From the NCBI GenBank assembly GCA_016235245.1, contig JACRLO010000020.1, positions 1 through 64,000 of the forward strand: a stretch of 64,000 nt of DNA. Direction: 5' to 3'. Origin of the DNA: Nitrospirota bacterium (lineage in GTDB: Bacteria; Nitrospirota; Thermodesulfovibrionia; Thermodesulfovibrionales; UBA6898). This document shows, one piece after another, positions 1 through 64,000 of this stretch (positions within the stretch are counted from its first letter, which is position 1; each line of letters opens with the position of its first letter). The translations under genes and the position numbers were made by a program. Below the pieces are notes generated by a model that saw only the letters and a program-made list of their open reading frames with translations, was not told where the DNA came from and ran no database searches.

Positions 1-1595
1 TATGACGTTTCAATAAAGGTCCTGAGCCACCTGCTCCTTGACGGATGCCGCAGTTTCCGTATGGCCTTCACCTCGATCTGCCGGATCCGCTCACGGGTCA
101 CCTCGTATTCCATGCCGACATCCTCAAGCGTATGCGGTATCTCATCGCCAATACCGAAACGCTTTTTGATGATCTCGCGCTCCTTTGGCGAAAGCAAGGC
201 AAGCGCCATATCAATGTTTCTTCGCATATCCTTCTGTATCGCTTCGTCAAGCGGGGAGAGGGTCCCCTTATCCTCAATAAAGTCTCTTAAATGGCTGTCA
301 TCTTCTTCTCCTACAGGCGTTTCGAGTGAGATCGGCTCCTTCGAAATCTTGAGCATGCTTCTGACCTTCTCAATCGGGATATTCAGCCTTTGGGCTATCT
401 CCTCGGCATGGGGCTCCCTGCCTTTTTCCTGCACGAGTTCCCTGACCGCCTTCGTCATCCTGTTTATGGCCTCAACCATATGCACCGGTATCCGTATCGT
501 CCTTGACTGGTCGGCAAGGGCACGGGTGATAGACTGCCGTATCCACCAGGTGGCGTATGTGCTGAACTTGTATCCCCGCTGGTATTCAAATTTCTCGACC
601 GCCCTCATAAGGCCGATGTTCCCTTCCTGAATCAGGTCAGAAAAGCCAAGGCCCTTGCCGATGTATCTCTTGGCAATGCTGATGACCAGCCGGAGGTTAG
701 CCTCGGTGAGTTTTCCTTTTGCATCGTCTATGGTCATCTCCTCCGAGATTATGACCTTGAGCGCATTGCGCATATCTTCATACGACGCGCCGAACCGGCC
801 CTCGATTTCCGTGATGGCTTTTCTAAATACATCACGCTCCCGGACGATCAGGCTGATCTCTTCCCTGATCGTCTTATTCCTGAGGCTCTTTGGAATAGAT
901 ATTTTTCCTGTCTTTGACAGACTCGCGCCCCGATATACCGCCTTTTCGCCGGCGAACTGCAGTTGTGCATACAATTCAAACAGGTCCATGATCGTCCTTT
1001 TCAATTCCTCCGAAAAGTCGTGCAGCACGTCGTCCTTCAGCCTGAGGCCGATTACCTCATGCAGCATCTTGTCCCGGTTGTCTGAAAGCGACTTGATCAT
1101 CTTCTGGTCAGGTTTTTTGCCGGAATCCTCAATCTTCTTCAGGAGCGCCTGATGCCTCAGATAAAGGGTCTTAATCTTCAGCGTTGCCTCATGGAAGCGT
1201 TTCCGTTCGTAAGCAAGGTCCTCTTCCATCTCCTCATCTCCGTTTTGGACGATATGCCACAGGGGCGCTTCACCGGCCTCAACCATACCGCCCAGCGCGA
1301 CAAGCTTTTCGATGGCAAAGGGAAGAGAGAAGATGACGCGGGCAAGCCGCTCCTTGCCCTTTTCGATCTTTACGGCAAGGTCGATCTCACTCTCTTTGGT
1401 AAGCAGGGGCACGCCGCCCATCTCCTTGAGATAGACCTTGATCGGATCATATTCCGCTTCGAGCAGAGCACTGCCCTTTTCCTCTTCCTCTTCGACAACC
1501 TCCTCGTCCTCGGCATCGTCCTTCGACTCAAAGGTGCGTTCATTGTCAAAGTCAAATTCTTCAAAATACTCGTTAAAATCCTTATCGTGTTTCAT
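1..1595 (-). CDS. rpoD: RNA polymerase sigma factor RpoD (sigma-70), 3' end at window edge
   Basis: This is the primary sigma factor, which directs RNA polymerase to -10/-35 promoters. Reading leftward from an ATG at 1593-1595, the protein has an acidic N-terminus, region 1.2 ([17 protein letters not shown]), a core binding region, the region 2.4 segment around [14 protein letters not shown], and a region 4.2 helix-turn-helix ending in [19 protein letters not shown]. The next codon begins TA at the window edge, so the stop codon is probably the first codon outside the window. The start overlaps the end of dnaG by 14 bases. The gene is therefore the last gene of the rpsU-dnaG-rpoD macromolecular synthesis operon and is likely translationally coupled to dnaG. 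Confidence 0.96.
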
Positions 1596-3276
1596 GGTCC
1601 TTTTCCTTTATCAGTTTTTTCTTTTCAAGCAGCAGGGCATTGATCAATTGAATATCACCCGAGGCCCTGGCACGCAGCATCCGCTCCTCAAACTTCCTTT
1701 TCTCGATCTTCACAAGGCAGTCTTCAATATTCCGGTCAACAAACTCGGGGTCAAAGCCCGGAGCAACGGAAAGCCGGGTAAAGAGCAGCCGGTCATCCTC
1801 GCTGGCGCTGTCAAGGACCCCGGCGATATGAGTCCTGTCTTGCAGTGCAGCTATCTTCCGAAACAGCGAGGCAACTGCAGCGTCCTTAATCTCATCGGGG
1901 TCGAGCCGCGAAAGCACGGCAGCAGCCTTCTCCGGAAAGGCAATGACCGCACTCAGAAGAAGTTCTTCTTCAGCTCGGTTCCGGGGCGCAGCCTTCATCC
2001 GAACCGGCGTTATTTCCGCCCCTGTTTTCTTTGTCCGCAGCTTGCGGTATTCTTCTTTCAGCGTCGCCTCGCTGATCCTTGTCTTGCCGGCGAGTTCTAT
2101 GATCATCTGTTCAGCCTCGATGGTATCCTGCCTCTCGGCAATAACCGTAAGCGCCTCCCTTACAGCCTGGCTCCTCTGCCCCTTTGAGGAGTTCAGGATA
2201 AAATCGGTGACGGATTCAGCCTTCTCGATAAGGATACTGAAAGATTCGCTGCCATGTTTTCCGAGGTAGCTGTCAGGGTCCTCCTTATCCGGAAGGATCA
2301 GTATCTTCGCATGAAAATCATTCTGGGCAAGGAGCGGCAGGGCCCTCCTCGCAGCCGCAATCCCGGCAGCATCCCCGTCAAAGATCACGACCACCTCTTT
2401 GGTGAGTTTCCTGAGTTTCAGAAGATGCCCTGCCGTCAGTGACGTGCCAAGCGGAGCAACGCCATTCTTAAACCCATATTGGTGGCAGATGATCACATCC
2501 ATGTACCCTTCCACGATCAGCGCATAGTCCTTCTGCCGGATCGCCTCTTTTGCCGTGTACAGCCCATAGAGCGTCTCGGATTTTCTGAAAACCGGCGTCT
2601 CGGGAGAGTTGATGTACTTCGGCAGGCTGTCATCCATTGCCCTGCCGCCAAAGGCTATCACATTGCCGTTCGTTGCCATGATGGGGAAGATGATCCGTTC
2701 ACGGAACATGTCGTACAGGCCCTTGTCTCCGGCGACAGCCAGTCCGGCCTCCCTGATCACGGCCTCGCTGTACCCGGCCTGTTTGAGATGCTTCAGGAGA
2801 TTGCTCCATCCTGCAGGCGCATAGCCGAGCCTGAACAATGCAATAGATTCGTCCGCGATACCCCGCTTTTTGACATAGGCAGAGGCGCTCTTTGACTCGT
2901 GCAGTTTTTGGCGGTAGAACTCTGCTGCCTGGGCCAGCGCATTTCTTATCTGCTGCCCTTTTTCAGTCTCCTTCCTGTCCTGCCCGAATGCGGGCAGCTT
3001 GACGCCTGCCTTCTCTGCAAGCACCTGCAGGGCCTCGGGAAAAGACATGCGCTCATAGTTGACCAGAAACCCGATCGCGTCGCCGCCGGCGCCGCAGCCG
3101 AAACAGTGATAGATCTGTTTTGCCTGGCTTACCATAAAGGAGGGGGTTTTTTCGGTATGAAAGGGACAGAGGCCTTTCCAGTTCTGGCCAGACTTCCTGA
3201 GCTGAACATAGCCGGAGATGAAATCAACAATATCTATTCTTTCTTTTATCTCTTCAAGAACCCTGTCAGATCTCAT
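1582..3276 (-). CDS. dnaG: DNA primase
   Basis: DnaG lays RNA primers for the replication fork and binds the DnaB helicase. The 564-residue protein starts with the CHC2 zinc-binding domain, with ligands C37, H40, C58 and C61 in the [11 protein letters not shown] and HCFGCGAGG motifs. The catalytic core and Toprim domain follow, with EGYMDVI near residue 255 and the acidic DGDAAG motif near residue 300. The helicase-binding C-terminus overlaps rpoD by 14 bases. Length and domain order are normal for bacterial primase. It lies 71 bases downstream of the NIF3-like gene and is read with it. Confidence 0.97.
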
Positions 3277-3347
3277 ATAGCCCCAGTGAGGAAATAGTCA
3301 GAAGATATTGTAGCACGACAGGAAAATTTTCTGCCCGGACGGGCGGC

Positions 3348-4307
3348 TCAGGAGCGCCTGTCTACCCGTTTGTATCCGGAACATTCAAGAACACGGACCT
3401 CTGAACCCTGTAATGTCTCGTCAAGCAGGAGGTTCAGCCCCAGATTATCGCTCGATATGTGGCCGGCTATTACGACATTCAGGTGGTTCTTTTCAGCCTC
3501 TTTCCGGTGCTCTTCACTCATATGCATCCCTACGATGGTATTAACACCGGCATTGGCCAGACTCTGAAAAATATCTTTGGCACCCTCGGTGCCGCCGGTC
3601 ATGTCCACAAAGACCTTTCCCGCACGCCGCTTCTTTGAGCCAAGGAGTATCTTCGGACCTGCGCCAAGCTTCATGGCATCGGTATACTCAGGTATGGCCT
3701 TGAGAAGGTCAAACAGATCGCCAAGATTGTGTGGCTTTTTCTCGTCAAAAAGCCTCTGGAGAAAGGTGACTACCATATTATAAGCAGGAGTGTGAAGACA
3801 GAGAAACGGGATGTTGAGAAGACGCGCAGCATCGACGGCCCGCGTATGATTTACCGGCATAAGGCGCCGCTCGATCTCCTTTGCCCGGCCTTCCATAAGG
3901 TCTTCGGCAATATTGATCGGAACGCCGAAAAGGTTCAGGATATCCGACTGCATATGCATGACAGCGGACAGGTTTGCAAATGCCCTGCCCTCCGGGTGGT
4001 GTGCAAGGACAAGATCAATCTTTTCACCGCGATTCCTGAGGGTATCAGTCAGAAGGATTTCGCCGACCTCGATATCGACGCCGACAAGCACCTGCCCGAT
4101 CTCCTCGTCGCCGCTGCCATGGAGAATGCGCGAATCCGAGTAGGGGTTTGTCAGTGAGTCAAGGTCAAAAAGGTCTTTTTCATCCTGCTTCAGTTCTTCA
4201 TGCTCTTTTGCCAGCCGCTGCAGTTCCTGCAGCACGGCATCCCGGCCGCGAGGGTCGTTTGCCATACCGGTTTCGATTGCTTTTTGGTAAAGGTTGCGGA
4301 GTATCAT
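3348..4307 (-). CDS. NIF3-like dinuclear-metal family protein
   Basis: This 319-residue protein resembles the NIF3 (NGG1p-interacting factor) family of hexameric proteins that bind two metals. The visible support is the AHHPEGRAFA segment, the conserved HTPAYNMV and GMHMSEEH segments, and a C-terminal VVIAGHISSDNLG. The biochemical role of the family is not settled. I chose the ATG at 4305-4307 because it overlaps the TGA of yqeY as TGATG, a classical coupling arrangement. A longer reading begins at 4385 but lies inside yqeY and adds a low-complexity, non-conserved stretch. A NIF3-like gene between yqeY and dnaG is a lineage-specific insertion in the macromolecular synthesis operon. Confidence 0.8.
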   Translation of the reverse strand: MILRNLYQKAIETGMANDPRGRDAVLQELQRLAKEHEELKQDEKDLFDLDSLTNPYSDSRILHGSGDEEIGQVLVGVDIEVGEILLTDTLRNRGEKIDLVLAHHPEGRAFANLSAVMHMQSDILNLFGVPINIAEDLMEGRAKEIERRLMPVNHTRAVDAARLLNIPFLCLHTPAYNMVVTFLQRLFDEKKPHNLGDLFDLLKAIPEYTDAMKLGAGPKILLGSKKRRAGKVFVDMTGGTEGAKDIFQSLANAGVNTIVGMHMSEEHRKEAEKNHLNVVIAGHISSDNLGLNLLLDETLQGSEVRVLECSGYKRVDRRS

Positions 4308-4792
4308 CAGGAATGAGAGGGAGGGGAGGCCGACGGTAGGCTGGACGGAGCCGCCAGCAGCTCTTTCACCCGCGTATTGACCCACTTGCCGTCAGCCACA
4401 CCTTTGATCTTCGGCATCAGGACCTTCATCACCTTGCCCATGTCTGCCTCTGATTTTGCGGACGATTCCTGTATGGCCAGGACAATAAGCTTCTCGGTTT
4501 CTTCCGGGGAAAGCTGGGCAGGCATATATGACTGCAAAATGGCAAGCTCCTGTTGTTCTATCCCGGCAAGGTCTTCTCTGCCTGCCTTTGAAAACTGCTC
4601 TATCGACTCGCGACGCTGCTTGCCCATAGACGAGAGAACCGGGAGGATCTCTTCATCAGAGAGCTCCCGGCCCTTCTCGATCTGGACGTACTTGATCGCT
4701 GCCTTGGCCATACGCAATACTGAGACTCTGACCGTGTCAGAACTCTTCATTGCGGCCTTAAGATCCTCGTCAATCCGCTTAAGCAGCGACAT
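4307..4792 (-). CDS. yqeY: GatB/YqeY domain protein
   Basis: This 161-residue protein is a stand-alone YqeY domain, related to the tRNA-binding tail of the amidotransferase subunit GatB. Recognisable segments are LLKRIDEDLKAAMKSSD at the N-terminus, KQRRESIEQFSKAGREDL in the middle, and MGKVMKVLMPKIKGVADGKWVN near the end. The ATG at 4790-4792 is preceded by a GAGGT ribosome-binding site and lies one base after the rpsU stop. An upstream in-frame start at 4843 would overlap rpsU and add a non-conserved extension. The last dozen residues (serine/proline/alanine) look like a non-conserved tail. Its function is unproven, but rpsU-yqeY adjacency is common in bacteria. Confidence 0.88.
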   Translation of the reverse strand: MSLLKRIDEDLKAAMKSSDTVRVSVLRMAKAAIKYVQIEKGRELSDEEILPVLSSMGKQRRESIEQFSKAGREDLAGIEQQELAILQSYMPAQLSPEETEKLIVLAIQESSAKSEADMGKVMKVLMPKIKGVADGKWVNTRVKELLAAPSSLPSASPPSHS

Positions 4793-4793
4793 G

Positions 4794-4991
4794 CTACCTC
4801 GATCCCAGCTTGATTCTTTTTGCGGCCTTCTTGCGGGCTGCAATGGCTTTCTTTTTCTTTTTCACGCTCGGCTTGTCGTAGTGCTCACGCTTCTTGACCT
4901 CAGAAAGAATTCCTTCCTTTTCGCACTGTTTTTTGAAGCGTTTAAGAGCATTTTCGAGTGAGTCACTTTCGCGCACCCTGATTTCGGGCAT
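4794..4991 (-). CDS. rpsU: 30S ribosomal protein bS21
   Basis: This small, very basic 65-residue protein of the small ribosomal subunit helps mRNA selection near the anti-Shine-Dalgarno region. It starts [21 protein letters not shown] and ends in a lysine-rich tail ([22 protein letters not shown] is the general pattern). The ATG at 4989-4991 follows a GAGAGGAG ribosome-binding site. It is the first gene of the operon rpsU-yqeY-nif3-dnaG-rpoD, with a strong promoter just upstream. Confidence 0.96.
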
Positions 4992-5028
4992 TCATGTATC
5001 ACTCCTCTCTCTTTGAAAATTAGCCAAC

Positions 5029-5058
5029 ATTTTATCAGTTTACAAAGAGGCGTGTCAA
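5029..5058 (-). promoter_or_regulatory. sigma-70-type promoter of the rpsU-dnaG-rpoD operon
   Basis: Read on the minus strand there is a perfect -35 box TTGACA (5053-5058) and, after an 18-base spacer, a -10 box TAAAAT (5029-5034). The rpsU start codon lies 38 bases downstream. This is seen directly in the sequence. Activity is inferred. Confidence 0.72.
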
Positions 5059-5156
5059 TCTCTGATTTAGAGAACCGTTTGATAATAAAAGAAAATATAT
5101 CCGGCAGCATCTTTATTGTCGTAGGATGAAATGGCGGACAGCACTGAGGCAGGCAC

Positions 5157-5187
5157 AAAAATAAAAAAGGCGCCGTCATGACGCCTT
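5157..5187 (-). terminator. rho-independent terminator of fba
   Basis: On the minus strand, AAGGCG (5182-5187) pairs with CGCCTT (5167-5172) around a nine-base loop. The hairpin is followed by a T-rich run (TTTTTTATTTTT, 5158-5169). It lies about 35 bases downstream of the fba stop codon and separates fba from the rpsU promoter. Confidence 0.75.
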
Positions 5188-5222
5188 CTTTGAGACTATC
5201 CTGCCTTGGGCAGTAGCAGCTC

Positions 5223-6221
5223 TTATGCCTGTTCTGCTGAGCCCAATACTTCCTTGTTCTTATGGATGATCATCTTCGTCAATTCGTCGCGCGCCGGGCC
5301 AAGGTATTTCCTCGGATCGAACTCGGCCGGCTTTTCGACAAAGGTCTTGCGGATGAGGGCTGTCATGGCAAGACGGCCGTCACTGTCGATATTGATCTTG
5401 CAGACTGCGCTCTTGGCTGCCTTTCTGAGCTGCTCCTCAGGGATACCGACAGCGTCCTTCAGCTTGCCTCCGTTGGCATTGATCATCTGCACATATACCG
5501 GCACAACCGAAGAGGCGCCATGAAGAACGATCGGAAAGCCCGGAATACGCTTTTCGATCTCCTCCAGGATATCGAATCTGAGCGGCGGCGGAACGAGGAC
5601 GCCCCGTTCGTCTCTGGTGCACTGTTCCGGCTTGAACTTCATGGCGCCATGAGAGGTGCCGATCGAAATTGCAAGGGAATCGACGTTCGTCTTATGCACA
5701 AAGTCTTCCACTTCCTCAGGTTTGGTATAGGTCGATTTTTCTGCAGAGACTTCATCTTCGATGCCGGCAAGAACGCCCAATTCACCTTCAACCGTCACAT
5801 CGTGGTCGCGGGCGTATTCCACCACCTGCCTCGTCAGCTTGATATTGTCTTCGTAGGAATGATGGGAGCCGTCGATCATGACCGAAGAAAAACCGGTATC
5901 AATGCAGGACTTGCAGAGTTCAAAGGTATCGCCGTGGTCCAGATGAAGCGCAAACTTCACCGGCGACCCGGCATCTTTTATCATCGCCACAGCGCCCATC
6001 GCAAGGAAGCGCAGCAGCGTCTGGTTGGCATATTTGCGGGCGCCGCTGGAAACCTGAAGAATAAACGGGGAAGCAGATTCCACACATCCCATGACAATCG
6101 CCTGGAGCTGCTCCATGTTGTTGAAATTGTACGCCGGGATGGCGTAGTGCCCCTGCATCGCCTTTTGAAACATTTCCCTGGTATTTACCAGTCCGATCTC
6201 CTTGTACGATACCTTCTCCAT
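5223..6221 (-). CDS. fba: class II fructose-bisphosphate aldolase
   Basis: This enzyme interconverts fructose 1,6-bisphosphate with dihydroxyacetone phosphate and glyceraldehyde 3-phosphate using zinc. The 332-residue protein carries the class II motif HLDHGD (H93-D98, with the metal-binding histidine at H96), the MIDGSHHSYEDN segment, VEGELGVLAG with a metal-binding glutamate, and VLHGASSV near residue 235. The sequence is of the long class II form with a conserved AISIGTSHGAMKF motif. The ATG at 6219-6221 follows an AAGGAGG ribosome-binding site. It is a single-gene transcription unit with a promoter upstream and a terminator downstream. With pfk at 10.6 kb it represents glycolysis or gluconeogenesis in this window. 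Confidence 0.95.
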   Translation of the reverse strand: MEKVSYKEIGLVNTREMFQKAMQGHYAIPAYNFNNMEQLQAIVMGCVESASPFILQVSSGARKYANQTLLRFLAMGAVAMIKDAGSPVKFALHLDHGDTFELCKSCIDTGFSSVMIDGSHHSYEDNIKLTRQVVEYARDHDVTVEGELGVLAGIEDEVSAEKSTYTKPEEVEDFVHKTNVDSLAISIGTSHGAMKFKPEQCTRDERGVLVPPPLRFDILEEIEKRIPGFPIVLHGASSVVPVYVQMINANGGKLKDAVGIPEEQLRKAAKSAVCKINIDSDGRLAMTALIRKTFVEKPAEFDPRKYLGPARDELTKMIIHKNKEVLGSAEQA

Positions 6222-6273
6222 AGCACCCTCCTTAATTTCAGATCATCAGATCAGAATTGTATGTCTCAGAAAT

Positions 6274-6302
6274 AGTATCATCGCAATAATGCGTCTGCTC
6301 AA
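6274..6302 (-). promoter_or_regulatory. putative sigma-70 promoter of fba
   Basis: On the minus strand TTGAGC (6297-6302) and GATACT (6274-6279) are separated by 17 bases, each matching the consensus at four of six positions. The element lies about 53 bases upstream of the fba start. No other better pair was seen in the 196-base gap before the divergent kinase gene. Confidence 0.45.
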
Positions 6303-6417
6303 GCCCATCATGTGATCCCCGGTTTTCATGCTACCACAACTTGTTGCAGAAATGTAAGATACCCTTCGGGTCATTTATCGGTCCCCCATTTGAAAAAAGT
6401 TCTGCCAATATGATAGA

Positions 6418-7482
6418 GTGCATGAAATTCTTCTACCGAAGCAGGCAATGTTTTCTTTTGAATCAATCATTCATAATCTTAAAGAGACCATCATTCTTTT
6501 TGACAAAAAAAGCAGGATGACATTTATCAATAAAAGCGGCGAGGAGCTCCTCGGCAAAAGCTCTCGCGATATTGTCGGCCATAAACTGAGCCAGCTTTTT
6601 CGCGGAGAAAAGAAGATATCTCCCCTCATCAGGAAGAGCATCGATGAAGAACGCTCCTTCAGGGGAAAATCGGTCAACATCTCGATGGGCAGGCAGATGA
6701 ATATCGACTTCAGCCTCTCAACCTTTTATGTGCAGGACCGGGTCGAAGGGGCAGCCCTTTCCCTGTCCGAAAACATACCGCTTGCCGAAGGCGAGGACCA
6801 TGACCAGGAAGCGGTAGTCTTCCTTCTTGGCTCCATATCTCACGAAATCAAGAATCCCCTTGGCGGCATAAAGGGCGCTGCCCAGCTTCTCCTCCAGAAA
6901 ACAGAGGGCTCATCACTTGCCGAATACGCCGACCTTATCGTCAGAGAGACAGACCGCTTAAATACCATTCTTCAGGACTATCTCACCATATGCAGAAAGC
7001 CCTCCTTCCAGGCAGTCAATATCCATGAAGTCGTCGAAAAGACTGTTGCGATCCTGTCTGTCCCGATGGAAAAGGCGGGCATATCGATCAAAAGGCTCTA
7101 TGATCCCAGCCTCCCTCATATCCTCGGCGATGAGTCAAAACTGCTTCAGGTTTTTCTGAACATCATCAAGAATGCGCTGGAGTCAATGAAAAAAGGGGGC
7201 GTGCTTGAAATATCCACACGTCCTTCAAAGGAACTGTTTGGTGAACACGGAAAAATTAAACGCATGGCGCTCATAACCGTCGGGGATACGGGCAAAGGCA
7301 TGTCCGAAGAAGATCTGCAAAGAATCTTCCTGCCCTTCTACACAAAGAAAAAAGGCGGCACCGGCATAGGACTCGCTCTTTCGAGAAAAATCATGAAAGA
7401 CCATAACGGCATGATCTCGGTCACCAGCCAAAAAGGCAAGGGCACGACCTTCTCGCTGTATCTGCCCTTCAGGGAAGTCTGA
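6418..7482 (+). CDS. NtrB-like sensor histidine kinase (PAS domain, no membrane segment)
   Basis: This is a cytoplasmic sensor kinase of 354 residues. A PAS-like domain (about residues 12-120, ETIILFDKKSRMTFINKSGEELLG) is followed by a HisKA domain with the phosphorylated histidine H142 in the H-box SHEIKNPLGGIKGAAQLL. An HATPase domain follows, with N-box NIIKNALESM, G1 motif DTGKGM and G2 motif GGTGIGLALS. No transmembrane segment is seen, as in NtrB-type kinases that sense an internal signal. The GTG at 6418 has no clear ribosome-binding site, so an ATG at 6448 is a possible alternative start. The response regulator begins 18 bases downstream, making an obvious cognate pair. Confidence 0.88.
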   Translation: MHEILLPKQAMFSFESIIHNLKETIILFDKKSRMTFINKSGEELLGKSSRDIVGHKLSQLFRGEKKISPLIRKSIDEERSFRGKSVNISMGRQMNIDFSLSTFYVQDRVEGAALSLSENIPLAEGEDHDQEAVVFLLGSISHEIKNPLGGIKGAAQLLLQKTEGSSLAEYADLIVRETDRLNTILQDYLTICRKPSFQAVNIHEVVEKTVAILSVPMEKAGISIKRLYDPSLPHILGDESKLLQVFLNIIKNALESMKKGGVLEISTRPSKELFGEHGKIKRMALITVGDTGKGMSEEDLQRIFLPFYTKKKGGTGIGLALSRKIMKDHNGMISVTSQKGKGTTFSLYLPFREV

Positions 7483-7500
7483 AGCAGGTGCTTTTCAGCA

Positions 7501-8895
7501 ATGGATAAGAAGATCCTCGTCATAGACGATGACGAAAGCATCATCTGGGTCATCAAAAAGGCACTGGAGCCGGCAGGGTATAAGATCAGCTCCCGTACCC
7601 GGCTTGCCTCAGGTCTGAGGGCTGCCGAAGAAGAGCCCCCGGTCATTCTGCTTGACCTTATCCTGCCTGACGGAAACGGCCTCGACGGCCTGCGGGAGCT
7701 GAAGACATCGCATCCTGACACCAGCGTGATCATGATCACGGCAAATGCCATGATGGACAGCACGATCAGCGCCATGAAAGAGGGTGCTTACGATTATCTC
7801 GAAAAACCCTTTGACATCGAGGAGTTGAAGATCCTGGTGGACAAGGCATTTAAAGACCTTGCCCTGCGGCAGGAACTGCGGGAACTCAAAAAAGCTGCCT
7901 TTGAGACCGAGACACCGCAGATGGTCGGCAAAAGCCCGAAGATGCTGAAGGTATTCAAGGATATCGGCAGGGTGGCAGCAAAAGATATTACCGTCCTGAT
8001 CACCGGAGAAAGCGGCACCGGCAAGGAGCTGGTAGCAAAGGCGATCCACCTTAACAGCAGTCGTTCGACCGGGCCCTTTATTGCCATCAATGCCGCCTCG
8101 ATCCCGAAAGACCTGCTTGAATCAGAACTGTTCGGGTATAAAAAAGGTGCCTTTACCGGCGCTGCACAGGACAAAACCGGCAGGATAAAATCAGCGGACG
8201 GCGGCACGCTCTTTCTCGATGAGATCGGCGAAATGGAACAGAACCTCCAGGCAAAACTGCTCCGTTTCCTCCAGGAAAAAGAGTTCAGCCCGCTTGGCAG
8301 CAACGATACCCTAAAGGCGGATGTACGCATTATCGGCGCAACGAACAGGGACCTTTCCGAAGCAGTCAGTCAGGGCCGCTTCCGCGAAGATCTCTATTAC
8401 CGCTTCAATGTTGTTCAGATCAAGGTGCCGCCGCTCAGGGAGAGAAAAGAAGACATTCCCCTTCTCATAAAAAGCTTCCTCAGGGAGGCGGTTGAAAAAC
8501 TGGAGACCGGAGAAAAGGAACTATCCAAAGAAACCAAGGCCTTTCTTGAGAAATATGACTGGCCCGGCAATGTGCGCGAACTTGAAAATGTGATCAAGAG
8601 AGCCTGCGTACTCTCCACCGGCACGATCATAGAGAAAAAAGACCTGCTTATCGAAGAGGCTAACTCTTACTCAGTTAAGGACTTTCTTGAGGAAAAACTG
8701 AAGCGGTATCTCAAGGATATGGCAAAGATCACAAATTTTAATCTCTACGATACGGTCCTCTCCGAAGTGGAAAAAGCACTAATCTCGATCGTCCTTAAGG
8801 AGACCAACGGCAACCAGCTCAAGACAGCGAGACTGCTTGGCATTAACCGAAACACCCTCAGGACCAAAATAAAGGAATATAAGATCAAGAAGTAG
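7501..8895 (+). CDS. sigma-54-dependent response regulator, NtrC family
   Basis: This 464-residue transcription activator has the standard NtrC layout. An N-terminal receiver carries the acidic pocket DDD (residues 9-11) and the phosphoacceptor D52 in VILLDLILPDGNGL. A AAA+ domain follows, with Walker A GESGTGKE, the sigma-54-contacting GAFTGA loop, Walker B GGTLFLDEIGE and the arginine finger region FREDLYYRFNV. A C-terminal Fis-type helix-turn-helix (TARLLGINRNTLRTKIKEY) completes it. All residues needed for ATPase-driven sigma-54 activation are present. It is cotranscribed with the kinase at 6418. Its targets are not evident here, although the downstream PilT-like gene raises the possibility of pilus control. 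Confidence 0.93.
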   Translation: MDKKILVIDDDESIIWVIKKALEPAGYKISSRTRLASGLRAAEEEPPVILLDLILPDGNGLDGLRELKTSHPDTSVIMITANAMMDSTISAMKEGAYDYLEKPFDIEELKILVDKAFKDLALRQELRELKKAAFETETPQMVGKSPKMLKVFKDIGRVAAKDITVLITGESGTGKELVAKAIHLNSSRSTGPFIAINAASIPKDLLESELFGYKKGAFTGAAQDKTGRIKSADGGTLFLDEIGEMEQNLQAKLLRFLQEKEFSPLGSNDTLKADVRIIGATNRDLSEAVSQGRFREDLYYRFNVVQIKVPPLRERKEDIPLLIKSFLREAVEKLETGEKELSKETKAFLEKYDWPGNVRELENVIKRACVLSTGTIIEKKDLLIEEANSYSVKDFLEEKLKRYLKDMAKITNFNLYDTVLSEVEKALISIVLKETNGNQLKTARLLGINRNTLRTKIKEYKIKK

Positions 8896-9009
8896 TCTTC
8901 AGTCTGCCTGCCTAAGGCGGCCCTCTCCGGATTCCCCCTGACCCATCAACTCTTGCAACAATTCTTCTGTACTGCTAATCTGATCAATATTAACGATCTG
9001 GAGGGGATT

Positions 9010-10587
9010 ATGGCCAATGAATCTTCAGCAAGCAAGAAACCTATGATCGGGGAGGTCCTGGTAAAATACGGGATCATCACGCAGAATATGCTCAAAAACG
9101 CCTTGCGGCGACAGTCCCAGGTCGGCGGGCAGATCGGCTCGATCCTTATCGAAATGGGATATATCACTACCGACACGCTCCTCGATTTCCTGAGCAAGCA
9201 GTTCGGTGTTCCCTCCGTCAACCTCTTCAAGATAGATGTGCCAAACGATGTCCTGAAGGCCATGCCCCTGGAAAAGATCAAGGAGTATAAGGTTCTACCA
9301 CTTGAAATCGATAACAAACTCACCCTTGCCATGGTCAATCCAAAGGATTATGTTGCGATCAGGGACGTTGAGTTCATACTGGGCAAAAGGGTCAATCCCG
9401 TAGTTGTTCCCTCGTTACAGCTTGAGGCGGCAATCAAGAGCATCGAGTCCCGCGGCATGGAAGCTTTCAGAGGCAGCGAACTTGAGATATCTTGTGCAAA
9501 AGGCGAAATCGAAACAGGAGCAGCAGATATTCAGATGCTTCTGAAATACCTCAGGGAATCAAAGGCAACAGACCTCCAGCTCACGGCCGGCGTGCCGCCG
9601 AGCCTCAAGATGAGCACGGAACTGAAGCGCATGAACATGCCGCCCCTCACGCCGGACAACATGAAGAACTACGCCCAGACCCTTATGGACGACGAACAGC
9701 AGGCCACGTTTCAGACTGCGAGCAATCTGGACTTTGCCTTTACGAACAAGGAATACGGCAGGTTCAGAGTGAATATCTACAAGCAGCGCAACTCGGTATC
9801 CATAACACTGCGCCGGATTCCGGACGTCATCCCTACGCTGCCGGAACTCGGCATTTCTGAGGATCTCGAGAACTTCGCCCTTAAAACGCAAGGTCTGATC
9901 CTGATCACCGGGCCGGCAGGCCATGGAAAGTCGACAACCCTGGCTGCACTCGTTGACATCATCAATACCAAGAGAAGATGCAATATCATAACCCTTGAAG
10001 ACCCGATCGAATATCTTCATAAACACAAAAACAGCAATGTCAACCAGAGAGAAATCGGTATTGATACCGCATCGTTTCAGGACGGTCTGCGGCATATATT
10101 CAGGCAGGACCCTGATGTCATTGTGATCGGAGAGATGCGCGATCCCGAGAGTTTCAAGATAGCCCTCCAGGCGGCAGAGACAGGCCATCTTGTGCTGAGC
10201 ACGCTGCATTCGAGGAATGCGACTTCCACGATAGAGAGGGTCATCGATATCTTCCCGCCAGACCAGCAGTCCCAGATACGGTCGCAGCTTGCGGATTCAC
10301 TGCTGCTGGTGCTCTCGCAGCGGCTGGTGATGAAAAAAGACAAATCCGTACCGGTGCTTGCCTACGAAAAGCTCGTCAACTCCTATAAGATCAAAAACTT
10401 CATTCGCGACGGCAAATTACACCAGATCAGATCGCAGATGCAGCTGCCGGGAGAAGAATACTCGTCCATTGACGTCAGCCTTATACGGCTTACCCTCGAG
10501 GGCCTTATCACCGGAGAGGAAGGTTCAAAGCATGCGGATAACCTGACCTACTACCAGGATGGCATAAGAGGCAAGGGTCTGAGGTAA
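9010..10587 (+). CDS. pilT: PilT-type twitching ATPase with an N-terminal GspE/MshE-type domain
   Basis: This 525-residue secretion ATPase has two parts. Residues 1-150 match the GspE_N/MshEN type domain (IGEVLVKYGIITQNML, ILIEMGYITTDTLLDFLS, AMVNPKDYVAIRDVEF), a fold known in PilB/GspE extension ATPases. The remainder matches PilT retraction ATPases, with Walker A GPAGHGKSTT, an Asp box, the Walker B region RQDPDVIVIGEMRD, HSRNATSTIERVIDIFPPDQQ, and the PilT-specific tail KIKNFIRDGKLHQI. Walker A has Ala-Gly-His where PilT usually has Thr-Gly-Ser. The ATG at 9010 is chosen over an earlier in-frame ATG at 8953 because it follows GGAGGGGATT directly. No other pilus genes adjoin. The pseudopilins lie 30 kb away. 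Confidence 0.85.
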   Translation: MANESSASKKPMIGEVLVKYGIITQNMLKNALRRQSQVGGQIGSILIEMGYITTDTLLDFLSKQFGVPSVNLFKIDVPNDVLKAMPLEKIKEYKVLPLEIDNKLTLAMVNPKDYVAIRDVEFILGKRVNPVVVPSLQLEAAIKSIESRGMEAFRGSELEISCAKGEIETGAADIQMLLKYLRESKATDLQLTAGVPPSLKMSTELKRMNMPPLTPDNMKNYAQTLMDDEQQATFQTASNLDFAFTNKEYGRFRVNIYKQRNSVSITLRRIPDVIPTLPELGISEDLENFALKTQGLILITGPAGHGKSTTLAALVDIINTKRRCNIITLEDPIEYLHKHKNSNVNQREIGIDTASFQDGLRHIFRQDPDVIVIGEMRDPESFKIALQAAETGHLVLSTLHSRNATSTIERVIDIFPPDQQSQIRSQLADSLLLVLSQRLVMKKDKSVPVLAYEKLVNSYKIKNFIRDGKLHQIRSQMQLPGEEYSSIDVSLIRLTLEGLITGEEGSKHADNLTYYQDGIRGKGLR

Positions 10588-10602
10588 AGGACTGCTGAAG
10601 AA

Positions 10603-11844
10603 TTAATTAATAAGATAGCCGAAGCGGCTTCTGAACTCGGCGGCTGTCATACGGGCCGCCTTTGCCAGCGCATCGATATTTCGGGGGTCAAAGTCCTCTT
10701 TTTCGAGGCGTATCATATATTTTCTGCCGACTTCATAGGCCTCCGAGTTTATATCAACAAGGCGCACCTTTGTCTTGCCGGTTGCAGGGTCTGCCATTTC
10801 GACAAAAGAAACAGGTCTGAGCCTGCCTTCGTCAAGGGTTATCATGGAGCCGGTCCCTCCGCTTAGAAGAAATCGGACAGCGCCGTAGCCAAGGTCGCGC
10901 GTGTATTCAATATCATAAGGGACCGGATCAGCTGCTCTCAGTTCGTAGCCGATCGTCTTATGTACTATGGTCATATGCAGTCCCCGTGCCCCAAGACTTT
11001 CCTGCACCATATCACTCATGATCCTTCCAAGCTGGATCTCCGAAAGCCGCATCCTGCCGACCTCATCAGACTTGATATCGTCACAGGCTCTGAGTTGCTG
11101 TTCGTCAACCTTTGCCGAGATTCCCTCCGCAAGCACCGCAATGCCATGATCCTTGCCATGAGCAAGCCTCTTGACAATAGCCCCCTCCAGAATATCGGAA
11201 ACCTTTTGAAGGGGTATGCCGTTTTCAGCGAATTCTTCAGGTATCAGCGTTATCGTGGCGCCAACCGCCTTGCCGATACCCAGCGCAAGGTGACCGGCGT
11301 TCCTTCCCATCGTAGAGATAAAATACCACCTGCCCGTGGTCCTGGCATCCTCCATGATATTCTTTACGATCTCCACGCCCCAGTGGCGCGCCGTATGATA
11401 CCCAAAGGATGACCTGCCGCCAGGAAGCGTGAGGTCGTTGTCGATCGTCTTGGGCACGTGCACGACAGAGACCCTGCCCCGCGACTCCCGTTCGATCCAG
11501 CGCGCCATGTATGCCGTGCCGTCACCGCCGATCGTAATGAGATACCGGACCTTCAGGGCCTTCAGGGTTTGAAGCAGAACCGGGAAGCGCGCCTTCGCAA
11601 CCTCGGCAGTGTCGCGGGATGTCCTGAGAATAGAACCGCCCGTAGTATGAATCCGGGAAACATCCTCGATCGTCAGGGGTATGGCGCTCTGTTTGTCACC
11701 GGCAAAAAGGCTCTTGAACCCTCCGTAAATACCGATAACTTCCTTGCCTTCATTAATGGCCTCTATGGTCGCTGCGCTGATGACCCCGTTAATGCCAGGA
11801 GCCGGGCCGCCACCGACAACAATTGCTACAACCTCTTTTTTCAT
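10603..11844 (-). CDS. pfk: 6-phosphofructokinase family protein
   Basis: This 413-residue enzyme phosphorylates fructose 6-phosphate. Conserved motifs are VGGGPAPGINGVI at the N-terminus, GGDGT (106-110), PKTIDNDL (131-138, with the catalytic Asp at 135), the MGRNAGHLAL segment and RDLGYGAVRFLLSGG toward the end. The Gly in GGDGT at position 109 is typical of ATP-dependent enzymes, whereas the Lys in PKTIDND is typical of pyrophosphate-dependent enzymes. This mixed pair is also found in ATP-using enzymes of the trypanosome type, so ATP is favoured but not certain. It is the last gene of the lpxK-yjbQ-pfk unit, five bases after yjbQ, and is convergent with the PilT-like gene. Confidence 0.9.
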   Translation of the reverse strand: MKKEVVAIVVGGGPAPGINGVISAATIEAINEGKEVIGIYGGFKSLFAGDKQSAIPLTIEDVSRIHTTGGSILRTSRDTAEVAKARFPVLLQTLKALKVRYLITIGGDGTAYMARWIERESRGRVSVVHVPKTIDNDLTLPGGRSSFGYHTARHWGVEIVKNIMEDARTTGRWYFISTMGRNAGHLALGIGKAVGATITLIPEEFAENGIPLQKVSDILEGAIVKRLAHGKDHGIAVLAEGISAKVDEQQLRACDDIKSDEVGRMRLSEIQLGRIMSDMVQESLGARGLHMTIVHKTIGYELRAADPVPYDIEYTRDLGYGAVRFLLSGGTGSMITLDEGRLRPVSFVEMADPATGKTKVRLVDINSEAYEVGRKYMIRLEKEDFDPRNIDALAKAARMTAAEFRSRFGYLIN

Positions 11845-11849
11845 AAGGC

Positions 11850-12278
11850 CTATGCCTGCTTCTTGTCGGTGCTGGTGAACTTAAGAGCAACCCGTCTGTG
11901 TCTCGGCCCGTCGAACTCGCAGAAGAAGATGGACTGCCAGGTGCCTAACACGAGCTTGCCTTCGTCAACAAACACATGAGAGGCGACGCCGACCACAGCA
12001 GCCTTAATATGCGCTGATGAGTTGCCCTCGCGGTGATGATAGTCTCCCTCAAAGGGGATGACTTTGTTCAGGTAGGTCTGGATATCGCGCTGCACAGACG
12101 GGTCAGCGCCCTCATTGATCGTAATACCCGCTGTTGTGTGCGGCACAAAGAGATAGCAGATGCCATTGGAAATGCCTGCTTCCTTGACCGCTTCCTGTAT
12201 CTTTTCCGTCACATCGACAAACTCGGTTCTTGTTTTGCTCTTTACGTTTATATACCTGACCACGGCTTCCCCCTGCAT
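11850..12278 (-). CDS. YjbQ/UPF0047 family protein
   Basis: This small protein of 142 residues belongs to the UPF0047/YjbQ family, a compact metal-binding fold; E. coli YjbQ has weak thiamine phosphate synthase activity. The visible family signature is the set LFVPHTTAGITINEGAD, GDYHHREGNSSAHIKA and GTWQSIFFCEFDGPRHRRV. The conserved histidines of the metal site (HTT, YHH, NSSAH) are all present. It is sandwiched between lpxK (11-base gap) and pfk (5-base gap) in one leftward operon. The true cellular role is unknown. Confidence 0.87.
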   Translation of the reverse strand: MQGEAVVRYINVKSKTRTEFVDVTEKIQEAVKEAGISNGICYLFVPHTTAGITINEGADPSVQRDIQTYLNKVIPFEGDYHHREGNSSAHIKAAVVGVASHVFVDEGKLVLGTWQSIFFCEFDGPRHRRVALKFTSTDKKQA

Positions 12279-12289
12279 AAATAGAACAG

Positions 12290-13342
12290 CTATGCAAACA
12301 CGCTCTCAAAAAAAGGCTGGTCTGCAATGAATGCAATTTCTATTATAAGAATATTCTCCGGCAAATCAAGATTTCTCAGCTTTACCATATCCTTGTCTGT
12401 CGTAACAATCCAGGATGCACCTGAAGTCGCACACTCTTTTCTTATCGCCTCCATATCCTCCTGAGCGTAGCGATGATGGTCGCGAAATGCCTTCAGGCCT
12501 GCCACTTCCGCCCCCGAACCTGACAACGTATTTCTGAACGCTTCAGGATCTGCCAACCCGCAGAAGCAGAAGATCTTTCTGTTTCGCAGCCAATCAGGAG
12601 TTTTTCTCTCCCCTGCCCCTGTTCTCACTGCGGTAATGCGGTGCAGAGAAAAAAAGACCGGAGCATGATTATTGTATTGTCTTATCTCCGCAATAAGACC
12701 GGCATCTTCCCGCTCTGCCTTGGTGATCATGATAACATCGGCCCTCTTGAGTCCGGTCAACGGCTCCCTTAGTCTGCCGACAGGAAACAGTTTCCGGTTG
12801 CCGAAAGGGTTTCTTGAGTCGATAAGTACGATGTCCCGGTCCCGGTACAGTTTCCAGTGCTGAAACCCGTCGTCGAGGATAAAGAGAGGGATTGGGGATT
12901 GGGGATTAGGTATTTGCAATTGAACAGCTTCCGTGCTTTGCTGATCCACGGACCCTGAATGTTCGCCACTTAACTCTTTGATTGCAAACATCCCTGCCTC
13001 ATACCGGTCAGCGCCTTTTACGATCGGAACTCCTTTGAGCATTTCGGCCATCAGGAGCGGCTCGTCGCCGGCCTGCGCTGCGGTAAGGAGCGGCTTTTCC
13101 CCTTTTGTCACAAAACATGGCCCGGTAGCAGTCCCCTTGTATCCGCGCGTAAGAATTACCGGCTGGAATCCGCGCTTTTTCGCCTCTTCCGCTACAGCGA
13201 TTGCAGCGGGCGTCTTGCCGGTCCCGCCCAGCGTGATGTTGCCGATGCTGATCACCCGGTGAGGCAGTCTCTTTTGGTTCTTCAGCGACAGAAACTTCTT
13301 TGCGGAAAGCCCGAGATAATAGAGGTATTCAGCGATATTCAT
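12290..13342 (-). CDS. lpxK: tetraacyldisaccharide 4'-kinase (lipid A)
   Basis: LpxK adds the 4'-phosphate to the lipid A precursor at the inner membrane. The 350-residue protein begins with an amphipathic N-terminal region, then VISIGNITLGGTGKTPAAIAVAE (Walker A GGTGKT), ILTRGYKG, and the catalytic-metal segment ILDDGFQHWKLYRDRDIVLID. The C-terminal part includes FCGLADPEAFRNTL and WIVTTDKDMVKL. About 25 residues not expected in the family sit just before ILDDGFQH and are partly encoded by a GGGGATT tandem repeat. The frame is kept. It is the first gene of a leftward lpxK-yjbQ-pfk operon. Other lipid A genes are at 18.5-21 kb. Confidence 0.93.
   Translation of the reverse strand: MNIAEYLYYLGLSAKKFLSLKNQKRLPHRVISIGNITLGGTGKTPAAIAVAEEAKKRGFQPVILTRGYKGTATGPCFVTKGEKPLLTAAQAGDEPLLMAEMLKGVPIVKGADRYEAGMFAIKELSGEHSGSVDQQSTEAVQLQIPNPQSPIPLFILDDGFQHWKLYRDRDIVLIDSRNPFGNRKLFPVGRLREPLTGLKRADVIMITKAEREDAGLIAEIRQYNNHAPVFFSLHRITAVRTGAGERKTPDWLRNRKIFCFCGLADPEAFRNTLSGSGAEVAGLKAFRDHHRYAQEDMEAIRKECATSGASWIVTTDKDMVKLRNLDLPENILIIEIAFIADQPFFESVFA
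12886..12909. repeat. GGGGATT tandem repeat inside lpxK
   Basis: On the plus strand the heptamer GGGGATT occurs in about three tandem units, the last running into GGGGATTAGG. Read as coding strand of lpxK it gives an Asn-Pro-Gln-Ser-Pro-Ile-Pro type stretch. It forms part of an extra segment immediately before the conserved ILDDGFQH motif. Confidence 0.75.
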
Positions 13343-13501
13343 CTGTTCTGGCCGCTACGAACTGGCATAGTCTCTCTCTTCCCCTTGCGTGCGCCTTAAT
13401 ATCAGGTGGCATTATACCATGTCCATGTGGACCGGATGACTAAGAGAGGATGGATTTAATGATATGAACGATTTATACTAAGGCTAATGTGAGGTGAACA
13501 T

Positions 13502-14233
13502 ATGCCACATGGAACGGATGGAATAGGAAAACCAAAATGGATCGATCCGGCAACTCTGCTCAGGGACAAGGCAGCCGGAAACAGACCAGGGAATTCTGCA
13601 ACAGAGTTCGGGCAGTTGCTCAAGGCTGAGATCAGGCAGCAGAAGGACCTCAGGAGCAGTGCCCTTGCCATAAAAAGTCCCGCTCTCCTGATCGAAAAAC
13701 CTGCAGCTTCCGCCAGTCCGCCTCCCAACGACAGTTTTAAGGAAATTCTGAAGGTCGTCCTGAAACATGAAGGAAGCAGCTATGTAAAAAAGGACGGCAT
13801 GCGGGAATCATCCAAGATGGGAATCCTCCAGTCAACCGCCAATGAATTCGGATACAAAGGAGATATAAAGGACCTTACCCGTGCCGATGCCGAGGCAATT
13901 TACAAAAAAATATGGAACAGGTCAGGCGCGGCAAAGCTGCCTTATCCCTTAAGCCTGATACACTTCGACACGTACGTCAACAGTCCCGCAGCAGCGAGAA
14001 AAATCCTTGCGAAGTCCGAAGGCAACGTGGACACATATCTTGATATGCGGGGCCAGAGATTTCAGCGTCTTGCGCAGCGGAGGCCTGCGCGGTTTGGACG
14101 GTATCTTAAAGGCTGGATGGCCAGGGTCGATCATCTGAAGCAGATATCTACGGAATATGCGCAGATCCATGAGACAGGATCAGCACAGAAGACCGTGCAA
14201 AATGCTCAGCAAATAAAGCCTTCCAAAGGGTAA
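13502..14233 (+). CDS. GH108-type muramidase-like protein
   Basis: This 243-residue protein has a low-complexity N-terminal tail of about 75 residues. A domain resembling the glycosyl hydrolase 108 (phage ZliS-like lysozyme) family follows. Signs are FKEILKVVLKHEGSSY with the presumed catalytic Glu in HEG, KMGILQSTANEFGY, LTRADAEAIYKKIWN, and YPLSLIHFDTYVNSPAAARKIL, ending with a helical RYLKGWMARVDHL. No signal peptide is visible, so it may act with a holin-like or flagellar route, or intracellularly; that is inference. The ATG at 13502 follows GAGGTG. It is isolated, with no phage structural genes nearby. Confidence 0.65.
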   Translation: MPHGTDGIGKPKWIDPATLLRDKAAGNRPGNSATEFGQLLKAEIRQQKDLRSSALAIKSPALLIEKPAASASPPPNDSFKEILKVVLKHEGSSYVKKDGMRESSKMGILQSTANEFGYKGDIKDLTRADAEAIYKKIWNRSGAAKLPYPLSLIHFDTYVNSPAAARKILAKSEGNVDTYLDMRGQRFQRLAQRRPARFGRYLKGWMARVDHLKQISTEYAQIHETGSAQKTVQNAQQIKPSKG

Positions 14234-14481
14234 GCGAACAGCTTAAAAGGCATTGATTACTTTCTGAAACAAACGACTAAAACAGACACATGGCGATGCG
14301 ACTTACAACCTCAAACACTCGCAACTATCATCCATAACATGTCAGAATATAAAAAAGAAATCTGACCCGTCCCGCGGCATTATTCTCAAGGGTTTTATAT
14401 CCACTATTGACAGTTGAAATCAGTCTTTATTACTATTTAGGCAAATAGAGACTTGGTCAATGATCATTAAAGGGGGATACA

Positions 14482-14757
14482 ATGGGTCATTTGGCGACGA
14501 GGCAGCAGGTTTCCATTCTTCTTTCCATTCTTTTGCTGGCGGTTCTTTGCTCAATAACTCTTCCCGATAAAGCCTCTGGTGCAATACCCACACCCATTGG
14601 GGGTGTTGTAAGTAATGGGCCGATTAGTCAGGCCCGCGTATCGATCTATCAGATCAACCTAGATCAAAGTCAAGGCACGTTGGCTGCAGGTCCATTTACT
14701 ACTGACACAACAGGCAGATGGAACGGCAGCATAGCGAATAAAATCGCTTCCAAATAA
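14482..14757 (+). CDS. short secreted protein, probably a truncated surface-domain gene
   Basis: This 91-residue ORF follows a GGGGG-rich ribosome-binding site. It has a clear signal peptide (ILLSILLLAVLCSITLP, then cleavage near KASGA). The mature part reads PIGGVVSNGPISQARVSIYQIN followed by GPFTTDTTGRWNG. That resembles the first strands of a carboxypeptidase-regulatory-like or other beta-sandwich domain in which strands of the type ARVSIY and TTDTTGRW recur. The sequence stops soon after, so the gene looks truncated relative to that domain type. Function is unknown. Confidence 0.5.
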   Translation: MGHLATRQQVSILLSILLLAVLCSITLPDKASGAIPTPIGGVVSNGPISQARVSIYQINLDQSQGTLAAGPFTTDTTGRWNGSIANKIASK

Positions 14758-14875
14758 CTATGATAGAGAATATATAAACCGCCTGCTTTTGCTGTATACA
14801 GTCTGGGTTAGAGTGAACTTCTTACTCTGATCGACATACCAGCAGCGGGCAACCCGTAAAGGAGAATTGGGACAT

Positions 14876-15290
14876 ATGGCAGAGTTCAAGAACAAGGCTG
14901 AGTATGAACGATGGAAAAAGGAGCGGGATATGCAGTCGGAGTTAAGAATGAAACAGCGGGGCAGCCTTGCCGGGGCATCTGCACAGCGGACCTCATCCGG
15001 CATTCCGATTGGATTGATCATCACGCTCGTCTTGACAGTGGCCGCAATTGCCGGGGTGGTCTGCAAGGAACGGGGTTACAAAAGGGAAGGTTTTGAGTGA
15101 AGAAAAAATCAGTTATGGGGTATTCCCCGGTCGGCGATATCGGATTGAATACGAGTCTGATCAGATTTCGCTTTCTCAACTTTACCTGGTCGGCAATCGG
15201 GTTTATATCGTTGGAGTGCGTATGCCTTCAGACAGAATAGATGGAAGCGACAGTGCACGTTTTCTCGGCTCGTTTAAGCTTACGAGATAA
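14876..15290 (+). pseudogene. remnant of a membrane-anchored secreted protein
   Basis: Two overlapping frames together look like the ends of one gene. Frame one (14876-15100, 74 residues) has a charged N-terminus (MAEFKNKAEYERWKKERD) and one transmembrane segment (IPIGLIITLVLTVAAIAGVV), then stops. Frame two (open from 15048 to the stop at 15290) has EKISYGVFPGRRYRIEY, LYLVGNRVYIVGVRMP and FLGSFKL. This matches only the C-terminal half of a domain common in uncharacterised bacterial secreted proteins (pattern: small-residue-rich, GR-E, LYLVGNRLY, FLNSFK). The first half of that domain is missing and the frames differ, so a deletion is the simplest reading. The first frame could still be a small membrane protein on its own. 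Confidence 0.5.
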
Positions 15291-15358
15291 TGCTTAGATG
15301 ACACAGAATACTGCAATTTTCAGGACAGCAGGTTTCTTGATTTGGAGAGGCAGACAAT

Positions 15359-15676
15359 ATGATGACCGGAGATAATCTGCTTGCGGGAATTCTCTATTAT
15401 TGCGGTTCCGGGATAATGACCCTGGCGGCAGCTTTTGTGTTGGTTCATGCGTATAATGAAAGCATGGGGCAGTTCTTGCTTATTATGGGATCAGCCTTTA
15501 TTGCCTATTTCATTGGTCCGATGATTGGTATTCCTCCTTTTCTGGAAGGTCTGATAGCGAGTATTTTCTTTTTAATTTACTTCTTCACCAGGTATGAACG
15601 GGAAAGCAAAGGATTTATTCTGGGAATGTATGCGCTGGGACTTGTTGTCCAGATAGTCGGGATAATCATGAGGTAA
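15359..15676 (+). CDS. small integral membrane protein of unknown function
   Basis: This 105-residue protein is almost entirely hydrophobic, with about three to four membrane segments (LAAAFVLVHAY, FLLIMGSAFIAYFIGPMIGI, LIASIFFLIYFF and LGMYALGLVVQIVGIIM). The ATG at 15359 follows a GGAGAGG ribosome-binding site. I do not recognise a family. It lies in an accessory stretch of short genes between the lipid A loci. Confidence 0.55.
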   Translation: MMTGDNLLAGILYYCGSGIMTLAAAFVLVHAYNESMGQFLLIMGSAFIAYFIGPMIGIPPFLEGLIASIFFLIYFFTRYERESKGFILGMYALGLVVQIVGIIMR

Positions 15677-15989
15677 AAAAGGGTGAATTAGAAGAAACGA
15701 TACGATAGTCGGTTGATAAGCCGCTGGATTACCTGCGCTATTGAGATTGATGTTTGCGCTCGAATACACAGGTACCCTTACAGTAAGGAAGTAAGGAATC
15801 ATGCTTGCGAAGAAAACGTCAAAGAACCAGATCGCCCTGCCCAAGAAGATCGTCAAATCTTTCCCTGATGCCCAGTATCCATAAAGGACAGGAGGGATTG
15901 CGGACAAGCCGCAATGACAGACATAGATCAGGCGGGCAATAAGGAAACCGTTAGTAATGGAGTTCCTTGATCTCTTTCCAATAACAACT
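15677..15989. other. 313-base gap with a small REP-like palindrome
   Basis: No convincing gene lies here. A minus-strand reading frame crosses the gap and encodes two hydrophobic stretches, but it overlaps the end of the DUF2207 gene, lacks a ribosome-binding site and shows no recognised motif. A short palindrome ATTGCGG-ACAAG-CCGCAAT at 15897-15915 has the look of a repetitive extragenic element. It could also be one copy of a genome-wide repeat. Confidence 0.4.
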
Positions 15990-18395
15990 TCAGCTTTTTT
16001 TGGTAAAAAGCCTGGATATCGCAGACAGGAAGAGGTCAAGCGGCGGCAGCGTATAGGTCTCATCGATTTCTCCGGAGAACTGTTCTGACCAGCGGTTTTC
16101 CACGCCAAGCGCAAGGGCATACGATAGATAGGCCTGAAACAGGGCCGGTGTCTTTTCGGGCGGATTCATCCGGTCAAGCCGGTCGCCCTCGGCGGCGGCG
16201 AGAAAAACCCTGAAGCCTTCGATCTCATCGAGCGCCTTTCTGCCGAGCTCTGTAGGAGCCCTTAGAAGAAAAAGGAATACCACATGTCCAGTCATCATGA
16301 TAAAAAGCGGCGCAAGGAACATAAACTTCATGATATTAAAGACATCAACGCTCTGGCTGACCGCGACAGCAACCGCATAGAGCATTATAGGAAAAAGGGC
16401 AGCGAGGTATACAAGCTTCGAAGGCTTCCTCAGTTCGAGGACTTTTTTCCTTACCAGAAAGCGTGTAATAAATCCGGTCAGCAAGGTCCAGAGACCAAGA
16501 CCGGCCAACTCCCTGATATACGTTCCTCCTATATCGACGATCTCAGCATTGATCGCAGCAACGCCGAGCGAGAGCAGGAAGGCAGGTATCAGGTAAAGCA
16601 GATTCTGCGTAAAATATTGTCTGTTCACCATCAGCCGCAGAGCGCGGCGGTGGGCACGATAAGCCCGATGGATCGTTATGGCATCAAGCTCCTGCCTGCT
16701 TTGCTGATGAGCACTGCCTGATGAACCCTTGAAGAGCGCATCAAGGAGGGCCTCTTCATCAGGAGCAAGACCGACAGCCTGCTTTTCCGTTCTCTCCACA
16801 AAATACCTTCCTGCCTGAGAGGCGATCCTGACAATACCCTCAGCTGCCAGATTCAGGAGTGAAGCGGAAAAAGCGGTGCGGTCATAGCCCATTGTGATGA
16901 GGCGGCGGGCAATCCCGGGAGAACAGCCTGCAGGCGGTCTGTAACGAGGCACAATTGAAGATGCCTCCGGGTCCCTGCCGACGCGTACCCATGCAAAAAT
17001 ATAGTAAGCAAAAAAGAGCGTGAGACCCAACAGTCCCGGCCAATAGGCGCTCATGTCCCGAAGGAAGAAGACGACGCGCTGGTCCGGATCAGGCCCGCTT
17101 ACCGCACCTTTGGGCAGGCTCACGACAACCGAAAGATAGGGCTGCTTCTTCGAAAGTACCTTCTCGTAGTGAAGAACGCCGGCCGCCTCTGATGCAGCAG
17201 CCGCTGCAAGCAGTCCCGGAATCTTTCCTGTGCCGGCATTCCAGGAGTGGTCCTCAAGACTTGCAATAATGCCGGAATTCCCGTAGGGAAGAATGACCGT
17301 CGTGCTCACGGTCTCTACGGAGTCCAGCCAACCATGCATGCCTTCGCCAAAGACCCACCAGAAAAGCTCATCGTGGTCAGAAAGGAATCTGATATGCCGG
17401 TCCACCGTATATTCGAGAGTAAATTCGTGAAGACCCGGTGTCAGGGTAAGCTGTTCAGGTCCTAAAAAAACGTAATGAGTAAACCAGCGGCCCGATGTCT
17501 GCACCGTATACGGTATCGGCTGGCCGTCGAGCCCTGCGGCTTTCATCTCAAATCCCATCAGCCGGTAATAGGCATGCTGCCCCTGAACGCGTCCGCCAAT
17601 GGCCCGGTAAATGCCGGTAAGCAGTGCACCTTCTTTCCGCTGCACAGTAATCCCGCCGGTATGGACCTTCATCGTCTCCTTCACCCGGATATTCCCGTCA
17701 GACTGGATATGGATGTCTGCATGAAAACTCCTCACGCGCAGAGACTTCACATCGCGTGAAGAAGGTTCGGATTCGGCTTTCGGCCGAACCGGACGCTGAG
17801 GAGGAGAAGGAGATACAGAGGGACTCTTTGCAACTGCGCTTCTGCGGACAAGATCGAAGCATCTGATGTCTTTGCGCGAAATATCATTGATCGGACGAAT
17901 AAGATTTCCGGGTGTGCTGAAACAATATTTCAGCACTTCCCCCCTTAAAGAAAAGGCTCCTAAAGAAGATTTGTTCCGGTGGCCGGGCTCTGTCGAATCA
18001 ATCACATCAATATCAAGAGGGGCCCATCCCGGCGGCACCCTGACAAAGCCGTCGGTCAGCCCGAGTTTCCAGTGCACAAATGCGGTTCCCTGATTGAAAT
18101 AGCCGGAGGAACTGTCAGCGCGCACGGCAAAATTCTTTTCGAAGGTAAACTGCCAGGTTGTGCCGTCGGTCTCGCTCACACCGGTCCATGTTCCTGCGAT
18201 CCCCTCGATGTTCCAGGGCAACGTTGTATCAGACGCAGGACCGTCTCCCTGCTGATTCCGGCCGATAATGCGGGACATCAGGTCATCAAGACCGGGAGCA
18301 TTGATCTGCTTGCCAAGACCGAACAGGCCGACTAACCCGATGATCACGATCAGGATAAGCAACAGCATTACCGCAACAAGGATTTTACGGATCAT
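15990..18395 (-). CDS. DUF2207-type membrane protein
   Basis: This 801-residue protein has an N-terminal membrane anchor (MIRKILVAVMLLLILIVIIG). About 180 extracytoplasmic residues follow (IAGTWTGVSETDGTTWQFTFEKN, GWAPLDIDV), resembling a lipocalin-like or META-like beta domain, and then a proline-rich linker. From about residue 220 it matches the DUF2207 family: VRSFHADIHIQSDGNIRVKETM, then GIYRAI, and a tail with several membrane segments (YWPGLLGLTLFFAYYIFAW, LVYLAALFPIMLYAVAVA, FLAPLFIMMTGHVVFLFLL). The extra N-terminal beta domain is not part of the usual DUF2207 layout. The family function is unknown. The partner gene often seen with DUF2207 (lemA) is absent here. Confidence 0.78.
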   Translation of the reverse strand: MIRKILVAVMLLLILIVIIGLVGLFGLGKQINAPGLDDLMSRIIGRNQQGDGPASDTTLPWNIEGIAGTWTGVSETDGTTWQFTFEKNFAVRADSSSGYFNQGTAFVHWKLGLTDGFVRVPPGWAPLDIDVIDSTEPGHRNKSSLGAFSLRGEVLKYCFSTPGNLIRPINDISRKDIRCFDLVRRSAVAKSPSVSPSPPQRPVRPKAESEPSSRDVKSLRVRSFHADIHIQSDGNIRVKETMKVHTGGITVQRKEGALLTGIYRAIGGRVQGQHAYYRLMGFEMKAAGLDGQPIPYTVQTSGRWFTHYVFLGPEQLTLTPGLHEFTLEYTVDRHIRFLSDHDELFWWVFGEGMHGWLDSVETVSTTVILPYGNSGIIASLEDHSWNAGTGKIPGLLAAAAASEAAGVLHYEKVLSKKQPYLSVVVSLPKGAVSGPDPDQRVVFFLRDMSAYWPGLLGLTLFFAYYIFAWVRVGRDPEASSIVPRYRPPAGCSPGIARRLITMGYDRTAFSASLLNLAAEGIVRIASQAGRYFVERTEKQAVGLAPDEEALLDALFKGSSGSAHQQSRQELDAITIHRAYRAHRRALRLMVNRQYFTQNLLYLIPAFLLSLGVAAINAEIVDIGGTYIRELAGLGLWTLLTGFITRFLVRKKVLELRKPSKLVYLAALFPIMLYAVAVAVSQSVDVFNIMKFMFLAPLFIMMTGHVVFLFLLRAPTELGRKALDEIEGFRVFLAAAEGDRLDRMNPPEKTPALFQAYLSYALALGVENRWSEQFSGEIDETYTLPPLDLFLSAISRLFTKKS

Positions 18396-18489
18396 ATCTG
18401 GAAGTGTAGCACAGGAGGACTCTAATGATAATCCGCCTGCCGGAGGAATTGTGAGGTGCTACAAAAGGCGGAAGATATCCGCAAAATTG

Positions 18490-19761
18490 CTATGCTGAAG
18501 GTGCCTTCACAAAACCCTCCACAACCTTCATTGCCCGGTCAACGGCCCCGGAGTTTTTCAGATACAGGGCACGTGCTTTTTCCCCTGCTGACTTCGCCTT
18601 TTCCGGCTGCATCAGAAGTTCTTTGATCTTTTTCGCAAGACCGGTTGAGGTGACCTCAAAGGCAGCGCCTGCAGCATAGAAATCTTTGATAAAAGGAAAG
18701 TTTTCCATATGCTGGCCGCAGATGATCGGCTTGCCCCAGTATGCAGGCTCAAGCGGGTTCTGACCGCCGACGCCTTCAATGCTCTTGCCCATGATCGCTA
18801 TATCGGCAATGCCGTATACCGCAGTCAGTTCTCCCACCGTATCAAGCAGCAGGATATTGAATTTCTTTGGGCCCGGTTCTACACCCTCCACTTCAAGCTC
18901 AGAGCGCTTGATATACCTGATGTCAGATTTCCTGATTACGTCTTCTGCCTCTTTGAACCGTTCAGGATGACGCGGGGCAATGATCAGTTTCAGCCCGGGA
19001 AAGAGATAGACGTTCTCGCGGTAGGCGTCGATTATGATCTGCTCCTCGCCTGCATGCGTGCTTCCTGCAACGATCACCTGGCCCTGCACCTCTTTCATCC
19101 AGAAAGGAATATCCTGCGAAATCTCCATGTCAAACTTGAAATTGCCTGACACCATCACTTTGCTCTCTTGAGCGCCGATAGACTTTATTCTTTCAGCATC
19201 TGAAGGGCTCTGCATGCAGAAGAGCTTCACATGCTCCAGGACCTTATGCATAAAAAAAGATGCCTTTTGATATCCCCTTGAGGACTTCTCCGATATCCGG
19301 CCGTTCAGGACAATGACCGGGATATTCCTTTCGGCCGCTACCCTGAAAATATTTGGCCAGAGTTCAGTCTCCATGACAATGAAAAGCCTCGGCCTGATCT
19401 TTTCAAAACAGCGCTTAAGGATGATCCGCAGGTCAAAGGGAAGATAGACCAGATGCGTGCCTTCAGGGGCTTTTTGCCTCGCAACCTCCTGCCCGGTGTC
19501 GGTGATGGTAGAAAGAATGACAGGGACATCCGGATATACTTTTTTCAGTTTCCTCAGAAAGGGGATTGCCGCATTAACCTCACCGACTGAAACCGCATGG
19601 ATCCAGATTGGTGAGGAATGAGCCATGAGCAGTGAGCGGTCAAAAAAACCGAATTTGTCATGCAGCCATTTTTTCCTGATTTCCGCAGGTCTTTTCAGAT
19701 ACTGCGGCAGAAACAGGATCAGGAGGGCCAATGAGTAAAGAATGCTGTATAGCAGAAACAT
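18490..19761 (-). CDS. waaA: 3-deoxy-D-manno-octulosonic acid (Kdo) transferase
   Basis: WaaA/KdtA attaches Kdo to lipid IVA at the cytoplasmic face of the inner membrane. The 423-residue protein (from the ATG at 19761) starts with a membrane segment FLLYSILYSLALLILFLPQYL. The GT30 region follows (PIWIHAVSVGEVNAAIPFLRKL, TITDTGQEVARQKAPEG, LFIVMETELWPN), then the C-terminal glycosyltransferase part (VIVAGSTHAGEEQII, APRHPERFKEAE, GGQNPLEPAYWGKPII). An earlier in-frame start at 19857 adds 32 unrelated residues inside lpxB and is rejected. It starts seven bases after lpxB in the same operon. Confidence 0.94.
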   Translation of the reverse strand: MFLLYSILYSLALLILFLPQYLKRPAEIRKKWLHDKFGFFDRSLLMAHSSPIWIHAVSVGEVNAAIPFLRKLKKVYPDVPVILSTITDTGQEVARQKAPEGTHLVYLPFDLRIILKRCFEKIRPRLFIVMETELWPNIFRVAAERNIPVIVLNGRISEKSSRGYQKASFFMHKVLEHVKLFCMQSPSDAERIKSIGAQESKVMVSGNFKFDMEISQDIPFWMKEVQGQVIVAGSTHAGEEQIIIDAYRENVYLFPGLKLIIAPRHPERFKEAEDVIRKSDIRYIKRSELEVEGVEPGPKKFNILLLDTVGELTAVYGIADIAIMGKSIEGVGGQNPLEPAYWGKPIICGQHMENFPFIKDFYAAGAAFEVTSTGLAKKIKELLMQPEKAKSAGEKARALYLKNSGAVDRAMKVVEGFVKAPSA

Positions 19762-19768
19762 CGCAGTA

Positions 19769-20911
19769 TTATTTCTTCCAGCCTGCCATCTCGATAACCA
19801 TGTCCGATACCCGGTCTGAGGCATGTTTTTCAATAAATACCCTCCGCACATCGTCATACGACTTCTGCATTTCTGCCCGGTACGCAGAATCAGTTATCAA
19901 GCGCTTCAGCTCAAGCATGATATTTTCAACCGTCGCATCTTTCTGGAGGAGTTCCCTGACGACCTCACTCCCGGAAAGGATATTGACGAGTGATACATGC
20001 TTTACTTTTATAATGCGTTTGGCGAGCCAGAAGGTAAGGGGAAACACCTTGTATACAACCACAAGCGGCAGACCAAGAAGCACTGCCTGAAGCGTTGCCG
20101 TGCCCGAGGCGATAACCGCATAGTCGGATGCCGCGAGAGTCTTGAGGGACTTGCCCTTATTGATCATCACGCCTTCATGCTGCAGGCAGTCGATAAGGGC
20201 CTTATGCTGAATAAGATCAGTGTTTGGAGCAAAGGGAAGGCAGTATTGATATCCCGGGAGTTCATAGTTGGCCTGCTTCACCGCATCAAGGAGCAGGGGA
20301 AGAAGTCGCTGCAGCTCATGGGGCCTGCTGCCGGGAAGAAGCGCTAAAAGCGGCATCTCCGGGTCGAGTCCCAGCTCCGCCTTTAACGTCTTCTTATCCG
20401 GCTGAATCTGCAACATCTCGTCAAGGATCGGATGTCCGACAAACTCTGCGGCAAGACCGGTATCACGATAGATCTTTTCCTCAAAAGGAAGGATGACTGC
20501 CATCCGGTCGACCAGTTTTGCGATCTTCTTCACCCTGCCCTCTCTCCATGCCCATACCTGCGGACTCACGTAATAAAGGACTGGGATATTCTGCTTCCGT
20601 GCCTCTGCGGCAAGACGGAGATTGAAGTCAGGGTAATCGATAAGAACAAGGACCGAGGGACGAGATTTCCTAAATGCCTCTGAAGCTTTTCTGAATGTCT
20701 CTTTAAGGGCCTTCAGGGAAGAGAGCGCCTCTGTAAGGCCAAAGGCGCTTGCGATACCGGAGAGAAGCTCAACCCCGGCTGCCTGCATCCTTTCACCGCC
20801 GATGCCGATGATCCTGAGGTGAGGGACTTTTTTTTTCAGGGCGTCTGCAAGGAGCGCTCCATAGAGTTCTCCTGAGGTCTCGCCTGCAACGATCATGACC
20901 GTTTCAGACAT
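19769..20911 (-). CDS. lpxB: lipid-A-disaccharide synthase
   Basis: LpxB joins UDP-2,3-diacyl-glucosamine with lipid X to make the lipid A disaccharide. The 380-residue protein starts MSETVMIVAGETSGELYGALL and shows the GT19 markers VLIDYPDFNLRLA, YYVSPQVWAWREGRVKKIA, LPFEEKIYRDTG, FVGHPILDEM, ALLPGSRPHELQRLLP and ASGTATLQAVLLGLPLVVVYK. The ATG at 20911 overlaps the end of the aminotransferase gene by eight bases, indicating coupling. A longer in-frame reading from 21031 adds basic, non-conserved residues. If the two preceding genes make the 3-amino sugar, this enzyme would act on the corresponding diamino substrates. Confidence 0.95.
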   Translation of the reverse strand: MSETVMIVAGETSGELYGALLADALKKKVPHLRIIGIGGERMQAAGVELLSGIASAFGLTEALSSLKALKETFRKASEAFRKSRPSVLVLIDYPDFNLRLAAEARKQNIPVLYYVSPQVWAWREGRVKKIAKLVDRMAVILPFEEKIYRDTGLAAEFVGHPILDEMLQIQPDKKTLKAELGLDPEMPLLALLPGSRPHELQRLLPLLLDAVKQANYELPGYQYCLPFAPNTDLIQHKALIDCLQHEGVMINKGKSLKTLAASDYAVIASGTATLQAVLLGLPLVVVYKVFPLTFWLAKRIIKVKHVSLVNILSGSEVVRELLQKDATVENIMLELKRLITDSAYRAEMQKSYDDVRRVFIEKHASDRVSDMVIEMAGWKK

Positions 20912-21992
20912 TGTTGATGATCTCTGCGATCTCCTTGATCGTTTTTTCTTCCAGTTCCGGATACATGGGAAGGGAAAACACTTTTGACGCGGCATCTTCC
21001 GCAACAGGGAAGTCTCCCTCTTTATGGCCAAGGAAACTCAGGGCCTCCTGCAGATGCAGGGGGATCGGGTAATAGACGACCGACGATATCTCCTTTTCAC
21101 GCAGTGCCTGCTGTATCCTGTCCCTCTGGACGCTCCGTAAGGTGTACTGGTGATACACATGGGTCATACCCGGCTTTTCAACCGGTTTGAGCACCGCGTC
21201 CGAAATATACGTATTATACAGGGCTGCGTTTTCGCGTCTGCGCCTGTTGTAATCATCGATCCTCCTGAACTTCACCAAAAGGATGCCTGCCTGCAGTTCA
21301 TCGAGCCTGCTGTTGAAGCCGACAGACTCATGTTTATAGGCACCCTTTGAGCCGTGGTTCCTAAGCACCCTGATCCTGTCAACAAGCTCCGCGTCATTCA
21401 GGGTCACCATACCGGCATCGCCGAACGCGCCGAGGTTCTTGCTCGGGTAGAAGCTGAAACAGCCGACGTCACCAAAACTGCCTGTCTTTCTGCCGTTGAT
21501 ATCTGCACCGAACGACTGGGCGCAGTCTTCGATGACATGCAGATTATGTTTCTTTGCGATCGCCATGATCTTGTCCATGTCTGCCGGATGGCCGAAGATA
21601 TGGACAGGAATAATCGCTTTTGTGTTTTCGGTAATCTTCGCCTCGATCTTTGCAGGGTCGATGTTCATCGTCTCCGGATCGATATCGACAAAGACCGGTG
21701 TGGCCCCGGTGTAGATCACGGCCTCGGCCGTTGCAAAGAAGGTGAAGGGCGTTGTGATCACCTCGTCTCCGTCACCAATGCCAAGAGCTTCCACCGCAAG
21801 ATGCAGGGCATCCGTGCCGGATGCAACACCGATCGCCTCAGACACGCCGTGGTACGCAGCAACCTTTTTCTCGAACTCCGATACCCGCGGGCCAAGAATA
21901 TAGTGCGCACTTTCGAGGATATCGGTTACGGTGCCGAGCACCTCATCCTTTATGTCGGCGAACTGTTTTTTCAGATCTATCATCGGAACCAT
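20904..21992 (-). CDS. DegT/DnrJ/EryC1 family sugar aminotransferase, probably GnnB-like
   Basis: This 362-residue PLP-dependent enzyme transfers an amino group to a keto sugar nucleotide. Markers are VASGTDALHLAVEALGIG, TPFTFFATAEAV, IPVHIFGHPADMD, IEDCAQSFGA, and SFYPSKNLGAFGDAGM with the PLP lysine at K185. Then come NHGSKGAYKHESVGFNSR and the C-terminal SVVYYPIPLHLQ. Its neighbours are a Gfo/Idh oxidoreductase upstream and lpxB downstream. The pair resembles GnnA (3-dehydrogenase) and GnnB (3-transaminase), which convert UDP-GlcNAc to the 3-amino derivative used in lipid A of Acidithiobacillus and Leptospira. The family call is firm. The specific pathway is inferred from context, and Wlb-type aminosugar synthesis remains possible. 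Confidence 0.85.
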   Translation of the reverse strand: MVPMIDLKKQFADIKDEVLGTVTDILESAHYILGPRVSEFEKKVAAYHGVSEAIGVASGTDALHLAVEALGIGDGDEVITTPFTFFATAEAVIYTGATPVFVDIDPETMNIDPAKIEAKITENTKAIIPVHIFGHPADMDKIMAIAKKHNLHVIEDCAQSFGADINGRKTGSFGDVGCFSFYPSKNLGAFGDAGMVTLNDAELVDRIRVLRNHGSKGAYKHESVGFNSRLDELQAGILLVKFRRIDDYNRRRRENAALYNTYISDAVLKPVEKPGMTHVYHQYTLRSVQRDRIQQALREKEISSVVYYPIPLHLQEALSFLGHKEGDFPVAEDAASKVFSLPMYPELEEKTIKEIAEIINNV

Positions 21993-22043
21993 ACCTGTTA
22001 TATCTCCATTATAGTATTCATTCGTTTAATGCATCTGCTGCGG

Positions 22044-22949
22044 CTATATCATCTCGTTTATCTTCAGCACAATCTCAAGTGCCTGCATACCCTCTCTGCC
22101 GGAGACCATCGGACATGCCCTGCTCTGCAGGCAGGAGACAAAATCCTTCAACTCTTCCTTAAGAGGCTCCCGGCTCTCAGGTCTGATGACATCAAAGGCA
22201 ATGCCGGTGGCATCCTTGAAGTAGCGCCTGACTTCCTGGGACTGGTAATCGACCGAAATAAACGAATCGTCCTGATGGACTTTCAGACGCCTCGCTTTTT
22301 CAGTCGCAAGCCTGCTTGCCGTAATAAGCGCCTTGCAGCCGTTTTCAAACTCGATCCATGCCTTTGCCGCATCGATCTTGCCGGTAAGCACCCGGTCACC
22401 CGCAGCATTGATGCTCCTGACCGTTGACTTCACAAGGCCGCTCACGATATCAATATCGTGAATCATGAGGTCAAGGGTCACGTCAACATCCGTCCCTCTT
22501 CCCAAAAACGGCGAAAGCCGCTCCGCCTCGATGAAACGGGGATTCCGTATCAACTCCGACGCCGCGACAATGGCAGGGTTATACCGTTCAAGGTGCCCGA
22601 CCTGAAGAATACGGCCTCCGGCATCAGCTGCAGCTATGATCTCCCGGGCGTCCTGAAGACTCCCGGTGATAGGTTTTTCAACAAAGACATCCTTGCCTGC
22701 CTTCAGACAGGCAAGCGCAATCTCATGATGTGTCGTCGTAGGAGTCACAATACTGACCGCATCGCAGTTTTCGACAAGCTCCTGCCAGTCTCCAAATGAC
22801 GCGCAGCCATACCTGACAGCGATCTCGCCGGCACGCACGAGGTCAGAGTCAGCAACACCGGCAAGCGCAACATGCTCCAGTTCAGAAAAAATGCGGGCAT
22901 GGTGCTGCCCAAGATAGCCCACGCCGATTACGCCGATACGATGTGACAC
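22044..22949 (-). CDS. Gfo/Idh/MocA family oxidoreductase, probably GnnA-like
   Basis: This 301-residue NAD(P)-dependent dehydrogenase has an N-terminal Rossmann motif IGVIGVGYLGQHHARIF, the family motif VFVEKPITGSLQDAREII, and VGHLERYNPAI. The C-terminal half contains DLMIHDIDIVSGL, typical of Gfo/Idh enzymes that act on UDP-sugars. I chose the GTG at 22947-22949, which is preceded by GAGGGGGAAAC. A longer in-frame reading from 23294 adds 115 unrelated residues antisense to the next gene. It heads the operon with the DegT aminotransferase, lpxB and waaA, which suggests a role in making the lipid A sugar. Confidence 0.85.
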   Translation of the reverse strand: MSHRIGVIGVGYLGQHHARIFSELEHVALAGVADSDLVRAGEIAVRYGCASFGDWQELVENCDAVSIVTPTTTHHEIALACLKAGKDVFVEKPITGSLQDAREIIAAADAGGRILQVGHLERYNPAIVAASELIRNPRFIEAERLSPFLGRGTDVDVTLDLMIHDIDIVSGLVKSTVRSINAAGDRVLTGKIDAAKAWIEFENGCKALITASRLATEKARRLKVHQDDSFISVDYQSQEVRRYFKDATGIAFDVIRPESREPLKEELKDFVSCLQSRACPMVSGREGMQALEIVLKINEMI

Positions 22950-23150
22950 GTTTCCCCCTCGACAAGAATATGCGGTATATTTTGCACTATCACGGGAAGT
23001 TTCGGCAAGGATACCGATGTTGATAAAAGACCAAAAGCAGGTGAATGAAACCGCAGGAGCAGGTGACTTAAGGACTGAAAGAGGGTGAACAGTGCAAGGG
23101 CTCTGCTTGTAATCGAAATATGATAATTTGTAAAATGAGCATAGGTAACT

Positions 23151-24269
23151 ATGAAAAAGCATATCCTCTTTTCCCTTCTTTTCTGTATTGCCATTTTTGC
23201 CGGGTGCGCATCCGTACCGACACAGACTGACATCCCTGTCCTGCCCCTTGACGATAAATCCCTCGGAGAATTCATGGAGCAGAAGCAACAGCATATCAGC
23301 GCGGTCATGGAAGCCGTAGAAAAAAGAAACCAGGAGGTGGAAAAGGACCCCCTCTGGATTTCATGGGCATACAACAAACTCGACATTCGGAAACTGCAGG
23401 ACATTCCGGCAGCCTCATACGGCGAATACGCAAAATACATTGACAGCAACAAGTCGGTATATATCTTTGTCCATCCCTCCTACTACCTGTTCTTTCACGC
23501 CAAGAAGCCTCAGGTGACACGGGAACCACAGGACCTGAAAGGCAGTCTGGTCGATCTGTTTCTGAAGGAGTCTCCGAAGAAGGCTGTCACGCGGCTTGAG
23601 CAGGAACAGCAGAGGAACGAAAAGAATTTTCTTGAATATCTGACCATGGATGAAAAACTCGTCATACTGCTGCTGCCGCGGAACTACCGGAACGCCAACA
23701 GCTATACCTACATGAACTTCCGTGACGAATATGCACGATACCTCAACGAGATCGCCAACGGGTCGCCGTCCATACTCTATATGGAATCCGAATCAGCCAG
23801 CGTCGGCAGACTGCTCTCGGAGGATCTTGTCGTACTCCTTTCCTTCCTTGAGGCCGTTGGCGCAAAGTCCGTACTTATCGGCGGGGGCTACGTAGGCCGG
23901 TGCCAAAAAGAATTCTACGGCTATGTCACAAAGTATTCTTTCGGGAGCAACTACTTCATCGTTCCTGAACTTTCGACCTTCTCCCCTGAAGACATCACGG
24001 AAAACACCGCCAGCAGCTTTATGGAAAATGATCAGATAAACCTGAAGGCGAGTTCGGAATTCGTCCTGCACAAAACACCCAGCAATACAAACCTTCAGCA
24101 CCTCCCACCCCAATTCATCAATACCGTGCTTAATCTCGCCGCACCGAAAAACAGGGACACGGGCCTGCCAAACAATAGGGAGTCCCATCTGAATATGAAT
24201 GTGACAAAAGAGCCGACAACAATACAGGAAGCCCGGGAAGACCGGGCTGATCAAGATTACTGCTATTAG
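23151..24269 (+). CDS. predicted lipoprotein of unknown function
   Basis: This 372-residue protein starts with a lipoprotein signal peptide, MKKHILFSLLFCIAIFAGCAS, with the lipidated cysteine at C19 in the box IFAGC. The mature protein is polar with a coiled-coil-like region (EQKQQHISAVMEAVEKRNQEVEK) and aromatic stretches such as YIFVHPSYYLFFHA and SKSVLIGGGYVGRC. I do not recognise a family. The C-terminal 60 residues are polar and probably disordered. trpD starts 17 bases downstream on the same strand, so the two may share a transcript although no functional link is apparent. Confidence 0.72.
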   Translation: MKKHILFSLLFCIAIFAGCASVPTQTDIPVLPLDDKSLGEFMEQKQQHISAVMEAVEKRNQEVEKDPLWISWAYNKLDIRKLQDIPAASYGEYAKYIDSNKSVYIFVHPSYYLFFHAKKPQVTREPQDLKGSLVDLFLKESPKKAVTRLEQEQQRNEKNFLEYLTMDEKLVILLLPRNYRNANSYTYMNFRDEYARYLNEIANGSPSILYMESESASVGRLLSEDLVVLLSFLEAVGAKSVLIGGGYVGRCQKEFYGYVTKYSFGSNYFIVPELSTFSPEDITENTASSFMENDQINLKASSEFVLHKTPSNTNLQHLPPQFINTVLNLAAPKNRDTGLPNNRESHLNMNVTKEPTTIQEAREDRADQDYCY

Positions 24270-24285
24270 GGGGATATGACAATTT

Positions 24286-25296
24286 ATGATTAAAGAAGCT
24301 ATCAATCTGCTCGTCGGGGGCATTGACCTCTCTGAACCCGAAATGGCCGAGTGCATGCAGGAGATCATGGAGGGGAAAGCCACTGATGCCCAGATAGGCT
24401 CATTCCTCACGGCGCTCAGGATCAAGGGGGAGACGGTTGAAGAGATCACCGGCGCAGCGCGCATCATGCGGGACAAGGCAGCAAAGATCAAGGCGCCGGA
24501 GGGTGTGCTTGATACCTGCGGCACAGGCGGGGACATGTCTCACACCTTCAATATTTCCACAACCGTGGCAATCGTCATAGCAGCAGGCGGCGTGCCTGTC
24601 GCCAAGCATGGCAATAAGGCGGTATCGAGCAAGTCAGGCAGTGCTGATCTGCTGGAGGCGCTCGGCATCAGGATCGATTTGGCTCCGGACAAGGTGGAAA
24701 AATGCCTTTTTGAAACAGGCTTCGGTTTCCTTTTTGCACCGCTCTTCCACCCGGCAATGAAATATGCGATCGGGCCGCGCCGGGAGATGGGCCTCCGGAC
24801 GATCTTCAATATCCTGGGTCCCTTAACCAATCCTGCGGGTGCCAGGAGACAGATACTTGGCGTATTCGCCGCCAAACTTACCGAGACGCTTGCAACCGTA
24901 CTCGGCAACCTCGGCGCGGAAGATGCGATGGTCGTACATGGTGAAGACGGGCTTGACGAGATCACGATCACGGACGGCACCCGGGTATCACGGTTCACCA
25001 AAGGCAAGGTGGAGAATCTTATCCTCTCGCCCGAGGACTTCGGTCTTAAACGCGGTAAAAGGGAAGACCTTGTCGGAGGAGACAATCAGGAAAATGCAAA
25101 AATCACCCTGCAGATACTGAACGGTGAAAAGGGATCAAAACGCGATATAGTGATGATCAATGCTGCTGCCGGCTTCATGGTTGCAGGCAGGGCATCTGAT
25201 ATGAAGACAGCGGTTGCAATGGCCCAGGAAGCGATTGACTCAGGCAGAGCCCTGAAAAAGCTTGAGGAGATCAGGAAGATTTCGAACAGTCAGTAG
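24286..25296 (+). CDS. trpD: anthranilate phosphoribosyltransferase
   Basis: TrpD transfers phosphoribose from PRPP to anthranilate, the second step of tryptophan synthesis. The 336-residue protein has the usual helical N-terminal domain (INLLVGGIDLSEPEMAE), the PRPP-binding motif DTCGTGGD near residue 76, KHGNKAVSSKSGSADLLEALG, HPAMKYAIGPRREMGLRTIFN and LGPLTNPAGARRQ. Catalytic features are complete. The ATG at 24286 follows GGGGATATGAC. The stop lies only two bases from the stop of trpG on the opposite strand, so the trp genes here are arranged tail to tail rather than in a single operon. Confidence 0.96.
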   Translation: MIKEAINLLVGGIDLSEPEMAECMQEIMEGKATDAQIGSFLTALRIKGETVEEITGAARIMRDKAAKIKAPEGVLDTCGTGGDMSHTFNISTTVAIVIAAGGVPVAKHGNKAVSSKSGSADLLEALGIRIDLAPDKVEKCLFETGFGFLFAPLFHPAMKYAIGPRREMGLRTIFNILGPLTNPAGARRQILGVFAAKLTETLATVLGNLGAEDAMVVHGEDGLDEITITDGTRVSRFTKGKVENLILSPEDFGLKRGKREDLVGGDNQENAKITLQILNGEKGSKRDIVMINAAAGFMVAGRASDMKTAVAMAQEAIDSGRALKKLEEIRKISNSQ

Positions 25297-25298
25297 GG

Positions 25299-25871
25299 CT
25301 ACGTTTGTTTCAGCTTAAGGAAGTTTCTGAGCAGGTCTTTTCCTGCCAGGGTAAGAATTGACTCCGGGTGAAACTGCACCCCCTCTATTACCAGTTCCTT
25401 GTGCCTTACGCCCATGATCTCTCCCGTATCGGTCCATGCCGTGACCTCAAGGCAGTCGGGCTTTGTCTCTTTCCTTATGATAAGCGAATGATATCTCGTC
25501 GCCTCAAAAGGATTGGGCAGCCCCTCAAAAAGTATCCGGCCGTCGTGATGAATAAGTGAGGTCTTGCCATGCATAAGCCTCGGGGCACGGATGATCTCGC
25601 CTCCAAAGGCCGCGCCAATCGACTGATGGCCAAGGCATACACCGAGGAGCGGCACCTTCCCGCCAAAATGCCTGATCGTCTCGACCGAGATGCCAGCCTC
25701 GTTTGGCGTGCATGGACCCGGTGATATGACGATCCTGTCGGGCTTCATCGTTTCGATCTCATCGATCGTTATTTTATTATTTCTGAAGACCTGAACATCC
25801 TCACCCAATTCGCCAAAATACTGGACCAGGTTATAGGTAAAAGAATCGTAATTGTCAATCATCAATAGCAT
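25299..25871 (-). CDS. trpG: anthranilate synthase component II (glutamine amidotransferase)
   Basis: This 190-residue subunit releases ammonia from glutamine for TrpE. It is also often shared with para-aminobenzoate synthase. The class I amidotransferase triad is visible: C79 in [12 protein letters not shown], and the His and Glu in [11 protein letters not shown]-terminal [15 protein letters not shown] and [12 protein letters not shown] are diagnostic. It lies downstream of trpE on the minus strand with a 75-base gap that contains a repetitive TAATGAGT-like stretch. It is the probable last gene of a trpE-trpG unit. Confidence 0.95.
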
Positions 25872-25946
25872 CGTCTTGTCCTTTTTATCCTTTCAAACTT
25901 TCCGCTGCCCGTTTATTCATCATTACTCATCACCCATTACGGTGTT

Positions 25947-27419
25947 CTAATCCAATCCCTCTTCTGCCATGTCAACGGCCTTCATCATGCCCTTAGCCTT
26001 GTTCACCGTCTCCGTGTATTCCTTCTCCGGCTCTGAATCGGCAACAATACCTGCGCCTGCCTGGACATAAACCTTATCATCCTTGACGACCAGGGTCCTG
26101 ATCGTGATACACATGTCAAGGTTCCCTGAATAGCTCAGGTAACCGACCGATCCGGCATAGGGACCGCGACGGGCAGGCTCAAGTTCATCAATAATCTCCA
26201 TGGCGCGGACCTTTGGAGCGCCGCTGACCGTGCCCGCAGGAAAACAGGCACCTAAGACGTCAAAGGAATCAAGACCCTCCTTCAGATCACCTTCCACATT
26301 CGACACGAGATGCATCACATGGCTGTACCGTTCGACAGTCATCAGGTCCGTGACTTTGACCGAGCCGACCTTTGCCACGCGCCCCACATCATTCCTTCCC
26401 AGGTCTACCAGCATGATATGCTCGGCAATCTCCTTCGGATCACACTTCAACTCTTCTTCAAGCTCTTTATCAACCGCATCGGTCTCTCCCCGCCGCCTCG
26501 TACCGGCGATAGGGCGAAGCACAATCTTCCGGTTCTCGACCCTCACAAGGATCTCGGGCGACGAGCCCACGATCTTCCCGTCTCCGATGTCAAGATAATA
26601 CATATAGGGCGAAGGGTTGATCACCCGCAGCGCACGATAGATATCAAAGGGATCAACCTGCGAAGACCGCTCGAACCGCTGCGACAGGACCACCTGGACA
26701 ATGTCGCCTGCCATAACATATTCCTTCGCTTTTTCCACCGCAGAAAGGAACCCGTCTTTGGGCATATTCGAATTAAAGCCGGCCGCTTTTCCCGTGCCAC
26801 TGACATCAGTGCCCTGCAGAGGCGTTCTCAGCCTGCCGATAATCTCATCGATCTTCTGCACGGATTCCGCATAGATCTCCTCCAGGGGCCTGCCGTCAAC
26901 ATGAGCATTCGATACCACCTTAATTTTCTGCTTCAGACTGTCGAAAACAAGCATGGTATCGGTAAGCATGAGAAAGAAATCGGGAAGGCCGATGCCGTCC
27001 TTGGCCTTCAGTTCGATCGTCTCAAAGAACGATACCATGTCGTAGCCGATGTATCCCACAAGGCCGCCAAAAAACCGTGGCAGCCCTTTCACCTCAACCG
27101 GGCGATACGCCGTGATCTCCGCTTTGATGACATCAACCGGGCTTTCGGTCTCGATAATCCGCGGCGCGCTGCTGCCCTCAAGGATTTCGACCGTCCGGCC
27201 TCTTCCCTTCAGAATTTTTGCAGGACGGGAGCCGAGGAATGAATAACGCGCCCATTTCTCGCCGCCCTCAACGCTCTCAAGCAGAAAAGACGGAGACCCG
27301 CCGAGTTTCAGAAATGCGGTCACCGGCGTATACGTATCAGCGAGGATCTCCCGGTACACCGGGATAAGGTTGCCCTTTTGCGCAAGCCTCTTAAATTCTT
27401 CAAAATCAGGATAGAGCAT
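25947..27419 (-). CDS. trpE: anthranilate synthase component I
   Basis: TrpE makes anthranilate from chorismate. The 490-residue protein begins LYPDFEEFKRLAQKGN and contains SPSFLLESVEGGEKWARYSF, which includes the tryptophan feedback-binding LLES motif. It also has FFGGLVGYIGYDMV, the catalytic chorismate-binding segments QVVLSQRFERS, PSPYMYYLDIGD, PIAGTRRRGETDAVDKELEEELK, LVDLGRNDVGRV, SVKVTDLMTVERYSHVMHLVS and FPAGTVSGAPKVRAMEIIDELE. All catalytic motifs are present. A putative promoter lies about 45 bases upstream. No leader peptide or attenuator hairpin was apparent. Confidence 0.96.
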   Translation of the reverse strand: MLYPDFEEFKRLAQKGNLIPVYREILADTYTPVTAFLKLGGSPSFLLESVEGGEKWARYSFLGSRPAKILKGRGRTVEILEGSSAPRIIETESPVDVIKAEITAYRPVEVKGLPRFFGGLVGYIGYDMVSFFETIELKAKDGIGLPDFFLMLTDTMLVFDSLKQKIKVVSNAHVDGRPLEEIYAESVQKIDEIIGRLRTPLQGTDVSGTGKAAGFNSNMPKDGFLSAVEKAKEYVMAGDIVQVVLSQRFERSSQVDPFDIYRALRVINPSPYMYYLDIGDGKIVGSSPEILVRVENRKIVLRPIAGTRRRGETDAVDKELEEELKCDPKEIAEHIMLVDLGRNDVGRVAKVGSVKVTDLMTVERYSHVMHLVSNVEGDLKEGLDSFDVLGACFPAGTVSGAPKVRAMEIIDELEPARRGPYAGSVGYLSYSGNLDMCITIRTLVVKDDKVYVQAGAGIVADSEPEKEYTETVNKAKGMMKAVDMAEEGLD

Positions 27420-27463
27420 GTTGACAAAAATTTCCTTTTTTAATTAATATGTTCAGTATCGTA

Positions 27464-27493
27464 ATTATAGCGCATTACCTGATGATAAGTTAA
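27464..27493 (-). promoter_or_regulatory. putative promoter of trpE
   Basis: On the minus strand a perfect TATAAT (27464-27469) is preceded, 18 bases upstream, by TTAACT (27488-27493), four of six matches to the -35 consensus. It lies 45 bases before the trpE start. No tandem Trp codons or attenuator hairpins were seen in the leader. Confidence 0.5.
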
Positions 27494-27532
27494 GACTACG
27501 TCAGATGGCGCTCTGAGCCTTGAAGAGTTCAT

Positions 27533-27607
27533 GCGGGAATAGCTCAGTGGTAGAGCACAACCTTGCCAAGGTTGGGGTCGCGGGTTCGAATCCCGTTTCC
27601 CGCTCCA
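27533..27607 (+). tRNA. tRNA-Gly (anticodon GCC)
   Basis: A complete cloverleaf is present. The acceptor GCGGGAA pairs with TTCCCGC, the D arm is AGCTCAGTGGTAGAGC, and the anticodon stem-loop CAACCTTGCCAAGGTTG carries GCC. The T arm is GCGGGTTCGAATCCCGT, and CCA is encoded at the 3' end (27605-27607). Confidence 0.97.
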
Positions 27608-27611
27608 TTAA

Positions 27612-27740
27612 ACAATCGTAATGAGTAATGCGTTATGGGTAATGAGTAATCAGACAAAAACAACCGTAATGATTACTTTCTAAAATGCTGCCCGATCCGG
27701 TTTTACTTATCACTCATCACTGATTACTTTTTACTGCCTC
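27612..27740. repeat. TAATGAGT-type degenerate repeats between the two tRNA genes
   Basis: The spacer between tRNA-Gly and tRNA-Cys is filled with short degenerate repeats: GTAATGAGTAATGCG, GGGTAATGAGTAATC and CGTAATGATTAC on one strand, then TTATCACTCATCACTGATTAC in the opposite orientation. The same motif, as CATTACTCATCACCCATTACG, occurs in the trpG-trpE gap (about 25918-25939). The inverted arrangement could form a long imperfect hairpin in a tRNA precursor transcript. Confidence 0.6.
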
Positions 27741-27744
27741 TCAT

Positions 27745-27820
27745 GGCGGCGTACCCAAGTGGTTAAGGGGACGGTCTGCAAAACCGTTATTCAGCGGTTC
27801 AAATCCGCTCGCCGCCTCCA
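27745..27820 (+). tRNA. tRNA-Cys (anticodon GCA)
   Basis: The acceptor GGCGGCG pairs with CGCCGCC. The anticodon arm ACGGTCTGCAAAACCGT contains GCA, the T arm is CGGTTCAAATCCG, and CCA is encoded at 27818-27820. The last 22 bases overlap, on the opposite strand, the 3' end of the protein gene at 27799-29652. Confidence 0.97.
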
Positions 27821-29652
27821 ATTTCCCTCACAGCTTTCCCTTCCCTGATCACCTCAAGCAGCGTTATGTCCAACGCCTTCTCTTCGAAATACTCCTGCTC
27901 AAGGGACTCGACATAAAAACGGTCAAGTCCGCTGTTAAGGAGAAAGTCCTCTCTCAGTTCAGAATCACTGTTAAGTATCACCTCAGGGAGAATCTGGTTC
28001 AGGTATACCGATTCTTTGCGGAGATCGAGGAAGACCTTTTCAAAAAGCCTGACAGGGATCTTTGCGGCGATCCCCCGGTCAGCGAGCTCCTTTGCAATAT
28101 CCTCCCGAATATGGTTTCTGACCGTTTTGAGTTCAAGCCCGGGGAAGAAGCTTCTCATGCGCTCCTTGAGCGCGGCATGGGTTTCAAAGTAAAGCTTTTC
28201 CTCATTCGTGAGTGTTGCGAGGTCTGCGATGACGTCTTTGTATGAGGCCTCACCGTTTTGGATATTTTCGACGCCCTTGTTCACCAGCTTCAGCTTGCGC
28301 TTGCCATAGGAGGTTATATACTTATTGTCCATCAGGTCCGTAATAAATACAGACCGGAAGAGCTCACCATCCAGGCGGTCAAATTCCTTTTTATTGCCGA
28401 CAAGACTCCTGAGCGATTCCTCCCTGAACTCGATGTTCTTCATGAAAGACAGCTGGCTCAAAAGCGCAAGGACATTATCATAGCGGTCAAAATACGTGAT
28501 GATGGAACTGAACTCTTCAAAGACGCTGAAGTCGTCCGTCTCCCGCGAAAGCTCATCACAGGCTTTGCCGATATCAAGCAGCACCTGCTCGAAGCCCCGG
28601 TCATTCTGCGAGTAGGCAATATGCTTTGCCCTGATGAGCCTTACGATGTCCTCCTTGATGATATGCTGTTTAAGAGAAGGGTCCTTGAAAAAGAGATTCT
28701 CAAGGATGGCGCGGGACTCCTTCAGATATTCCTGTTCTTCCACCTCAAGCACTTTTTTGTCCTTGAGCAACAGATCGTCAAGCGTGTCAAAGAGCACGAC
28801 CGGGATGTTGTTTCTGATGCTCAGGGTCCTGAGCCGGTTGAGGCGTGCATGACCTGAGGCGTCAAGCATATCGTCGGTAATCCCTCTGATAAGGATATCA
28901 CGGTATTCATCAACGACCAGCTTGTTGTCCGGGTGGCGGTACATCACATCGATCTTCATCCGCTCCTGCTGATAGTGGTCAATCCCGTTGCGCGCGACAA
29001 TCTCGTGGAGGAAAAGTTCCTCATCAGGAGTAAGCCCCCTGTTCCTTAAATAAAAATTCCTGTACGCATCGTAGTATTCACGGTTGGCCCTGTGGATAAG
29101 CTTGAAAATGAAGACCATGGACTTCTGCTCGCCTAACTCGGCGCAGAAGCTCTCAAGAAGCTCGGTATCCTTGTTCTGGGACAAGAGGTCATTACGCTTC
29201 AGAAACTTACCGACTGCCCTGAGAACCTGCTTCTGCCGTTTCTTATAGTCGCCGTCGGACTCTGAAGCAATCAGGAAGTAATAGTTCGTAACCGCATGCC
29301 CCTGGAGGAAAAGGCGGTAGAAGGTCTCTCCGCCCTCCGTGTCATTGGTAAAAATGACCCGCTCGCTTTCGTCCATGAATGCGCCAAACATGATGAGCCT
29401 GTTCAGTACATCCTCTTTTTCCATGTCTGCAAGGGGCTTTTCAACGCCAAACATATACTCACAGAAGCTGCCGCCGGTGCCCCGGTAGCTTACTCCCGTT
29501 TCAGAGACGGTGAACTCATTGCCGCGGGAAAAAAAGCGGATCCTGGCGGCCTCTTCTTCGTAGAAATAAGTGCTGAGGGTATCTGCCCCGGAGACAAGGG
29601 CAAAAAAGTCTACCGGACCGTGACTGCCATGGAGCCTCAGGTCTTTAATCAT
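27799..29652 (-). CDS. large conserved-looking protein of unknown function
   Basis: This 617-residue soluble protein has no signal peptide or membrane segment. It is rich in charged helices (for example LDDLLLKDKKVLEVEEQEYLKE) and contains the aromatic segments YYDAYRNFYLRNRGLTPDEE and FSSIITYFDRYDNVLALLS. I do not recognise a domain with certainty; similar-sized orphan proteins are known from Geobacter-like bacteria, but I cannot name the family firmly. The start at 29652 is divergent from the lytic transglycosylase gene. The last six codons and the stop are encoded by DNA antisense to the 3' end of tRNA-Cys, giving the C-terminus GGGERI. Confidence 0.8.
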   Translation of the reverse strand: MIKDLRLHGSHGPVDFFALVSGADTLSTYFYEEEAARIRFFSRGNEFTVSETGVSYRGTGGSFCEYMFGVEKPLADMEKEDVLNRLIMFGAFMDESERVIFTNDTEGGETFYRLFLQGHAVTNYYFLIASESDGDYKKRQKQVLRAVGKFLKRNDLLSQNKDTELLESFCAELGEQKSMVFIFKLIHRANREYYDAYRNFYLRNRGLTPDEELFLHEIVARNGIDHYQQERMKIDVMYRHPDNKLVVDEYRDILIRGITDDMLDASGHARLNRLRTLSIRNNIPVVLFDTLDDLLLKDKKVLEVEEQEYLKESRAILENLFFKDPSLKQHIIKEDIVRLIRAKHIAYSQNDRGFEQVLLDIGKACDELSRETDDFSVFEEFSSIITYFDRYDNVLALLSQLSFMKNIEFREESLRSLVGNKKEFDRLDGELFRSVFITDLMDNKYITSYGKRKLKLVNKGVENIQNGEASYKDVIADLATLTNEEKLYFETHAALKERMRSFFPGLELKTVRNHIREDIAKELADRGIAAKIPVRLFEKVFLDLRKESVYLNQILPEVILNSDSELREDFLLNSGLDRFYVESLEQEYFEEKALDITLLEVIREGKAVREIGGGERI

Positions 29653-29760
29653 AAAGAAAATATACCACAGGATTGTTCTTTTATTCTCATTCAGGCAGTG
29701 TAGCTGCCGCTGATAAGTTGATGAAAGACCCCGATTTATCTATTATAAATACAGGACATT

Positions 29761-31731
29761 ATGAAACATCTTCACCACGATATGCACTGCCTGACCAGAC
29801 TAAAAATAGGGATTTCCGCCTGTTGTGCACTGATACTGCTGTCAATTTTTATCTCTGTCTCTGCGGGGGACTCAGGAGGAAAAGAAGCCTTCGCAAAGGG
29901 CAGAACCGATCTCGCTGCCGGCCGCTACAACGAGGCCGTATCCAATCTTCTCATCGCCCAAAAAGAGTTCACCCTTCTTGAAGACTATGCGATGCTCTAT
30001 CTGGCCGACGCGTACCACAATCTCGGAGAGCACGGAAAGGCGGGTGAGACCCTCCGGGCACTGATCGACCGATATCCGTCGTCGCCCCTGCGGAAAAAGG
30101 CGAGAATGGCGGAACTCAGAGAGGGAAGAGATATCAGCGAGGAAGGGCAGCTGCCTCTGTATGAGGCATATATACGGGACTTCCCTGAAGACGATGACGC
30201 ATATTATAGCTATGGTCAGCTGCTAAAAAAGAACAACCAAAAAGAGAAGGCGTCAGCGGTCTTCAGAAAACTCTATCTGAAAGCGGGGTATCGTTCCGCT
30301 GCTGCACGTGCCGAACTGGGCGCAGATGAGATCACAACGGCGGACACGGTTGAGCGTGCCTCAAATCTTATGAAACAGTATGATTTTGAGGAGGCTGAAC
30401 GCGAGTTGAGGCAGGCACTTGCCGCATGCCCGGCCAATAACAGACAGGAGGTCCTCAAAAATCTCGCCTATACCCTCTTCAAGCAGAAAAAGTACCGTGA
30501 AGCAGCAGAGCTCTATGGAGAAGTGAATGACCTCTTCTACAAGGCCCGTTCTCTGTACCGGGCAGGAGATAAAAAAGGCTTTGAAGCAGCCCTGAACACT
30601 CTTACAAAGCGCAATGACAAGAAGGCCGGTTTTCTGCTCGTTACGGTTGCCGCCGACCGGAGACGGGAAAAGGATTTTGACCGGGCGATCCAGATATATC
30701 AGGATGTGCTGAAGAACTATCCCTCTGATGCGGAAGATGCGCTTTGGGGCATAGGGTGGACGCAGTACCTTGCAGGGAACTATCAGCAGTCTGAAGAAAC
30801 GTTCTCCCGTCTCCATGACCGCTATGATGAAGCAAAATATCTCTACTGGCTGGCAAGAAGCATGGAAGCGCAAAATAGAGACGCATCGGGCCTCTATACG
30901 AGACTCATGACAGCGGGCAATAATAATTTTTACGCTGTGCTGGCATATGCCCGAAGCGGCAGGATGCTCCCCCGGCTTTCATCGCTGAATCTGTCTGACG
31001 GAACGCCGGGGAAAAGCAGGGGAAACGAGAAAATTGAGGCGCTCATCTCCCTCGACATGCGGCAGGAGGCTGTTGCCGAGCTTGCAGCATCATGCAGAAC
31101 TACACCCTCAATGCCTGATCTTCTCTTCAGCGCAGCCAAGTTCCAGGAATTGGGAGAATTCAAACGCTCGATCACCCTGACCAGCAAGATTCCTTACTCG
31201 GAAAAAATGCACCGGTTCTGGTACCCGCTCGCCTTCTGGGACAAGGTAGAGCAGGCATCAAAGCGCAATAATCTTGACCCTTTCATCATCCTGTCGGTTA
31301 TGAGAGAAGAGAGCCGATTCGATCAGGCAGTAAAGTCCCCCGCAGGGGCATATGGGCTTATGCAGCTCATGCCCCAGACAGCGTACCGCCTCGACAAGAA
31401 CCTCAAGCTCGGCATTCACAGGCCTTCACAGCTCACCGACCCGAAAAATAACGTCCAATTAGGGAGTTTTTATCTGAGGAATCTGCTCGACGAGTTCCAT
31501 TCGCTGGCACATATGCTCGCAGCATATAATGCAGGAGAACTGGCAGTAAGGTCGTGGCAGCAGCGCTTTGACTACCGGTCCATCGACGAGTTTATCGAAG
31601 ACATCCCTTACAACGAAACAAGGAATTACGTAAAAAAAGTGCTCACCAGTTATTTCCATTACAGGAGAGCCGGACTGCCTCAACAGGGAGAAGACAGCGG
31701 TATCGGGATCATCCTTGGGAAGACTTCATAA
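29761..31731 (+). CDS. soluble-type lytic murein transglycosylase with TPR repeats
   Basis: This 656-residue periplasmic protein cleaves peptidoglycan glycan strands. A signal peptide (LKIGISACCALILLSIFISVSAG) is followed by about 400 residues of helical repeats resembling TPR units (GRYNEAVSNLLIAQKEF, GEHGKAGETLRALIDRYPSSPL, AEDALWGIGWTQYLAGNYQQSE). The C-terminal SLT domain contains the catalytic Glu in ILSVMREESRFDQAVKSPAGAYGLMQLMP and the motifs GSFYLRNLLDEF and HMLAAYNAGE. The arrangement is like Slt70. zapB begins about 140 bases downstream on the same strand. Confidence 0.93.
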   Translation: MKHLHHDMHCLTRLKIGISACCALILLSIFISVSAGDSGGKEAFAKGRTDLAAGRYNEAVSNLLIAQKEFTLLEDYAMLYLADAYHNLGEHGKAGETLRALIDRYPSSPLRKKARMAELREGRDISEEGQLPLYEAYIRDFPEDDDAYYSYGQLLKKNNQKEKASAVFRKLYLKAGYRSAAARAELGADEITTADTVERASNLMKQYDFEEAERELRQALAACPANNRQEVLKNLAYTLFKQKKYREAAELYGEVNDLFYKARSLYRAGDKKGFEAALNTLTKRNDKKAGFLLVTVAADRRREKDFDRAIQIYQDVLKNYPSDAEDALWGIGWTQYLAGNYQQSEETFSRLHDRYDEAKYLYWLARSMEAQNRDASGLYTRLMTAGNNNFYAVLAYARSGRMLPRLSSLNLSDGTPGKSRGNEKIEALISLDMRQEAVAELAASCRTTPSMPDLLFSAAKFQELGEFKRSITLTSKIPYSEKMHRFWYPLAFWDKVEQASKRNNLDPFIILSVMREESRFDQAVKSPAGAYGLMQLMPQTAYRLDKNLKLGIHRPSQLTDPKNNVQLGSFYLRNLLDEFHSLAHMLAAYNAGELAVRSWQQRFDYRSIDEFIEDIPYNETRNYVKKVLTSYFHYRRAGLPQQGEDSGIGIILGKTS

Positions 31732-31867
31732 TATGGACACAAAACCGGCGCATCTGGTATCGTAACCAATGGCATGGAAAGCATCCCTTTTCGATGATGA
31801 AGCTCTGTCGACATCATCAATCAGTTCGGGGGAGGCGTCTGCGCTTATAACCAAGGAGGTAGCACCC

Positions 31868-32086
31868 GTGGACCGGCTCAAAAACCTTGAAGAAAAGATT
31901 GCAACCGCAGTGGACAGAGTCAAGGCTCTGAAAGAGGAAAAGATATCCCTCGAAAGGAAGATCAGGGAGCTCGAATCACTTCTTGATGACAAGAACCGGG
32001 AAGTGGAATCGCTGAAGGACGAAAAGACGTCGATCAAGAACCAGGTCGAAGAGCTTCTTGAGGAGCTCGAAACCCTGGAGATCTGA
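31868..32086 (+). CDS. zapB: ZapB-like coiled-coil cell division protein
   Basis: This 72-residue protein is one continuous coiled coil from end to end (DRLKNLEEKIATAVDRVKAL, then SLERKIRELESLLDDKN), typical of ZapB-like proteins that bridge ZapA and the division apparatus. The GTG at 31868 is chosen because it follows AAGGAGGT at the right spacing. A longer in-frame reading from 31769 lacks that site. zapA begins eight bases after the stop, a pairing seen in other bacteria. Sequence conservation in coiled coils is low, so the name rests on size and position. Confidence 0.7.
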   Translation: MDRLKNLEEKIATAVDRVKALKEEKISLERKIRELESLLDDKNREVESLKDEKTSIKNQVEELLEELETLEI

Positions 32087-32093
32087 TACAGCC

Positions 32094-32360
32094 GTGGGCA
32101 GCGTAGAAATCAGCATCCTCGGCCAGAAATACACCATCAAAGGTGATGCCCACGAGGAATATATCAAGAAACTTGCGGCATATGTCGAAGAAAAGCTTCA
32201 GGAGATCCATGCGGGCAATCCAAATATAACCCCCCTGAAAGCCTCTATTCTTGCATCGCTCAATATCGCCGATGAACTGCACAGACTGATGGAAGACCAC
32301 GACAGAGCAGCACAAACCATCGAGGAAAAAACCAACGCCCTCAGCGGTCTTTTCGACTGA
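32094..32360 (+). CDS. zapA: cell division protein ZapA
   Basis: This 88-residue FtsZ-ring stabiliser has an N-terminal beta part, VEISILGQKYTIKGDAHEEYI, and a helical dimerisation tail with KLAAYVEEKLQEI and ILASLNIADELHRL, matching the ZapA family. The GTG at 32094 lies eight bases after zapB. In many bacteria the next gene is 6S RNA, but no convincing 6S structure was found here. A GC-rich stem (ACCGGC/GCCGGT) directly after the stop may end the transcript. Confidence 0.85.
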   Translation: MGSVEISILGQKYTIKGDAHEEYIKKLAAYVEEKLQEIHAGNPNITPLKASILASLNIADELHRLMEDHDRAAQTIEEKTNALSGLFD

Positions 32361-32727
32361 CCGGCCGCGCCGGTTTCCTCAATAACGCCTTAGCAATAAT
32401 TTCTCCTCTAAAACCGGGCCGGCCGGCCATACAGCTTCATCGTTATTTCAACAAATGATGAACAGCCATTTCACCGAAAATATTTATTAAAATCAAGAGG
32501 TTTTAAGTAGCGCTACTTTAGCCTTGACTTATACAATATCTTGTGGTTAAATTCTTCTGTCACATACAAGATGTTGTTTTTATGGCAGTTATATTCAGGG
32601 CGCAGGCAAACACTAAATAGAGGCAAAATATGCGGTATTTTCGGGATCGGACAACCTTTTTTTCGACCAAAATAACGGCATCATCATACAACATAATTCA
32701 GCATTCCTTAATGGAGGGAACCATCTT
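32361..32727. other. intergenic region zapA to nrdJ
   Basis: This 367-base gap holds, in order, a GC-rich stem ACCGGC-CGC-GCCGGT right after zapA, a second palindromic GGCCGGCC near 32425, an AT-rich stretch, and the nrdJ promoter with two NrdR-like boxes. The rest, about 32580-32710, has no recognised feature and forms a long untranslated leader ending in TGGAGGGAACC before the nrdJ ATG. Confidence 0.5.
32524..32577 (+). promoter_or_regulatory. nrdJ promoter with two NrdR-like boxes
   Basis: A -35 box TTGACT (32524-32529) and -10 box TTAAAT (32547-32552) are 17 bases apart. The palindrome-like ACAATATCTTGT (32533-32544) sits in the spacer, and a second copy, ACAAGATGTTGT (32566-32577), starts 33 bases later. 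Both resemble the NrdR consensus (ACAnnATATnnTGT type), and the spacing of about three helical turns is what is seen for paired NrdR sites upstream of ribonucleotide reductase genes. Repression by NrdR when ATP/dATP is bound is inferred. Confidence 0.7.
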
Positions 32728-34951
32728 ATGAAAAGCACAACATCCGCAATCGGCCTTACCCCAAATGCATTAAAGGTTCTGGAAAAGCGATACCTGAAAA
32801 AAGACGAGGAAGGCAAGGTCGTCGAAGCACCAAGGGACCTTTTCCGGAGGGTTGCAAAGACCATTGCACGGGCTGACATGATGTATGGAAAGTCAGAGGC
32901 TGATGTCCTGCTCCTCGAAGAAGAGTTCTATCATATGATGACCTCGCTCGATTTTCTCCCCAACAGCCCCACACTCATGAATGCCGGAAGAAAGTTAGGA
33001 CAGCTCTCCGCATGCTTTGTGCTTCCTGTGGGAGATTCCATGGAATCCATCTTCGATGCGGTAAAGCATACTGCCATCATCCATAAGTCAGGCGGCGGCA
33101 CCGGTTTCAGCTTCTCGAAGCTCAGGCCGGGCGGCGATATTGTCGGCTCCCCAAAAGGCGGTCTCGTTCATGACCGTATTTGACACGGCAACCGAGGCGG
33201 TGAAGCAGGGAGGGACCCGGAGAGGAGCAAATATGGGCATTCTCAGGATTGACCATCCTGATGTCCTTAACTTCATCACTGCCAAGGACGATAATTCGCG
33301 CTTTAACAACTTCAACATCTCGATCGCCATAACCGACCGCTTCATGCAGTCGGTCAAGGACGATACAGACTATGAACTGGTCAATCCCAGGACGAAAAAC
33401 GTAGTCAGATCGCTCAAGGCACGCGAGGTCTTTGACCTCATCGTCAACCATGCCTGGAAAAACGGAGAGCCCGGCATTGTCTTTATCGACAGGATCAATG
33501 CATCTAACCCTACGCCCAAGGTCGGCGAGATCGAGTCAACAAACCCCTGCGGAGAACAGCCGCTTCTGCCCTACGAGTCCTGCAACCTGGGCTCGATCAA
33601 CCTCTCGATGATGGTCACTGAGGGCAAGGTCGATTATCAGAAGCTGAAAAAGACGGTCTGGAGGTCAGTGCATTTCCTCGATAATGTGATCGACGTCAAT
33701 AAATATCCTATCCAGAAGATCGCCGAGATGACGCGTGCCAACAGAAAGATCGGCCTCGGTGTCATGGGCTGGGCAGACATGCTGATCATGATGGGCATAC
33801 CCTACAATTCGCCGCAGGCGATTGAGCTCGCAAAAGAGGTGATGGGCTTTATCCAAAGGGAGGGCAAAAATGCCTCCTCGGCACTTGCGGAAGACAGGGG
33901 AGTATTTCCGAACTACGCCGAGAGCATTTATGACGGCAAGACAAAAATAAGAAACGCGACCGTCACCACAATCGCTCCGACGGGAACGCTTTCGATCCTC
34001 GCATCCTGTTCATCCGGTGTCGAGCCGCTTTTTGCGGTCTCCTATGTAAGGAATGTCATGGAAGGCACCAAGCTTCTTGAGATCAACCCGTATTTTGAAA
34101 AAGTGGCAAAAGAGCGCGGATTCTGGTCCAGGGACCTGATGGAAAGGATCGCTGACAAGGGATCGCTCCATGACTTTGACGAGATACCCGAGGACGTAAA
34201 GGCGGTCTTTGTCACTGCCCACGACATCAAGCCGGCCGAACATGTTGCGATGCAGGCGGCATTTCAGGAGTTTGTTGACAATGCGGTCTCCAAGACCGTG
34301 AACTTCTCCCATAGCGCAACGCCCAAGGATGTTGAGAACGTCTATATGCTGGCATACCAGCAGAACTGCAAGGGAGTAACCGTGTACCGCGACGGCTCGC
34401 GCGATGAGCAGGTGCTCTCCACCGGCAAGACTGGGGCGAAGCAGGCAGAGCCTCAGATACCGACAGAGACAAAGATCGTCCCCAGGAAACGGCCTGATGC
34501 GATCATCGGCGAGACCCGCACCATGAACACCGGCTGCGGCACGATCTATGTGACCGTAAACGAAGACGAAAACGGCCATCTCTTTGAGCTCTTCACACAT
34601 ATGGGTAAGGCAGGAGGCTGCGCTTCAAGCCAGGCAGAAGCAATCGGCAGGCTGGTAAGCCTTGCGCTCCGTTCGAACATCGAACCGGACATTATCATCA
34701 AGCAGCTCAAGGGCATCACCTGCCACAACCAGACCTGGGCAAACGGCGGCAAGATCACCTCGTGCTCTGACGCCATCGCCAAGGCGCTCGAAAAGTATAT
34801 GGAGAAGGGGACCAAGGGCAACGGCAACGGCGGCGACAAGCACCACAGAGAAAATGTCTTCATCGGCCAGTGTCCGGAATGCGGCGGCACAGTCGAGCAT
34901 GAAGGCGGCTGCGCGGTCTGTCATAGCTGCGGCTTCACCAAGTGCGCATAA
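32728..34951 (+). pseudogene. nrdJ: frameshifted adenosylcobalamin-dependent (class II) ribonucleotide reductase
   Basis: The gene is split into two frames. Frame one (32728 to the stop at 33183) carries the N-terminus with [13 protein letters not shown] and [21 protein letters not shown]. Frame two is used from about 33161 to 34951 and carries [18 protein letters not shown], the active-site NPCGEQPLLPYESCNLGS, TIAPTGTLSILASCSSGVEP, and a C-terminal zinc-ribbon tail (CPECGG, CHSCGFTKC). In the family these two parts are joined by GDIVGS-TxGVxSGP-VSFM. Here only ten bases lie between the Ser and Val codons where 24 are expected. A 14-base deletion therefore removes a conserved loop and shifts the frame. 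This is either a true null mutation, so another reductase must exist, or a sequence error. The full-length protein would be about 740 residues. Confidence 0.88.
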
Positions 34952-34975
34952 GTAACCACTCAAAATAGAGGACAG

Positions 34976-35007
34976 ACAAAGGGCTGAACAATTGTTCAGC
35001 CCTTTGT
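34976..35007 (+). terminator. perfect 14-bp hairpin after nrdJ
   Basis: ACAAAGGGCTGAAC (34976-34989) pairs perfectly with GTTCAGCCCTTTGT (34994-35007) around an AATT loop, 25 bases after the nrdJ stop. The T run after it is short, so termination is likely but could be in either direction. Confidence 0.6.
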
Positions 35008-35056
35008 AATTGGCAGGACGTCGATAATAAGTGAGGGGCGATTGAATTACGTTACT

Positions 35057-35109
35057 ACATACCCCCTCTTCACATCCCCTTGGGATAAGGGGGATTGAGG
35101 GGGTTATGT
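35057..35109. repeat. REP-like palindrome rich in CCCCCT/AGGGGG
   Basis: A long interrupted palindrome carries the arms ACATACCCCCTC...ATCCCCTT and AAGGGGGATTGAGGGGGTTATGT around TGGGAT. This C-rich/G-rich extragenic element resembles repetitive palindromes scattered in genomes of related anaerobes. Only one full copy is in this window. Confidence 0.55.
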
Positions 35110-35137
35110 CACTGACTAAAAGGAATAGAAAACACCA

Positions 35138-36334
35138 ATGAGCACTGAGATACAACTGAACGACAAGATATACTGGATCGGGGTCAATGACCGTCAGACC
35201 GCCCTGTTCGAAGAGCTCTGGCCTGTCCCTAACGGCGTGGCGTACAACTCGTATCTGATCCTTGACGATAAGGTGGCGGTCATCGATGCGGTAAAGGACA
35301 TCTCCATGGACCACTATCTGGAGAAGATCAGGCGGCTGCTGGGAGAGAGAAAAAGGATCGATTATCTGATCATCAACCATATCGAGCCAGACCACTCAGG
35401 CGGCATAAAGACACTGCGCGGGGCCTTTCCTGATATGGCGATCGTGGGTAACAAAAAGACCCTTGACCTGCTGGCCCATTTTTACGGCATCACGGACAAT
35501 GTCCGGCAGATCGAAGACAACGACATACTTGAATTGGGCAGTTGCAGGCTGAGATTTATCCTGACCCCTATGGTGCATTGGCCCGAAACCATGATGACCT
35601 ATGAAGAAACTCGGAAGGTCCTGTTTTCAGGGGACGCCTTCGGCGGCTTCGGGAGCCTTGACGACAGCATCTTTGATGACGAGATCAAAGACCTCCAGTT
35701 CTATGAAGATGAGATGCTCAGGTATTTCACCAATGTGATCGCCAAATACAGCGTCATGGTCCAGAAGGCAATCGCTAAAATAAAGGACCTGGATATTGCC
35801 ATGGTCGCCTCGACCCACGGGCCAGTCTGGAGAACGCGGCCCAGGCATGCCATAGAGCTTTACGACCGTTGGTCCAGGCAGGAGGTAGAAGATGGGATCG
35901 TTATCGTCTATGCCTCCATGTACGGCAACACAGGGAAGATTATGGAAGCGATCAGGCACGCCCTTGCCGCTGAAAAAACGGGCATCGTAAAGATTCACAA
36001 CGTCTCGCGGAGCCACCCTTCATACATCATCGCCGATATCTGGCGCTATAAGGCAATAGTGCTCGGCAGCCCGACCTATAATATGGGCCTTTTTCCGCTC
36101 ATGGACCATCTTCTCCGCCTGCTTGAGAATAAGGAATTAACAAACCGCGTGGCAGGCATCTTCGGCTCTTACGGCTGGAGCGGAGGAGGCATAAGAGAGC
36201 TCGCTGATTTTGTCAAACGTATGAAATGGCAGCTCATAGAGCCGGTCATTGAAGTGAACTGCTCCCCGACTGAAGCGGATCTGCAGAACTGCACCCGTCT
36301 CGGCGCAAATATCGCACAAAGGTTAAGGATATGA
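35138..36334 (+). CDS. flavodiiron protein (oxygen or nitric oxide reductase)
   Basis: This 398-residue cytoplasmic flavoprotein detoxifies oxygen or nitric oxide in anaerobes. The N-terminal metallo-beta-lactamase-like domain holds the di-iron ligands in HIEPDHSGG (H-x-E-x-D-H), TPMVHWPETMMTY, LFSGDAFGGFG and STHGPVWR. The C-terminal flavodoxin domain starts around residue 250 with IVYASMYGNTGKIMEAI and includes GSPTYNMGLFP and FGSYGWSGGG for FMN binding. No rubredoxin or NADH-reductase domain is fused, so it is a class A protein. The following gene overlaps its end by four bases (ATGA), suggesting coupling. Confidence 0.93.
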   Translation: MSTEIQLNDKIYWIGVNDRQTALFEELWPVPNGVAYNSYLILDDKVAVIDAVKDISMDHYLEKIRRLLGERKRIDYLIINHIEPDHSGGIKTLRGAFPDMAIVGNKKTLDLLAHFYGITDNVRQIEDNDILELGSCRLRFILTPMVHWPETMMTYEETRKVLFSGDAFGGFGSLDDSIFDDEIKDLQFYEDEMLRYFTNVIAKYSVMVQKAIAKIKDLDIAMVASTHGPVWRTRPRHAIELYDRWSRQEVEDGIVIVYASMYGNTGKIMEAIRHALAAEKTGIVKIHNVSRSHPSYIIADIWRYKAIVLGSPTYNMGLFPLMDHLLRLLENKELTNRVAGIFGSYGWSGGGIRELADFVKRMKWQLIEPVIEVNCSPTEADLQNCTRLGANIAQRLRI

Positions 36335-37137
36335 ACATACTGAACAAGCTCGAAAGGACGCTCGGCAGGTATGCCATCAGGCAGCTGATCGTCTATATCG
36401 TCGGCATTAATGCGCTGATCTATATTCTGATGATCGGCATGCCGCAGAGCGATGCGATCAGCAAGCTCCTGCTTGACCCGCAGCTGATCATGCAGGGCGA
36501 GGTCTGGAGGCTTATCACCTGGGTATTCATACCGCCATCTGCCTCGCTGCTCTGGATATTCTTCATCCTCTATTTCTATTACATGATCGGCACAGGCCTG
36601 GAGCATGAATGGGGAAGCTTCCGGTTCAACATCTACTATTTCACCGGCGTTGCAGCAACAGCCGTTGCCGCCTTCATAACCGGCCAGGGCACAACTGCTC
36701 TCTACTTGAACCTCTCACTCTTCCTGGCCTTTGCATATATCTATCCCAATTTTGAGATCCTGCTCTTCTTCATCATTCCGGTAAAGATCAAATACCTGGC
36801 ATGGCTGAACTGGGCATTTATCGCATTTACGATCCTGACCGCACCGCTTTCGGGAAAAGTTGCAGCCCTTGTCTCTGTCTCGAATTTCTTTCTCTTCTTC
36901 GGCAGCGATATCATAAATACCGTGAAGCACCGGGGCTCTGCATACCAGAGAAGAAAAGGGTTCAGCAGTCAGATCAATGCGCCGCTAAAAAAGGGCTTTA
37001 TCCATAGATGTACAGTCTGCGGCATGACCGAAAACGATGACATTACCATGGAGTTCAGATACTGCTCAACCTGCGAAGGCGACCACGAATATTGCATGAA
37101 CCATCTGAAGGCACATAAGCATATCAGGAAAAATTGA
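36331..37137 (+). CDS. rhomboid-like membrane protein with C-terminal zinc-ribbon
   Basis: This 268-residue protein has about six membrane segments. The rhomboid-family signature GEVWRLITWVFIPPS, FILYFYYMIGTGLEHEWGS and FNIYYFTGVAATAVAAFI are visible. The catalytic GxSG and C-terminal His motifs are not found in the expected segments (LYLNLSLFLAFAYIYPN), so it is probably not a protease. The last 50 residues carry a ribbon-like pair CTVCG...CSTCEGDHEYC followed by HLKAHKH, all likely metal ligands. The start overlaps the flavodiiron gene by four bases, so the two are probably co-translated. Confidence 0.78.
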   Translation: MNILNKLERTLGRYAIRQLIVYIVGINALIYILMIGMPQSDAISKLLLDPQLIMQGEVWRLITWVFIPPSASLLWIFFILYFYYMIGTGLEHEWGSFRFNIYYFTGVAATAVAAFITGQGTTALYLNLSLFLAFAYIYPNFEILLFFIIPVKIKYLAWLNWAFIAFTILTAPLSGKVAALVSVSNFFLFFGSDIINTVKHRGSAYQRRKGFSSQINAPLKKGFIHRCTVCGMTENDDITMEFRYCSTCEGDHEYCMNHLKAHKHIRKN

Positions 37138-37168
37138 GCGACGGTTTCATGAATAATACCATGTAATT

Positions 37169-38107
37169 ATGAACGATATTCTTCTTCCCTTCGCCCTTAT
37201 CATCCTGGCAGGAGTGGCCTGCAGACGCTTCAGGGTCGGCAACATGGACGCTGACACACTTCGCCAGGGCATCAATGTCATGGTGTTGAACATCTTTCTC
37301 CCTGCCCTCTGTATAAAGACGCTCTATGCCGCCAGCATAGATATCGAGACGATACTGATCCCGGCAACCGCAATAGTAACGACACTCTCGACGCTGGCCA
37401 TTGCGGTGATGGCCTATACGCTTCTGGGCAGGATCATGCATCTGACCCAGCAGGAAAAGGGAGTGCTGGTAATTTCGGCTGCCTTTGGAAACGTCACGTA
37501 CCTCGGGCTTCCGGTGCTGACCGGACTGTATGGTCCCAGTGCCGCAAAATACGCGCTCTTCTATGACCTTCTTGCAACGACACCGGTCCTCTGGCTGGCA
37601 GGCGCGTCCCTGGCATCCCATTACGGTGAGAACCGGAAAATGAATATCCGGGAATCAATCAGGGCAATCATCTCGCTGCCGCCGATCTGGGGCATCGCCT
37701 GCGGCATTATGCTCAAGCTCTCTGGCATTCCCCTTCCTTCTTTTCTCCTGAGGTCGCTTGAGATGCTTGGCAGCCTTGTTGTCCCGCTCATGATCTTCAG
37801 CATCGGGCTCGCGCTCACGCTTCCGAGGGTAAGCCACGCCTACGCCATCATCCCTGCAGTTATCATCAAAATGGCAGTCTCGCCTTTTATCTCGTTTGCG
37901 ACTGCGCAGTCGCTCGGCCTGCAGGGACAGGCTCTATCTTCAACTCTATTGGAAGGCGCGATGCCAACCATGGTCCTTTCACTCCTGATCGCGTCGAGGT
38001 TCAAGCTCGATATTTCCCTGTCCGCCTTCATCATCGTGGTAACCACCGTTCTTTCTTTTATAACCCTGCCTGTTGCGGTTCATATCGGCGAGTTACTGGT
38101 CAAGTAA
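37169..38107 (+). CDS. AEC-family (auxin efflux carrier-like) transporter
   Basis: This 312-residue inner-membrane protein has about ten membrane segments. Recognisable are DILLPFALIILAGVACRRF, the LNIFLPALCIKTL segment with the discontinuous helix, FGNVTYLGLPVLTGLYG, and the second repeat with LEGAMPTMVLSLLIASRF. The substrate is unknown; family members move malonate, malate or similar organic anions. It starts 31 bases after the rhomboid-like gene. Confidence 0.88.
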   Translation: MNDILLPFALIILAGVACRRFRVGNMDADTLRQGINVMVLNIFLPALCIKTLYAASIDIETILIPATAIVTTLSTLAIAVMAYTLLGRIMHLTQQEKGVLVISAAFGNVTYLGLPVLTGLYGPSAAKYALFYDLLATTPVLWLAGASLASHYGENRKMNIRESIRAIISLPPIWGIACGIMLKLSGIPLPSFLLRSLEMLGSLVVPLMIFSIGLALTLPRVSHAYAIIPAVIIKMAVSPFISFATAQSLGLQGQALSSTLLEGAMPTMVLSLLIASRFKLDISLSAFIIVVTTVLSFITLPVAVHIGELLVK

Positions 38108-38232
38108 CCGCAGACGATCACCACAGGAGCAGGTAAGCCGACGGTTCAGGAGAAAATTTATTGATTATGCCTATGGTTTTCACTATAATGGAACCAGATT
38201 TTGCGTTTCAGGCAATAAAAGGAGGAATTCTT

Positions 38233-38541
38233 ATGAAGAAGATCACAGCGGTTATTCTGGTATTGGCTTTTCTTGTAGTATCAGTCCCCGTGTTTGCCGG
38301 CACGGAAAAAGATGCAGATATTAGCGGAGATGCGATTTTTGCGCGGCCACTTGGTATCCTATCAATTATCGGCGGTGCAGCGCTCTGGGTTGTTTCGCTT
38401 CCCTTTGCCGTAATTACCGGCAGTGTACCGGAGACAACAGAGACCCTGATAAGCAACCCGGTCAAATATACCCTTGCAAGGCCGGTAGGCGATTTTGATT
38501 ATGAGCCTTCCTCAAACCGCATAGACCAGAATAAGCAGTAA
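38233..38541 (+). CDS. small exported protein of unknown function
   Basis: This 102-residue protein has a signal peptide MKKITAVILVLAFLVVSVPVFA and a single hydrophobic stretch (LGILSIIGGAALWVVSLPFAV), then LISNPVKYTLARPVGDF. Small proteins with this ARPLG...NPxKYTxxRPxGDF pattern occur in many Proteobacteria and relatives, usually with no function. The ATG at 38233 is chosen because GGAGG lies eleven bases before it. A terminator-like hairpin follows. Confidence 0.68.
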   Translation: MKKITAVILVLAFLVVSVPVFAGTEKDADISGDAIFARPLGILSIIGGAALWVVSLPFAVITGSVPETTETLISNPVKYTLARPVGDFDYEPSSNRIDQNKQ

Positions 38542-38583
38542 TCGGGCTTCTGTCCGGTCAGTTATATAGCGGAACTGGGTGAT

Positions 38584-38627
38584 GGGGTTGCAGCCCGTAA
38601 ACAACGGGATTGCAGCCCTGTTATTTT
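38584..38627 (+). terminator. hairpin terminator after the small exported protein
   Basis: GGGTTGCAGCCCG pairs with CGGGATTGCAGCCC around TAAACAA, followed by TGTTATTTTT. The stem is imperfect but the T-rich tail fits a rho-independent terminator. Confidence 0.55.
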
Positions 38628-38665
38628 TCATGCGTTCCCTGTATTGATCGGAAGAATTCACTGCC

Positions 38666-39643
38666 ATGCTCAAAGCACTCCCAGCAAACAACAACAGACA
38701 ACCAGGCAGACTGCCGAAAGATGTTCGAGGGAACAGCCTAAAGCATCGCCATGGCCAAACATGGCGGGAAGGCGGGAATATAGCAAGAGTCCGTCTCTTT
38801 CTGACCGCTGCGCTCTGCGCATGCCTTTTCCTTGCTTCATGTACTCCGCAGGAGGTTAAACCACAGCAGAAACCTGTAAAAATAGCCTTGGTGCTTGGCG
38901 CTGGTGCTTCCCGAGGCTTTGCCCATGTCGGTGTTCTTAAAATCCTTGAAACGAATAAAATTCCGGTCCATATGATCATAGGGACAAGCGCAGGCAGCTT
39001 TGTCGGCAGCCTCTATGCCTATGGTTTTACCTCCTTTCAGCTCCAGAAGATTGCCAATACCCTTGACAAGAACGAGATCATTGACCTGACCGTCCCTGAT
39101 AACGGTTTTATCAAAGGAGAGCGGCTCGAAGAATACGTCAATACCATGGTAAAAAACACACCGCTTGAAAAAATGAGAATACCCTTTTATGCAGTTGCAA
39201 CCAATATCCAGGACGGACAGGAGACGGTATTTTCGCGGGGCAATACCGGCACGGCAGTAAGGGCGAGCTGTTCAATACCGGGCATCTTCAGGCCGGTGAA
39301 AATAGACGGCAGGATGTATGTGGATGGCGGCGTAGTCAGCCCGATCGCGGTTGATGCAGCACGAAGACTCGGAGCCGATATTGTGATTGCGGTCGACATA
39401 TCGTCGGATATTGACGCACGGCAGCCCGAGGGGACTGTTGAAACGATCCTGCAGGCAGCGGGGATCATGCATTCGAAGATCTCGGCCATACAGCTGGCAA
39501 AGGCAGACGTGATCATACGGCCCAAGGTGGGCCGCATCGGCTCTGCAGACTTCGATAAACGCTTCGATGCCATGATTGAAGGGGAAAAAGCAGCAATCGA
39601 AATGCTGCCGTCGATACAGGCTGTCATCTCCCGGTTGAAATAA
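38666..39643 (+). CDS. patatin-like phospholipase, lipoprotein-type
   Basis: This 325-residue patatin-family hydrolase resembles RssA/NTE proteins. The oxyanion-hole region GAGASRGFAHVGVL, the nucleophile motif GTSAGS and the catalytic aspartate motif DGGVVSP are all present. About 35 residues of a polar N-region precede a hydrophobic segment LFLTAALCACLFLASC, which looks like a lipobox with LASC. No better start was found closer to it. The protein is therefore probably anchored at the periplasmic side; most RssA-type patatins are cytoplasmic, so this is a distinct subgroup. Confidence 0.86.
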   Translation: MLKALPANNNRQPGRLPKDVRGNSLKHRHGQTWREGGNIARVRLFLTAALCACLFLASCTPQEVKPQQKPVKIALVLGAGASRGFAHVGVLKILETNKIPVHMIIGTSAGSFVGSLYAYGFTSFQLQKIANTLDKNEIIDLTVPDNGFIKGERLEEYVNTMVKNTPLEKMRIPFYAVATNIQDGQETVFSRGNTGTAVRASCSIPGIFRPVKIDGRMYVDGGVVSPIAVDAARRLGADIVIAVDISSDIDARQPEGTVETILQAAGIMHSKISAIQLAKADVIIRPKVGRIGSADFDKRFDAMIEGEKAAIEMLPSIQAVISRLK

Positions 39644-39778
39644 GACAAGGATAGCGTAACAGCCGCCAGCAGAGGGCGATCCTGCTTCGTTATAATATCA
39701 AGCTTCCTCCTGAACAGGTGTGGGTTATTGTAGAACATTACAGAATCGAATCAGAGAAAAAATGTATGAGGAGAGGTC

Positions 39779-40213
39779 ATGAAATATCAGACAGGCAGGC
39801 CGGGCAGAGTCGTTGTAGTACGTTTTGAGGACAGAGACGATATCCTCTTAAATCTTGTGCAGCTCGCAAAAAAAGAAAACATCAGGGCGGCAGTGGTCCA
39901 TCTTGTCGGCGGCATGCGGGAAGGCAGCATTGTGGTCGGCCCTGAAAACGACTCGTTTCCGCCAAAGCCTGTATGGAAGAAGCTCGGGGAATCGCATGAG
40001 GTTGTCGGGTTCGGCACGATCTTCTGGCAGGATGACGAGCCAAAAGTACATTTGCATGGGGCCTTTGGCAAGAAAGATATGGTAAAGGTCGGCTGCCTCA
40101 GGGCAGATTCGGAAACCTTCCTCGTGCTTGAGGCCGTGATTACGGAAATAGAAGGCATAACCGCAGTGAGAGAACTTGATCCTGTATCCAATATGGTATT
40201 GCTGAAACTCTGA
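39779..40213 (+). CDS. PPC-domain (DUF296) protein
   Basis: This 144-residue single-domain protein is of the PPC/DUF296 type, trimeric in structures known. The family is found alone in bacteria and as part of plant AT-hook proteins. Segments seen are YQTGRPGRVVVVRFEDRDDIL, AAVVHLVGGMREGSIVVGP, EVVGFGTIF and PKVHLHGAFGKKDMVKVGCLR. The histidines of VHLHGAFG are likely metal ligands. The biochemical function in bacteria is not established. Confidence 0.87.
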   Translation: MKYQTGRPGRVVVVRFEDRDDILLNLVQLAKKENIRAAVVHLVGGMREGSIVVGPENDSFPPKPVWKKLGESHEVVGFGTIFWQDDEPKVHLHGAFGKKDMVKVGCLRADSETFLVLEAVITEIEGITAVRELDPVSNMVLLKL

Positions 40214-40340
40214 CCGCTTTCCTGCCAATCCAGATTGTTCCAAGGGGAAAACAGCAGAATGCTGTCACCGCTTAAAAGCCGTTCGCTGAATCAGCGCACG
40301 ATCGATACGAAAGCGCTCTTCACATTTTTCCGGCAAGAAA

Positions 40341-40880
40341 TTATTTGATCCTGACGCCTATGTCATCGCCCTGTGAAGTAGCACTGTTTGCGGGTGTCTC
40401 AAGAAGGCCATTGGGTCCTGCCGAGATGATCCAGACCGGCTGACCGGTTGCGGCAAAGCTGTTTGCATTGGTCAGATAGATATTTCCCCAGGGATCGGCG
40501 GTCACCACTGCCATGTACGAGCCCTTCCAGTTCGCCCCGTAACAACCGTTTACATCGGCAGACAGATGAGAATCGTATGAACTCGGAGATGACTCGTCAT
40601 ATCCCAGGGCTCCAAGGTTGGCAAAGCTGTTGCCCAGCCCCATGAGAAGACTGACATTTGGCGTACAGCTGCCGTCCATTACAGGCCAGACTCCCGTATC
40701 CTTTCTGAAAACGAACATCGCAGAAGATATCGACTTGACGTCAGCCTTGGCCCTTGTAATTTTCGATTCATCGATCTCCTTGAATATCAGCGGCACAAGG
40801 ATACCGGCAAGTACGGCGATAATCCCCGCAACAACGATAACCTCGATCAGCGTAAAACCCTTCTGTTCCCTCAGTTTCAT
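40341..40880 (-). CDS. type II secretion-like pseudopilin (copy 1 of 2)
   Basis: This 179-residue prepilin has the type IV leader MKLREQKG with cleavage before Phe, then the hydrophobic FTLIEVIVVAGIIAVLAGILVPL helix and Glu at position 5 of the mature protein. A GspG-like globular part follows, with KADVKSISSAMFVFRKDTG, WPVMDG, YDSHLSADVNGCYGANWKGSY, DPWGNIYL and SAGPNGLLETP. The ATG at 40880 is the canonical short start. It is nearly identical to the gene at 41269 except in a central loop and a short stretch near the C-terminus. A promoter-like ACTATAAAAC lies about 35 bases upstream. Confidence 0.9.
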   Translation of the reverse strand: MKLREQKGFTLIEVIVVAGIIAVLAGILVPLIFKEIDESKITRAKADVKSISSAMFVFRKDTGVWPVMDGSCTPNVSLLMGLGNSFANLGALGYDESSPSSYDSHLSADVNGCYGANWKGSYMAVVTADPWGNIYLTNANSFAATGQPVWIISAGPNGLLETPANSATSQGDDIGVRIK

Positions 40881-41131
40881 AATACACTCCTCTTGGATAT
40901 TTCCCGTTTTATAGTAAATCGATCTTAGCATCAGCATCCATTATTTAACAGTTCCTTACGAACTGCATCATAAGGAGTATATCTGATATTCTATGGCGCT
41001 GAGCAACGGCAATGGAGGCGGGGAGCCCGGAAGGGCTGGTAACCAGAGGAAGCAGTGCACTCCAGCATCAACTCGTTGACAGGCATGATCAATCAAGACG
41101 AAATGGGGCTTAGGTGGCTTCTCAACAGGGA

Positions 41132-41170
41132 GGCAGAAATGCTATAAGGCTCGATAATCAGTGGACTGAG
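41132..41170. repeat. intergenic repeat, copy 1
   Basis: This 39-base segment matches the segment at 42017-42055 at 31 of 39 positions, sharing core AATGCT, CTCGATAA, CAG and CTGAG. Each copy lies 200-250 bases upstream of a pseudopilin gene. A weaker partial match (CAGAATGCTGTC) is near 40254. Confidence 0.6.
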
Positions 41171-41185
41171 ACATTGGGGTTTTCG

Positions 41186-41221
41186 ATAATAATGGCGGCA
41201 GGAGGCTGCCGCCATTATTAT
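41186..41221. terminator. perfect 16-bp hairpin downstream of pseudopilin copy 2
   Basis: ATAATAATGGCGGCAG pairs perfectly with CTGCCGCCATTATTAT around a GAGG loop, 47 bases downstream of the copy 2 stop. GATTTT follows on the plus strand. It probably ends or protects the copy 2 transcript; the direction is uncertain. Confidence 0.5.
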
Positions 41222-41268
41222 GATTTTCGCTGAATTAAGCCCTCACGCTTTACCGGCAAGAAATTCTA

Positions 41269-41814
41269 TCACTTAATTCTGACGCCTATATCATCGACAC
41301 CATCGGCAATAGCAATGCTGTTTGCGGGTGTCTCTAGAACGCCATTGGGCCCTGCCGAGATGATCCAGACCGGCTGACCGGTTGCGGCAAAACTGTTTGC
41401 ATTTGTCAGATAGGTATTCCCCCAGGGATCAGCGGTCACCACTGCCATGTACGAGCCCTTCCAGTTCGCCCCGTAACAGCCGTTCACATCGGCAGACAGA
41501 TGGGAATCGTATGAACTTGCTACAGCAGCGTCATATCCCAATGCTGCAAGGCCGGAAGGAAGATTTCCTGCCCCTGACAGAAAAGTAACATTAGGCGCAC
41601 AGCTGCCGTCCATTACAGGCCAGGCTCCTGTATCCTTCCTGAAAACGAACATCGCCGAAGATATCGACTTGACGTCTGCCTTGGCCCTTGTAATTTTCGA
41701 TTCGTCGATCTCCTTGAATATCAGAGGCACGAGGATACCGGCAAGCACGGCAATAATCCCAGCAACAACGATAACCTCGATCAGCGTAAAACCCTTCTGT
41801 TCCCTCAGCTTCAT
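41269..41814 (-). CDS. type II secretion-like pseudopilin (copy 2 of 2)
   Basis: This 181-residue prepilin has the same leader MKLREQKG, the same hydrophobic helix and the same conserved body as the gene at 40341. The first 50-odd residues appear identical. Differences cluster in the loop after MDGSC (SGAGNLPSGLAALGYDAA versus GLGNSFANLGALGYDESS) and near the C-terminus (NSIAIADGVDD versus NSATSQGDD). The ATG at 41814 has an AAGGAGAG ribosome-binding site. It is head-to-tail with copy 1 and divergent from the giant protein gene. No other type II secretion genes adjoin. Confidence 0.9.
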   Translation of the reverse strand: MKLREQKGFTLIEVIVVAGIIAVLAGILVPLIFKEIDESKITRAKADVKSISSAMFVFRKDTGAWPVMDGSCAPNVTFLSGAGNLPSGLAALGYDAAVASSYDSHLSADVNGCYGANWKGSYMAVVTADPWGNTYLTNANSFAATGQPVWIISAGPNGVLETPANSIAIADGVDDIGVRIK

Positions 41815-42156
41815 AACACTCTCCTTGGATATTTCCTGTTTATACTCAATCGATCGTAGCATCAGCATTATATTAATTATAAGTCGGTTTTTCAATCATA
41901 AAACTTTAATCGCTAAGTATGAACTGCCGCATGAGAATACTTCATGAGGAAAACTCGTTGTTCCGTATAATTCATTACATGCGAAGCAGGCTCTCAGGGG
42001 GCAGCCTCTGAAGAGGGGCTGGAATGCTGTCAGACTCGATAAACAGCGGTCTGAGGAAGAATTACCACTATGAAAACAGCATATACAGATGATATAATAT
42101 AAAATAAGACAAAGATAGTCCAGTTCCTTGCAATGAACTGAAGGGGGAGGTCATTA
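41815..42156. other. 342-base gap upstream of the giant surface protein
   Basis: The gap holds the divergent start regions of pseudopilin copy 2 and the giant gene. Seen are an upstream element shared with copy 1 (ATGCTGATGCTACGATCGAT), TATAAA-type boxes, a 39-base repeat at 42017-42055, a small stem AGTTC-GAACT near 42122-42139, and GGGGGAGG before the ATG at 42157. No other gene is present. Confidence 0.5.
42017..42055. repeat. intergenic repeat, copy 2
   Basis: This is the partner of the segment at 41132-41170 (31 of 39 identical). It contains CAGAC...GTCTG, which could form a short stem. It lies about 200 bases upstream of pseudopilin copy 2. Confidence 0.6.
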
Positions 42157-45100
42157 ATGTCCGGTCACTATGCTTATCTTTCAGATCCTGCGCATCCCAA
42201 AAAACGGTCAATGAATTCAAGAAGGGTTTCTTGCATATCGCTCTTGTGCCTCATACTGCTATTGGCTTTTTCATCCTTCGTCCATGCCTGGGCTCCGGCA
42301 GGTTACTCCGAATATTTCATTCCCGGGGACGAAGTCAATATGGAATCTGTGCTAAACGCCATGGACCTTACGATGACTGCAACTCCCAAGCAGGCCATGC
42401 ACTCCGTGATTACGGTTACTGCCTGGTCGGAAAATACAACGATATATTATGACCACTGGGAAAACGGTTACAACTTCGATCCGAATAACCCTGCAGCAAC
42501 GGCCGATGAGACTTACACACTCGCCACTGCCGGAGCCCAACGGATTTTTGAGTCAACCAGCATCCCAACCAACCCAAGAGGAACGACCACCTACTATGAC
42601 GGAAGTGACCACATATACGTGGCAGGCGGTCCGGTAACCGTCGTCCGTGCGAGCTGGATTCAGGCCACAGGAGTCGAAAACCAGGCTGTGGCTTGGGAGA
42701 TATATCCTGTTCAACCTCAGTTGACGACATATGTAATCCCCTTTGGTGAGGACCTTGGGGCTTCGCTGCCGGACTTCAGCCGGGTTTTCGTCTTTGTTCA
42801 GGCTACCGAGAACAACACTGTTGTGACATTCGACTTTAACGGTGATGGGACTAAGGATACCTTCTGCACTGACATAACTCGTACCGCATGTACTCCAGGT
42901 ACGCAGATCACGCTCAGCAAGGGACAATCGTTTCTCCTTGACAATTGGGCGCTTTCACCACAGGCGGCCCCCTATAATAAGGTCCATACGGGAATGGTGA
43001 TAACGGGGACTGAAACACTGCAGGTAAAGTTTGTCGCCGGTCAGGAACGCACTCCCACCGGGTGGATGGCCAGGGGATTCAGCGCATTCCCCCGTGGCTT
43101 CTGGACAAAAGACTACTATGCTCCTGTGGATAATGAACTGGTTAATACCGATTACTATCTCTACAACCCAAACACTGCTGCAATCACGGTAACATGGGAA
43201 ACCAGGACCACGACCGGTTCGCTCTCTATCCCTGCCGGCCAGACCGTATCCTACAGAACTTTGGCAGGGGATGTTCCAACCGGATCGGGAATCTATTTTA
43301 AGGGGTCCGATGTGTTTTGGGGAGTAGGCTCTGTTGATGCCGGCAACTACTATTATGAGTGGGGGTTCAGTCTCCTCCCTTCGACAATGATGTACAATGA
43401 GCACTATCTTGGTTGGGCACCGGACTGTTTACCCGTAGCAGCCGGTTGCACAAACAATGGTGTATTTCTTGTTCCTGCCCAGGACTATACTACGATCTTT
43501 GTAGATGTCGACAACAATGGCACGGTTGACCAGACCTATACCCTGAACCGTCTTCAGACACAGTATATCACGGCCCCATCCGGGAACCTCTCTATGGCGC
43601 ATATCTGGGCAACCGGACCATTCAGTATGGCATACGGGCAGAAAGGCAATACTACCTATCCCCAGGTCCCGGCCATGGATCTTGGCTATGTATCGCTTCC
43701 GGCAACTGATTTTATTTCAGCCGTCCTTACGGTACAAAAATCGGCTTCGCCTCAGGTCGTTCCAACTGCATCAGGCTCTGTAGCAACCTTCACGATCACG
43801 GCCAGTTCCCAGAAGTACACTGTGGACAACATCACCGTGACCGACACGCTTCCGCCAAATTGGCAGTATGTTACCGGCTCGACCACCATAACCAGGCCAG
43901 ACAAGACCACAGGGACAGCCAACCCGACCGTAACCGGGGCAGGGACTGCTGCTAACCCGTATGTATTGACATGGTCCAGCGCTGATCTTGGGACAAGCGG
44001 CACGATAGCGGAGAACCAGGAGGTCAAAATCGTATTCAATGCTCAGACAACAGCCGTCCTTGCCTCCGGAACGCTAAACCAGAACCGTGTCAAGGCAATC
44101 GGTACAAGGACCTTCGGCACGCCGAGCCAGACTCAGACATTTACTGCAACCGACTTTGCGTACGTTACTTCGGGGTTCTCGCAGATCACGAAAACTTCAG
44201 GGGCAGCTGACCCCGTATTCCCCGGCAACACAATCCCTTATACCGTAACGGTTTCCAACCCTGCGTCTGCAACATCTTCTCTGACAGGCGTCTCTATTTA
44301 CGATCCCCTGCCATCAGGGGTGAGCTATGTGGCCGGCAGCGCAGCAGCGACCTGTATTCTGCCGCGCAATGTGGCCGACTTTTTTGGCTCCACGAACTAT
44401 AACAACTCAAACGGCTCTGTGAGTTGGGCCGCCAACTCCTGGACCGAGTCGGACAGTTACGGCACCGGCCCTGGTGTAACCGGCTTAAACGGACTCGGTG
44501 GATATGTTTGGATCACGGGCGGCCAACTGCAGTTCAGATACATGCTCTCCACGGTGAGTGATAATTTTGCTACCAATGGCAGCTATACCGGCACAGATGG
44601 TTCCCGTAAGTGGATTGGGATAGGACCAGGAACCGTCTCGGTAACAAACGGCTCGCCTGCGGTGGTCGGCACGGGAACAACGTTCACAGGAGGACTCATA
44701 GGCACTGGGGATTCAATCACAATTTTAGGTGTAACATACACCATCTTGAGCGTCACTGACGCCACGCACCTCACGCTAACAACTAACTACGCGGGAACTA
44801 CCGGAACTGGTTTGGCCTATATCGCTCCTGTTGCATGGACAGAAGTCAACGATGATGGTTCAGCCGCTACCGTCGCTAACCAGCATATGTACGTCAGCGG
44901 CAACCGGCTTGTATTTGACCGTAATCCCAGCGCCGTTACTCCATTTTCGATCAGTAGGTCTGCCAATGTCGCGGGCGCTACCAGTGTAACAATCAGCTTT
45001 TTGCCTACTAACCGTGCCGGAGGCGCGGGCAGCGGCGAGGCAGTGGTTGCAGATTATAGTGTAGATGGAGGAGGCTATACGACACTCGGCACCTTTGACG

Positions 45101-48100
45101 GTGGAACAGCAGGTTGGAGCGGGATCACACAGACATACACTCTGAGCCCTTTTACCGGGAACTTTATCACTCTTCGGTTCCGTGCAACTGGGGCGTGGAA
45201 TAACAATAACGACGAAATATATATAGACAATGTTAACATCAGCTTTAATGCCCCGGCAAGCGCGGTAAATACCCAGATCAGGCGCACTGCCAGTCTTACC
45301 GGCGCCACAAGCGCCTGGCTGAACTTCAGCCCTTATAGTTCGACAGGACTCGGCGCTGGAGATACGCTTGTGGTAGAGGCAAGCAGCAGCGGCACGGCAG
45401 GTACATTTGTAACGTTGGCGACCTTCACCGGCGGCGTTCCTGATGTTGCGCCAGCCTATAATCTGACTCCCTATATCTCGGCCACTACCACCATCCAGTT
45501 CCGTGTAACAGGCGGCTTCAACACCGCAGGCCAGACGTTCAACCTGGATAATCTATCGATAGGCTACATTGTGACTCCGGCAACTACGGCCACGGTCGGC
45601 AGTCCGCCCAATTTCGTGGACAGTGCCTCGGCATGCAGCAGTATCCCGGCGGGGGGCTCACTCACCCTGACGTATAGTGTAACCGTGGATGACCCCTTCC
45701 CAACAGGTCAGACCTCAATCACAAACATTGCCTCAACAACATCGGCGCAGATTCCGATGGCCTTAACAGCCTCGGCCACAAATACCGTGCTTATCCCGAG
45801 TGCGCTGAGCGCAGGCACCGGCGGCAAGATCTGGCTTGATGCTGACAGAGACGGGGTACTGGATATCGGTGAACCCGGCATTCCAAACATTGAGGTCACG
45901 CTCAAGGACCGCTTCGGAACGCCGATTGCAACGACCATCACTGACGGCAACGGCCGTTATCTGTTTACCGGCGTCACGCCGGGGACGGGGTATTATGTCG
46001 AGGTAACTGACGGACTTTCATCAGGACTCTCTCAGTCCTTCCCCTATACCACAACACCAGGAGATCTGACGAACAACCGCAGCACCACCTTCACCTTGAC
46101 AGACGGCCAGATTTACACCTCTGCCGGCATCGGATATAGGGCTGCAGCCGGAACAGCGACCTTCGGTGACCAGGTCTGGGTAGATGCCAATGCCAATGGG
46201 GTGCGCGACTCCGGCGAAATTGGCCTCGGCGGGGTAACGGTCAAGCTCTACCAGGACCGTAACAGCGACGACAGGCTGGATATCCTGACCGATTTACCTG
46301 ACGGTGTCGGGACCGTCTCAGCGACAAACAGCTCAACCGCCGTAGTTGGCTCAGGGACAGCATTCTCCGCTCTGAATGCCGGCGATGCTATCACGATTGC
46401 AGGCGTTGCATACACGATTCAGAGCGTCACCGATGCAACACATCTGACCCTGACGGCGAATTACACGGGGACAACGGGAGGCGGCAAGGCATATACAATG
46501 CCTGTCGCAACGGTCAGTAACCCTGACGGCACATACCTTTTCACCGGGGCGGCAGCTTCGGGCACGCAGACCTACTTCGTCTCGGCCGCCACCCCTTCCG
46601 GCTACACAGCAACAACCGGGTCGACGAACCACCGGTTTACCAATGTCGCGGCGGGAAGCACACTGCTCATTGCCGATTTCGGCTTTAACAGAACGACAAC
46701 TACCTATTCGATAAAAGACCGCGTATGGACAGACTCAAATGGCGATGGACTCTTCTCGGGTGAGAGCGGTCTTGCCGGGGTTACCGTCGAACTGCACGAT
46801 GCAAGCCTCAATGTCATCGGCACGACGATTACTGCGGCTGACGGCACATTCATCTTCAGCGGCTTGACCGGCGGTGGTGCCGATTATACTGTGCGCATCA
46901 ACGATACGAGCGGCGTCCTGCTGGACTACTACGGCACAACCTCGTATTCTCTTGCGCTTAAGCGCCCCGAAAGTAATCTCACAACCAGTATTGATCGCGT
47001 GGCTACCCCGCCGCCAAGTTTCGGTTTCCGGCCGCTGCGCAGCATCGGTGATACGATCTTCAGCGATCTGTTGGGTGGCACCAGCGGTGTTCAGGATGCC
47101 GGAGAGCCGGGGATCGCAGGGGTTGTCGTCAGCCTCTACCGCAACATTGCCCCTCTCGGGACGTTTGACGGGAGCGACACCCTTATCAGCACTGTAACGA
47201 CTGATGCGTCAGGGCAGTATCTGTTTTCGGGTCTTGCCGATGGGGAGTATATTGTAAGCGTGCCGGTTCCTGCAGGCTACAGTTTCATCCCAAACGGCGT
47301 CGTTAACCCTGACCTTGACGGCAATCCGGCAAACGGAATTCAAAACAGGGTTACCATAACAGGCGGAGTAAGCGACTTAAACAAAGACTTCGGTTTCCAG
47401 GCCTCCAGCCCCCGTACCGTCTCCGGAACCGTATGGGATGACCTTGACGCAGACGGTGTCATAGACGGCGGCGAAGCCGGACTTGCGGGCGTTACGATCG
47501 ACATCCTCTCGGGGAGCACTGTTGTGGCCACGGTCACTACCAACGCATCGGGTAACTACACCGCCCCGGGGCTCGCCTCAGGTATCTACACGGTGCGCGT
47601 CACAGATACGACAAGCGTTCTCACTGACTACATCTCTACCTTCGAAAAGACCGAGAGCACCACCGGTCCCTTTAACTTTCAGGAGTCCGTAAACCTGACC
47701 GGCGGCGACGTTGCTGATGTAATATTCGGGTTCAAGGTGCCCACGCCCACGCTTGTGACCCTTTCGGATTTCAGCGCGTATAGCGATAAGGGCAGGTTTG
47801 TCGTGCAGTGGAAGACATCTTCCGAGACAGACACTGCAGGATTCTATCTGCAGCGGCTCGATGAAAAGACCGGCAGATACAGGCAGATCAACAGCAGCCT
47901 CCTGCCTGCGCTGATTACTTCCCCGCAGGGCGGCACCTATAGTCTCATCGACAACGGCGCGTCTTTGACCAGGAGTAATACCTATCTGCTTATGGAGATT
48001 GAAGGCAAAGGCAGAAAAAATGCCTACGGACCTTTCACGATAGCGGCAGGAGCAGGCAATGCAGCAGAAAGCCAACAGAGCAGGAAGGCCGGATGGGAAC

Positions 48101-50307
48101 GTGAAGGGGAGATGGCCATTACGGACGGCAGCACAGGAAATACCGCTGCCGACGAAGTATCGGACTATACGCGTGCAGGAAAAGCGATTCCTGCTGAAAA
48201 ACAGAAAGTTCTGGATGCCATGAAAAAGGCAAGAGCCGCCTCCGACCTCCTCCAGAAGCAGAAGACCGGCAATATGGTCAAGATCCCGGTACACAAAGAC
48301 GGGCTTTACTATCTGGAGTCCGCAGAGATCTCGTCGCTGCTTGGCATGGCTGAGACTAAAGTCAGACAGCTTATTAAGTCCGGGAACCTGGCACTAAGCA
48401 ATCAGGGCAATATAGTCGCCTATATACCGGCTGATGATATGGCAGGACTGTTCTTCTTCGGTCAGGGGATAGACAGCTTGTACACAAAAGAAAATATCTA
48501 CTGGCTCTATAAGGGCAAGGGACAGCAGATGGGCAGAGTGGAAGGTGTTGGTCCAGCACCTTCAGGATACAGCGCAGTTACGGAGACAGTCCATATTGAA
48601 GAGGATAAAGTTGCCGCGCCGGTGCTTGCCCATGGCCCGGAATCTGACTACTGGTTCTGGGATTATATAATAGGTGGCAACCCATCCCTGGGGACAAAGC
48701 GTTTCGAACTTCAGGTCTTTGGTGTTGCTGACGTATCAACATCAGCCGCGCTGAGTGTCAGACTTCACGGCCTGACCAGCACCGGCGCAGCGAACGACCA
48801 TCATGTCACGATCAGCTTAAACGGGACGGTTATCGGAGAAGACCGATGGAAAGGCGCTGAGGAGCGTCTCGTCAATCTGAATTTCAGTCAGAGCCTCTTA
48901 CATGGCGGAGCAAATTCTATCGAGGTCAAGGGCCTGCTTGATGCAGGTGTTCCCTACAGCATATTTTATCTGGATTCTTTTGACCTGACCTATGAAAAGG
49001 TATTGGAAGCCCATGACAATTCACTTATGTTCAGGGCAGAAGGCGCTCTGCCTCTGACAGTGTATGGCTTTACACAGCCTGATCTTTTTGTCCTCGATGT
49101 AACTGACCCGGACTGGCCGATCTTCAATATGGCAGCGACTATCGACGGCTCAGACGGAAATTACCATCTCAGTTTTACGCCCACACCAGGCGCACGGTAT
49201 CTGGTGACAGCCTCCGATGCCGCAGCGCCTGTCAATGCCTGGGCAGACAGCCCTTCCACACTCTTATCCCGGCATAACAGGGCTGATTATATCATCATTA
49301 CCACAAAGGAACTTGCTGCAGCTGCCGGGGAACTTGCCCATTATCGGGAGGCTCAGGGACTAAAAACCTTGGTTGCAGATCTGGAAGATATCATGGATGA
49401 ATTCAATTATGGCATCTCAAACCCTGAGGCCATTCATGGTTTCCTCGCTTACGCCTATACCAACTGGAAGCAGGCACCGAAATATGTACTGCTTGCAGGA
49501 CACGGGACCTATGATTACAGAGATAACATGGGTATCGGAGACAATCTGGTGCCGACCCTGATGGCTGAAACGCCACAGGTTATTTCCGCCTCGGACAACC
49601 TTTTTGCAGACATGGACGGTGACCATGTCCCTGATATTGCAATCGGAAGGCTTCCTGTTCTGACCGCGGAAGAATTGCGTGGAGTAATCGGCAAGATTAT
49701 ATCCTATGAGAGCAATGCAGGCAGCCGTGTGATAATGCTTGCGGACAATCCGGATGACGGCGGCAATTTCCCCGCTGACAGCGATCAGATCGCAGCGCTT
49801 GTTCCGGCGGCATACCCGGTGTCCAGGATATATCTTTCTGCGTATACGACGGCTCAGGCCCGGCAGCTTCTCTTCGATGAAATAAGCAGGGGGCCGGTGC
49901 TGTTAAACTACACGGGCCATGCAGGCATGGATCGTCTGGCCAGCGAGGGGCTGCTGCGGGTGAGCGATGTGGCTTCGCTTCAAAACAGCAGAAAACCTTT
50001 TGTTCTGGCAGGCATGACATGCGCTGTGGGCAACTTTGCCCTGGCGGGATATAATTCATTGGGCGAGGCCCTTATGACAAAAAACCCGGGAGGCGCCGTG
50101 GCTGTCTGGGCTCCGTCCGGACTCTCGTATAATCACCTGTCAAAAATTCTGAACGAGCATTTCTTCCGGGGTTCATTCGGAAACGGAAGCGTTACGTTAG
50201 GAGATGCCGTATTAAGGGCATTCAGAAATTATCACACAACCGGCAGTCCTGTGTATATTATGGATATGTTCAACCTGCAGGGTGACCCGGCTTTAAGAAT
50301 CTGGTAA
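42157..50307 (+). CDS. giant secreted protein with DUF11 and SdrD_B-type domains and a C-terminal C25 (gingipain-like) protease
   Basis: The 2716-residue protein has a signal peptide (CISLLCLILLLAFSSFVHAW). Residues about 40-520 form a region resembling the adhesion module found before DUF11 repeats. Two DUF11-like domains follow, the second (from about 670) interrupted after YVAGSAAATC and resumed at GSPPNFVDSASACSS. The insertion holds galactose-binding-like beta domains (FDRNPSAVTPFSIS and a second, related one). Five SdrD_B-type domains follow (GGKIWLDADRDGVLDIGEPG, FGDQVWVDANANGVRDSGE and so on), then a fibronectin-like part and the C25 protease. The catalytic pair is H2588 (NYTGHAG) and C2622 (GMTCAVG). 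No sorting signal is seen at the C-terminus. The gene ends 13 bases before the PqqD-like gene. Confidence 0.86.
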   Translation: MSGHYAYLSDPAHPKKRSMNSRRVSCISLLCLILLLAFSSFVHAWAPAGYSEYFIPGDEVNMESVLNAMDLTMTATPKQAMHSVITVTAWSENTTIYYDHWENGYNFDPNNPAATADETYTLATAGAQRIFESTSIPTNPRGTTTYYDGSDHIYVAGGPVTVVRASWIQATGVENQAVAWEIYPVQPQLTTYVIPFGEDLGASLPDFSRVFVFVQATENNTVVTFDFNGDGTKDTFCTDITRTACTPGTQITLSKGQSFLLDNWALSPQAAPYNKVHTGMVITGTETLQVKFVAGQERTPTGWMARGFSAFPRGFWTKDYYAPVDNELVNTDYYLYNPNTAAITVTWETRTTTGSLSIPAGQTVSYRTLAGDVPTGSGIYFKGSDVFWGVGSVDAGNYYYEWGFSLLPSTMMYNEHYLGWAPDCLPVAAGCTNNGVFLVPAQDYTTIFVDVDNNGTVDQTYTLNRLQTQYITAPSGNLSMAHIWATGPFSMAYGQKGNTTYPQVPAMDLGYVSLPATDFISAVLTVQKSASPQVVPTASGSVATFTITASSQKYTVDNITVTDTLPPNWQYVTGSTTITRPDKTTGTANPTVTGAGTAANPYVLTWSSADLGTSGTIAENQEVKIVFNAQTTAVLASGTLNQNRVKAIGTRTFGTPSQTQTFTATDFAYVTSGFSQITKTSGAADPVFPGNTIPYTVTVSNPASATSSLTGVSIYDPLPSGVSYVAGSAAATCILPRNVADFFGSTNYNNSNGSVSWAANSWTESDSYGTGPGVTGLNGLGGYVWITGGQLQFRYMLSTVSDNFATNGSYTGTDGSRKWIGIGPGTVSVTNGSPAVVGTGTTFTGGLIGTGDSITILGVTYTILSVTDATHLTLTTNYAGTTGTGLAYIAPVAWTEVNDDGSAATVANQHMYVSGNRLVFDRNPSAVTPFSISRSANVAGATSVTISFLPTNRAGGAGSGEAVVADYSVDGGGYTTLGTFDGGTAGWSGITQTYTLSPFTGNFITLRFRATGAWNNNNDEIYIDNVNISFNAPASAVNTQIRRTASLTGATSAWLNFSPYSSTGLGAGDTLVVEASSSGTAGTFVTLATFTGGVPDVAPAYNLTPYISATTTIQFRVTGGFNTAGQTFNLDNLSIGYIVTPATTATVGSPPNFVDSASACSSIPAGGSLTLTYSVTVDDPFPTGQTSITNIASTTSAQIPMALTASATNTVLIPSALSAGTGGKIWLDADRDGVLDIGEPGIPNIEVTLKDRFGTPIATTITDGNGRYLFTGVTPGTGYYVEVTDGLSSGLSQSFPYTTTPGDLTNNRSTTFTLTDGQIYTSAGIGYRAAAGTATFGDQVWVDANANGVRDSGEIGLGGVTVKLYQDRNSDDRLDILTDLPDGVGTVSATNSSTAVVGSGTAFSALNAGDAITIAGVAYTIQSVTDATHLTLTANYTGTTGGGKAYTMPVATVSNPDGTYLFTGAAASGTQTYFVSAATPSGYTATTGSTNHRFTNVAAGSTLLIADFGFNRTTTTYSIKDRVWTDSNGDGLFSGESGLAGVTVELHDASLNVIGTTITAADGTFIFSGLTGGGADYTVRINDTSGVLLDYYGTTSYSLALKRPESNLTTSIDRVATPPPSFGFRPLRSIGDTIFSDLLGGTSGVQDAGEPGIAGVVVSLYRNIAPLGTFDGSDTLISTVTTDASGQYLFSGLADGEYIVSVPVPAGYSFIPNGVVNPDLDGNPANGIQNRVTITGGVSDLNKDFGFQASSPRTVSGTVWDDLDADGVIDGGEAGLAGVTIDILSGSTVVATVTTNASGNYTAPGLASGIYTVRVTDTTSVLTDYISTFEKTESTTGPFNFQESVNLTGGDVADVIFGFKVPTPTLVTLSDFSAYSDKGRFVVQWKTSSETDTAGFYLQRLDEKTGRYRQINSSLLPALITSPQGGTYSLIDNGASLTRSNTYLLMEIEGKGRKNAYGPFTIAAGAGNAAESQQSRKAGWEREGEMAITDGSTGNTAADEVSDYTRAGKAIPAEKQKVLDAMKKARAASDLLQKQKTGNMVKIPVHKDGLYYLESAEISSLLGMAETKVRQLIKSGNLALSNQGNIVAYIPADDMAGLFFFGQGIDSLYTKENIYWLYKGKGQQMGRVEGVGPAPSGYSAVTETVHIEEDKVAAPVLAHGPESDYWFWDYIIGGNPSLGTKRFELQVFGVADVSTSAALSVRLHGLTSTGAANDHHVTISLNGTVIGEDRWKGAEERLVNLNFSQSLLHGGANSIEVKGLLDAGVPYSIFYLDSFDLTYEKVLEAHDNSLMFRAEGALPLTVYGFTQPDLFVLDVTDPDWPIFNMAATIDGSDGNYHLSFTPTPGARYLVTASDAAAPVNAWADSPSTLLSRHNRADYIIITTKELAAAAGELAHYREAQGLKTLVADLEDIMDEFNYGISNPEAIHGFLAYAYTNWKQAPKYVLLAGHGTYDYRDNMGIGDNLVPTLMAETPQVISASDNLFADMDGDHVPDIAIGRLPVLTAEELRGVIGKIISYESNAGSRVIMLADNPDDGGNFPADSDQIAALVPAAYPVSRIYLSAYTTAQARQLLFDEISRGPVLLNYTGHAGMDRLASEGLLRVSDVASLQNSRKPFVLAGMTCAVGNFALAGYNSLGEALMTKNPGGAVAVWAPSGLSYNHLSKILNEHFFRGSFGNGSVTLGDAVLRAFRNYHTTGSPVYIMDMFNLQGDPALRIW
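44629..44823 (+). repeat. inserted small beta-domain, copy 1 (within the giant gene)
   Basis: This 65-residue segment (GTVSVTNGSPAVVGTGTTF ... SVTDATHLTLTTNYAGTTGTG) interrupts a beta domain between SRKWIGIGP and VAWTEVNDDG. The same type of domain occurs again at 46309-46500, and similar modules are common in phage tail and surface proteins. Confidence 0.65.
46309..46500 (+). repeat. inserted small beta-domain, copy 2 (within the giant gene)
   Basis: This 64-residue segment (GTVSATNSSTAVVGSGTAF ... SVTDATHLTLTANYTGTTGGG) interrupts an SdrD_B-type domain between DDRLDILTDLPDGV and PVATVSNPDGTYLFTG. It is the second copy of the module at 44629. Confidence 0.65.
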
Positions 50308-50320
50308 ATGAGCAGGATCG

Positions 50321-50629
50321 ATGAATAATCAGGGCGCCCAGTTGCAGGAAAAGGTCTTTGTAAAGAATGAGGATATCGTCACCCGCAAGATTACCGGCGA
50401 GTTGTTCATTGTTCCGGTGAGGGGAAAGCTGGCAGACATGCAGAGGATCTTTACTCTCAATCCGGTTGCGGAATACATATGGCATTCCCTTGACGGCCTG
50501 ACACGCATCGAAGATATCCGCAAAGGCATCCTGGCGACCTATGACGTCGATGAACAACAGATTGATTCTGATATCAGGGATTTTATCGCAGAGCTGTTGG
50601 AAGCGGACTTAATCAAAGAGCGAGCGTGA
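50321..50629 (+). CDS. PqqD-family peptide-binding protein (RiPP recognition element)
   Basis: This 102-residue protein is a PqqD-like winged-helix domain, which binds the leader of a precursor peptide and presents it to a modifying enzyme. Evidence is the strand-turn region ITGELFIVPVRGKLADMQRIF, the PqqD hallmark LNPVAEYIWHSLDGLTRIEDI (Asn, Trp) and a helix VDEQQIDSDIRDFIAELLEADLI. It lies 13 bases after the giant gene and overlaps the radical SAM gene by four bases (GTGA), so the two are coupled. Confidence 0.87.
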   Translation: MNNQGAQLQEKVFVKNEDIVTRKITGELFIVPVRGKLADMQRIFTLNPVAEYIWHSLDGLTRIEDIRKGILATYDVDEQQIDSDIRDFIAELLEADLIKERA

Positions 50630-51729
50630 ATATGGATTGCCCGGAAACTGTTTTCACTGACAACACAAATTATCTCAGGGACTTCACCGCAAGATCGGCC
50701 AGACTTCGGGTGCCGCTTTCCGGAAGCCTCGATCTCACGCATCGCTGCAACCTCCGGTGCCTCCACTGTTATACCGGTGATCGTTCCGGGGATATGCCCA
50801 TCGCAGAGATGGATACCGGGAGGATATTGTCACTTCTGGACGAGATCTGTGATGCCGGCTGTCTCTATCTTCTGCTGACCGGCGGAGAACCCCTGCTGAG
50901 GGAGGATTTCCCGGAAATTTATCGTTATGCAAAGGAAAAAGGTTTTTTGATAACCGTATTTACGAACGGAACGCTGATAACAGATAAAATCGGAACGCTT
51001 TTTGAGGAGCTGCCGCCCCGCACCGTCGAAATAAGCCTGTACGGTGCTACCGCGCCGACGTATGAGAAAATTACGGGGGTAAAGGGCTCATACCGTCAAT
51101 GCCTTTCCGGCATCAGGAAACTGCTGGAGCAAAAGATAAACGTCAGACTGAAGACCATTCTTATGGCTCCTAACCGTCACGAGTTTTTTGCAATAGAAGG
51201 AATGGCAAAGGACTTTGGGGTGAAATTCCGCTTTGATGCAGCCATATTCCCCCGTTTAAACGGGGACCCGTCTCCGGTCAATCTCAGAGTTTCACCTGAG
51301 GAGGCGGTCGACAAGGAGTTTTCAGATCATGAAAGGGTAGCCCTCTGGGAAGCGTCTCTAAAAAATTATCGTCATGGATCTGCCACTGATGATCTTTACC
51401 ACTGCGGGGCCGGGGTTACCGGTTTCCATATTGACCCCTGCGGAAGTCTGCGCCCCTGTCTCATGGCGACCACCCTTTCCTATGACCTTCAGAAAGGAGG
51501 CTTTTCCCCTGGCTGGGAAGCAATAACGTCCCGCAGCAGAGAGAAAAAAGCAGACCGGGACTTCACCTGTAATACCTGTGATAAGAAACTGCTCTGCGGT
51601 TATTGTCCTGCTTTTTTTGAGCTTGAAAACAGGGATGCTCAGGTGCGTTCCGAATACCTTTGCGCCATGGGGAACACCCGCAGCAGACAATTGCAGCATA
51701 TCAATACAAAAGGAGCTCGGCATGGATAA
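50626..51729 (+). CDS. radical SAM/SPASM peptide-modifying enzyme
   Basis: This 367-residue radical SAM protein carries the cluster motif C41-x3-C45-x2-C48 (RCNLRCLHC), the glycine-rich LTGGEPLLREDFPEI, FTNGTLIT and SLYGATAPTYE for SAM binding. A C-terminal SPASM-type region has further cysteines (HCGAG, PCGSLRPC, CNTCDKKLLCGYC, YLCAMG) for auxiliary clusters. The GTG at 50626 overlaps the PqqD stop; an in-frame ATG at 50632 is also possible. With a PqqD partner and a small cysteine peptide next to it, it is a likely RiPP maturase making thioether or C-C crosslinks. The chemistry is inferred. Confidence 0.88.
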   Translation: MNMDCPETVFTDNTNYLRDFTARSARLRVPLSGSLDLTHRCNLRCLHCYTGDRSGDMPIAEMDTGRILSLLDEICDAGCLYLLLTGGEPLLREDFPEIYRYAKEKGFLITVFTNGTLITDKIGTLFEELPPRTVEISLYGATAPTYEKITGVKGSYRQCLSGIRKLLEQKINVRLKTILMAPNRHEFFAIEGMAKDFGVKFRFDAAIFPRLNGDPSPVNLRVSPEEAVDKEFSDHERVALWEASLKNYRHGSATDDLYHCGAGVTGFHIDPCGSLRPCLMATTLSYDLQKGGFSPGWEAITSRSREKKADRDFTCNTCDKKLLCGYCPAFFELENRDAQVRSEYLCAMGNTRSRQLQHINTKGARHG

Positions 51730-51892
51730 GAGCAGCAGCGAAATGAAAGACAAGCAGGCCTACGAAAAACCAAGGCTCAGGGTAATCGAGCTGGTCGCTG
51801 AAGAAGTTATGGGCATCGGATGCAAAACGGTATCCGGCCCGGGATCCGGCAGCGTTTGTGCCGCTGTAGGGTGTTTTGAAATCGGCTCCTGA
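51722..51892 (+). CDS. candidate RiPP precursor peptide (56 residues)
   Basis: This small gene is easy to miss. It starts with an ATG overlapping the radical SAM stop by eight bases and has a strong AAAGGAG ribosome-binding site six bases before. The predicted peptide has a charged leader (KQAYEKPRLRVIELVAEEVMG) and a core that begins near GCK at residue 33-35. The core is rich in Gly and Ser, with cysteines at C34, C46 and C51 and a C-terminal Ser (IGS). The EKPRLRVIEL...EEVMGIGC pattern is typical of leader-core boundaries in radical SAM-modified precursors. The product is unknown. It lies between the maturase and the HPr-kinase-like gene. Confidence 0.72.
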   Translation: MDKSSSEMKDKQAYEKPRLRVIELVAEEVMGIGCKTVSGPGSGSVCAAVGCFEIGS

Positions 51893-51917
51893 ACAGGATG
51901 AAAATTGTCCGCACCGT

Positions 51918-52844
51918 ATGGAACGTGAGCAGACGGAAAATGTTATGCAGATGGAAATCGCCGGTGTTAATTTTGCCATCAGCTGCCGGCATCCGCTCTC
52001 GGTCGACAAGCTTGCAGGGATGTACCGGCAGTTCATACAGGGGGCCATCCCTCCCGGGGGGGATATAAACGTCAGCGTCAGCATTGAGACCGGTACTATG
52101 CCAGATACCCGGCAGATGACGAAGATCTTTGATACCGGGCGGTCGTGGTCCATGTTTAAGCGCGACAATGATTATTTCCTTTCGCTCAATGTTCCCACAA
52201 CAGACGGTCAGGCAATCTGGCTCGCAGCCTTTGATATCCATTGTGCCACCATTTCAATTTACTGCAGTGACCTTTTCCTGAACAGCGAGAGTGGTCGTAC
52301 AACGCTGTCCACTCCTCTCAACTATCCACTGGATCAGCTCCTGCTCATGTATATACTGGCAGGGAGAGGCGGCGCATTGCTTCATGCCGCAGGACTCTGC
52401 ACGGACAAAAGGGGATACATCTTCCCCGGCCGCTCTGGTGCAGGCAAAAGCACCATTTCACGTCTTTTCCTCGGGAAATCCGGAGCAGAGATGTTCAGCG
52501 ACGATCGTATGATAGTCAGAAAAATAGACAACACGTTCAGGGCGTTCGGTACGCCCTGGGCAGGCGACGCCAGTATCGCCGAAAATAAGAGCGTTCTGCT
52601 CGACAGGATCTTCTTTATTCATCAGGCGAAGACCAATCTGCTGAGAGAGCTGACGCCGAAAGAAGCTATCGAACGACTCATGCCGGTGACCTCTATCCCC
52701 TGGTATGACGAGACGGCATTTCAAAACATTCTTGCGTTTTGCGAAGACCTGGTTTTGAATATACCTGCGTATGAACTGCATTTCATGCCTGACCGTTCCG
52801 TAGTCACCTTTATTGAAAATTTCGCAGCCCGAAACTCGGTCTGA
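51918..52844 (+). CDS. HPr-kinase-like protein
   Basis: This 308-residue protein resembles the HprK family C-terminal kinase domain in RiPP clusters. Its P-loop is FPGRSGAGKSTISRLFLGK near residue 190, followed by EMFSDDRMIVRK, a metal-binding Asp motif. The N-terminal half is a different fold (beta-rich, for example WSMFKRDNDYFLSLN). Kinases of this type in lasso peptide clusters (PadeK, ThcoK) phosphorylate the C-terminal Ser of the precursor. The ATG at 51918 is preferred over the TTG at 51876 that would overlap the precursor gene, though no clear ribosome-binding site fits, and later ATGs at 51945 and 51951 are possible. Confidence 0.78.
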   Translation: MEREQTENVMQMEIAGVNFAISCRHPLSVDKLAGMYRQFIQGAIPPGGDINVSVSIETGTMPDTRQMTKIFDTGRSWSMFKRDNDYFLSLNVPTTDGQAIWLAAFDIHCATISIYCSDLFLNSESGRTTLSTPLNYPLDQLLLMYILAGRGGALLHAAGLCTDKRGYIFPGRSGAGKSTISRLFLGKSGAEMFSDDRMIVRKIDNTFRAFGTPWAGDASIAENKSVLLDRIFFIHQAKTNLLRELTPKEAIERLMPVTSIPWYDETAFQNILAFCEDLVLNIPAYELHFMPDRSVVTFIENFAARNSV

Positions 52845-52903
52845 TCTCTGCCTGAGGCGAGAGAGCCGTTGACGGCAGCGCATGAATACCGTAGGATAAA
52901 ACC

Positions 52904-53371
52904 ATGCATTACAAAACAGCCGACCATTTCGGGGAACTCGCCGGAGCCTTGCTCAAAGAGGGGGTACAACTTTCATTCCAGGCAGGCGGAAGGTCCATGT
53001 CTCCCTTCATCCAGGACAAAGAAACGGTCATCATTGAACCACCTTCAAGGACATTGCGCGTCGGTGACGTAATCCTGTTTAAGACTGAACGCAATCAGCT
53101 GATATTCCATCGCATTGTGGGGAAAAAGAGGGACGGGTATCTCACGAGAGGCGACGCTGCCTCTCATCCCGACGGGATCGTGCCGCATCGCGCAGTACTC
53201 GGCAGGGCTGTCCGTGTTGTTGGCGGACTGAACTTTCATCTCTGGTTTCCTCTTGGTGCAATCGTGGCTCATGCGCTGAAGCTCAGAAGACATACGGCGC
53301 TCTTCACCATGCTCAGGATACCGGGGAACCTGCTATTGCGCAGACTTCGTTTAAGGGACAATCCTCAATAG
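52904..53371 (+). CDS. S26-type signal peptidase-like protein
   Basis: This 155-residue protein has the signal peptidase I/S26 core: GRSMSPFI with nucleophile S31, LRVGDVILFK, IFHRIVG with H69 as the likely general base (as in SipW/ER-type peptidases) and the box YLTRGDAASHPDG with the conserved Asp. The usual N-terminal membrane anchor is missing and a basic C-terminal tail (LLLRRLRLRDNPQ) follows a hydrophobic stretch. In RiPP loci such a peptidase may remove the leader peptide or release the product. It starts 59 bases after the kinase gene on the same strand. Confidence 0.8.
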   Translation: MHYKTADHFGELAGALLKEGVQLSFQAGGRSMSPFIQDKETVIIEPPSRTLRVGDVILFKTERNQLIFHRIVGKKRDGYLTRGDAASHPDGIVPHRAVLGRAVRVVGGLNFHLWFPLGAIVAHALKLRRHTALFTMLRIPGNLLLRRLRLRDNPQ

Positions 53372-53451
53372 CGATACCGACATTATCCGGACAGAGGCTG
53401 TCGTCTCCAATAGATTGACTCCTGAGCATAATCCCTGCAATAATAATAGCC

Positions 53452-54096
53452 ATGAGGCTCCAGACGATATTGACCATTGTCCTCGCCCTCATCCTGATCC
53501 CTTCAGGTTTTGCTTTTTCCCAACCCCGGGGAACTGATGAGACATGTGATACGCTCAAGGCTGCGATAAAAAACGGCGTAGAACCACGTTCTGCACTACG
53601 GGACGTTCTAAAAACAAAACCAGAAGTCTGTCCAATCATACGATGCGCCCTCGAGACAGGAATCCCGCTAAGGACAGTGCATCTTGCGGCGCGTGACGCA
53701 GCGCTGCAGGACGATATTGTCACCCGCTGCTCAAATTCTTCATGCAGCCAGACATTCAGGCTTTTTGAAACAGATCAGGTATGCCGGTCAATAAAACAGG
53801 ATGTTGAGAAAGGCCGGGACGCTGCGGTAGTGACCCTTGAAAAACTCCGTCAGGGATATCAGTCCTGCACCGTACTGAAGTGCGCGGTGGCCTCAGGAGC
53901 TGATCTTGACTCAGTGATCAGGGCTGCTCATGAAGCAAACGTTTCGGACGACATAATTTCCCGCTGCTGCATGGACGGCTGCGCAGATCCCTATCGCGTT
54001 GCCAGGCTTCTTCATGAACAAGACAATCTCATTCCCGCTGATAGAACGAAGCCAGGAGGGACAAGATCCGGGTATCTCAGCCCATCGCGATTCTGA
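53452..54096 (+). CDS. secreted cysteine-repeat protein of unknown function
   Basis: This 214-residue exported protein has a signal peptide (LTIVLALILIPSGFAFSQP). It contains two copies of a roughly 39-residue repeat: C-PIIRCALETGIPLRTVHLAA...DDIVTRCSNSSC and C-TVLKCAVASGADLDSVIRAA...DDIISRCCMDGC, each with four regularly spaced cysteines. A cysteine-bearing segment before each repeat (ETCDTL and DQVCRSI) suggests disulfide-linked helical units. I do not recognise a family. Its position between the RiPP-like set and the exopolysaccharide genes suggests an envelope role. Confidence 0.68.
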   Translation: MRLQTILTIVLALILIPSGFAFSQPRGTDETCDTLKAAIKNGVEPRSALRDVLKTKPEVCPIIRCALETGIPLRTVHLAARDAALQDDIVTRCSNSSCSQTFRLFETDQVCRSIKQDVEKGRDAAVVTLEKLRQGYQSCTVLKCAVASGADLDSVIRAAHEANVSDDIISRCCMDGCADPYRVARLLHEQDNLIPADRTKPGGTRSGYLSPSRF

Positions 54097-54208
54097 AAGC
54101 GAGCCATGTCGTATATGCTGCTTCGCATTTTCCTGAACAGGTTATGCCCTTTCGTTATTTCCCCTGCTGTATTGGTAATTTGTCAGATAATATGAGATAA
54201 TATTGGTC

Positions 54209-55732
54209 ATGTATCCATTTACCAGAATAAAAATAAGAGCAGCGTATTTATTCGTTGCAGTTCTCTTCAATACGTGCGCACTCCTGTCAGCCCAGCCTGT
54301 CAGCGCAGCTGAGACGGTCATATCGTCAGCGGAAAACACCGTTGGCGGGCAGGCGGCTCAGCTCGAAATGGGCCGATTCAGCGATATTGAGACCGCAAAG
54401 GCATTTCTGAAAAAGCTCGTTGAAAGTGGGTACACCGGCGGCATAACGGAAGAAAAAAATAGCAGCGGTCAGGGAGAGTATCAGGTCTATGTATTATTGC
54501 CGGTAGCCGCAGTCGGGGACGCCGGCTCAGAGAGTATCTCATGGTCTGTCCTGGGGGGAAAAGGCAAGAACGTACATGCCGCCCTAAGCCTCACCGGCAT
54601 CTTCACAGACAATGCCTTCAACGCAAACCAGGACAAACAGAGCGATTTTTCTATGTTTCTGACTCCGGAGCTCTGGTTGAATCTGCCGCACACTGACAAG
54701 GATGTTTCCTACGAAAGCGTTTCGCCACGTTCTGCAGGAGGACGGCTCCTTAATACGCTGACGGGCGAACGGCTCTACGGGTACCAGGCAACACTCTATT
54801 ACCGTACCGATCTGCCGCTGATCACGGCGAAGACCTCACCATACGGCAACACCGCTTCACACAGGTTTGCAGCCGGCATTGCCTTTGTAGGCAGCAGGGT
54901 GTCGCTCGGCATATCTGACCAGTTCGATAAGTCCTATCAGGAGAGGGAGGCTGGCCAGATCATCTCAACGGATGCCCGCGACCGCTATGATGCAAACCGG
55001 TTCAGCGCCGCAGCAGCCTATGATACAGGAAATCGCATTCTGCTCAGCCTCGACTATGTAAATTTTATCACCAATTACAGCAGCGACACGGCACGTGCCC
55101 TCGACCGCCGTGACTTTGGCATAACGCCGGCGCTTCGGTACCGGCTCACACCGAAGATCAACCTGTTGGCAGAATATTCATTCTATGGCATTTCCTACGA
55201 CAGCGATGACACGCTGGATAGCACAGAGCACTATCTCATGGGAGGGCTCGAATGGAAACTTACAGAAAAGTCGTTCGGCAGGATCAAGGCTGGTTACGAA
55301 CTTAAGGACTTTAAGCACGGCGACCGGTATGGGGGATATAGCTTTGAACTTCAGGCAGAGCACAGACTGACGCCAAAGACACAGCTGTCGCTCTCCGCCT
55401 ATCGTAAAACCAATGAAATGCGGGTGGCCGGAACTGCCTTTGTCGTCTCAACAGGGGAGCACCTTTCACTGACGCATATGATAACCTCAAAGATAACCGG
55501 AGCGCTCATGCTTTCCTTCGAAAACGACAAGAACAAGGGGATTTCTCCTGCTTCGATCTCGCAAACGACCGTCAACGACAGGATCTATCAGGCCGGCATA
55601 GAGGTTCAGTATGCCTTCCGCAGATGGCTGAGGGCCCGAGCCGAATACCTTTTCACCACAAAAAACTCCTCGAATCCTGCTTTGGAATACCGCTCCAATA
55701 CATTGCTCCTGGGCCTTACCGGGTCATTCTGA
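54209..55732 (+). CDS. outer-membrane beta-barrel protein of the polysaccharide locus
   Basis: This 507-residue protein has a signal peptide (FVAVLFNTCALLSAQPVSA). A short SPOR-like segment (LEMGRFSDIETAKAFLKKLVESGY, followed by YQVYVLLPVA) comes next. From about residue 110 it is a repetitive amphipathic beta pattern typical of an outer-membrane barrel, ending with the aromatic-last signal (SNTLLLGLTGSF). Barrels of this kind often precede Wza/Wzc genes in Gram-negative exopolysaccharide loci. The ATG at 54209 is preferred to the TTG six bases earlier. Confidence 0.8.
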   Translation: MYPFTRIKIRAAYLFVAVLFNTCALLSAQPVSAAETVISSAENTVGGQAAQLEMGRFSDIETAKAFLKKLVESGYTGGITEEKNSSGQGEYQVYVLLPVAAVGDAGSESISWSVLGGKGKNVHAALSLTGIFTDNAFNANQDKQSDFSMFLTPELWLNLPHTDKDVSYESVSPRSAGGRLLNTLTGERLYGYQATLYYRTDLPLITAKTSPYGNTASHRFAAGIAFVGSRVSLGISDQFDKSYQEREAGQIISTDARDRYDANRFSAAAAYDTGNRILLSLDYVNFITNYSSDTARALDRRDFGITPALRYRLTPKINLLAEYSFYGISYDSDDTLDSTEHYLMGGLEWKLTEKSFGRIKAGYELKDFKHGDRYGGYSFELQAEHRLTPKTQLSLSAYRKTNEMRVAGTAFVVSTGEHLSLTHMITSKITGALMLSFENDKNKGISPASISQTTVNDRIYQAGIEVQYAFRRWLRARAEYLFTTKNSSNPALEYRSNTLLLGLTGSF

Positions 55733-55809
55733 AGACCGCTCTGTCGCGTTTCCTCATCGGCCTGCAGCAGATGCTTTAAGCGGCTAAAATGGTCTATAAT
55801 TATAGCGTT

Positions 55810-56613
55810 ATGAAAAAAATAACCTGCATCTGCGTTATCACCCTTCTCCTCGGATTTTTCAGTGCAGCGGCATACGCTGAGCATGATTACATCATAGGTC
55901 CTGATGATGTGATCAGGGTGACAGTTTACAACCACCCTGACCTCGCGGCAACAGATCGCATAAGCGGTGAGGGGGTCATCATGCTGCCGCTGATCGGCGA
56001 TGTAAAGCTCTCCGGCCTTTCGGTCGAGCAGGCCGCTAAAAAAATCAGCCTGCTCCTGAGCGACGGCTATATCATGGACCCGAAGGTCTCGGTCTTTGTT
56101 GTGGAGTTCCGCAGCAAAAAAGTAATGATCATGGGGCAGGTCTTTCGCCCCGGCGTACTGACGCTCAGCGGCAGTACAACCTTCCTCGAACTGCTCACAC
56201 TCGCCGGAGGGCTGACCAAGGAGGCAGGCGACAAGGCTACCATAAAGCGCAAGTCTGCCGATGCAGGCAAGGAAGGGGAAGGTCTCATCACAATCGACCT
56301 CAGAAGGCTCATCGAACAGGGCGACGCCTCACTCGATGTCACGCTTATGGACAACGACAGCATTTATATCTCAAAGGCAGGCGTTTTCTACATCACCGGC
56401 GAGATAAAAAAACCTGATGCGTACCGGCATGAGGAGGGTCTCACCGTGATCAAGGCTGCGACCATGGCCGGCGGGTTCTCCGACAAGGCAGCCCCGGGAA
56501 GAATCAAGATCATCAGAAAAGTGGACAAAAAAGAGAAGGTGATCGAACGGACGGGCATGGACGAACTCGTCCTTCCCGACGACATTATTATCGTGCCGGA
56601 GAGTTTTTTCTGA
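55810..56613 (+). CDS. Wza-like polysaccharide export protein
   Basis: This 267-residue periplasmic/outer-membrane protein has a signal peptide (CICVITLLLGFFSAAAYA). A Poly_export domain follows (YIIGPDDVIRVTVYNHPDLA, then ISGEGVIMLPLIGDVKLSGL), then two SLBB domains (VMIMGQVFRPGVLTL and FYITGEIKKPDAYRH). No lipobox is visible, so unlike E. coli Wza it may not be lipidated. A TATAAT at 55795-55800 lies only nine bases before the ATG, which may give a very short leader. It overlaps the next gene by one base (TGATG), so export and kinase are coupled. Confidence 0.9.
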   Translation: MKKITCICVITLLLGFFSAAAYAEHDYIIGPDDVIRVTVYNHPDLAATDRISGEGVIMLPLIGDVKLSGLSVEQAAKKISLLLSDGYIMDPKVSVFVVEFRSKKVMIMGQVFRPGVLTLSGSTTFLELLTLAGGLTKEAGDKATIKRKSADAGKEGEGLITIDLRRLIEQGDASLDVTLMDNDSIYISKAGVFYITGEIKKPDAYRHEEGLTVIKAATMAGGFSDKAAPGRIKIIRKVDKKEKVIERTGMDELVLPDDIIIVPESFF

Positions 56614-58829
56614 TGTTCGAAGATAAAGAAATTCATCTGCGTGATTACCTGAATGTCGTATTAAAGCACCGGCATAAGGCCGTTCAATTCTTCGCCATTA
56701 TTTTTGCGCTGACGCTGCTTGTCACGTTTTCGACCACCCCTATTTATGTTGCGACCACAAAGGTCCTGATCGAAAAAAGCGAACCGGCAAATCTTTCACT
56801 CAACCCCTACGCCATGATGTATGACCCTGATTTCAGTGAAACCCAATTCCAGCTCATCAAGAGCTTCTCCGTTGCCCAGCGGGTCGTCAGGATGCTGGGG
56901 CTCGGCCAGCGTGCCAATATTGCAGCAGGCAGCGAAACCGGCACAAATATCGTTACCGGGACATTTAATTGGTTTCGCGACCTCATCTCAACGGTCCTTC
57001 ATATCGGAGGAGCAAAGCCGGTTCCCTCACCCTCTGATCCGGCGTTGGCAGTAACGCGGGAGGAAGACCCCCTCAAGCTCTACCAGCAGGCCAAAATAAT
57101 CAGCAGTGCCATTACGGTCACTCCGGTAAAAAACAGCAAGATCGTCAATATCAGTTTCGCGTCGCCTGACCCCAAGATGGCTTCGCTGATCGTCAACACC
57201 GTTGCCAAGGCTTATACCGATGAGGTACTCGACATAAAGATGGGGTCTTCCCAATACGCACTAAAGTGGCTCACCGAGAAGGCAGATGAGGAGCGGGCAC
57301 GCCTTAACAAGACCGAAAAAGAGCTCCAGGAATACATGCGCGACAAAGATATCGCGACCCTTGAAAATAAAGTAACGATGGTGCCTGAGCGCATGTCCGA
57401 AATAGCCGTCAAGCTTGCGCAGTCTGAAACAAAGCGGAAAGAGCTGGAGACTCTCTATAATGCGGTGAAGGTATACGCGGTAAACCCTGAGGGCGCTGAC
57501 GAAATTCCGGCCATTTCGGCTGATCCGGTCATGCAGTCCCTGAGGTCCCAGATCCAGAAGGCAGAGCAGACCGTTGCCGAACTTTCACAGAAATACGGTC
57601 AGCGTCATCCCGCTATGGTCAGCGCGGCCTCTGAACTGAGTGGGCTCAGGGATAAGAAACGGGAGCAGGTCAAGCGCGTGGTCGCAACGATCAGGAATGA
57701 ATACGAAATCGCACGGTCAGGAGAGGAAAACCTGCGCAGACTGGCAGGTCAGGCAAAGTCTGAAACCCTGAGTCTTGGAGAAAAATTTGTCCAGTACGGC
57801 GTGCTTAAACGGGAGGCCGAAACGAGCAGGGAACTCTTCGGAGCGATCGTCAAGCGAATCAAGGAGCAGGGGATAACACAGGACATTAAGACCGTTACGG
57901 TCTGGGTAATCGAAAAGGCCGAAGTGCCTGACAGCCCTGCCAAACCGAACAAGTTCAGGAACATCCTCCTGGGCCTTGTTATCGGTCTGATGGGCGGTGT
58001 CGGACTCGCCTTCTTTATCGAGTATCTCGACAACACGGTCAAGTCAGCAGAGGATATCGAGCAGCGCTTCGATGTCCCGGTCCTCGGGATCATAGAACTG
58101 CTCGACAAGGAGAAGTGCCCGGCCGATGATATTGTACTGCGCGAGCCCCATGCCAATATCACCGAAAACTATCGGGCGGTAAGGACAAGCATCATGCTCT
58201 CTACCGCTGATAAGCCACCGAAGCACATTCTGGTAACGAGCATTGCTCCGCAGGAAGGCAAAACGACCACCGCTGTAAACCTCGCGGCAATCCTGGCGCA
58301 GTCCGGCCATAACGTTCTGCTCATTGATGCAGACCTGCGTAAGCCGAGACTTCGCCGGATTTTCGGGATCGAGAGCGATTCCGGATTAAGCACCTATCTT
58401 GCCGGCACGTCTGACATCGAATTCTTCACCCCGAAAGGGATCGAGCATCTGCAGGTCGTACCTTCCGGTCCTGTGCCGCCGAATCCCTCCGAGCTTATCG
58501 GATCAAGGCACTTGCAGGACCTGATTACCTCATTGGAAGAAAAATTTGATTTTATCGTCTGGGACTCCCCGCCGCTCTTTGCCGTTGCCGAGAGTCTTGT
58601 TCTGAGCAAAATGCTGAGTGGAACAATCATTGTTACACGAGCAGGCAAGACCACATACAAAGAGCTCGAGCGCGGTATCAAATCCATACATGACATCGAA
58701 GCACGTATTCTGGGTATTGTCATCAACGGGCTGAATATCAAGGAAAACATGCGGTATAACTACCGTTACTACAGTTACTACGGTGCAGCGGAACATGAAC
58801 CGCCGGAAAAGCTCCCGCATGACTCCTGA
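56613..58829 (+). CDS. Wzc-like tyrosine autokinase and chain-length regulator
   Basis: This 738-residue inner-membrane protein has a Wzz domain with a first membrane segment (HRHKAVQFFAIIFALTLLV) and a long periplasmic coiled coil. A second membrane segment (ILLGLVIGLMGGVGLAFFIEY, near residue 450) and a cytoplasmic BY-kinase follow. The kinase has Walker A APQEGKTTTAVNLA, Walker A' VLLIDADLRKPR and Walker B FDFIVWDSPPLF. The C-terminal Tyr-rich tail (RYNYRYYSYYG) is the autophosphorylation cluster. It controls polymerisation and export with the upstream Wza-like protein. Confidence 0.92.
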   Translation: MFEDKEIHLRDYLNVVLKHRHKAVQFFAIIFALTLLVTFSTTPIYVATTKVLIEKSEPANLSLNPYAMMYDPDFSETQFQLIKSFSVAQRVVRMLGLGQRANIAAGSETGTNIVTGTFNWFRDLISTVLHIGGAKPVPSPSDPALAVTREEDPLKLYQQAKIISSAITVTPVKNSKIVNISFASPDPKMASLIVNTVAKAYTDEVLDIKMGSSQYALKWLTEKADEERARLNKTEKELQEYMRDKDIATLENKVTMVPERMSEIAVKLAQSETKRKELETLYNAVKVYAVNPEGADEIPAISADPVMQSLRSQIQKAEQTVAELSQKYGQRHPAMVSAASELSGLRDKKREQVKRVVATIRNEYEIARSGEENLRRLAGQAKSETLSLGEKFVQYGVLKREAETSRELFGAIVKRIKEQGITQDIKTVTVWVIEKAEVPDSPAKPNKFRNILLGLVIGLMGGVGLAFFIEYLDNTVKSAEDIEQRFDVPVLGIIELLDKEKCPADDIVLREPHANITENYRAVRTSIMLSTADKPPKHILVTSIAPQEGKTTTAVNLAAILAQSGHNVLLIDADLRKPRLRRIFGIESDSGLSTYLAGTSDIEFFTPKGIEHLQVVPSGPVPPNPSELIGSRHLQDLITSLEEKFDFIVWDSPPLFAVAESLVLSKMLSGTIIVTRAGKTTYKELERGIKSIHDIEARILGIVINGLNIKENMRYNYRYYSYYGAAEHEPPEKLPHDS

Positions 58830-58937
58830 TTCCAGACTACATGCAAAATGATGCCTGCGCGGCAGGCAGGTAACCGCGAAGGTCTGCGCCTGATATGGAG
58901 ACGATCTGACGACGAAGCCAACGCAGTTAACGTTTAG

Positions 58938-61331
58938 ATGCGACCGGGGATGAGGAGCGTAACCGAAACCACCGTCTTCCGCATCTTCCTCGGCACGCTC
59001 ATATTCTGCCCCCTTGCATTCGGCACGGTCGAGACCTGGTCTGTCCTTGTTATGGAGACAGGGGTATTTTTTGCTCTTGCTCTCTTCTTTTTTTCCACGC
59101 AGAAACCGGGAGGCGCCGGCATTCTGAAAACACCCGGCATAGCGCCGCTTGCAGCGCTGCTCGGCTATATCCTTTTGCAGGCTGTTCCTCTGCCGCCGGC
59201 ACTGATAGAGAAGCTCTCGCCAGCGGCGTTTGCGCTTTATCGCCAATCTGTCTGGATCGCTGAGCCCGGGGCATGGACAACGCTCTCCCTATACCCAAAG
59301 GGGACTATTGCCGAATTTCTGAGGCTCTCCTGCTATGCAGGCGTGTACCTTCTAACGACACAGTTACTGTCTGACAGCAAACGGCTCAGAAAAACCGTTG
59401 GTCTGCTTGCGGTCTTTGCGGCAGCGCTGGCATTTTTTTCGATCATTCAGCATCTGATGCCCAATGGGAAGATCTACTGGATCAGACCACTGACTCAGGG
59501 AGGTTCGCCCTTCGGTCCTTACGTCAACAGGAACCACTTTGCCGGGCTGATGGGCATGCTCTTCCCTGTCGTGATGGCCCTTTTCCTCCTTTCGCGTCCT
59601 TCTTCACGTGAAGTATCGTTTCGTAAAAAAGTTTCTGACCTCATCGACAGATCCATCAAGAACGTCCACCTGGTTCTGGGATTCGGTGCGGTTGTGGTGG
59701 CGCTCTCAATATTCCTGAGTCTCTCCCGGGGCGCCATTCTGAGCTTCTGCCTGTCTCTCTCCCTCCTTGGCTTTCTTCTGAGCAGGCGGATCGGCACCCG
59801 AAAAGGAAAGCTGCTTTTCATTGCAACCGTCATCGTCATCTTCTACGCGGTAGGATGGTTCGGATGGACTCCGGTATTTGAACGTTTCAGGGCTATCAGA
59901 ACCCTTCAGGGAGAGATCTCGGAGCTGCGCCTCGACATCTGGAAAGACAGTCTCGGTATGGTGCGCGACTTTCCCCTGACCGGGACAGGAGCAGGCTCCT
60001 TTATGCATCTGTATCCGGCGTACCGGACAATACGCGGCGAGGGTATCGCTGATCATGCGCATAACGATTATCTGGAACTGCTGACCGATGGCGGCATCAT
60101 AGGCATCGGCCTGTTCGCATGGTTCATGGCAGCAGTGCTGATACAGTCTTATCAGACCTTCCTCAAAAGGAAGGACCCGTATGCACGTCACCTCTTTGCC
60201 GGGGCGATCTCCGGCGTCGCAGCCTTCCTGCTGCACAGTATGACCGACTTTAATTTTTTTATCGGCTCAAACGGCCTCTATCTGTTCCTGCTGCTTGGCC
60301 TTATGGTAAGCTCAGCACATTCCCGTCTGTCTGACGTGCAGCAGCCCCAGGTATTGACAAACGGTCAGTCACTGCGAAAAATTGTGGTCTGGTGGTCGGG
60401 AGGCCTTCTGCTCCTGAGCATACTGTTTAACTCAGGACAGATGCTCGCTTCAGTACTCCGGACGGAAGCCTCAGGAATCACTCTCAGCAACGCCTCTCCG
60501 GAGACGCTCACCTACTACCGCGACACCATCACCAGAGCGTCTTTGCTTGATCCCCTTGAGCCTTCGCATCACTATCTGATGAGTCGTGCTGCGGCAGAAC
60601 GTTCCGACAGACCCTCAGAGCGCCAAGACAGCCTTCATGCAATACGCCTCTCACCCTCCAATGCAGAATATCTTCAGGCGCTGGGATCGGCGTTCGAAAA
60701 GGAGGGCGATACTGCGGCCGCAGGCAAACTCTTTGCAGAAAGCGTCACCCGCGCGCGAACTAATTCCGTTGTGCTCAGACAATATGGCAGTTTCCTCATG
60801 AGAGCCGGCAGGAAGGAAGATGCGCTCAGTCAGTTCAGGACCGCACTATCTCTCGAACCGCAAAAGCTCAAGGATTATATAGCACTCCTTGTGCCTGAAG
60901 GCCTGTCCGATGCCGAGATTTTGGGCATCATCCCTGAAAATGCAGAGTCATATATCACATTCGCAGAGTATCTCGATGCAACCGGCAGCCAGGAAAAAGC
61001 GCTTACGGTATATGAACAGGCAACTGACCTGCTCCGGAAATCCCGGCCTGAAACTTCCGGGATCTACCTGAGGATATCGCAGTTTGCTTCACGAAAAACC
61101 CGTCTTGAGGAAGCAGTCGGCGTCCTGCGGCTTGCAGAAGAACGTTTCCCAAAGGACATCTGGATCAGGCTGACTATGGCAGGCTATTATGAAAAATTGG
61201 GGCACGCAGATCTGGCAGCTGCCGCGTACCGGAAAATCCTCAGTCTCGCTCCGGAAAACAAAATAGCAGCACAAAAGCTGCGGGCAATTACAGGAGAAGT
61301 ATCACAACCGCAGGCCGGCAAAAGCAGGTGA
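58938..61331 (+). CDS. Wzy/O-antigen ligase-like polymerase with C-terminal TPR repeats
   Basis: This 797-residue inner-membrane protein has about eleven membrane segments in the first 520 residues. It contains the Wzy_C region around RGEGIADHAHNDYLELLTDGGIIG, typical of O-antigen ligases and polymerases. About 280 residues of TPR-type helices follow (DTAAAGKLFAESVTRAR, GRKEDALSQFRTALSLEP, LGHADLAAAAYRKILSLAPEN), probably in the periplasm. It is the last gene of the polysaccharide unit and ends about 70 bases from the end of galE on the other strand. The start at 58938 could also be the ATG at 58950. Confidence 0.87.
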   Translation: MRPGMRSVTETTVFRIFLGTLIFCPLAFGTVETWSVLVMETGVFFALALFFFSTQKPGGAGILKTPGIAPLAALLGYILLQAVPLPPALIEKLSPAAFALYRQSVWIAEPGAWTTLSLYPKGTIAEFLRLSCYAGVYLLTTQLLSDSKRLRKTVGLLAVFAAALAFFSIIQHLMPNGKIYWIRPLTQGGSPFGPYVNRNHFAGLMGMLFPVVMALFLLSRPSSREVSFRKKVSDLIDRSIKNVHLVLGFGAVVVALSIFLSLSRGAILSFCLSLSLLGFLLSRRIGTRKGKLLFIATVIVIFYAVGWFGWTPVFERFRAIRTLQGEISELRLDIWKDSLGMVRDFPLTGTGAGSFMHLYPAYRTIRGEGIADHAHNDYLELLTDGGIIGIGLFAWFMAAVLIQSYQTFLKRKDPYARHLFAGAISGVAAFLLHSMTDFNFFIGSNGLYLFLLLGLMVSSAHSRLSDVQQPQVLTNGQSLRKIVVWWSGGLLLLSILFNSGQMLASVLRTEASGITLSNASPETLTYYRDTITRASLLDPLEPSHHYLMSRAAAERSDRPSERQDSLHAIRLSPSNAEYLQALGSAFEKEGDTAAAGKLFAESVTRARTNSVVLRQYGSFLMRAGRKEDALSQFRTALSLEPQKLKDYIALLVPEGLSDAEILGIIPENAESYITFAEYLDATGSQEKALTVYEQATDLLRKSRPETSGIYLRISQFASRKTRLEEAVGVLRLAEERFPKDIWIRLTMAGYYEKLGHADLAAAAYRKILSLAPENKIAAQKLRAITGEVSQPQAGKSR

Positions 61332-61403
61332 GTCTGAAGCCCACTCCAGAGTGTAAACCTGTTGTCGGCTTTACGCAACTGAGCCAAAACGCCCTGAAGG
61401 GCC

Positions 61404-62393
<990 letters not shown>

Positions 62394-62479
62394 TCAGCCC
62401 TCCCGTGTAAAACGTATCGCTACTTTACCATGAATACAAGGCCGATTTCCTGCCCGGCTGCCCATGAAATTTGAAAAAA

Positions 62480-62509
62480 TTGCTTTTTGAAGCGCCTTTT
62501 TTTTATGCT
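62480..62509 (+). promoter_or_regulatory. putative promoter of the IscA-like gene
   Basis: TTGCTT (62480-62485) and TATGCT (62504-62509) are separated by 18 bases. The ATG at 62537, preceded by ACGGAGG, lies 27 bases downstream. The match is modest. Confidence 0.4.
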
Positions 62510-62536
62510 AAAAGAAATCAAATTACGGAGGTCACT

Positions 62537-62881
62537 ATGTTAAAAATTTCTGATAATGCAGCTGAAAAGGCGAAGGAGATACTGAAGGCTGAAGGCAAAG
62601 AAGGCTGGGGTCTGAGAATATTTGTCCAGGGCGGAGGCTGCTGCGGCCCGAGCTACGGCATGGATATCGACGAACTCGCAGCTGCCGGAGACCAGACGGT
62701 CGAGAAAAACGGACTGAAGGTCTTTGTCAATGACGAAACCTTTGCAAGCCTTACCGATAAGGAGATCGACTTCATCAAGACCGAACAGGGTGAAGGCTTT
62801 GTCATCAACAATCTTGGCGGGGCGGCACCGTCATGCGGCTCAGGCTGCGGTTCCGGCTGCGGCAGCAGCAGCTGCGACTAA
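62537..62881 (+). CDS. HesB/IscA-family protein with cysteine-rich tail
   Basis: This 114-residue protein has the A-type iron-sulfur carrier fold ([42 protein letters not shown]-like ending). Where the family has a single CGCG tail motif, this one ends in a run of alternating Gly, Ser and Cys ([17 protein letters not shown]). The conserved early cysteine is present, doubled as CC. It is likely to bind iron-sulfur clusters or metal, but the altered tail makes the exact role uncertain. The ATG at 62537 has an ACGGAGG ribosome-binding site. It is followed ten bases later by hemB. Confidence 0.83.
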
Positions 62882-62891
62882 CAAACTTTCA

Positions 62892-63863
62892 ATGTTTCCG
62901 TATCAGAGACCAAGAAGGCTCAGAAAGAACGCTACGATCCGGAGGATGGTGAGGGAAACCTCACTTTCTCCGGATAATTTCATTTACCCGCTTTTTATTA
63001 CCTACGGCAAAAATGTCCGCAAGGAAATTAAGTCCATGCCAGGCTGCTATCAGGAGTCTGTAGACATGGCGGTCAAACATGCGAAAGAGGTTTTTTCCCT
63101 CGGCATCCCGGCAATCATCCTCTTCGGCATCCCTGAACATAAGGATGAGACCGGTTCCGGGGCCTTTGACCCCCAGGGCGAGGTGCAGAAGGCCATCAAG
63201 GCGATTAAAAATAAGGTGCCCGAGCTGTATGTCATTACTGATGTCTGCCTGTGCGAATATACAAGCCACGGCCATTGCGGCGTTGTGCATAACGGTGATG
63301 TCCAGAACGACCCTACCCTTGAGCTTCTCGCACGGGAAGCGGTCTCTCATGCAGAGGCAGGCGCAGATATGGTCGCACCGTCAGACATGATGGACAACCG
63401 GGTGGAAGCGATCAGACTCGCCCTTGACGGGGAGGGTTTTTCCGAACTCCCGATCATGAGTTATGCGGCAAAGTATGCCTCTGCCTTTTATGGACCTTTC
63501 AGGGAGGCTGCAGAATCAACGCCACAATTTGGGGACCGCCGCTCTTACCAGATGGACCCTGCAAACAGACGGGAGGCGCTTAAGGAAGTCGTCCTCGATA
63601 TTGAAGAAGGCGCGGACATCGTGATGGTGAAGCCCGCCATGACCTATCTTGATATTATTTCAGACATACGGGAAAGTTTTGACCTGCCGGTAGCGGCCTA
63701 CAATGTGAGCGGCGAATACTCCTGCATCAAGGCCGCTGCAAAGCTGGGGTGGATTGACGAAGAGCGCGCCATGATGGAACTGCTCACCTCGATAAAGCGG
63801 GCAGGCGCTGATTTGATCCTCACGTATTTCGCCAAAGACGCTGCAAAGGTGCTCAACCGATAA
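62892..63863 (+). CDS. hemB: delta-aminolevulinic acid dehydratase (porphobilinogen synthase)
   Basis: HemB condenses two 5-aminolevulinate molecules to porphobilinogen for heme and cobalamin. The 323-residue protein has the zinc site C119, C121 and C129 ([13 protein letters not shown]), the active-site lysines K194 ([17 protein letters not shown]) and K247 ([12 protein letters not shown]), and [10 protein letters not shown]. The ATG at 62892 gives the normal N-terminus ([13 protein letters not shown]). An earlier in-frame reading overlaps the IscA-like gene and is rejected. Tetrapyrrole synthesis would also feed the B12 cofactor needed by a class II ribonucleotide reductase. Confidence 0.96.
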
Positions 63864-63882
63864 GAGTCAGGCTGGCCGGGTC

Positions 63883-64000
63883 TTAATGCTGCCTGTCCAG
63901 CATCTCCCGTATTTTGTTCAGAAGATCATGCGGCGTGACCGGTTTTGAGATAAAATCCATCTTTTCTTCCAGAACACCTTTTGTATTTATCACATCCGCG
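63883..64000 (-). CDS. response-regulator receiver domain, C-terminal fragment
   Basis: This partial minus-strand reading enters from the right edge and ends at a TAA at 63883-63885. The translated end is GVLEEKMDFISKPVTPHDLL followed by NKIREMLDRQH. The invariant Lys-Pro pair (SKPVT) and the following helix are those of a receiver domain. It may be a single-domain regulator or the tail of a hybrid kinase. Confidence 0.75.
   Translation of the reverse strand, partial: ADVINTKGVLEEKMDFISKPVTPHDLLNKIREMLDRQH

Follow-up and report, generated by a model that had tools for sequence, protein, structure and literature searches.

Recurrent linkage of a giant C25 protease protein with a predicted radical SAM peptide-maturation cassette in Nitrospirota and other bacteria

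Sequence comparison shows that, in a Nitrospirota bacterium, the genes for a giant C25 protease protein, a PqqD-like protein, a radical SAM enzyme, a small peptide, an HPr-kinase-like protein and an S26-type peptidase constitute, in this order, one co-inherited gene unit. The interpretation that we favor, with a probability of roughly 0.5, is that this conserved operon would produce a radical-SAM-modified, phosphorylated peptide together with the peptide's own surface protease. The window referred to below is the whole stretch of DNA analysed (64,000 nucleotides). The features of the unit within it are as follows:

42157-50307, + strand: giant exported protein, 2716 aa, with an N-terminal signal-like hydrophobic stretch, a conserved N-terminal domain, DUF11, five SdrD_B repeats and a PorU-like C-terminal module (residues ~2108-2716)
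49288-50304, + strand: C25 protease domain of the giant protein, with His2588 and Cys2622 (PF01364, E 6.5e-83; nearest in the PDB: PorU 6za2, 1.5e-37, and RgpB, 3.5e-23)
50321-50629, + strand: PqqD-like peptide-binding (RRE) protein, 102 aa (PF05402, 4.8e-16; under all NCBIfam cut-offs)
50626-51729, + strand: radical SAM peptide maturase with a Cys-rich SPASM-like C-terminus, 367 aa (PF04055, 1.8e-21)
51722-51892, + strand: precursor peptide, 56 aa, with a YEKPRL leader motif, GCK, CX4C and a C-terminal GS (family alignments of 12 and of 19 sequences)
51918-52844, + strand: HPr-kinase-like P-loop kinase (likely start 51918; reading frame open from 51876), with a conserved H..G..G.GKS..DD motif and weak HprK matches
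52904-53371, + strand: S24/S26 signal-peptidase-like protein, 155 aa, with Ser31 and His69 (PF00717, 1.2e-5; TIGR02228, 2.4e-12, just under its cut-off)

The giant gene, whose ATG is preceded at six bases by a strong Shine-Dalgarno sequence (GGGGGAGG), stops 13 nt before the ATG of pqqD (50321). Downstream, the GTG of the radical SAM gene (50626) overlaps the PqqD stop, and the ATG of the peptide (51722) overlaps the stop of the radical SAM gene. The junction between the giant gene and pqqD in the window is too short for a terminator, contains no terminator-like site and folds unremarkably (z -1.2). The coordinates and the junction scan thus bear out an earlier description of this DNA (the sequence-only reading), according to which no terminator separates these two genes, and the short gap and the overlapping downstream genes support its proposal that the giant gene and the peptide-maturation cassette form a single transcription-unit-like arrangement. 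Promoter-like matches at 50027 and 50231 fall within the 3'-terminal part of the C25 gene, where an internal promoter may be located; they say little by themselves, since the scan of the region yields about twice as many matches as shuffled sequence does. A terminator at the junction, which the sequence-only reading had named as evidence against a single unit, is absent from the window but present in one relative (L195), where the gap of 99 nt (9361-9459) contains a terminator-like hairpin (-24.1 kcal/mol, z -4.7). This hairpin is perhaps an attenuator.

The same adjacency is recovered well beyond the window. In a survey of 395 Nitrospirota genomes, 17 encode this type of radical SAM enzyme (defined by an E-value of 1e-133 or better), and in 16 of these the gene immediately upstream, in the same orientation, encodes C25; the remaining genome (G399) has the two genes on separate contigs, split by contig ends. 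One more C25-adjacent case comes from a genome outside the survey (G011), and a Desulfococcaceae contig (L067) shows the same gene order as the window. The recurrence of the C25-PqqD-radical SAM adjacency, which the sequence-only reading had proposed as a check, is therefore established both in the phylum and in a Desulfococcaceae genome. Altogether, C25 and the predicted modified-peptide genes occur in one operon in at least 18 different bacteria (17 besides the window genome), and this conservation in 17 other genomes rejects a chance adjacency. Among 60 relatives, those whose radical SAM enzyme is at least 49% identical to that of the window always have a C25 gene within about 1.5 kb upstream on the same strand, whereas those at 41% or less have none, with the exception of G009, where a C25 gene is found 5 kb downstream. 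The C25-pqqD gap lies between -7 and +14 nt in 15 of 18 loci and measures 25 nt in L067 and the above-mentioned 99 nt in L195; in L031 pqqD is relocated behind the peptide and C25 still adjoins the radical SAM gene.

A second arrangement, with C25 behind HprK and before S26 (where S26 is present), occurs in one Nitrospirota lineage, represented by G009 (L046), and in one Chloroflexota lineage, represented by the contigs L071 and L073. In G025 a second cassette breaks off behind HprK at the edge of its contig (L048), and another contig opens with a C25-S26 pair (L194), which is consistent with the same order. In the phylogenetic tree of the radical SAM enzymes, the versions with an upstream C25 (counting G399) form one clade (SH-aLRT 99) and those with a downstream C25 fall into two other groups; the C25 tree recovers the same three groups, with support of 100 for the upstream one. 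Pairwise distances are correlated at 0.91 between C25 and the radical SAM enzyme (136 pairs) and at 0.88 between the latter and HprK, which shows stable co-inheritance and not physical contact, because descent of the organisms themselves contributes to these values.

Upstream of the giant gene are two type II secretion/pseudopilin-like genes (40341-40937 and 41269-41895, both - strand) that are 85% identical to each other; G002 and G003 each have a single copy in the corresponding position, and in G017 a homolog lies just upstream of C25. As their upstream conservation is confined to the genus, apart from this one homolog, they were rejected as part of the unit. Immediately downstream of S26 is a gene for a small secreted protein (53452-54096, + strand), homologs of which also accompany cassettes lacking C25. 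It is followed by exopolysaccharide export genes (54203-61331, + strand), coding for an EpsL-like barrel, EpsE/Wza, a Wzc kinase and an O-antigen ligase with TPR; such genes are also found beside several C25-less cassettes.

The main rival to the interpretation favored here is that the giant C25 adhesin and the cassette are merely co-regulated, being expressed together (e.g. in a biofilm or exopolysaccharide program) without acting on each other. That exopolysaccharide export genes follow the operon in this genus and adjoin C25-less cassettes as well is in keeping with such a program, as is the observation that the N-terminal parts of the giant repeat proteins vary freely while the operon persists. 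On the other hand, three lineages have C25 as part of the cassette, at either of two positions, and it is conserved even where exopolysaccharide genes are not nearby (e.g. L029, L033 and L036). We consider co-regulation alone to be somewhat unlikely.

The precursor peptide (MDKSSSEMKDKQAYEKPRLRVIELVAEEVMGIGCKTVSGPGSGSVCAAVGCFEIGS) is present in one copy in the genome and matches no family in Pfam or NCBIfam. In the 19 peptides of the first arrangement, the leader motif YxxPx[LIV] and a CK dipeptide are invariant, CX4C is present in 18, and the C-terminal residue is Ser in 18 and Thr in the remaining one, as against a frequency of 8.7% for Ser at the end of 150 neighboring proteins. Peptides from cassettes without C25 and from three-radical-SAM relatives also mostly end in Ser or Thr (exceptions being L078 with Pro and L082 with Cys), and in L071, which has C25 in its cassette, the peptide ends in Gly; the peptides outside the first arrangement were filtered for Ser endings or the leader motif, so that their frequencies lean upward. 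In G030 (L028) two peptides with an identical core (6770-6949 and 17282-17458) flank the giant C25 gene. The radical SAM enzyme displays an invariant CX3CX2C motif and invariant C-terminal cysteines, and its nearest structure in the PDB is SkfB (5.8e-27), with PqqE and CteB also being matched. A CX3CX2C enzyme, an RRE and a precursor peptide, the elements by which radical SAM RiPP systems are recognized, are thus all found together in the unit.

The chemistry is best indicated by the HPr-kinase-like gene taken together with the Ser that ends the peptide, a combination that the sequence-only reading had left out. HPr-kinase homologs are known to phosphorylate the C-terminal Ser of lasso precursors (PMC8498205, PMC10368454), and the YxxPxL motif is situated in the leader of such precursors (PMC10368454). 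A structural model of the kinase from the window (pLDDT 85) matched PEPCK chains (Z 14.5, rmsd 4.6, 246 residues); the best 50 matches listed in the fold search were all PEPCK, with HPr kinase not among the matches listed, and a sequence search with the kinase lists HprK entries (1jb1, E 0.0012). HPr kinase and PEPCK share one fold. The attributes expected of a C-terminal-Ser kinase are therefore seen in the sequence and the model, namely the H-G-G-G-K-S-D-D motif, a P-loop fold of the PEPCK kind and a predicted substrate that ends in Ser in 18 of 19 cases. In pseudomycoidin, a phosphorylated lasso peptide, hexoses are added by a nucleotidyltransferase (PMC8498205). Among the loci compared here, L046 and L071 carry genes of the NTP_transf_5 family close to the cassette, and the window genome has a single such gene, on the same contig at a distance of 92 kb. 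In Omnitrophota cassettes S26 is fused to NTP_transf_5 (L066, 3892-5973, with an additional GNAT domain, and L069, 12177-13787). The hexose-adding enzyme of pseudomycoidin presumably belongs to this same family.

Based on the families to which these proteins belong, PqqD would bind the YxxPxL leader, the radical SAM enzyme would cross-link or otherwise modify the three-Cys core, the HPr-kinase-like protein would phosphorylate the C-terminal Ser and the S26 peptidase would free the product at the membrane. The least certain steps are that the giant protein might be exported via its N-terminal signal, displaying the C25 module outside the cytoplasm, and that this module might then cleave or otherwise process the exported phosphopeptide or its surface partner. 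The cassette yielded no candidate exporter of the peptide, which counts against this scheme, as do the terminator-like hairpin of L195 and the Gly-ending peptide of L071. As most related cassettes lack C25, it is not needed for the peptide chemistry itself.

One specific alternative is that C25 removes the leader of the peptide, with a cut close to the CK dipeptide after export. Some gingipains cleave after Lys, the CK is invariant in the first-arrangement peptides, and apart from C25 the annotated cassette proteins include no cysteine protease that, like lasso B2, could remove a leader. However, CK is also found in many peptides from C25-less cassettes, and S26, whose Ser and His are invariant in 29 of 29 sequences, is kept in nearly all cassettes while C25 is present in only some. 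For this reason C25 is not likely to be a general leader peptidase, a role that the sequence-only reading had listed among its options and that is now disfavored, given the many related cassettes that have S26 and no C25. The exporter-partner role on the same list found no support. Furthermore, Asp163 of RgpB, which we take to be the S1-pocket residue of Arg-gingipain, is aligned opposite an invariant Phe2538 in the C25 protein, in a region where the alignment is loose. We consider the leader-peptidase role very unlikely.

The profile HMM annotation suggested by the sequence-only reading matched C25, SdrD_B, PqqD and radical SAM in Pfam. Peptidase_C25 covers residues 2378-2715 of the giant protein with 279.5 bits, well above the Pfam cut-off of 23, which places it in the C25 family, and five stretches match SdrD_B. 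The protease His and Cys are found where that reading had placed them: H2588 (YTGHAG) and C2622 (GMTCAVG) are invariant in 18 of 18 aligned relatives and align with the dyads of PorU and RgpB. An AlphaFold model of the C25 module, built from four sequences, had a pLDDT of 50 and was not taken into the fold search. With respect to secretion, nine Nitrospirota genomes yielded no match to the type IX sorting domain Por_Secre_tail, in a search whose controls matched; a search for SprA gave no match anywhere, but had no working positive control and thus shows nothing either way. On the Por_Secre_tail result the giant protein is unlikely to be a type IX substrate or component, and the absence of this domain from the nine genomes, with the SprA search uncontrolled, supports the earlier view that this C25 protein lies outside Bacteroidetes-type secretion systems.

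Another alternative is that C25 functions as a PorU-like transpeptidase that attaches the modified peptide to surface proteins, or attaches a glycan that the peptide carries. PorU is the source of both the closest solved structure and the closest NCBIfam model, the sortase-like activity proposed for it employs amine peptides and A-LPS (PMC4560394), and a phospho-sugar end is suggested by the presence of the kinase and of NTP_transf_5. Nevertheless, the PorU model (NF033707) matches residues 2108-2715 with 243 bits, far under its cut-off of 420, and no type IX sorting domain was found in the nine genomes. Moreover, Arg722, located 32 residues after the Cys, is conserved in PorU orthologs (PMC4560394), whereas the equivalent position in the 18 C25 relatives is occupied by Gly in 15, Ser in one and Asp in two, and by Arg in none. 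The absence of this PorU-marking Arg in all 18 argues against calling C25 a sortase, and we regard the transpeptidase reading as quite improbable.

We therefore favor an exported protease whose substrate is the matured peptide or a surface partner over co-regulation only; the C25 protease and the peptide probably act together at the cell surface, and C25 may act on the exported peptide itself. A bolder proposal, which we consider speculative and unlikely, is that the product represents a new class of radical-SAM peptide, phosphorylated and possibly phosphoglycosylated. After its export, a dedicated PorU-like protease residing on a giant adhesin would process it or attach it to surface partners, and the bacteria concerned would lack type IX secretion. 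A link between a gingipain/PorU-type surface protease and RiPP biosynthesis was not found in the open-licence literature. Since E. coli can serve as expression host for the small peptide and for the enzymes of the cassette, the chemistry is directly testable, and likewise the role of orphan C25 proteins outside Bacteroidota.

Each part of the operon is of a known kind; the combination of a lasso-like leader, a C-terminal Ser kinase and a radical SAM enzyme with a recurrent C25 surface protein was not found described in the open-licence literature. PorU resembles the giant protein in its C25 domain, the preceding module and the Cys/His dyad; the giant protein differs in lacking the PorU-specific Arg, in its fusion to a giant adhesin-like repeat region and in having no detected type IX sorting domain. 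The sactipeptide and ranthipeptide maturases SkfB and CteB are, by sequence, like the radical SAM enzyme of the window in their fold, in the extra C-terminal cysteines and in the accompanying Cys-containing peptide, whereas the precursor family here is a different one. SynChlorMet systems (NCBIfam ScmC-ScmF) likewise bring together PqqD, an HprK-like protein and radical SAM, but have several radical SAM enzymes in place of one and no C25 noted; in the three-radical-SAM relatives compared here the peptides are likewise Cys-rich and similar, and most of them end in Ser. The cassette was rejected as a SynChlorMet system, as every Scm model scores far under its cut-off (ScmC 24.6 vs 125, ScmD 32.4 vs 100, ScmE/ScmF 77.9 vs 400). 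Multi-radical-SAM cassettes with PqqD, HprK and S26 (L076-L095) encode W/YxKPxL Cys-rich peptides that mostly end in Ser, and no tested one reached a curated NCBIfam cut-off. As in lasso systems, a YxxPxL leader motif and a PqqD-like RRE occur together in the unit; no Pfam match to a lasso cyclase (Asn-synthetase-like) or B2 protease was obtained in the ten window proteins from 42157 to 58829. The phosphorylated lasso clusters (paeninodin, pseudomycoidin and Bradymonas bsf) share with the cassette the PqqD-like RRE, the YxxPxL leader, the HPr-kinase homolog, the C-terminal Ser and, in some relatives, NTP_transf_5, but in the place of an annotated cyclase and B2 transglutaminase-type protease the cassette has radical SAM, S26 and C25. 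These comparisons point to a peptide family without a name, in which the leader and the C-terminal Ser would follow the rules of lasso peptides and the predicted chemistry would be that of radical SAM enzymes.

Follow-up and report, generated by a model that had tools for sequence, protein, structure and literature searches.

Gene Organization and Distribution

The locus described here raises the question of whether a run of tightly packed genes in a 64,000-nucleotide stretch of Nitrospirota DNA (the window) forms a pathway for a ribosomally made, modified peptide (RiPP), and whether a small encoded peptide of 56 residues is its substrate. A previous sequence-only reading had proposed this for five plus-strand frames at 50321–53371, encoding a PqqD-like protein, a radical SAM enzyme, the peptide, an HprK-like kinase and an S26 peptidase. 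All five frames were found at that place and strand, together with the GTGA overlap of the PqqD and radical SAM genes (50626–50629), the overlap of 8 bases between the radical SAM stop and the peptide ATG (51722), and the strong ribosome-binding site of the peptide, AAGGAG at 51710–51715 (+), which lies 6 bases 5' of the ATG. The unit extends further than was claimed: it starts with an overlooked gene for a giant C25 peptidase (42157–50307, +), whose end is separated from the PqqD gene by 13 bases. Locus comparison yielded 13 loci with the identical order C25-PqqD-radical SAM-peptide-HprK-S26, and most of the remaining loci contain the four-gene core PqqD-radical SAM-precursor-HprK; many of the loci counted come from related genomes and hence do not represent independent events. 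Precursor-bearing loci are known from Nitrospirota, Desulfobacterota, Kiritimatiellota and Omnitrophota. One match (L055, genome G342) was left out of the sample, as pathway genes are missing nearby, and another locus (L081) is doubtful.

No additional gene family recurs in more than seven sampled loci; an ABC-transporter cluster is common to only six, and no recurrent exporter was found in clusters of the window type. Promoter and terminator scans gave counts modestly above those of shuffled sequence. A possible partner, judging by the distribution of its homologues, is an exported Cys-containing protein of 214 aa (53452–54096, +), which has homologues in 21 of 24 positive genomes and in none of 11 negative ones. 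Its gene adjoins the cluster in the window's own genus and in G182, G320 and G374, and is located elsewhere in the other genomes.

The Precursor Peptide

The precursor (51722–51892, +) encodes the 56 aa sequence MDKSSSEMKDKQAYEKPRLRVIELVAEEVMGIGCKTVSGPGSGSVCAAVGCFEIGS, with a YEKPRL leader motif at residues 14–19, a conserved AEEV block at residues 26–29, a core with three Cys and a C-terminal Gly-Ser, the final Ser codon being located at 51887–51889. The sequence-only reading had made its proposal dependent on conservation of this frame in syntenic relatives, and the frame is kept across four phyla, being present in dozens of genomes at this position. Leader substitutions in three pairs are mostly silent (9, 6 and 5 silent vs. 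2, 2 and 2 replacement changes, out of 51 possible silent and 174 possible replacement ones), revealing purifying selection on the leader. Same-position conservation and mostly silent changes together show that this is a real frame and not a chance one. In total, 46 distinct precursors were identified beside radical SAM and kinase genes. Their leaders keep the [YW]xxP motif and their three-Cys cores vary, while the residue at the very end hardly changes; a conserved leader joined to a variable core, encoded alongside modifying enzymes, is what characterizes a RiPP precursor. The Gly/Ser/Cys peptide noticed earlier is therefore real, although its conserved C-terminal Ser had been missed. Ser is the last residue in 42/46 precursors and Thr in 2/46, while among precursors whose profile match ended at least 3 residues before the terminus Ser is last in 29/31. 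A kinase-anchored locus search provided 18 candidate precursors, all 18 ending in Ser, and in one of these (L135) the core, GGGGQ, is unrelated. Apart from the Cys, the C-terminal Ser is the sole core residue with hardly any drift.

PqqD-Like Protein and Radical SAM Enzyme

The PqqD-like protein (50321–50629, +; PF05402, E-value = 4.8e-16) is a putative leader-binding RiPP recognition element (RRE), and scores below the cut-off of each of the NCBIfam models ScmD, lasso B1 and PqqD. It would grip the leader by the [YW]xxP motif and present the precursor. The following gene (50626–51729, +) encodes a radical SAM/SPASM enzyme (PF04055, E-value = 1.8e-21) with the Cys pattern of SPASM maturases, namely CxxxCxxC plus seven auxiliary-cluster Cys. 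Among 35 sequences, C41, C45, C48, C260, C278, C315, C318, C324 and C346 are invariant and C327 is nearly so. The AF2 model (pLDDT 91) has SkfB, PqqE, SuiB and CteB as its nearest structures.

The best NCBIfam scores of the enzyme were those of AhbD, NirJ2 and MftC. These scores could suggest that its product is a non-peptide cofactor or of heme type, with the short gene encoding a regulator or a by-standing peptide, yet they lie between 100 and 113 bits, where the cut-offs are 265 to 500. The cut-off of no curated peptide-maturase family was passed either, the best being MftC with 100 bits vs. 265. Since the heme-type AhbD/NirJ models match best and still fall far short, sequence alone is not enough to assign a substrate to the enzyme. 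The loci themselves speak against a cofactor product, as every one has a PqqD domain along with a [YW]xxP leader and some have tandem precursors, and the closest solved structures are SkfB and PqqE. It had been suggested that clustering with non-peptide enzymes would undermine the peptide reading; the enzymes form instead a well-supported clade of their own, all sampled members of which come from PqqD/precursor/HprK loci. Scores, context and the closest solved structures led us to reject membership in a heme or cofactor family, and we consider a non-peptide product very unlikely. On a peptide substrate, the enzyme would modify the Gly/Ser/Cys-rich core, most plausibly by thioether links at at least one of the three conserved Cys, while other radical chemistry is possible; three Cys, an odd number, do not pair.

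The HprK-Like Kinase and the C-Terminal Serine

The kinase gene (51876–52844, +) starts at TTG 51876 or, more likely, at ATG 51918/51945, and its product has a P-loop at residues 185–193. The Pfam match is marginal (Hpr_kinase_C, E-value = 0.14), and the AF2 model (pLDDT 92, Z about 13) supports a PEPCK/HprK fold. The catalytic positions are kept in the relatives (His 43/43, Lys 43/43, Asp 42/43, Asp/Glu 43/43), the final Asp of the His-Lys-Asp-Asp motif being Glu in some of them. In paeninodin-type lasso peptides, an HprK homologue that requires this motif phosphorylates precisely a conserved C-terminal Ser (PMC9266682). Following this model, the kinase of the unit would transfer one or more phosphates onto the C-terminal Ser.

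It is also conceivable, though unlikely, that within a RiPP pathway the kinase targets a Ser/Thr inside the core or acts as a regulator, and that something else maintains the C-terminal Ser, such as recognition by the radical SAM enzyme or the C25 peptidase. LppK, the kinase of the Linear Polyphosphorylated Peptides (LPP), modifies S3 and not the C-terminus (PMC13381572), and the HprK-like ScmC of the SynChlorMet cassette occurs with precursors whose last residue is Y, F, P, E, G, V or D; the presence of such a kinase alone thus does not predict a C-terminal site. Nevertheless, two of the four precursors without a terminal Ser have Thr, the other simple hydroxyl residue, the rest of the core varies freely, and PadeK, ThcoK and SyanK do target a C-terminal Ser (PMC9266682).

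The S26 Peptidase

The last gene of the unit (52904–53371, +) encodes an archaeal-type (Ser-His) signal-peptidase-like protein (PF00717, S24/S26, E-value = 1.2e-5), which reached 47 bits with TIGR02228, under the cut-off of 51.85. Its Ser, His and Asp are kept in 39/39 relatives. The same three residues occur in the archaeal-type signal peptidase that, presented by the RRE, cuts the YxxP leader of LPP (PMC13381572). The S26 peptidase is thus the proposed leader peptidase, and would remove the leader after the modifications, probably near the AEEV block, whose distance to YxxP equals that between the cleavage site and YxxP in the LPP precursor.

The Giant C25 Peptidase

The first gene of the unit encodes a giant secreted peptidase of the gingipain family with SdrD-B-like repeats (five SdrD_B matches), and its likely start is ATG 42211, ahead of the signal peptide. 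PF01364 matched residues 2378–2715 with 279.5 bits (E-value = 6.5e-83), and both catalytic residues of C25 peptidases are present, the His and Cys motifs NYTGHAG and MTC being kept in most relatives (NY.GH, TC). In most positive genomes it is the only C25 copy of the genome, and C25 is absent from all ten negative relatives examined; in G107 the gene is not adjacent to the cluster. CX4C spacing of the last two core Cys was found in 15/18 C25-linked precursors vs. 6/28 others, some of them truncated upstream; this is only a tendency. A correlation between C25 and a Lys after the first core Cys, considered in view of gingipain-like specificity, was rejected, as the C25-linked loci L010 and L011 lack this Lys and many unlinked precursors have it.

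The linked, secreted peptidase would act on, or together with, the product outside the inner membrane. A bolder and rather improbable proposal is a new RiPP class with a radical SAM-modified core and polyphosphate on the C-terminal Ser, in which C25 would be a transpeptidase, like the C25 sortase PorU, and would fix the peptide on a surface polymer or on its own giant repeat protein. The peptide would then be a structural or adhesive tag and not a free natural product.

Comparative evidence supports a RiPP pathway that acts on the 56-residue peptide. The chemical steps and their order, the site of phosphorylation and the part played by C25 are inferred from how the genes are ordered and conserved, from the catalytic residues and from the predicted folds: it is likely that PqqD holds the leader, the radical SAM enzyme modifies the core, the kinase (poly)phosphorylates the C-terminal Ser, S26 cuts the leader and C25 acts outside the inner membrane.

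Relationship with Known Systems

One of the closest described counterparts is LPP, reported only from Bacillota (Popov et al., 2026; PMC13381572). Both systems have a discrete RRE, an HprK-like kinase, an archaeal-type Ser-His signal-peptidase-like leader protease, a YxxP leader with a variable C-terminal part and polysaccharide genes nearby, whereas LPP as described has neither a radical SAM/SPASM enzyme nor a C25 peptidase. The NTP transferase and MsbA-like transporter of the LPP core cluster do not adjoin the window cluster, and the only NTP_transf_5 gene of the genome is located on the same contig about 90 kb away. The LPP leader ends in FET, with core Ser3 as the kinase site (PMC13381572); instead of the motif YxxPxVLxHQxIxFETxxS, the YxxP of the unit continues as RLRVIELVAEEV, without HQxIxFET.

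The phosphorylated lasso peptides (PadeK, ThcoK, SyanK, PsmK; PMC9266682) share with the unit the HprK-family His-Lys-Asp-Asp kinase, the C-terminal Ser, the [YW]xxP leader and a discrete RRE of B1/PqqD type. However, the unit has a radical SAM enzyme and an S26 peptidase where those systems have a macrolactam cyclase and a B2 cysteine leader protease, and neither an asparagine-synthetase-like cyclase nor a B2 protease was found in the frames that make up or flank the window cluster. The unit belongs to neither class: neither a lasso cyclase nor an NTP transferase or transporter was seen adjacent, the host is outside Bacillota and a radical SAM enzyme is present instead.

The SynChlorMet cassette (NCBIfam TIGR04248–TIGR04251) also combines PqqD-like, radical SAM/SPASM and HprK-like genes, to which the present comparison adds an adjacent S26 gene and short Cys/Gly-rich YxxP precursors, so that the unit could be taken for a divergent form of it. 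Yet every member tested scores below the cut-offs (24.6/125 bits for the kinase of the unit with ScmC, 32.4/100 for its PqqD protein with ScmD, and 77.9/400 and 71.1/400 for its radical SAM enzyme with ScmE and ScmF), the radical SAM enzymes are split at 100/98 from ScmE and ScmF, the two radical SAM families of SynChlorMet, and both systems stand side by side in G286; the window's own genome has no ScmE. Moreover, candidate SynChlorMet cores are CxxG-rich with mostly at least 4 Cys, and end in a residue other than Ser in 10/11. Membership was therefore rejected on cut-offs, tree and co-occurrence, and we regard it as extremely improbable. As a by-product, these candidates are proposed as SynChlorMet precursors; the four that were scanned had no match among the NCBIfam models of the copy used.

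Sactipeptide/ranthipeptide-type systems (SkfB, CteB) and PqqE share the radical SAM/SPASM fold and the SPASM cysteines with the unit, with an identity of only 15 to 22% in structural alignments. Their clusters are not known to contain an HprK-like kinase or comparable S26 leader protease.

Novelty and Implications

The set had been put forward as one not known to be described. As a whole this holds for the literature found on HprK with radical SAM RiPPs, C25 with RiPPs and SynChlorMet (subscription papers being mostly outside reach), but the RRE, HprK-like kinase and signal-peptidase-like leader protease, three of the five components, are known together from LPP (PMC13381572). The unit seems to represent a branch, so far undescribed, of a peptide family first reported in 2026, and its peptide is probably altered by a radical enzyme and by phosphate on the last residue. 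If true, radical SAM core chemistry and (poly)phosphorylation of a C-terminal Ser would be united in one peptide, in phyla for which phosphorylated RiPPs are unreported in the literature found. A concrete precursor family is hereby supplied, for which a phosphorylation site and a cleavage region are predicted. Furthermore, a giant secreted protease of the gingipain family is tied to a RiPP cluster in many genomes, and may offer a handle on the purpose of the peptide, a question left by the LPP paper.

Gene unit and surroundings

All five genes of the sequence-only reading were found at 50321-53371, on the + strand. The PqqD gene (50321-50629, +; Pfam 4.8e-16) shares the described GTGA with the radical SAM/SPASM gene (50626-51729, +; Pfam Radical_SAM 1.8e-21), whose stop overlaps the ATG (51722) of the 56-residue precursor by eight bases, and the ribosome-binding site attributed to the precursor is AAGGAG at 51710-51715, six bases before that ATG. 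Pfam and NCBIfam identify the last gene as an archaeal-type Peptidase_S24/S26 and, weakly, the kinase as HprK-like. The reading frame of the kinase begins at TTG 51876, within the precursor gene, but a start at ATG 51918 or 51945 agrees better with the relatives and with the low confidence of the model at its N-terminus. The extent proposed by that reading held for the five genes but omitted a sixth, the C25 (gingipain-family) peptidase gene at 42157-50307 (+; PF01364 6.5e-83 plus SdrD_B repeats).

Downstream, an exported 214-aa Cys-containing protein of no reliable family (53452-54096) has homologues, mostly unlinked, in 21/24 RiPP-positive vs 0/11 negative relatives. Exopolysaccharide genes follow at 54203-61331 (beta-barrel porin, EpsE-like export, Wzc-like, O-antigen-ligase-like); clusters of Linear Polyphosphorylated Peptides (LPP) and paeninodin likewise often adjoin capsule loci. 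Elsewhere in the window, a ribonucleotide-reductase-like gene (32728-34951) is apparently in two overlapping frames (32728-33183 and 33140-34951), possibly a frameshift or assembly error, and two tandem, near-identical pseudopilin-like genes (40341-41895, - strand) each carry the prepilin motif KGFTLIEVIVVAG.

Conservation of the precursor and gene order

One scan of bacteria and archaea, with the radical SAM protein as query, gave six clear relatives (Nitrospirota, Desulfobacterota, Kiritimatiellota, Omnitrophota). In each of them a short gene encoding the same leader occupies the corresponding position; the precursor frame is kept in syntenic relatives of several phyla, as the earlier reading had asked to be checked. 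A profile built from these seven peptides, the window's included, had matches in 43 of the 396 genomes that were sampled within the phylum of the window's genome. Silent to replacement changes in the leader were 9:2, 6:2 and 5:2 in three close pairs, whereas random change would favour replacement (174 vs 51 silent). On this evidence the precursor is a real gene.

The surroundings of the best matches were retrieved and each family was mapped by profile. Thirteen loci have the exact order C25-PqqD-rSAM-precursor-HprK-S26, and in most others PqqD-rSAM-precursor-HprK is retained and S26 lies close by. Loci of one large family (f29) contain three radical SAM genes, often together with tandem precursors, and five radical SAM genes occur in one Omnitrophota locus. 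In loci L064 (7254-8312) and L068 (7423-8427) the S26 gene and a GNAT acetyltransferase domain form a fusion, which suggests an extra acetylation step in those clusters.

Enzymes and comparison with known systems

In its predicted structure (pLDDT 91) the radical SAM enzyme comes closest to SkfB, PqqE, SuiB and CteB, and its seven SPASM cysteines are all conserved or nearly so among relatives. It reached none of the curated NCBIfam radical SAM families (best AhbD, 113.5 bits vs 500; MftC, 100 vs 265).

In the open-access papers searched, no description was found of a radical SAM RiPP that includes an HprK-like kinase; the earlier reading knew of no description of this exact five-gene set. Of the known systems LPP comes closest; it was reported in May 2026 from Bacillota, with no mention of radical SAM or SPASM (PMC13381572). 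Next come the phosphorylated lasso peptides; on the features tested, the window cluster belongs to neither. The kinase is modelled with the PEPCK/HprK fold (pLDDT 92; Z about 13 to PEPCK), and HPr kinases were also matched by Foldseek and profile. The His-Lys-Asp-Asp positions essential in lasso-peptide kinases (PMC9266682) are conserved in its relatives, the last being Glu in 16/43. LppS, the LPP leader protease, requires Ser, His and Asp (PMC13381572); in the S26 peptidase Ser, His and Asp D84 are conserved in 39/39 and a second Asp, D90, in 33. By analogy, we infer that kinase, leader recognition and leader protease would work as in these two systems. In LPP, Tyr(-16)xxPro is bound by the RRE, which offers the end of the leader to LppS, a signal-peptidase-like enzyme (PMC13381572). 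PqqD would similarly bind Tyr14-Glu-Lys-Pro17, which would place cleavage near residue 29, within the conserved AEEV block. The kinase would act on the last Ser, like PadeK and ThcoK of the lasso peptides. By elimination, this leaves the Cys-rich core to the radical SAM enzyme; that it forms a thioether there would be the simplest assumption, and of all the steps it is the least certain.

Nucleotidyltransferase-like enzymes are carried by LPP and pseudomycoidin clusters. An NTP_transf_5 gene, which we take to be of the LppN and PsmN kind, occurs in 13/15 positive vs 3/15 negative genomes, usually unlinked and with relatedness and genome size as confounders. The only copy in the window's genome (G000:C20:143696-144421; locus L143, 9508-10713) lies on the cluster's contig among polysaccharide genes.

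C-terminal serine

Among 46 distinct precursors that have a radical SAM gene and a kinase gene beside them, the last residue is Ser in 42, Thr in two and Gly in two, while Ser makes up 11% of core residues; the rest of the core is hypervariable, mostly with three Cys. As a control for circularity, the count was limited to precursors in which at least the last three residues lay outside the profile match, and 29/31 ended in Ser. When loci were located via the kinase alone and searched for short YxxP frames, 18/18 candidates ended in Ser (one with a wholly different core), many being mutually similar members of one family. True SynChlorMet cassettes (ScmE 546-647 bits) form an informative contrast: ten candidate precursors there have Y, F, P, E, G, V or D as the last residue, and an eleventh, from the atypical locus L149 with its three radical SAM genes, has Ser. 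Phosphorylation of the C-terminal Ser is, by analogy, strongly predicted.

SynChlorMet precursor candidates were also noted in their own right (L136 7217-7426, 8236-8466 and 11955-12182; L146 5733-5957; L147 7749-9008; L148 2797-2940; L075 8119-8376). These short peptides carry YxxP and repeated CxxG motifs, occur in tandem arrays of up to four (L147), adjoin ScmC/D/E/F and an S26 gene, and matched no NCBIfam model in the four scanned.

Linkage of the C25 peptidase

Of 36 genomes searched, 17 with the RiPP cluster contain C25, as a sole copy at the cluster in all except G384 and G107. G384 has two copies, one at a cluster and one at the end of a contig beside an S26 gene, a layout as in its congener G124; the G107 copy is unlinked. 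Ten cluster-free relatives had no C25, and one gave a weak partial match. Radical SAM proteins of loci with C25 directly upstream form one clade (support 100/99; Nitrospirota, Desulfobacterota, Kiritimatiellota), one member of which, L047, is cut off before the C25 position. A larger clade (100/98) encloses it and excludes ScmE, ScmF and the genome's other radical SAM proteins that were included. By our reading, the C25 protein carries a signal peptide and must act outside the cytoplasm, where it may process the peptide, ligate it or be its partner. As a RiPP pathway the unit is real and conserved; it extends beyond the genes first described and has C25 as a dedicated partner.

Follow-up and report, generated by a model that had tools for sequence, protein, structure and literature searches.

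Phosphorylation of RiPPs is already known in two settings, at the C-terminus in lasso peptides and at a core serine in the linear polyphosphorylated peptides (LPPs) of Bacillota. The kinases of lasso-peptide clusters phosphorylate the C-terminal Ser, and their His-Lys-Asp-Asp motif was found to be essential by mutagenesis (reviewed in PMC9266682). The LPP clusters have been described more recently (Nat Commun 2026, PMC13381572). They combine a discrete RiPP recognition element (RRE), a YxxP leader, an HprK-like kinase and an archaeal-type signal peptidase used as leader peptidase; they often carry an NTP transferase and occur in polysaccharide loci. The LPP leader follows the consensus YxxPxVLxHQxIxFETxxS, and [YW]xxPx[LVIAFY] is given in the same study as the RRE-binding leader consensus for lasso and LPP systems. 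The kinase LppK, which is the primary modification enzyme of LPPs, phosphorylates Ser3 of the 45-residue core, on its N-terminal side (PMC13381572). The term 'radical SAM' is absent from that paper, LPPs being described without a radical SAM enzyme.

The window analysed here is a stretch of 64,000 nucleotides from a Nitrospirota bacterium. Genes for a PqqD-like protein, a radical SAM/SPASM enzyme, a short precursor, an HprK-like kinase and an S24/S26 peptidase follow one another in this order, all on the + strand. The PqqD-like protein (50321..50629, 102 residues) is a discrete RRE (Pfam PF05402, 4.8e-16); among NCBIfam models it comes nearest to SynChlorMet ScmD and the lasso PqqD chaperones, all below cut-off. 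The radical SAM/SPASM maturase (50632..51729, PF04055, 1.8e-21) comprises 365 residues, with an alternative GTG start at 50626. The end of its gene is overlapped by 8 bases by the precursor ORF (51722..51892, 56 residues plus stop, product MDKSSSEMKDKQAYEKPRLRVIELVAEEVMGIGCKTVSGPGSGSVCAAVGCFEIGS), the ATG of which is preceded by a likely ribosome binding site, AAGGAG, at 51710..51715. The precursor ends in CFEIGS and matches no curated family in Pfam and NCBIfam profile searches. The kinase (308 residues, 51918..52844) starts at ATG 51918, with an alternative TTG start at 51876, and lies downstream of this IGS-ending frame, as an earlier note on this DNA had read. The archaeal-type S24/S26 enzyme, a predicted leader peptidase, comes next (52904..53371; PF00717; TIGR02228, 47.0 bits for a cut-off of 51.85). 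Upstream of the PqqD-like gene, on the same strand, a 2716-residue protein is encoded that has SdrD repeats and, at its C-terminus, a peptidase C25 (PorU-like) domain (42157..50307, PF01364, 6.5e-83).

With a probability of about 0.8, these genes form a RiPP cluster in which the kinase phosphorylates the C-terminal Ser56 and the radical SAM enzyme acts on the Cys core. The PqqD-like protein would bind the [YW]xxP leader of the 56-residue precursor and present the latter to the three enzymes. One or more phosphates would be moved by the HprK-like kinase from a nucleoside triphosphate to the Ser56 hydroxyl, while the radical SAM/SPASM enzyme would modify the three-Cys core, probably making a Cys-based linkage. 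The leader would be cut off by the archaeal-type S26 peptidase, probably just before the conserved Cys-Lys. The sequences establish the gene set, the constancy of the terminal hydroxyl residue, the active site and predicted fold of the kinase, and the intact active sites of the radical SAM enzyme and the peptidase. We infer from them that phosphorylation takes place and at which step, what becomes of the Cys residues, where the leader is cut and what the product does.

One line of evidence is the last residue of the precursor. The codon of Ser56, the predicted phosphate acceptor, is TCC (51887..51889, + strand). A profile was built from the leader alone (up to GCK), and is therefore blind to the C-terminus. 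The kinase was sought in 101 relatives, 32 of which were positive, and the leader profile was run on the loci so obtained. Leader-anchored matches from 395 genomes of the phylum and 345 Desulfobacterota genomes were treated in the same way, as were 80 loci of GTDB genomes anchored on the kinase; a genome-collection scan gave relatives with the kinase alignment and none with the precursor by itself. Once duplicates had been removed, 105 distinct precursors within 3 kb of a kinase were counted; a 106th listed match, an antisense ORF of the window judged spurious (11.3 bits), was left out. All 105 end in Ser (100) or Thr (5), the five non-Ser ends being Thr without exception. The same holds for the redundancy-reduced set (less than 60% identity over the last 35 residues), with 75 Ser and 5 Thr among 80. 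By comparison, of 405 PqqD, radical SAM, kinase and S26 proteins encoded in these loci, 64 (16%) have a C-terminal Ser/Thr. P values computed for such counts take no account of relatedness and are descriptive. The Ser codons are TCN in 74 and AGY in 26 of the 100 Ser-ending precursors; both codon boxes are thus used, and it is the residue, not the DNA, that is held constant. The residues ahead of it vary (GS, NKS, LAS, TTQS, RQS and ISST endings). When positions are numbered from the C-terminus, none in the core is as conserved as the last one, with an entropy of 0.43 bits against 2.5–3.9 at positions -3 to -15. The family extends over Nitrospirota, Desulfobacterota, Aminicenantes, Omnitrophota, Planctomycetota, Chloroflexota and other phyla. 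Four further precursors, missed by the profile and found by eye, all end in Ser. One precursor (locus L135, 3305-3402) is cut to the leader plus PGS; nearly all of the Cys core is lost and the terminal Ser is kept.

Such constancy could have another origin. The terminal Gly-Ser might be a recognition tag for the radical SAM enzyme, the S26 peptidase, the C25 protein or an exporter, in which case the kinase would act on other Ser/Thr residues of the core or have a regulatory role. The action of LppK, a kinase of the same broad class, on core Ser3 rather than on the C-terminus (PMC13381572) fits with this explanation, and implies that the site is not deducible from the kinase class alone; a preference for Gly is seen at the penultimate position too (85 of 106 listed matches). 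However, no internal Ser/Thr position, counted from the C-terminus, comes near the conservation of the last residue. Ser/Thr is moreover kept even though S26 is unseen in 23 and C25 in 64 of 120 loci, some of them cut, and replacement by Thr only suggests that the hydroxyl is what counts. The tag appears rather unlikely, and phosphorylation of the terminal hydroxyl is the preferred reading of these ends.

A link with the kinase is also apparent from the leader-anchored searches, in which the kinase was not used and yet adjoins the precursor at almost all loci. The same leader without a kinase was sought in the 395 genomes of the phylum and the 345 Desulfobacterota genomes, which gave no good contrast set. 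One leader match with no adjacent kinase is a pseudogene-like orphan ending in SF (L099), two others are second copies with the kinase elsewhere in the genome, and another sits at a contig end that is reached by a kinase fragment. Among kinase-linked members, there is one true exception to the terminal Ser/Thr, on a gammaproteobacterial contig (L154). This locus has an RRE and a kinase and no radical SAM gene, and its precursor has a Cys-less core ending in SKP. A lasso-like cluster adjoins it, made of a PqqD protein, a cyclase, an HprK-like kinase, a methyltransferase and a nucleotidyltransferase-like protein; the kinase of that cluster aligns over the same His-Lys-Asp-Asp motif.

The window kinase can be assigned to the HprK/PEPCK phosphotransferase superfamily, as judged from its predicted fold, its Walker A Lys, its His and its Asp pair. 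The active-site segment (52383..52505, + strand) includes His156 (52383), Lys177 (52446), Asp195 (52500) and Asp196 (52503). Each of 108 kinases compared has the His, the Walker Lys and the first Asp, the second acidic position being Asp in 89 and Glu in 19. The AlphaFold2 model (pLDDT 94, pTM 0.91) has the PEPCK/HprK fold (Foldseek E 4e-7), and VIA-align superimposes 245 residues on PEPCK 2pc9 with a Z of 13.3 and an rmsd of 5.3. HprK itself is not among the best 50 VIA-align matches listed, and the relation to HprK rests on a sequence profile: a profile of 71 kinases matches an HprK of solved structure (E 8.2e-5) exactly over the His, the Walker A motif and the DD pair. The best NCBIfam match, HprK_rel_B (1e-9), is under its family cut-off, and the scores remain far below the thresholds of HprK/P proper, TIGR00679 (12.2 for 240 bits), and of the HprK-related A and B families, TIGR04352 (23.8 for 200) and TIGR04355 (38.0 for 200). 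Since no curated HprK cut-off is reached, one may wonder whether this protein is a pseudo-kinase or a nucleotide-binding chaperone, the conserved Ser then being structural. This is very improbable in view of the three invariant residues and of a predicted fold which is that of an active phosphotransferase superfamily.

The earlier note had proposed phosphorylation of the terminal Ser, to be abandoned if orthologous precursors lacked this residue or if homologous kinases lacked active-site residues. Both are kept, in 105 of 105 kinase-linked precursors (as Ser or Thr) and in 108 of 108 kinases respectively, which supports the proposal by inference. The same note had envisaged two chemistries on one peptide, cysteine-based crosslinks and a terminal phosphate. 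Its terminal-phosphate half is supported; for possible crosslinks, the support consists of the intact SPASM enzyme and of the three Cys conserved in the core. Candidate classes for such a linkage are sactipeptides and ranthipeptides, in which Cys forms a thioether to an alpha or to a beta/gamma carbon, respectively. A Ser/Thr end, together with a kinase of a type known to phosphorylate such an end, makes it probable that two peptide-modifying chemistries meet in this family.

The remaining parts of the precursor are consistent with this scheme. The leader motif YEKPRL (51761..51778, + strand) fits the lasso/LPP consensus [YW]xxPx[LVIAFY]; the full motif is found in 94 of 105 homologous leaders against 2.4% of shuffled ones, and nine of the 11 homologues without it carry a WxxPxC variant. 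The predicted core, CKTVSGPGSGSVCAAVGCFEIGS (51821..51889, + strand), contains three Cys, its start being set by the presumed cleavage site. A three-Cys core is present in 96 of the 105 precursors and a Cys-Lys start in 100, and across the family the last Cys lies at a distance of 4 to 13 residues from the C-terminal one. The residue ahead of the first core Cys is small (G, A, S, T or N) in 96 of 105 homologues, which would suit cleavage there by the S26 enzyme.

Recurrence of the partner genes was counted over 120 distinct kinase loci, many of them cut by contig ends, so that the counts are lower bounds. A radical SAM gene is present in at least 107, PqqD in at least 100 and S26 in at least 97 of them. 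The CX3CX2C motif and seven SPASM-type cysteines are kept in 64 or 65 of 65 radical SAM homologues. By this cysteine pattern, the window protein can be classed as a radical SAM/SPASM peptide maturase; it reaches no maturase equivalog in NCBIfam. In the S26 peptidase, Ser31, His69 and Asp84 are each kept in 84 of 85 homologues. Unusual fusions or lengths are seen in related clusters, such as a kinase-containing frame of 649 residues (L170, 6780-8729) and an S26-nucleotidyltransferase fusion (L152, 8774-10384).

A C25-domain protein is encoded in at least 56 of the 120 kinase loci, its most frequent place being immediately before the PqqD gene, and an uncharacterised nucleotidyltransferase (PF14907) in at least 27. 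The giant SdrD-repeat/C25 (PorU-like) protein, usually found upstream of PqqD across phyla, might help to process the peptide, or be its substrate or target. Genes for exopolysaccharide export (Wza/Wzz-type, beta-barrel, Wzy-like; 54203-61331) adjoin the window cluster, and similar genes lie near nine of the related clusters in other phyla; such a neighbourhood has been reported for LPP clusters. Two very similar pilin-like ORFs stand in tandem on the - strand at 40341-40937 and 41269-41895 (REQKGFTLIEVIVVAGIIAVLAGILVPLIF). The nucleotidyltransferase, polysaccharide and C25 neighbours suggest a role at the cell surface. The terminal hydroxyl could anchor a larger group, such as a nucleotide, a hexose or a surface polysaccharide, with the phosphate as first link, which would extend the phosphorylation reading. 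There is a precedent in pseudomycoidin, where PsmN adds hexoses to the phospho-Ser after the action of PsmK (PMC9266682), and both the recurrent PF14907 protein and the Wza/Wzz genes would agree with it. Nevertheless, no nucleotidyltransferase adjoins the window cluster and the elaboration is hypothetical; this extension looks possible and somewhat doubtful.

Taken at the level of the family, it appears likely that a cross-phylum group of RiPPs undergoes, on one and the same peptide, radical SAM modification of a Cys core and (poly)phosphorylation of the C-terminal Ser/Thr by an HprK-like kinase, with the leader cut off by an archaeal-type signal peptidase; this set of steps is undescribed in the literature searched. 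No family with a radical SAM enzyme and HprK in one RiPP cluster is described in the open-access literature searched, most subscription papers lying outside it, and the novelty is thus provisional. If true, RiPP phosphorylation would here be joined by radical SAM chemistry, two demanding chemistries acting on one peptide, and would extend to many little-studied and mostly anaerobic phyla. It also offers a convenient sequence handle (a last residue Ser/Thr, a [YW]xxP leader, a GCK junction and three Cys), with a substrate and a site that are directly testable.

Among cassettes with comparable genes, SynChlorMet (TIGR04248-TIGR04251) also has PqqD-like, radical SAM/SPASM and HprK-like (ScmC) proteins. 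It differs in having two radical SAM proteins, and its Cys-containing precursor candidates have N, A or G as last residue, so that ending in Ser is not shared by all radical SAM peptides that come with an HprK-like protein. Membership of the window cluster in SynChlorMet was rejected on these precursor ends and on the scores for ScmC (24.6 bits for a cut-off of 125), ScmD (32.4 for 100), ScmE (77.9 for 400) and ScmF (71.1 for 400). In one locus (L119, 8978-15332), a SynChlorMet cassette with ScmE, ScmD, ScmF and ScmC above cut-off adjoins a member of the present family; it includes a Cys-rich precursor candidate, MEWEKPKL...GGAN (13892-14212), and similar candidates occur in two other loci.

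The product of the window cluster is most likely an uncharacterised phosphorylated radical-SAM RiPP, related to the paeninodin-type lasso peptides and to the LPP family. Its kinase shares the fold and the active-site segment of HprK/P and PEP carboxykinase, with low identity and with a peptide C-terminus as predicted substrate. The paeninodin-type lasso systems (PadeK, ThcoK, SyanK, PsmK) have in common with it an HprK-like kinase with His-Lys-Asp-Asp, a conserved C-terminal Ser, an RRE with its leader motif and, in some cases, a nucleotidyltransferase. Neither a B2 transglutaminase-like peptidase nor an asparagine-synthetase-like lasso cyclase is found among the genes adjoining the window precursor, and in their place the present family has an S26 peptidase together with a radical SAM/SPASM enzyme. 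With LPPs, by comparison with the published descriptions of LppB, LppK and LppS, it shares the RRE, the HprK-like kinase and an archaeal-type SpI peptidase with Ser-His-Asp, as well as a recurrent nucleotidyltransferase and, in the window, Wza/Wzz-type genes after the cluster. In contrast to LPPs, the present family has a radical SAM enzyme (in at least 107 of 120 loci) and a Cys core, its leader reads YxKP...EE...GCK, and its conserved Ser lies at the C-terminus instead of the N-terminal part of the core.
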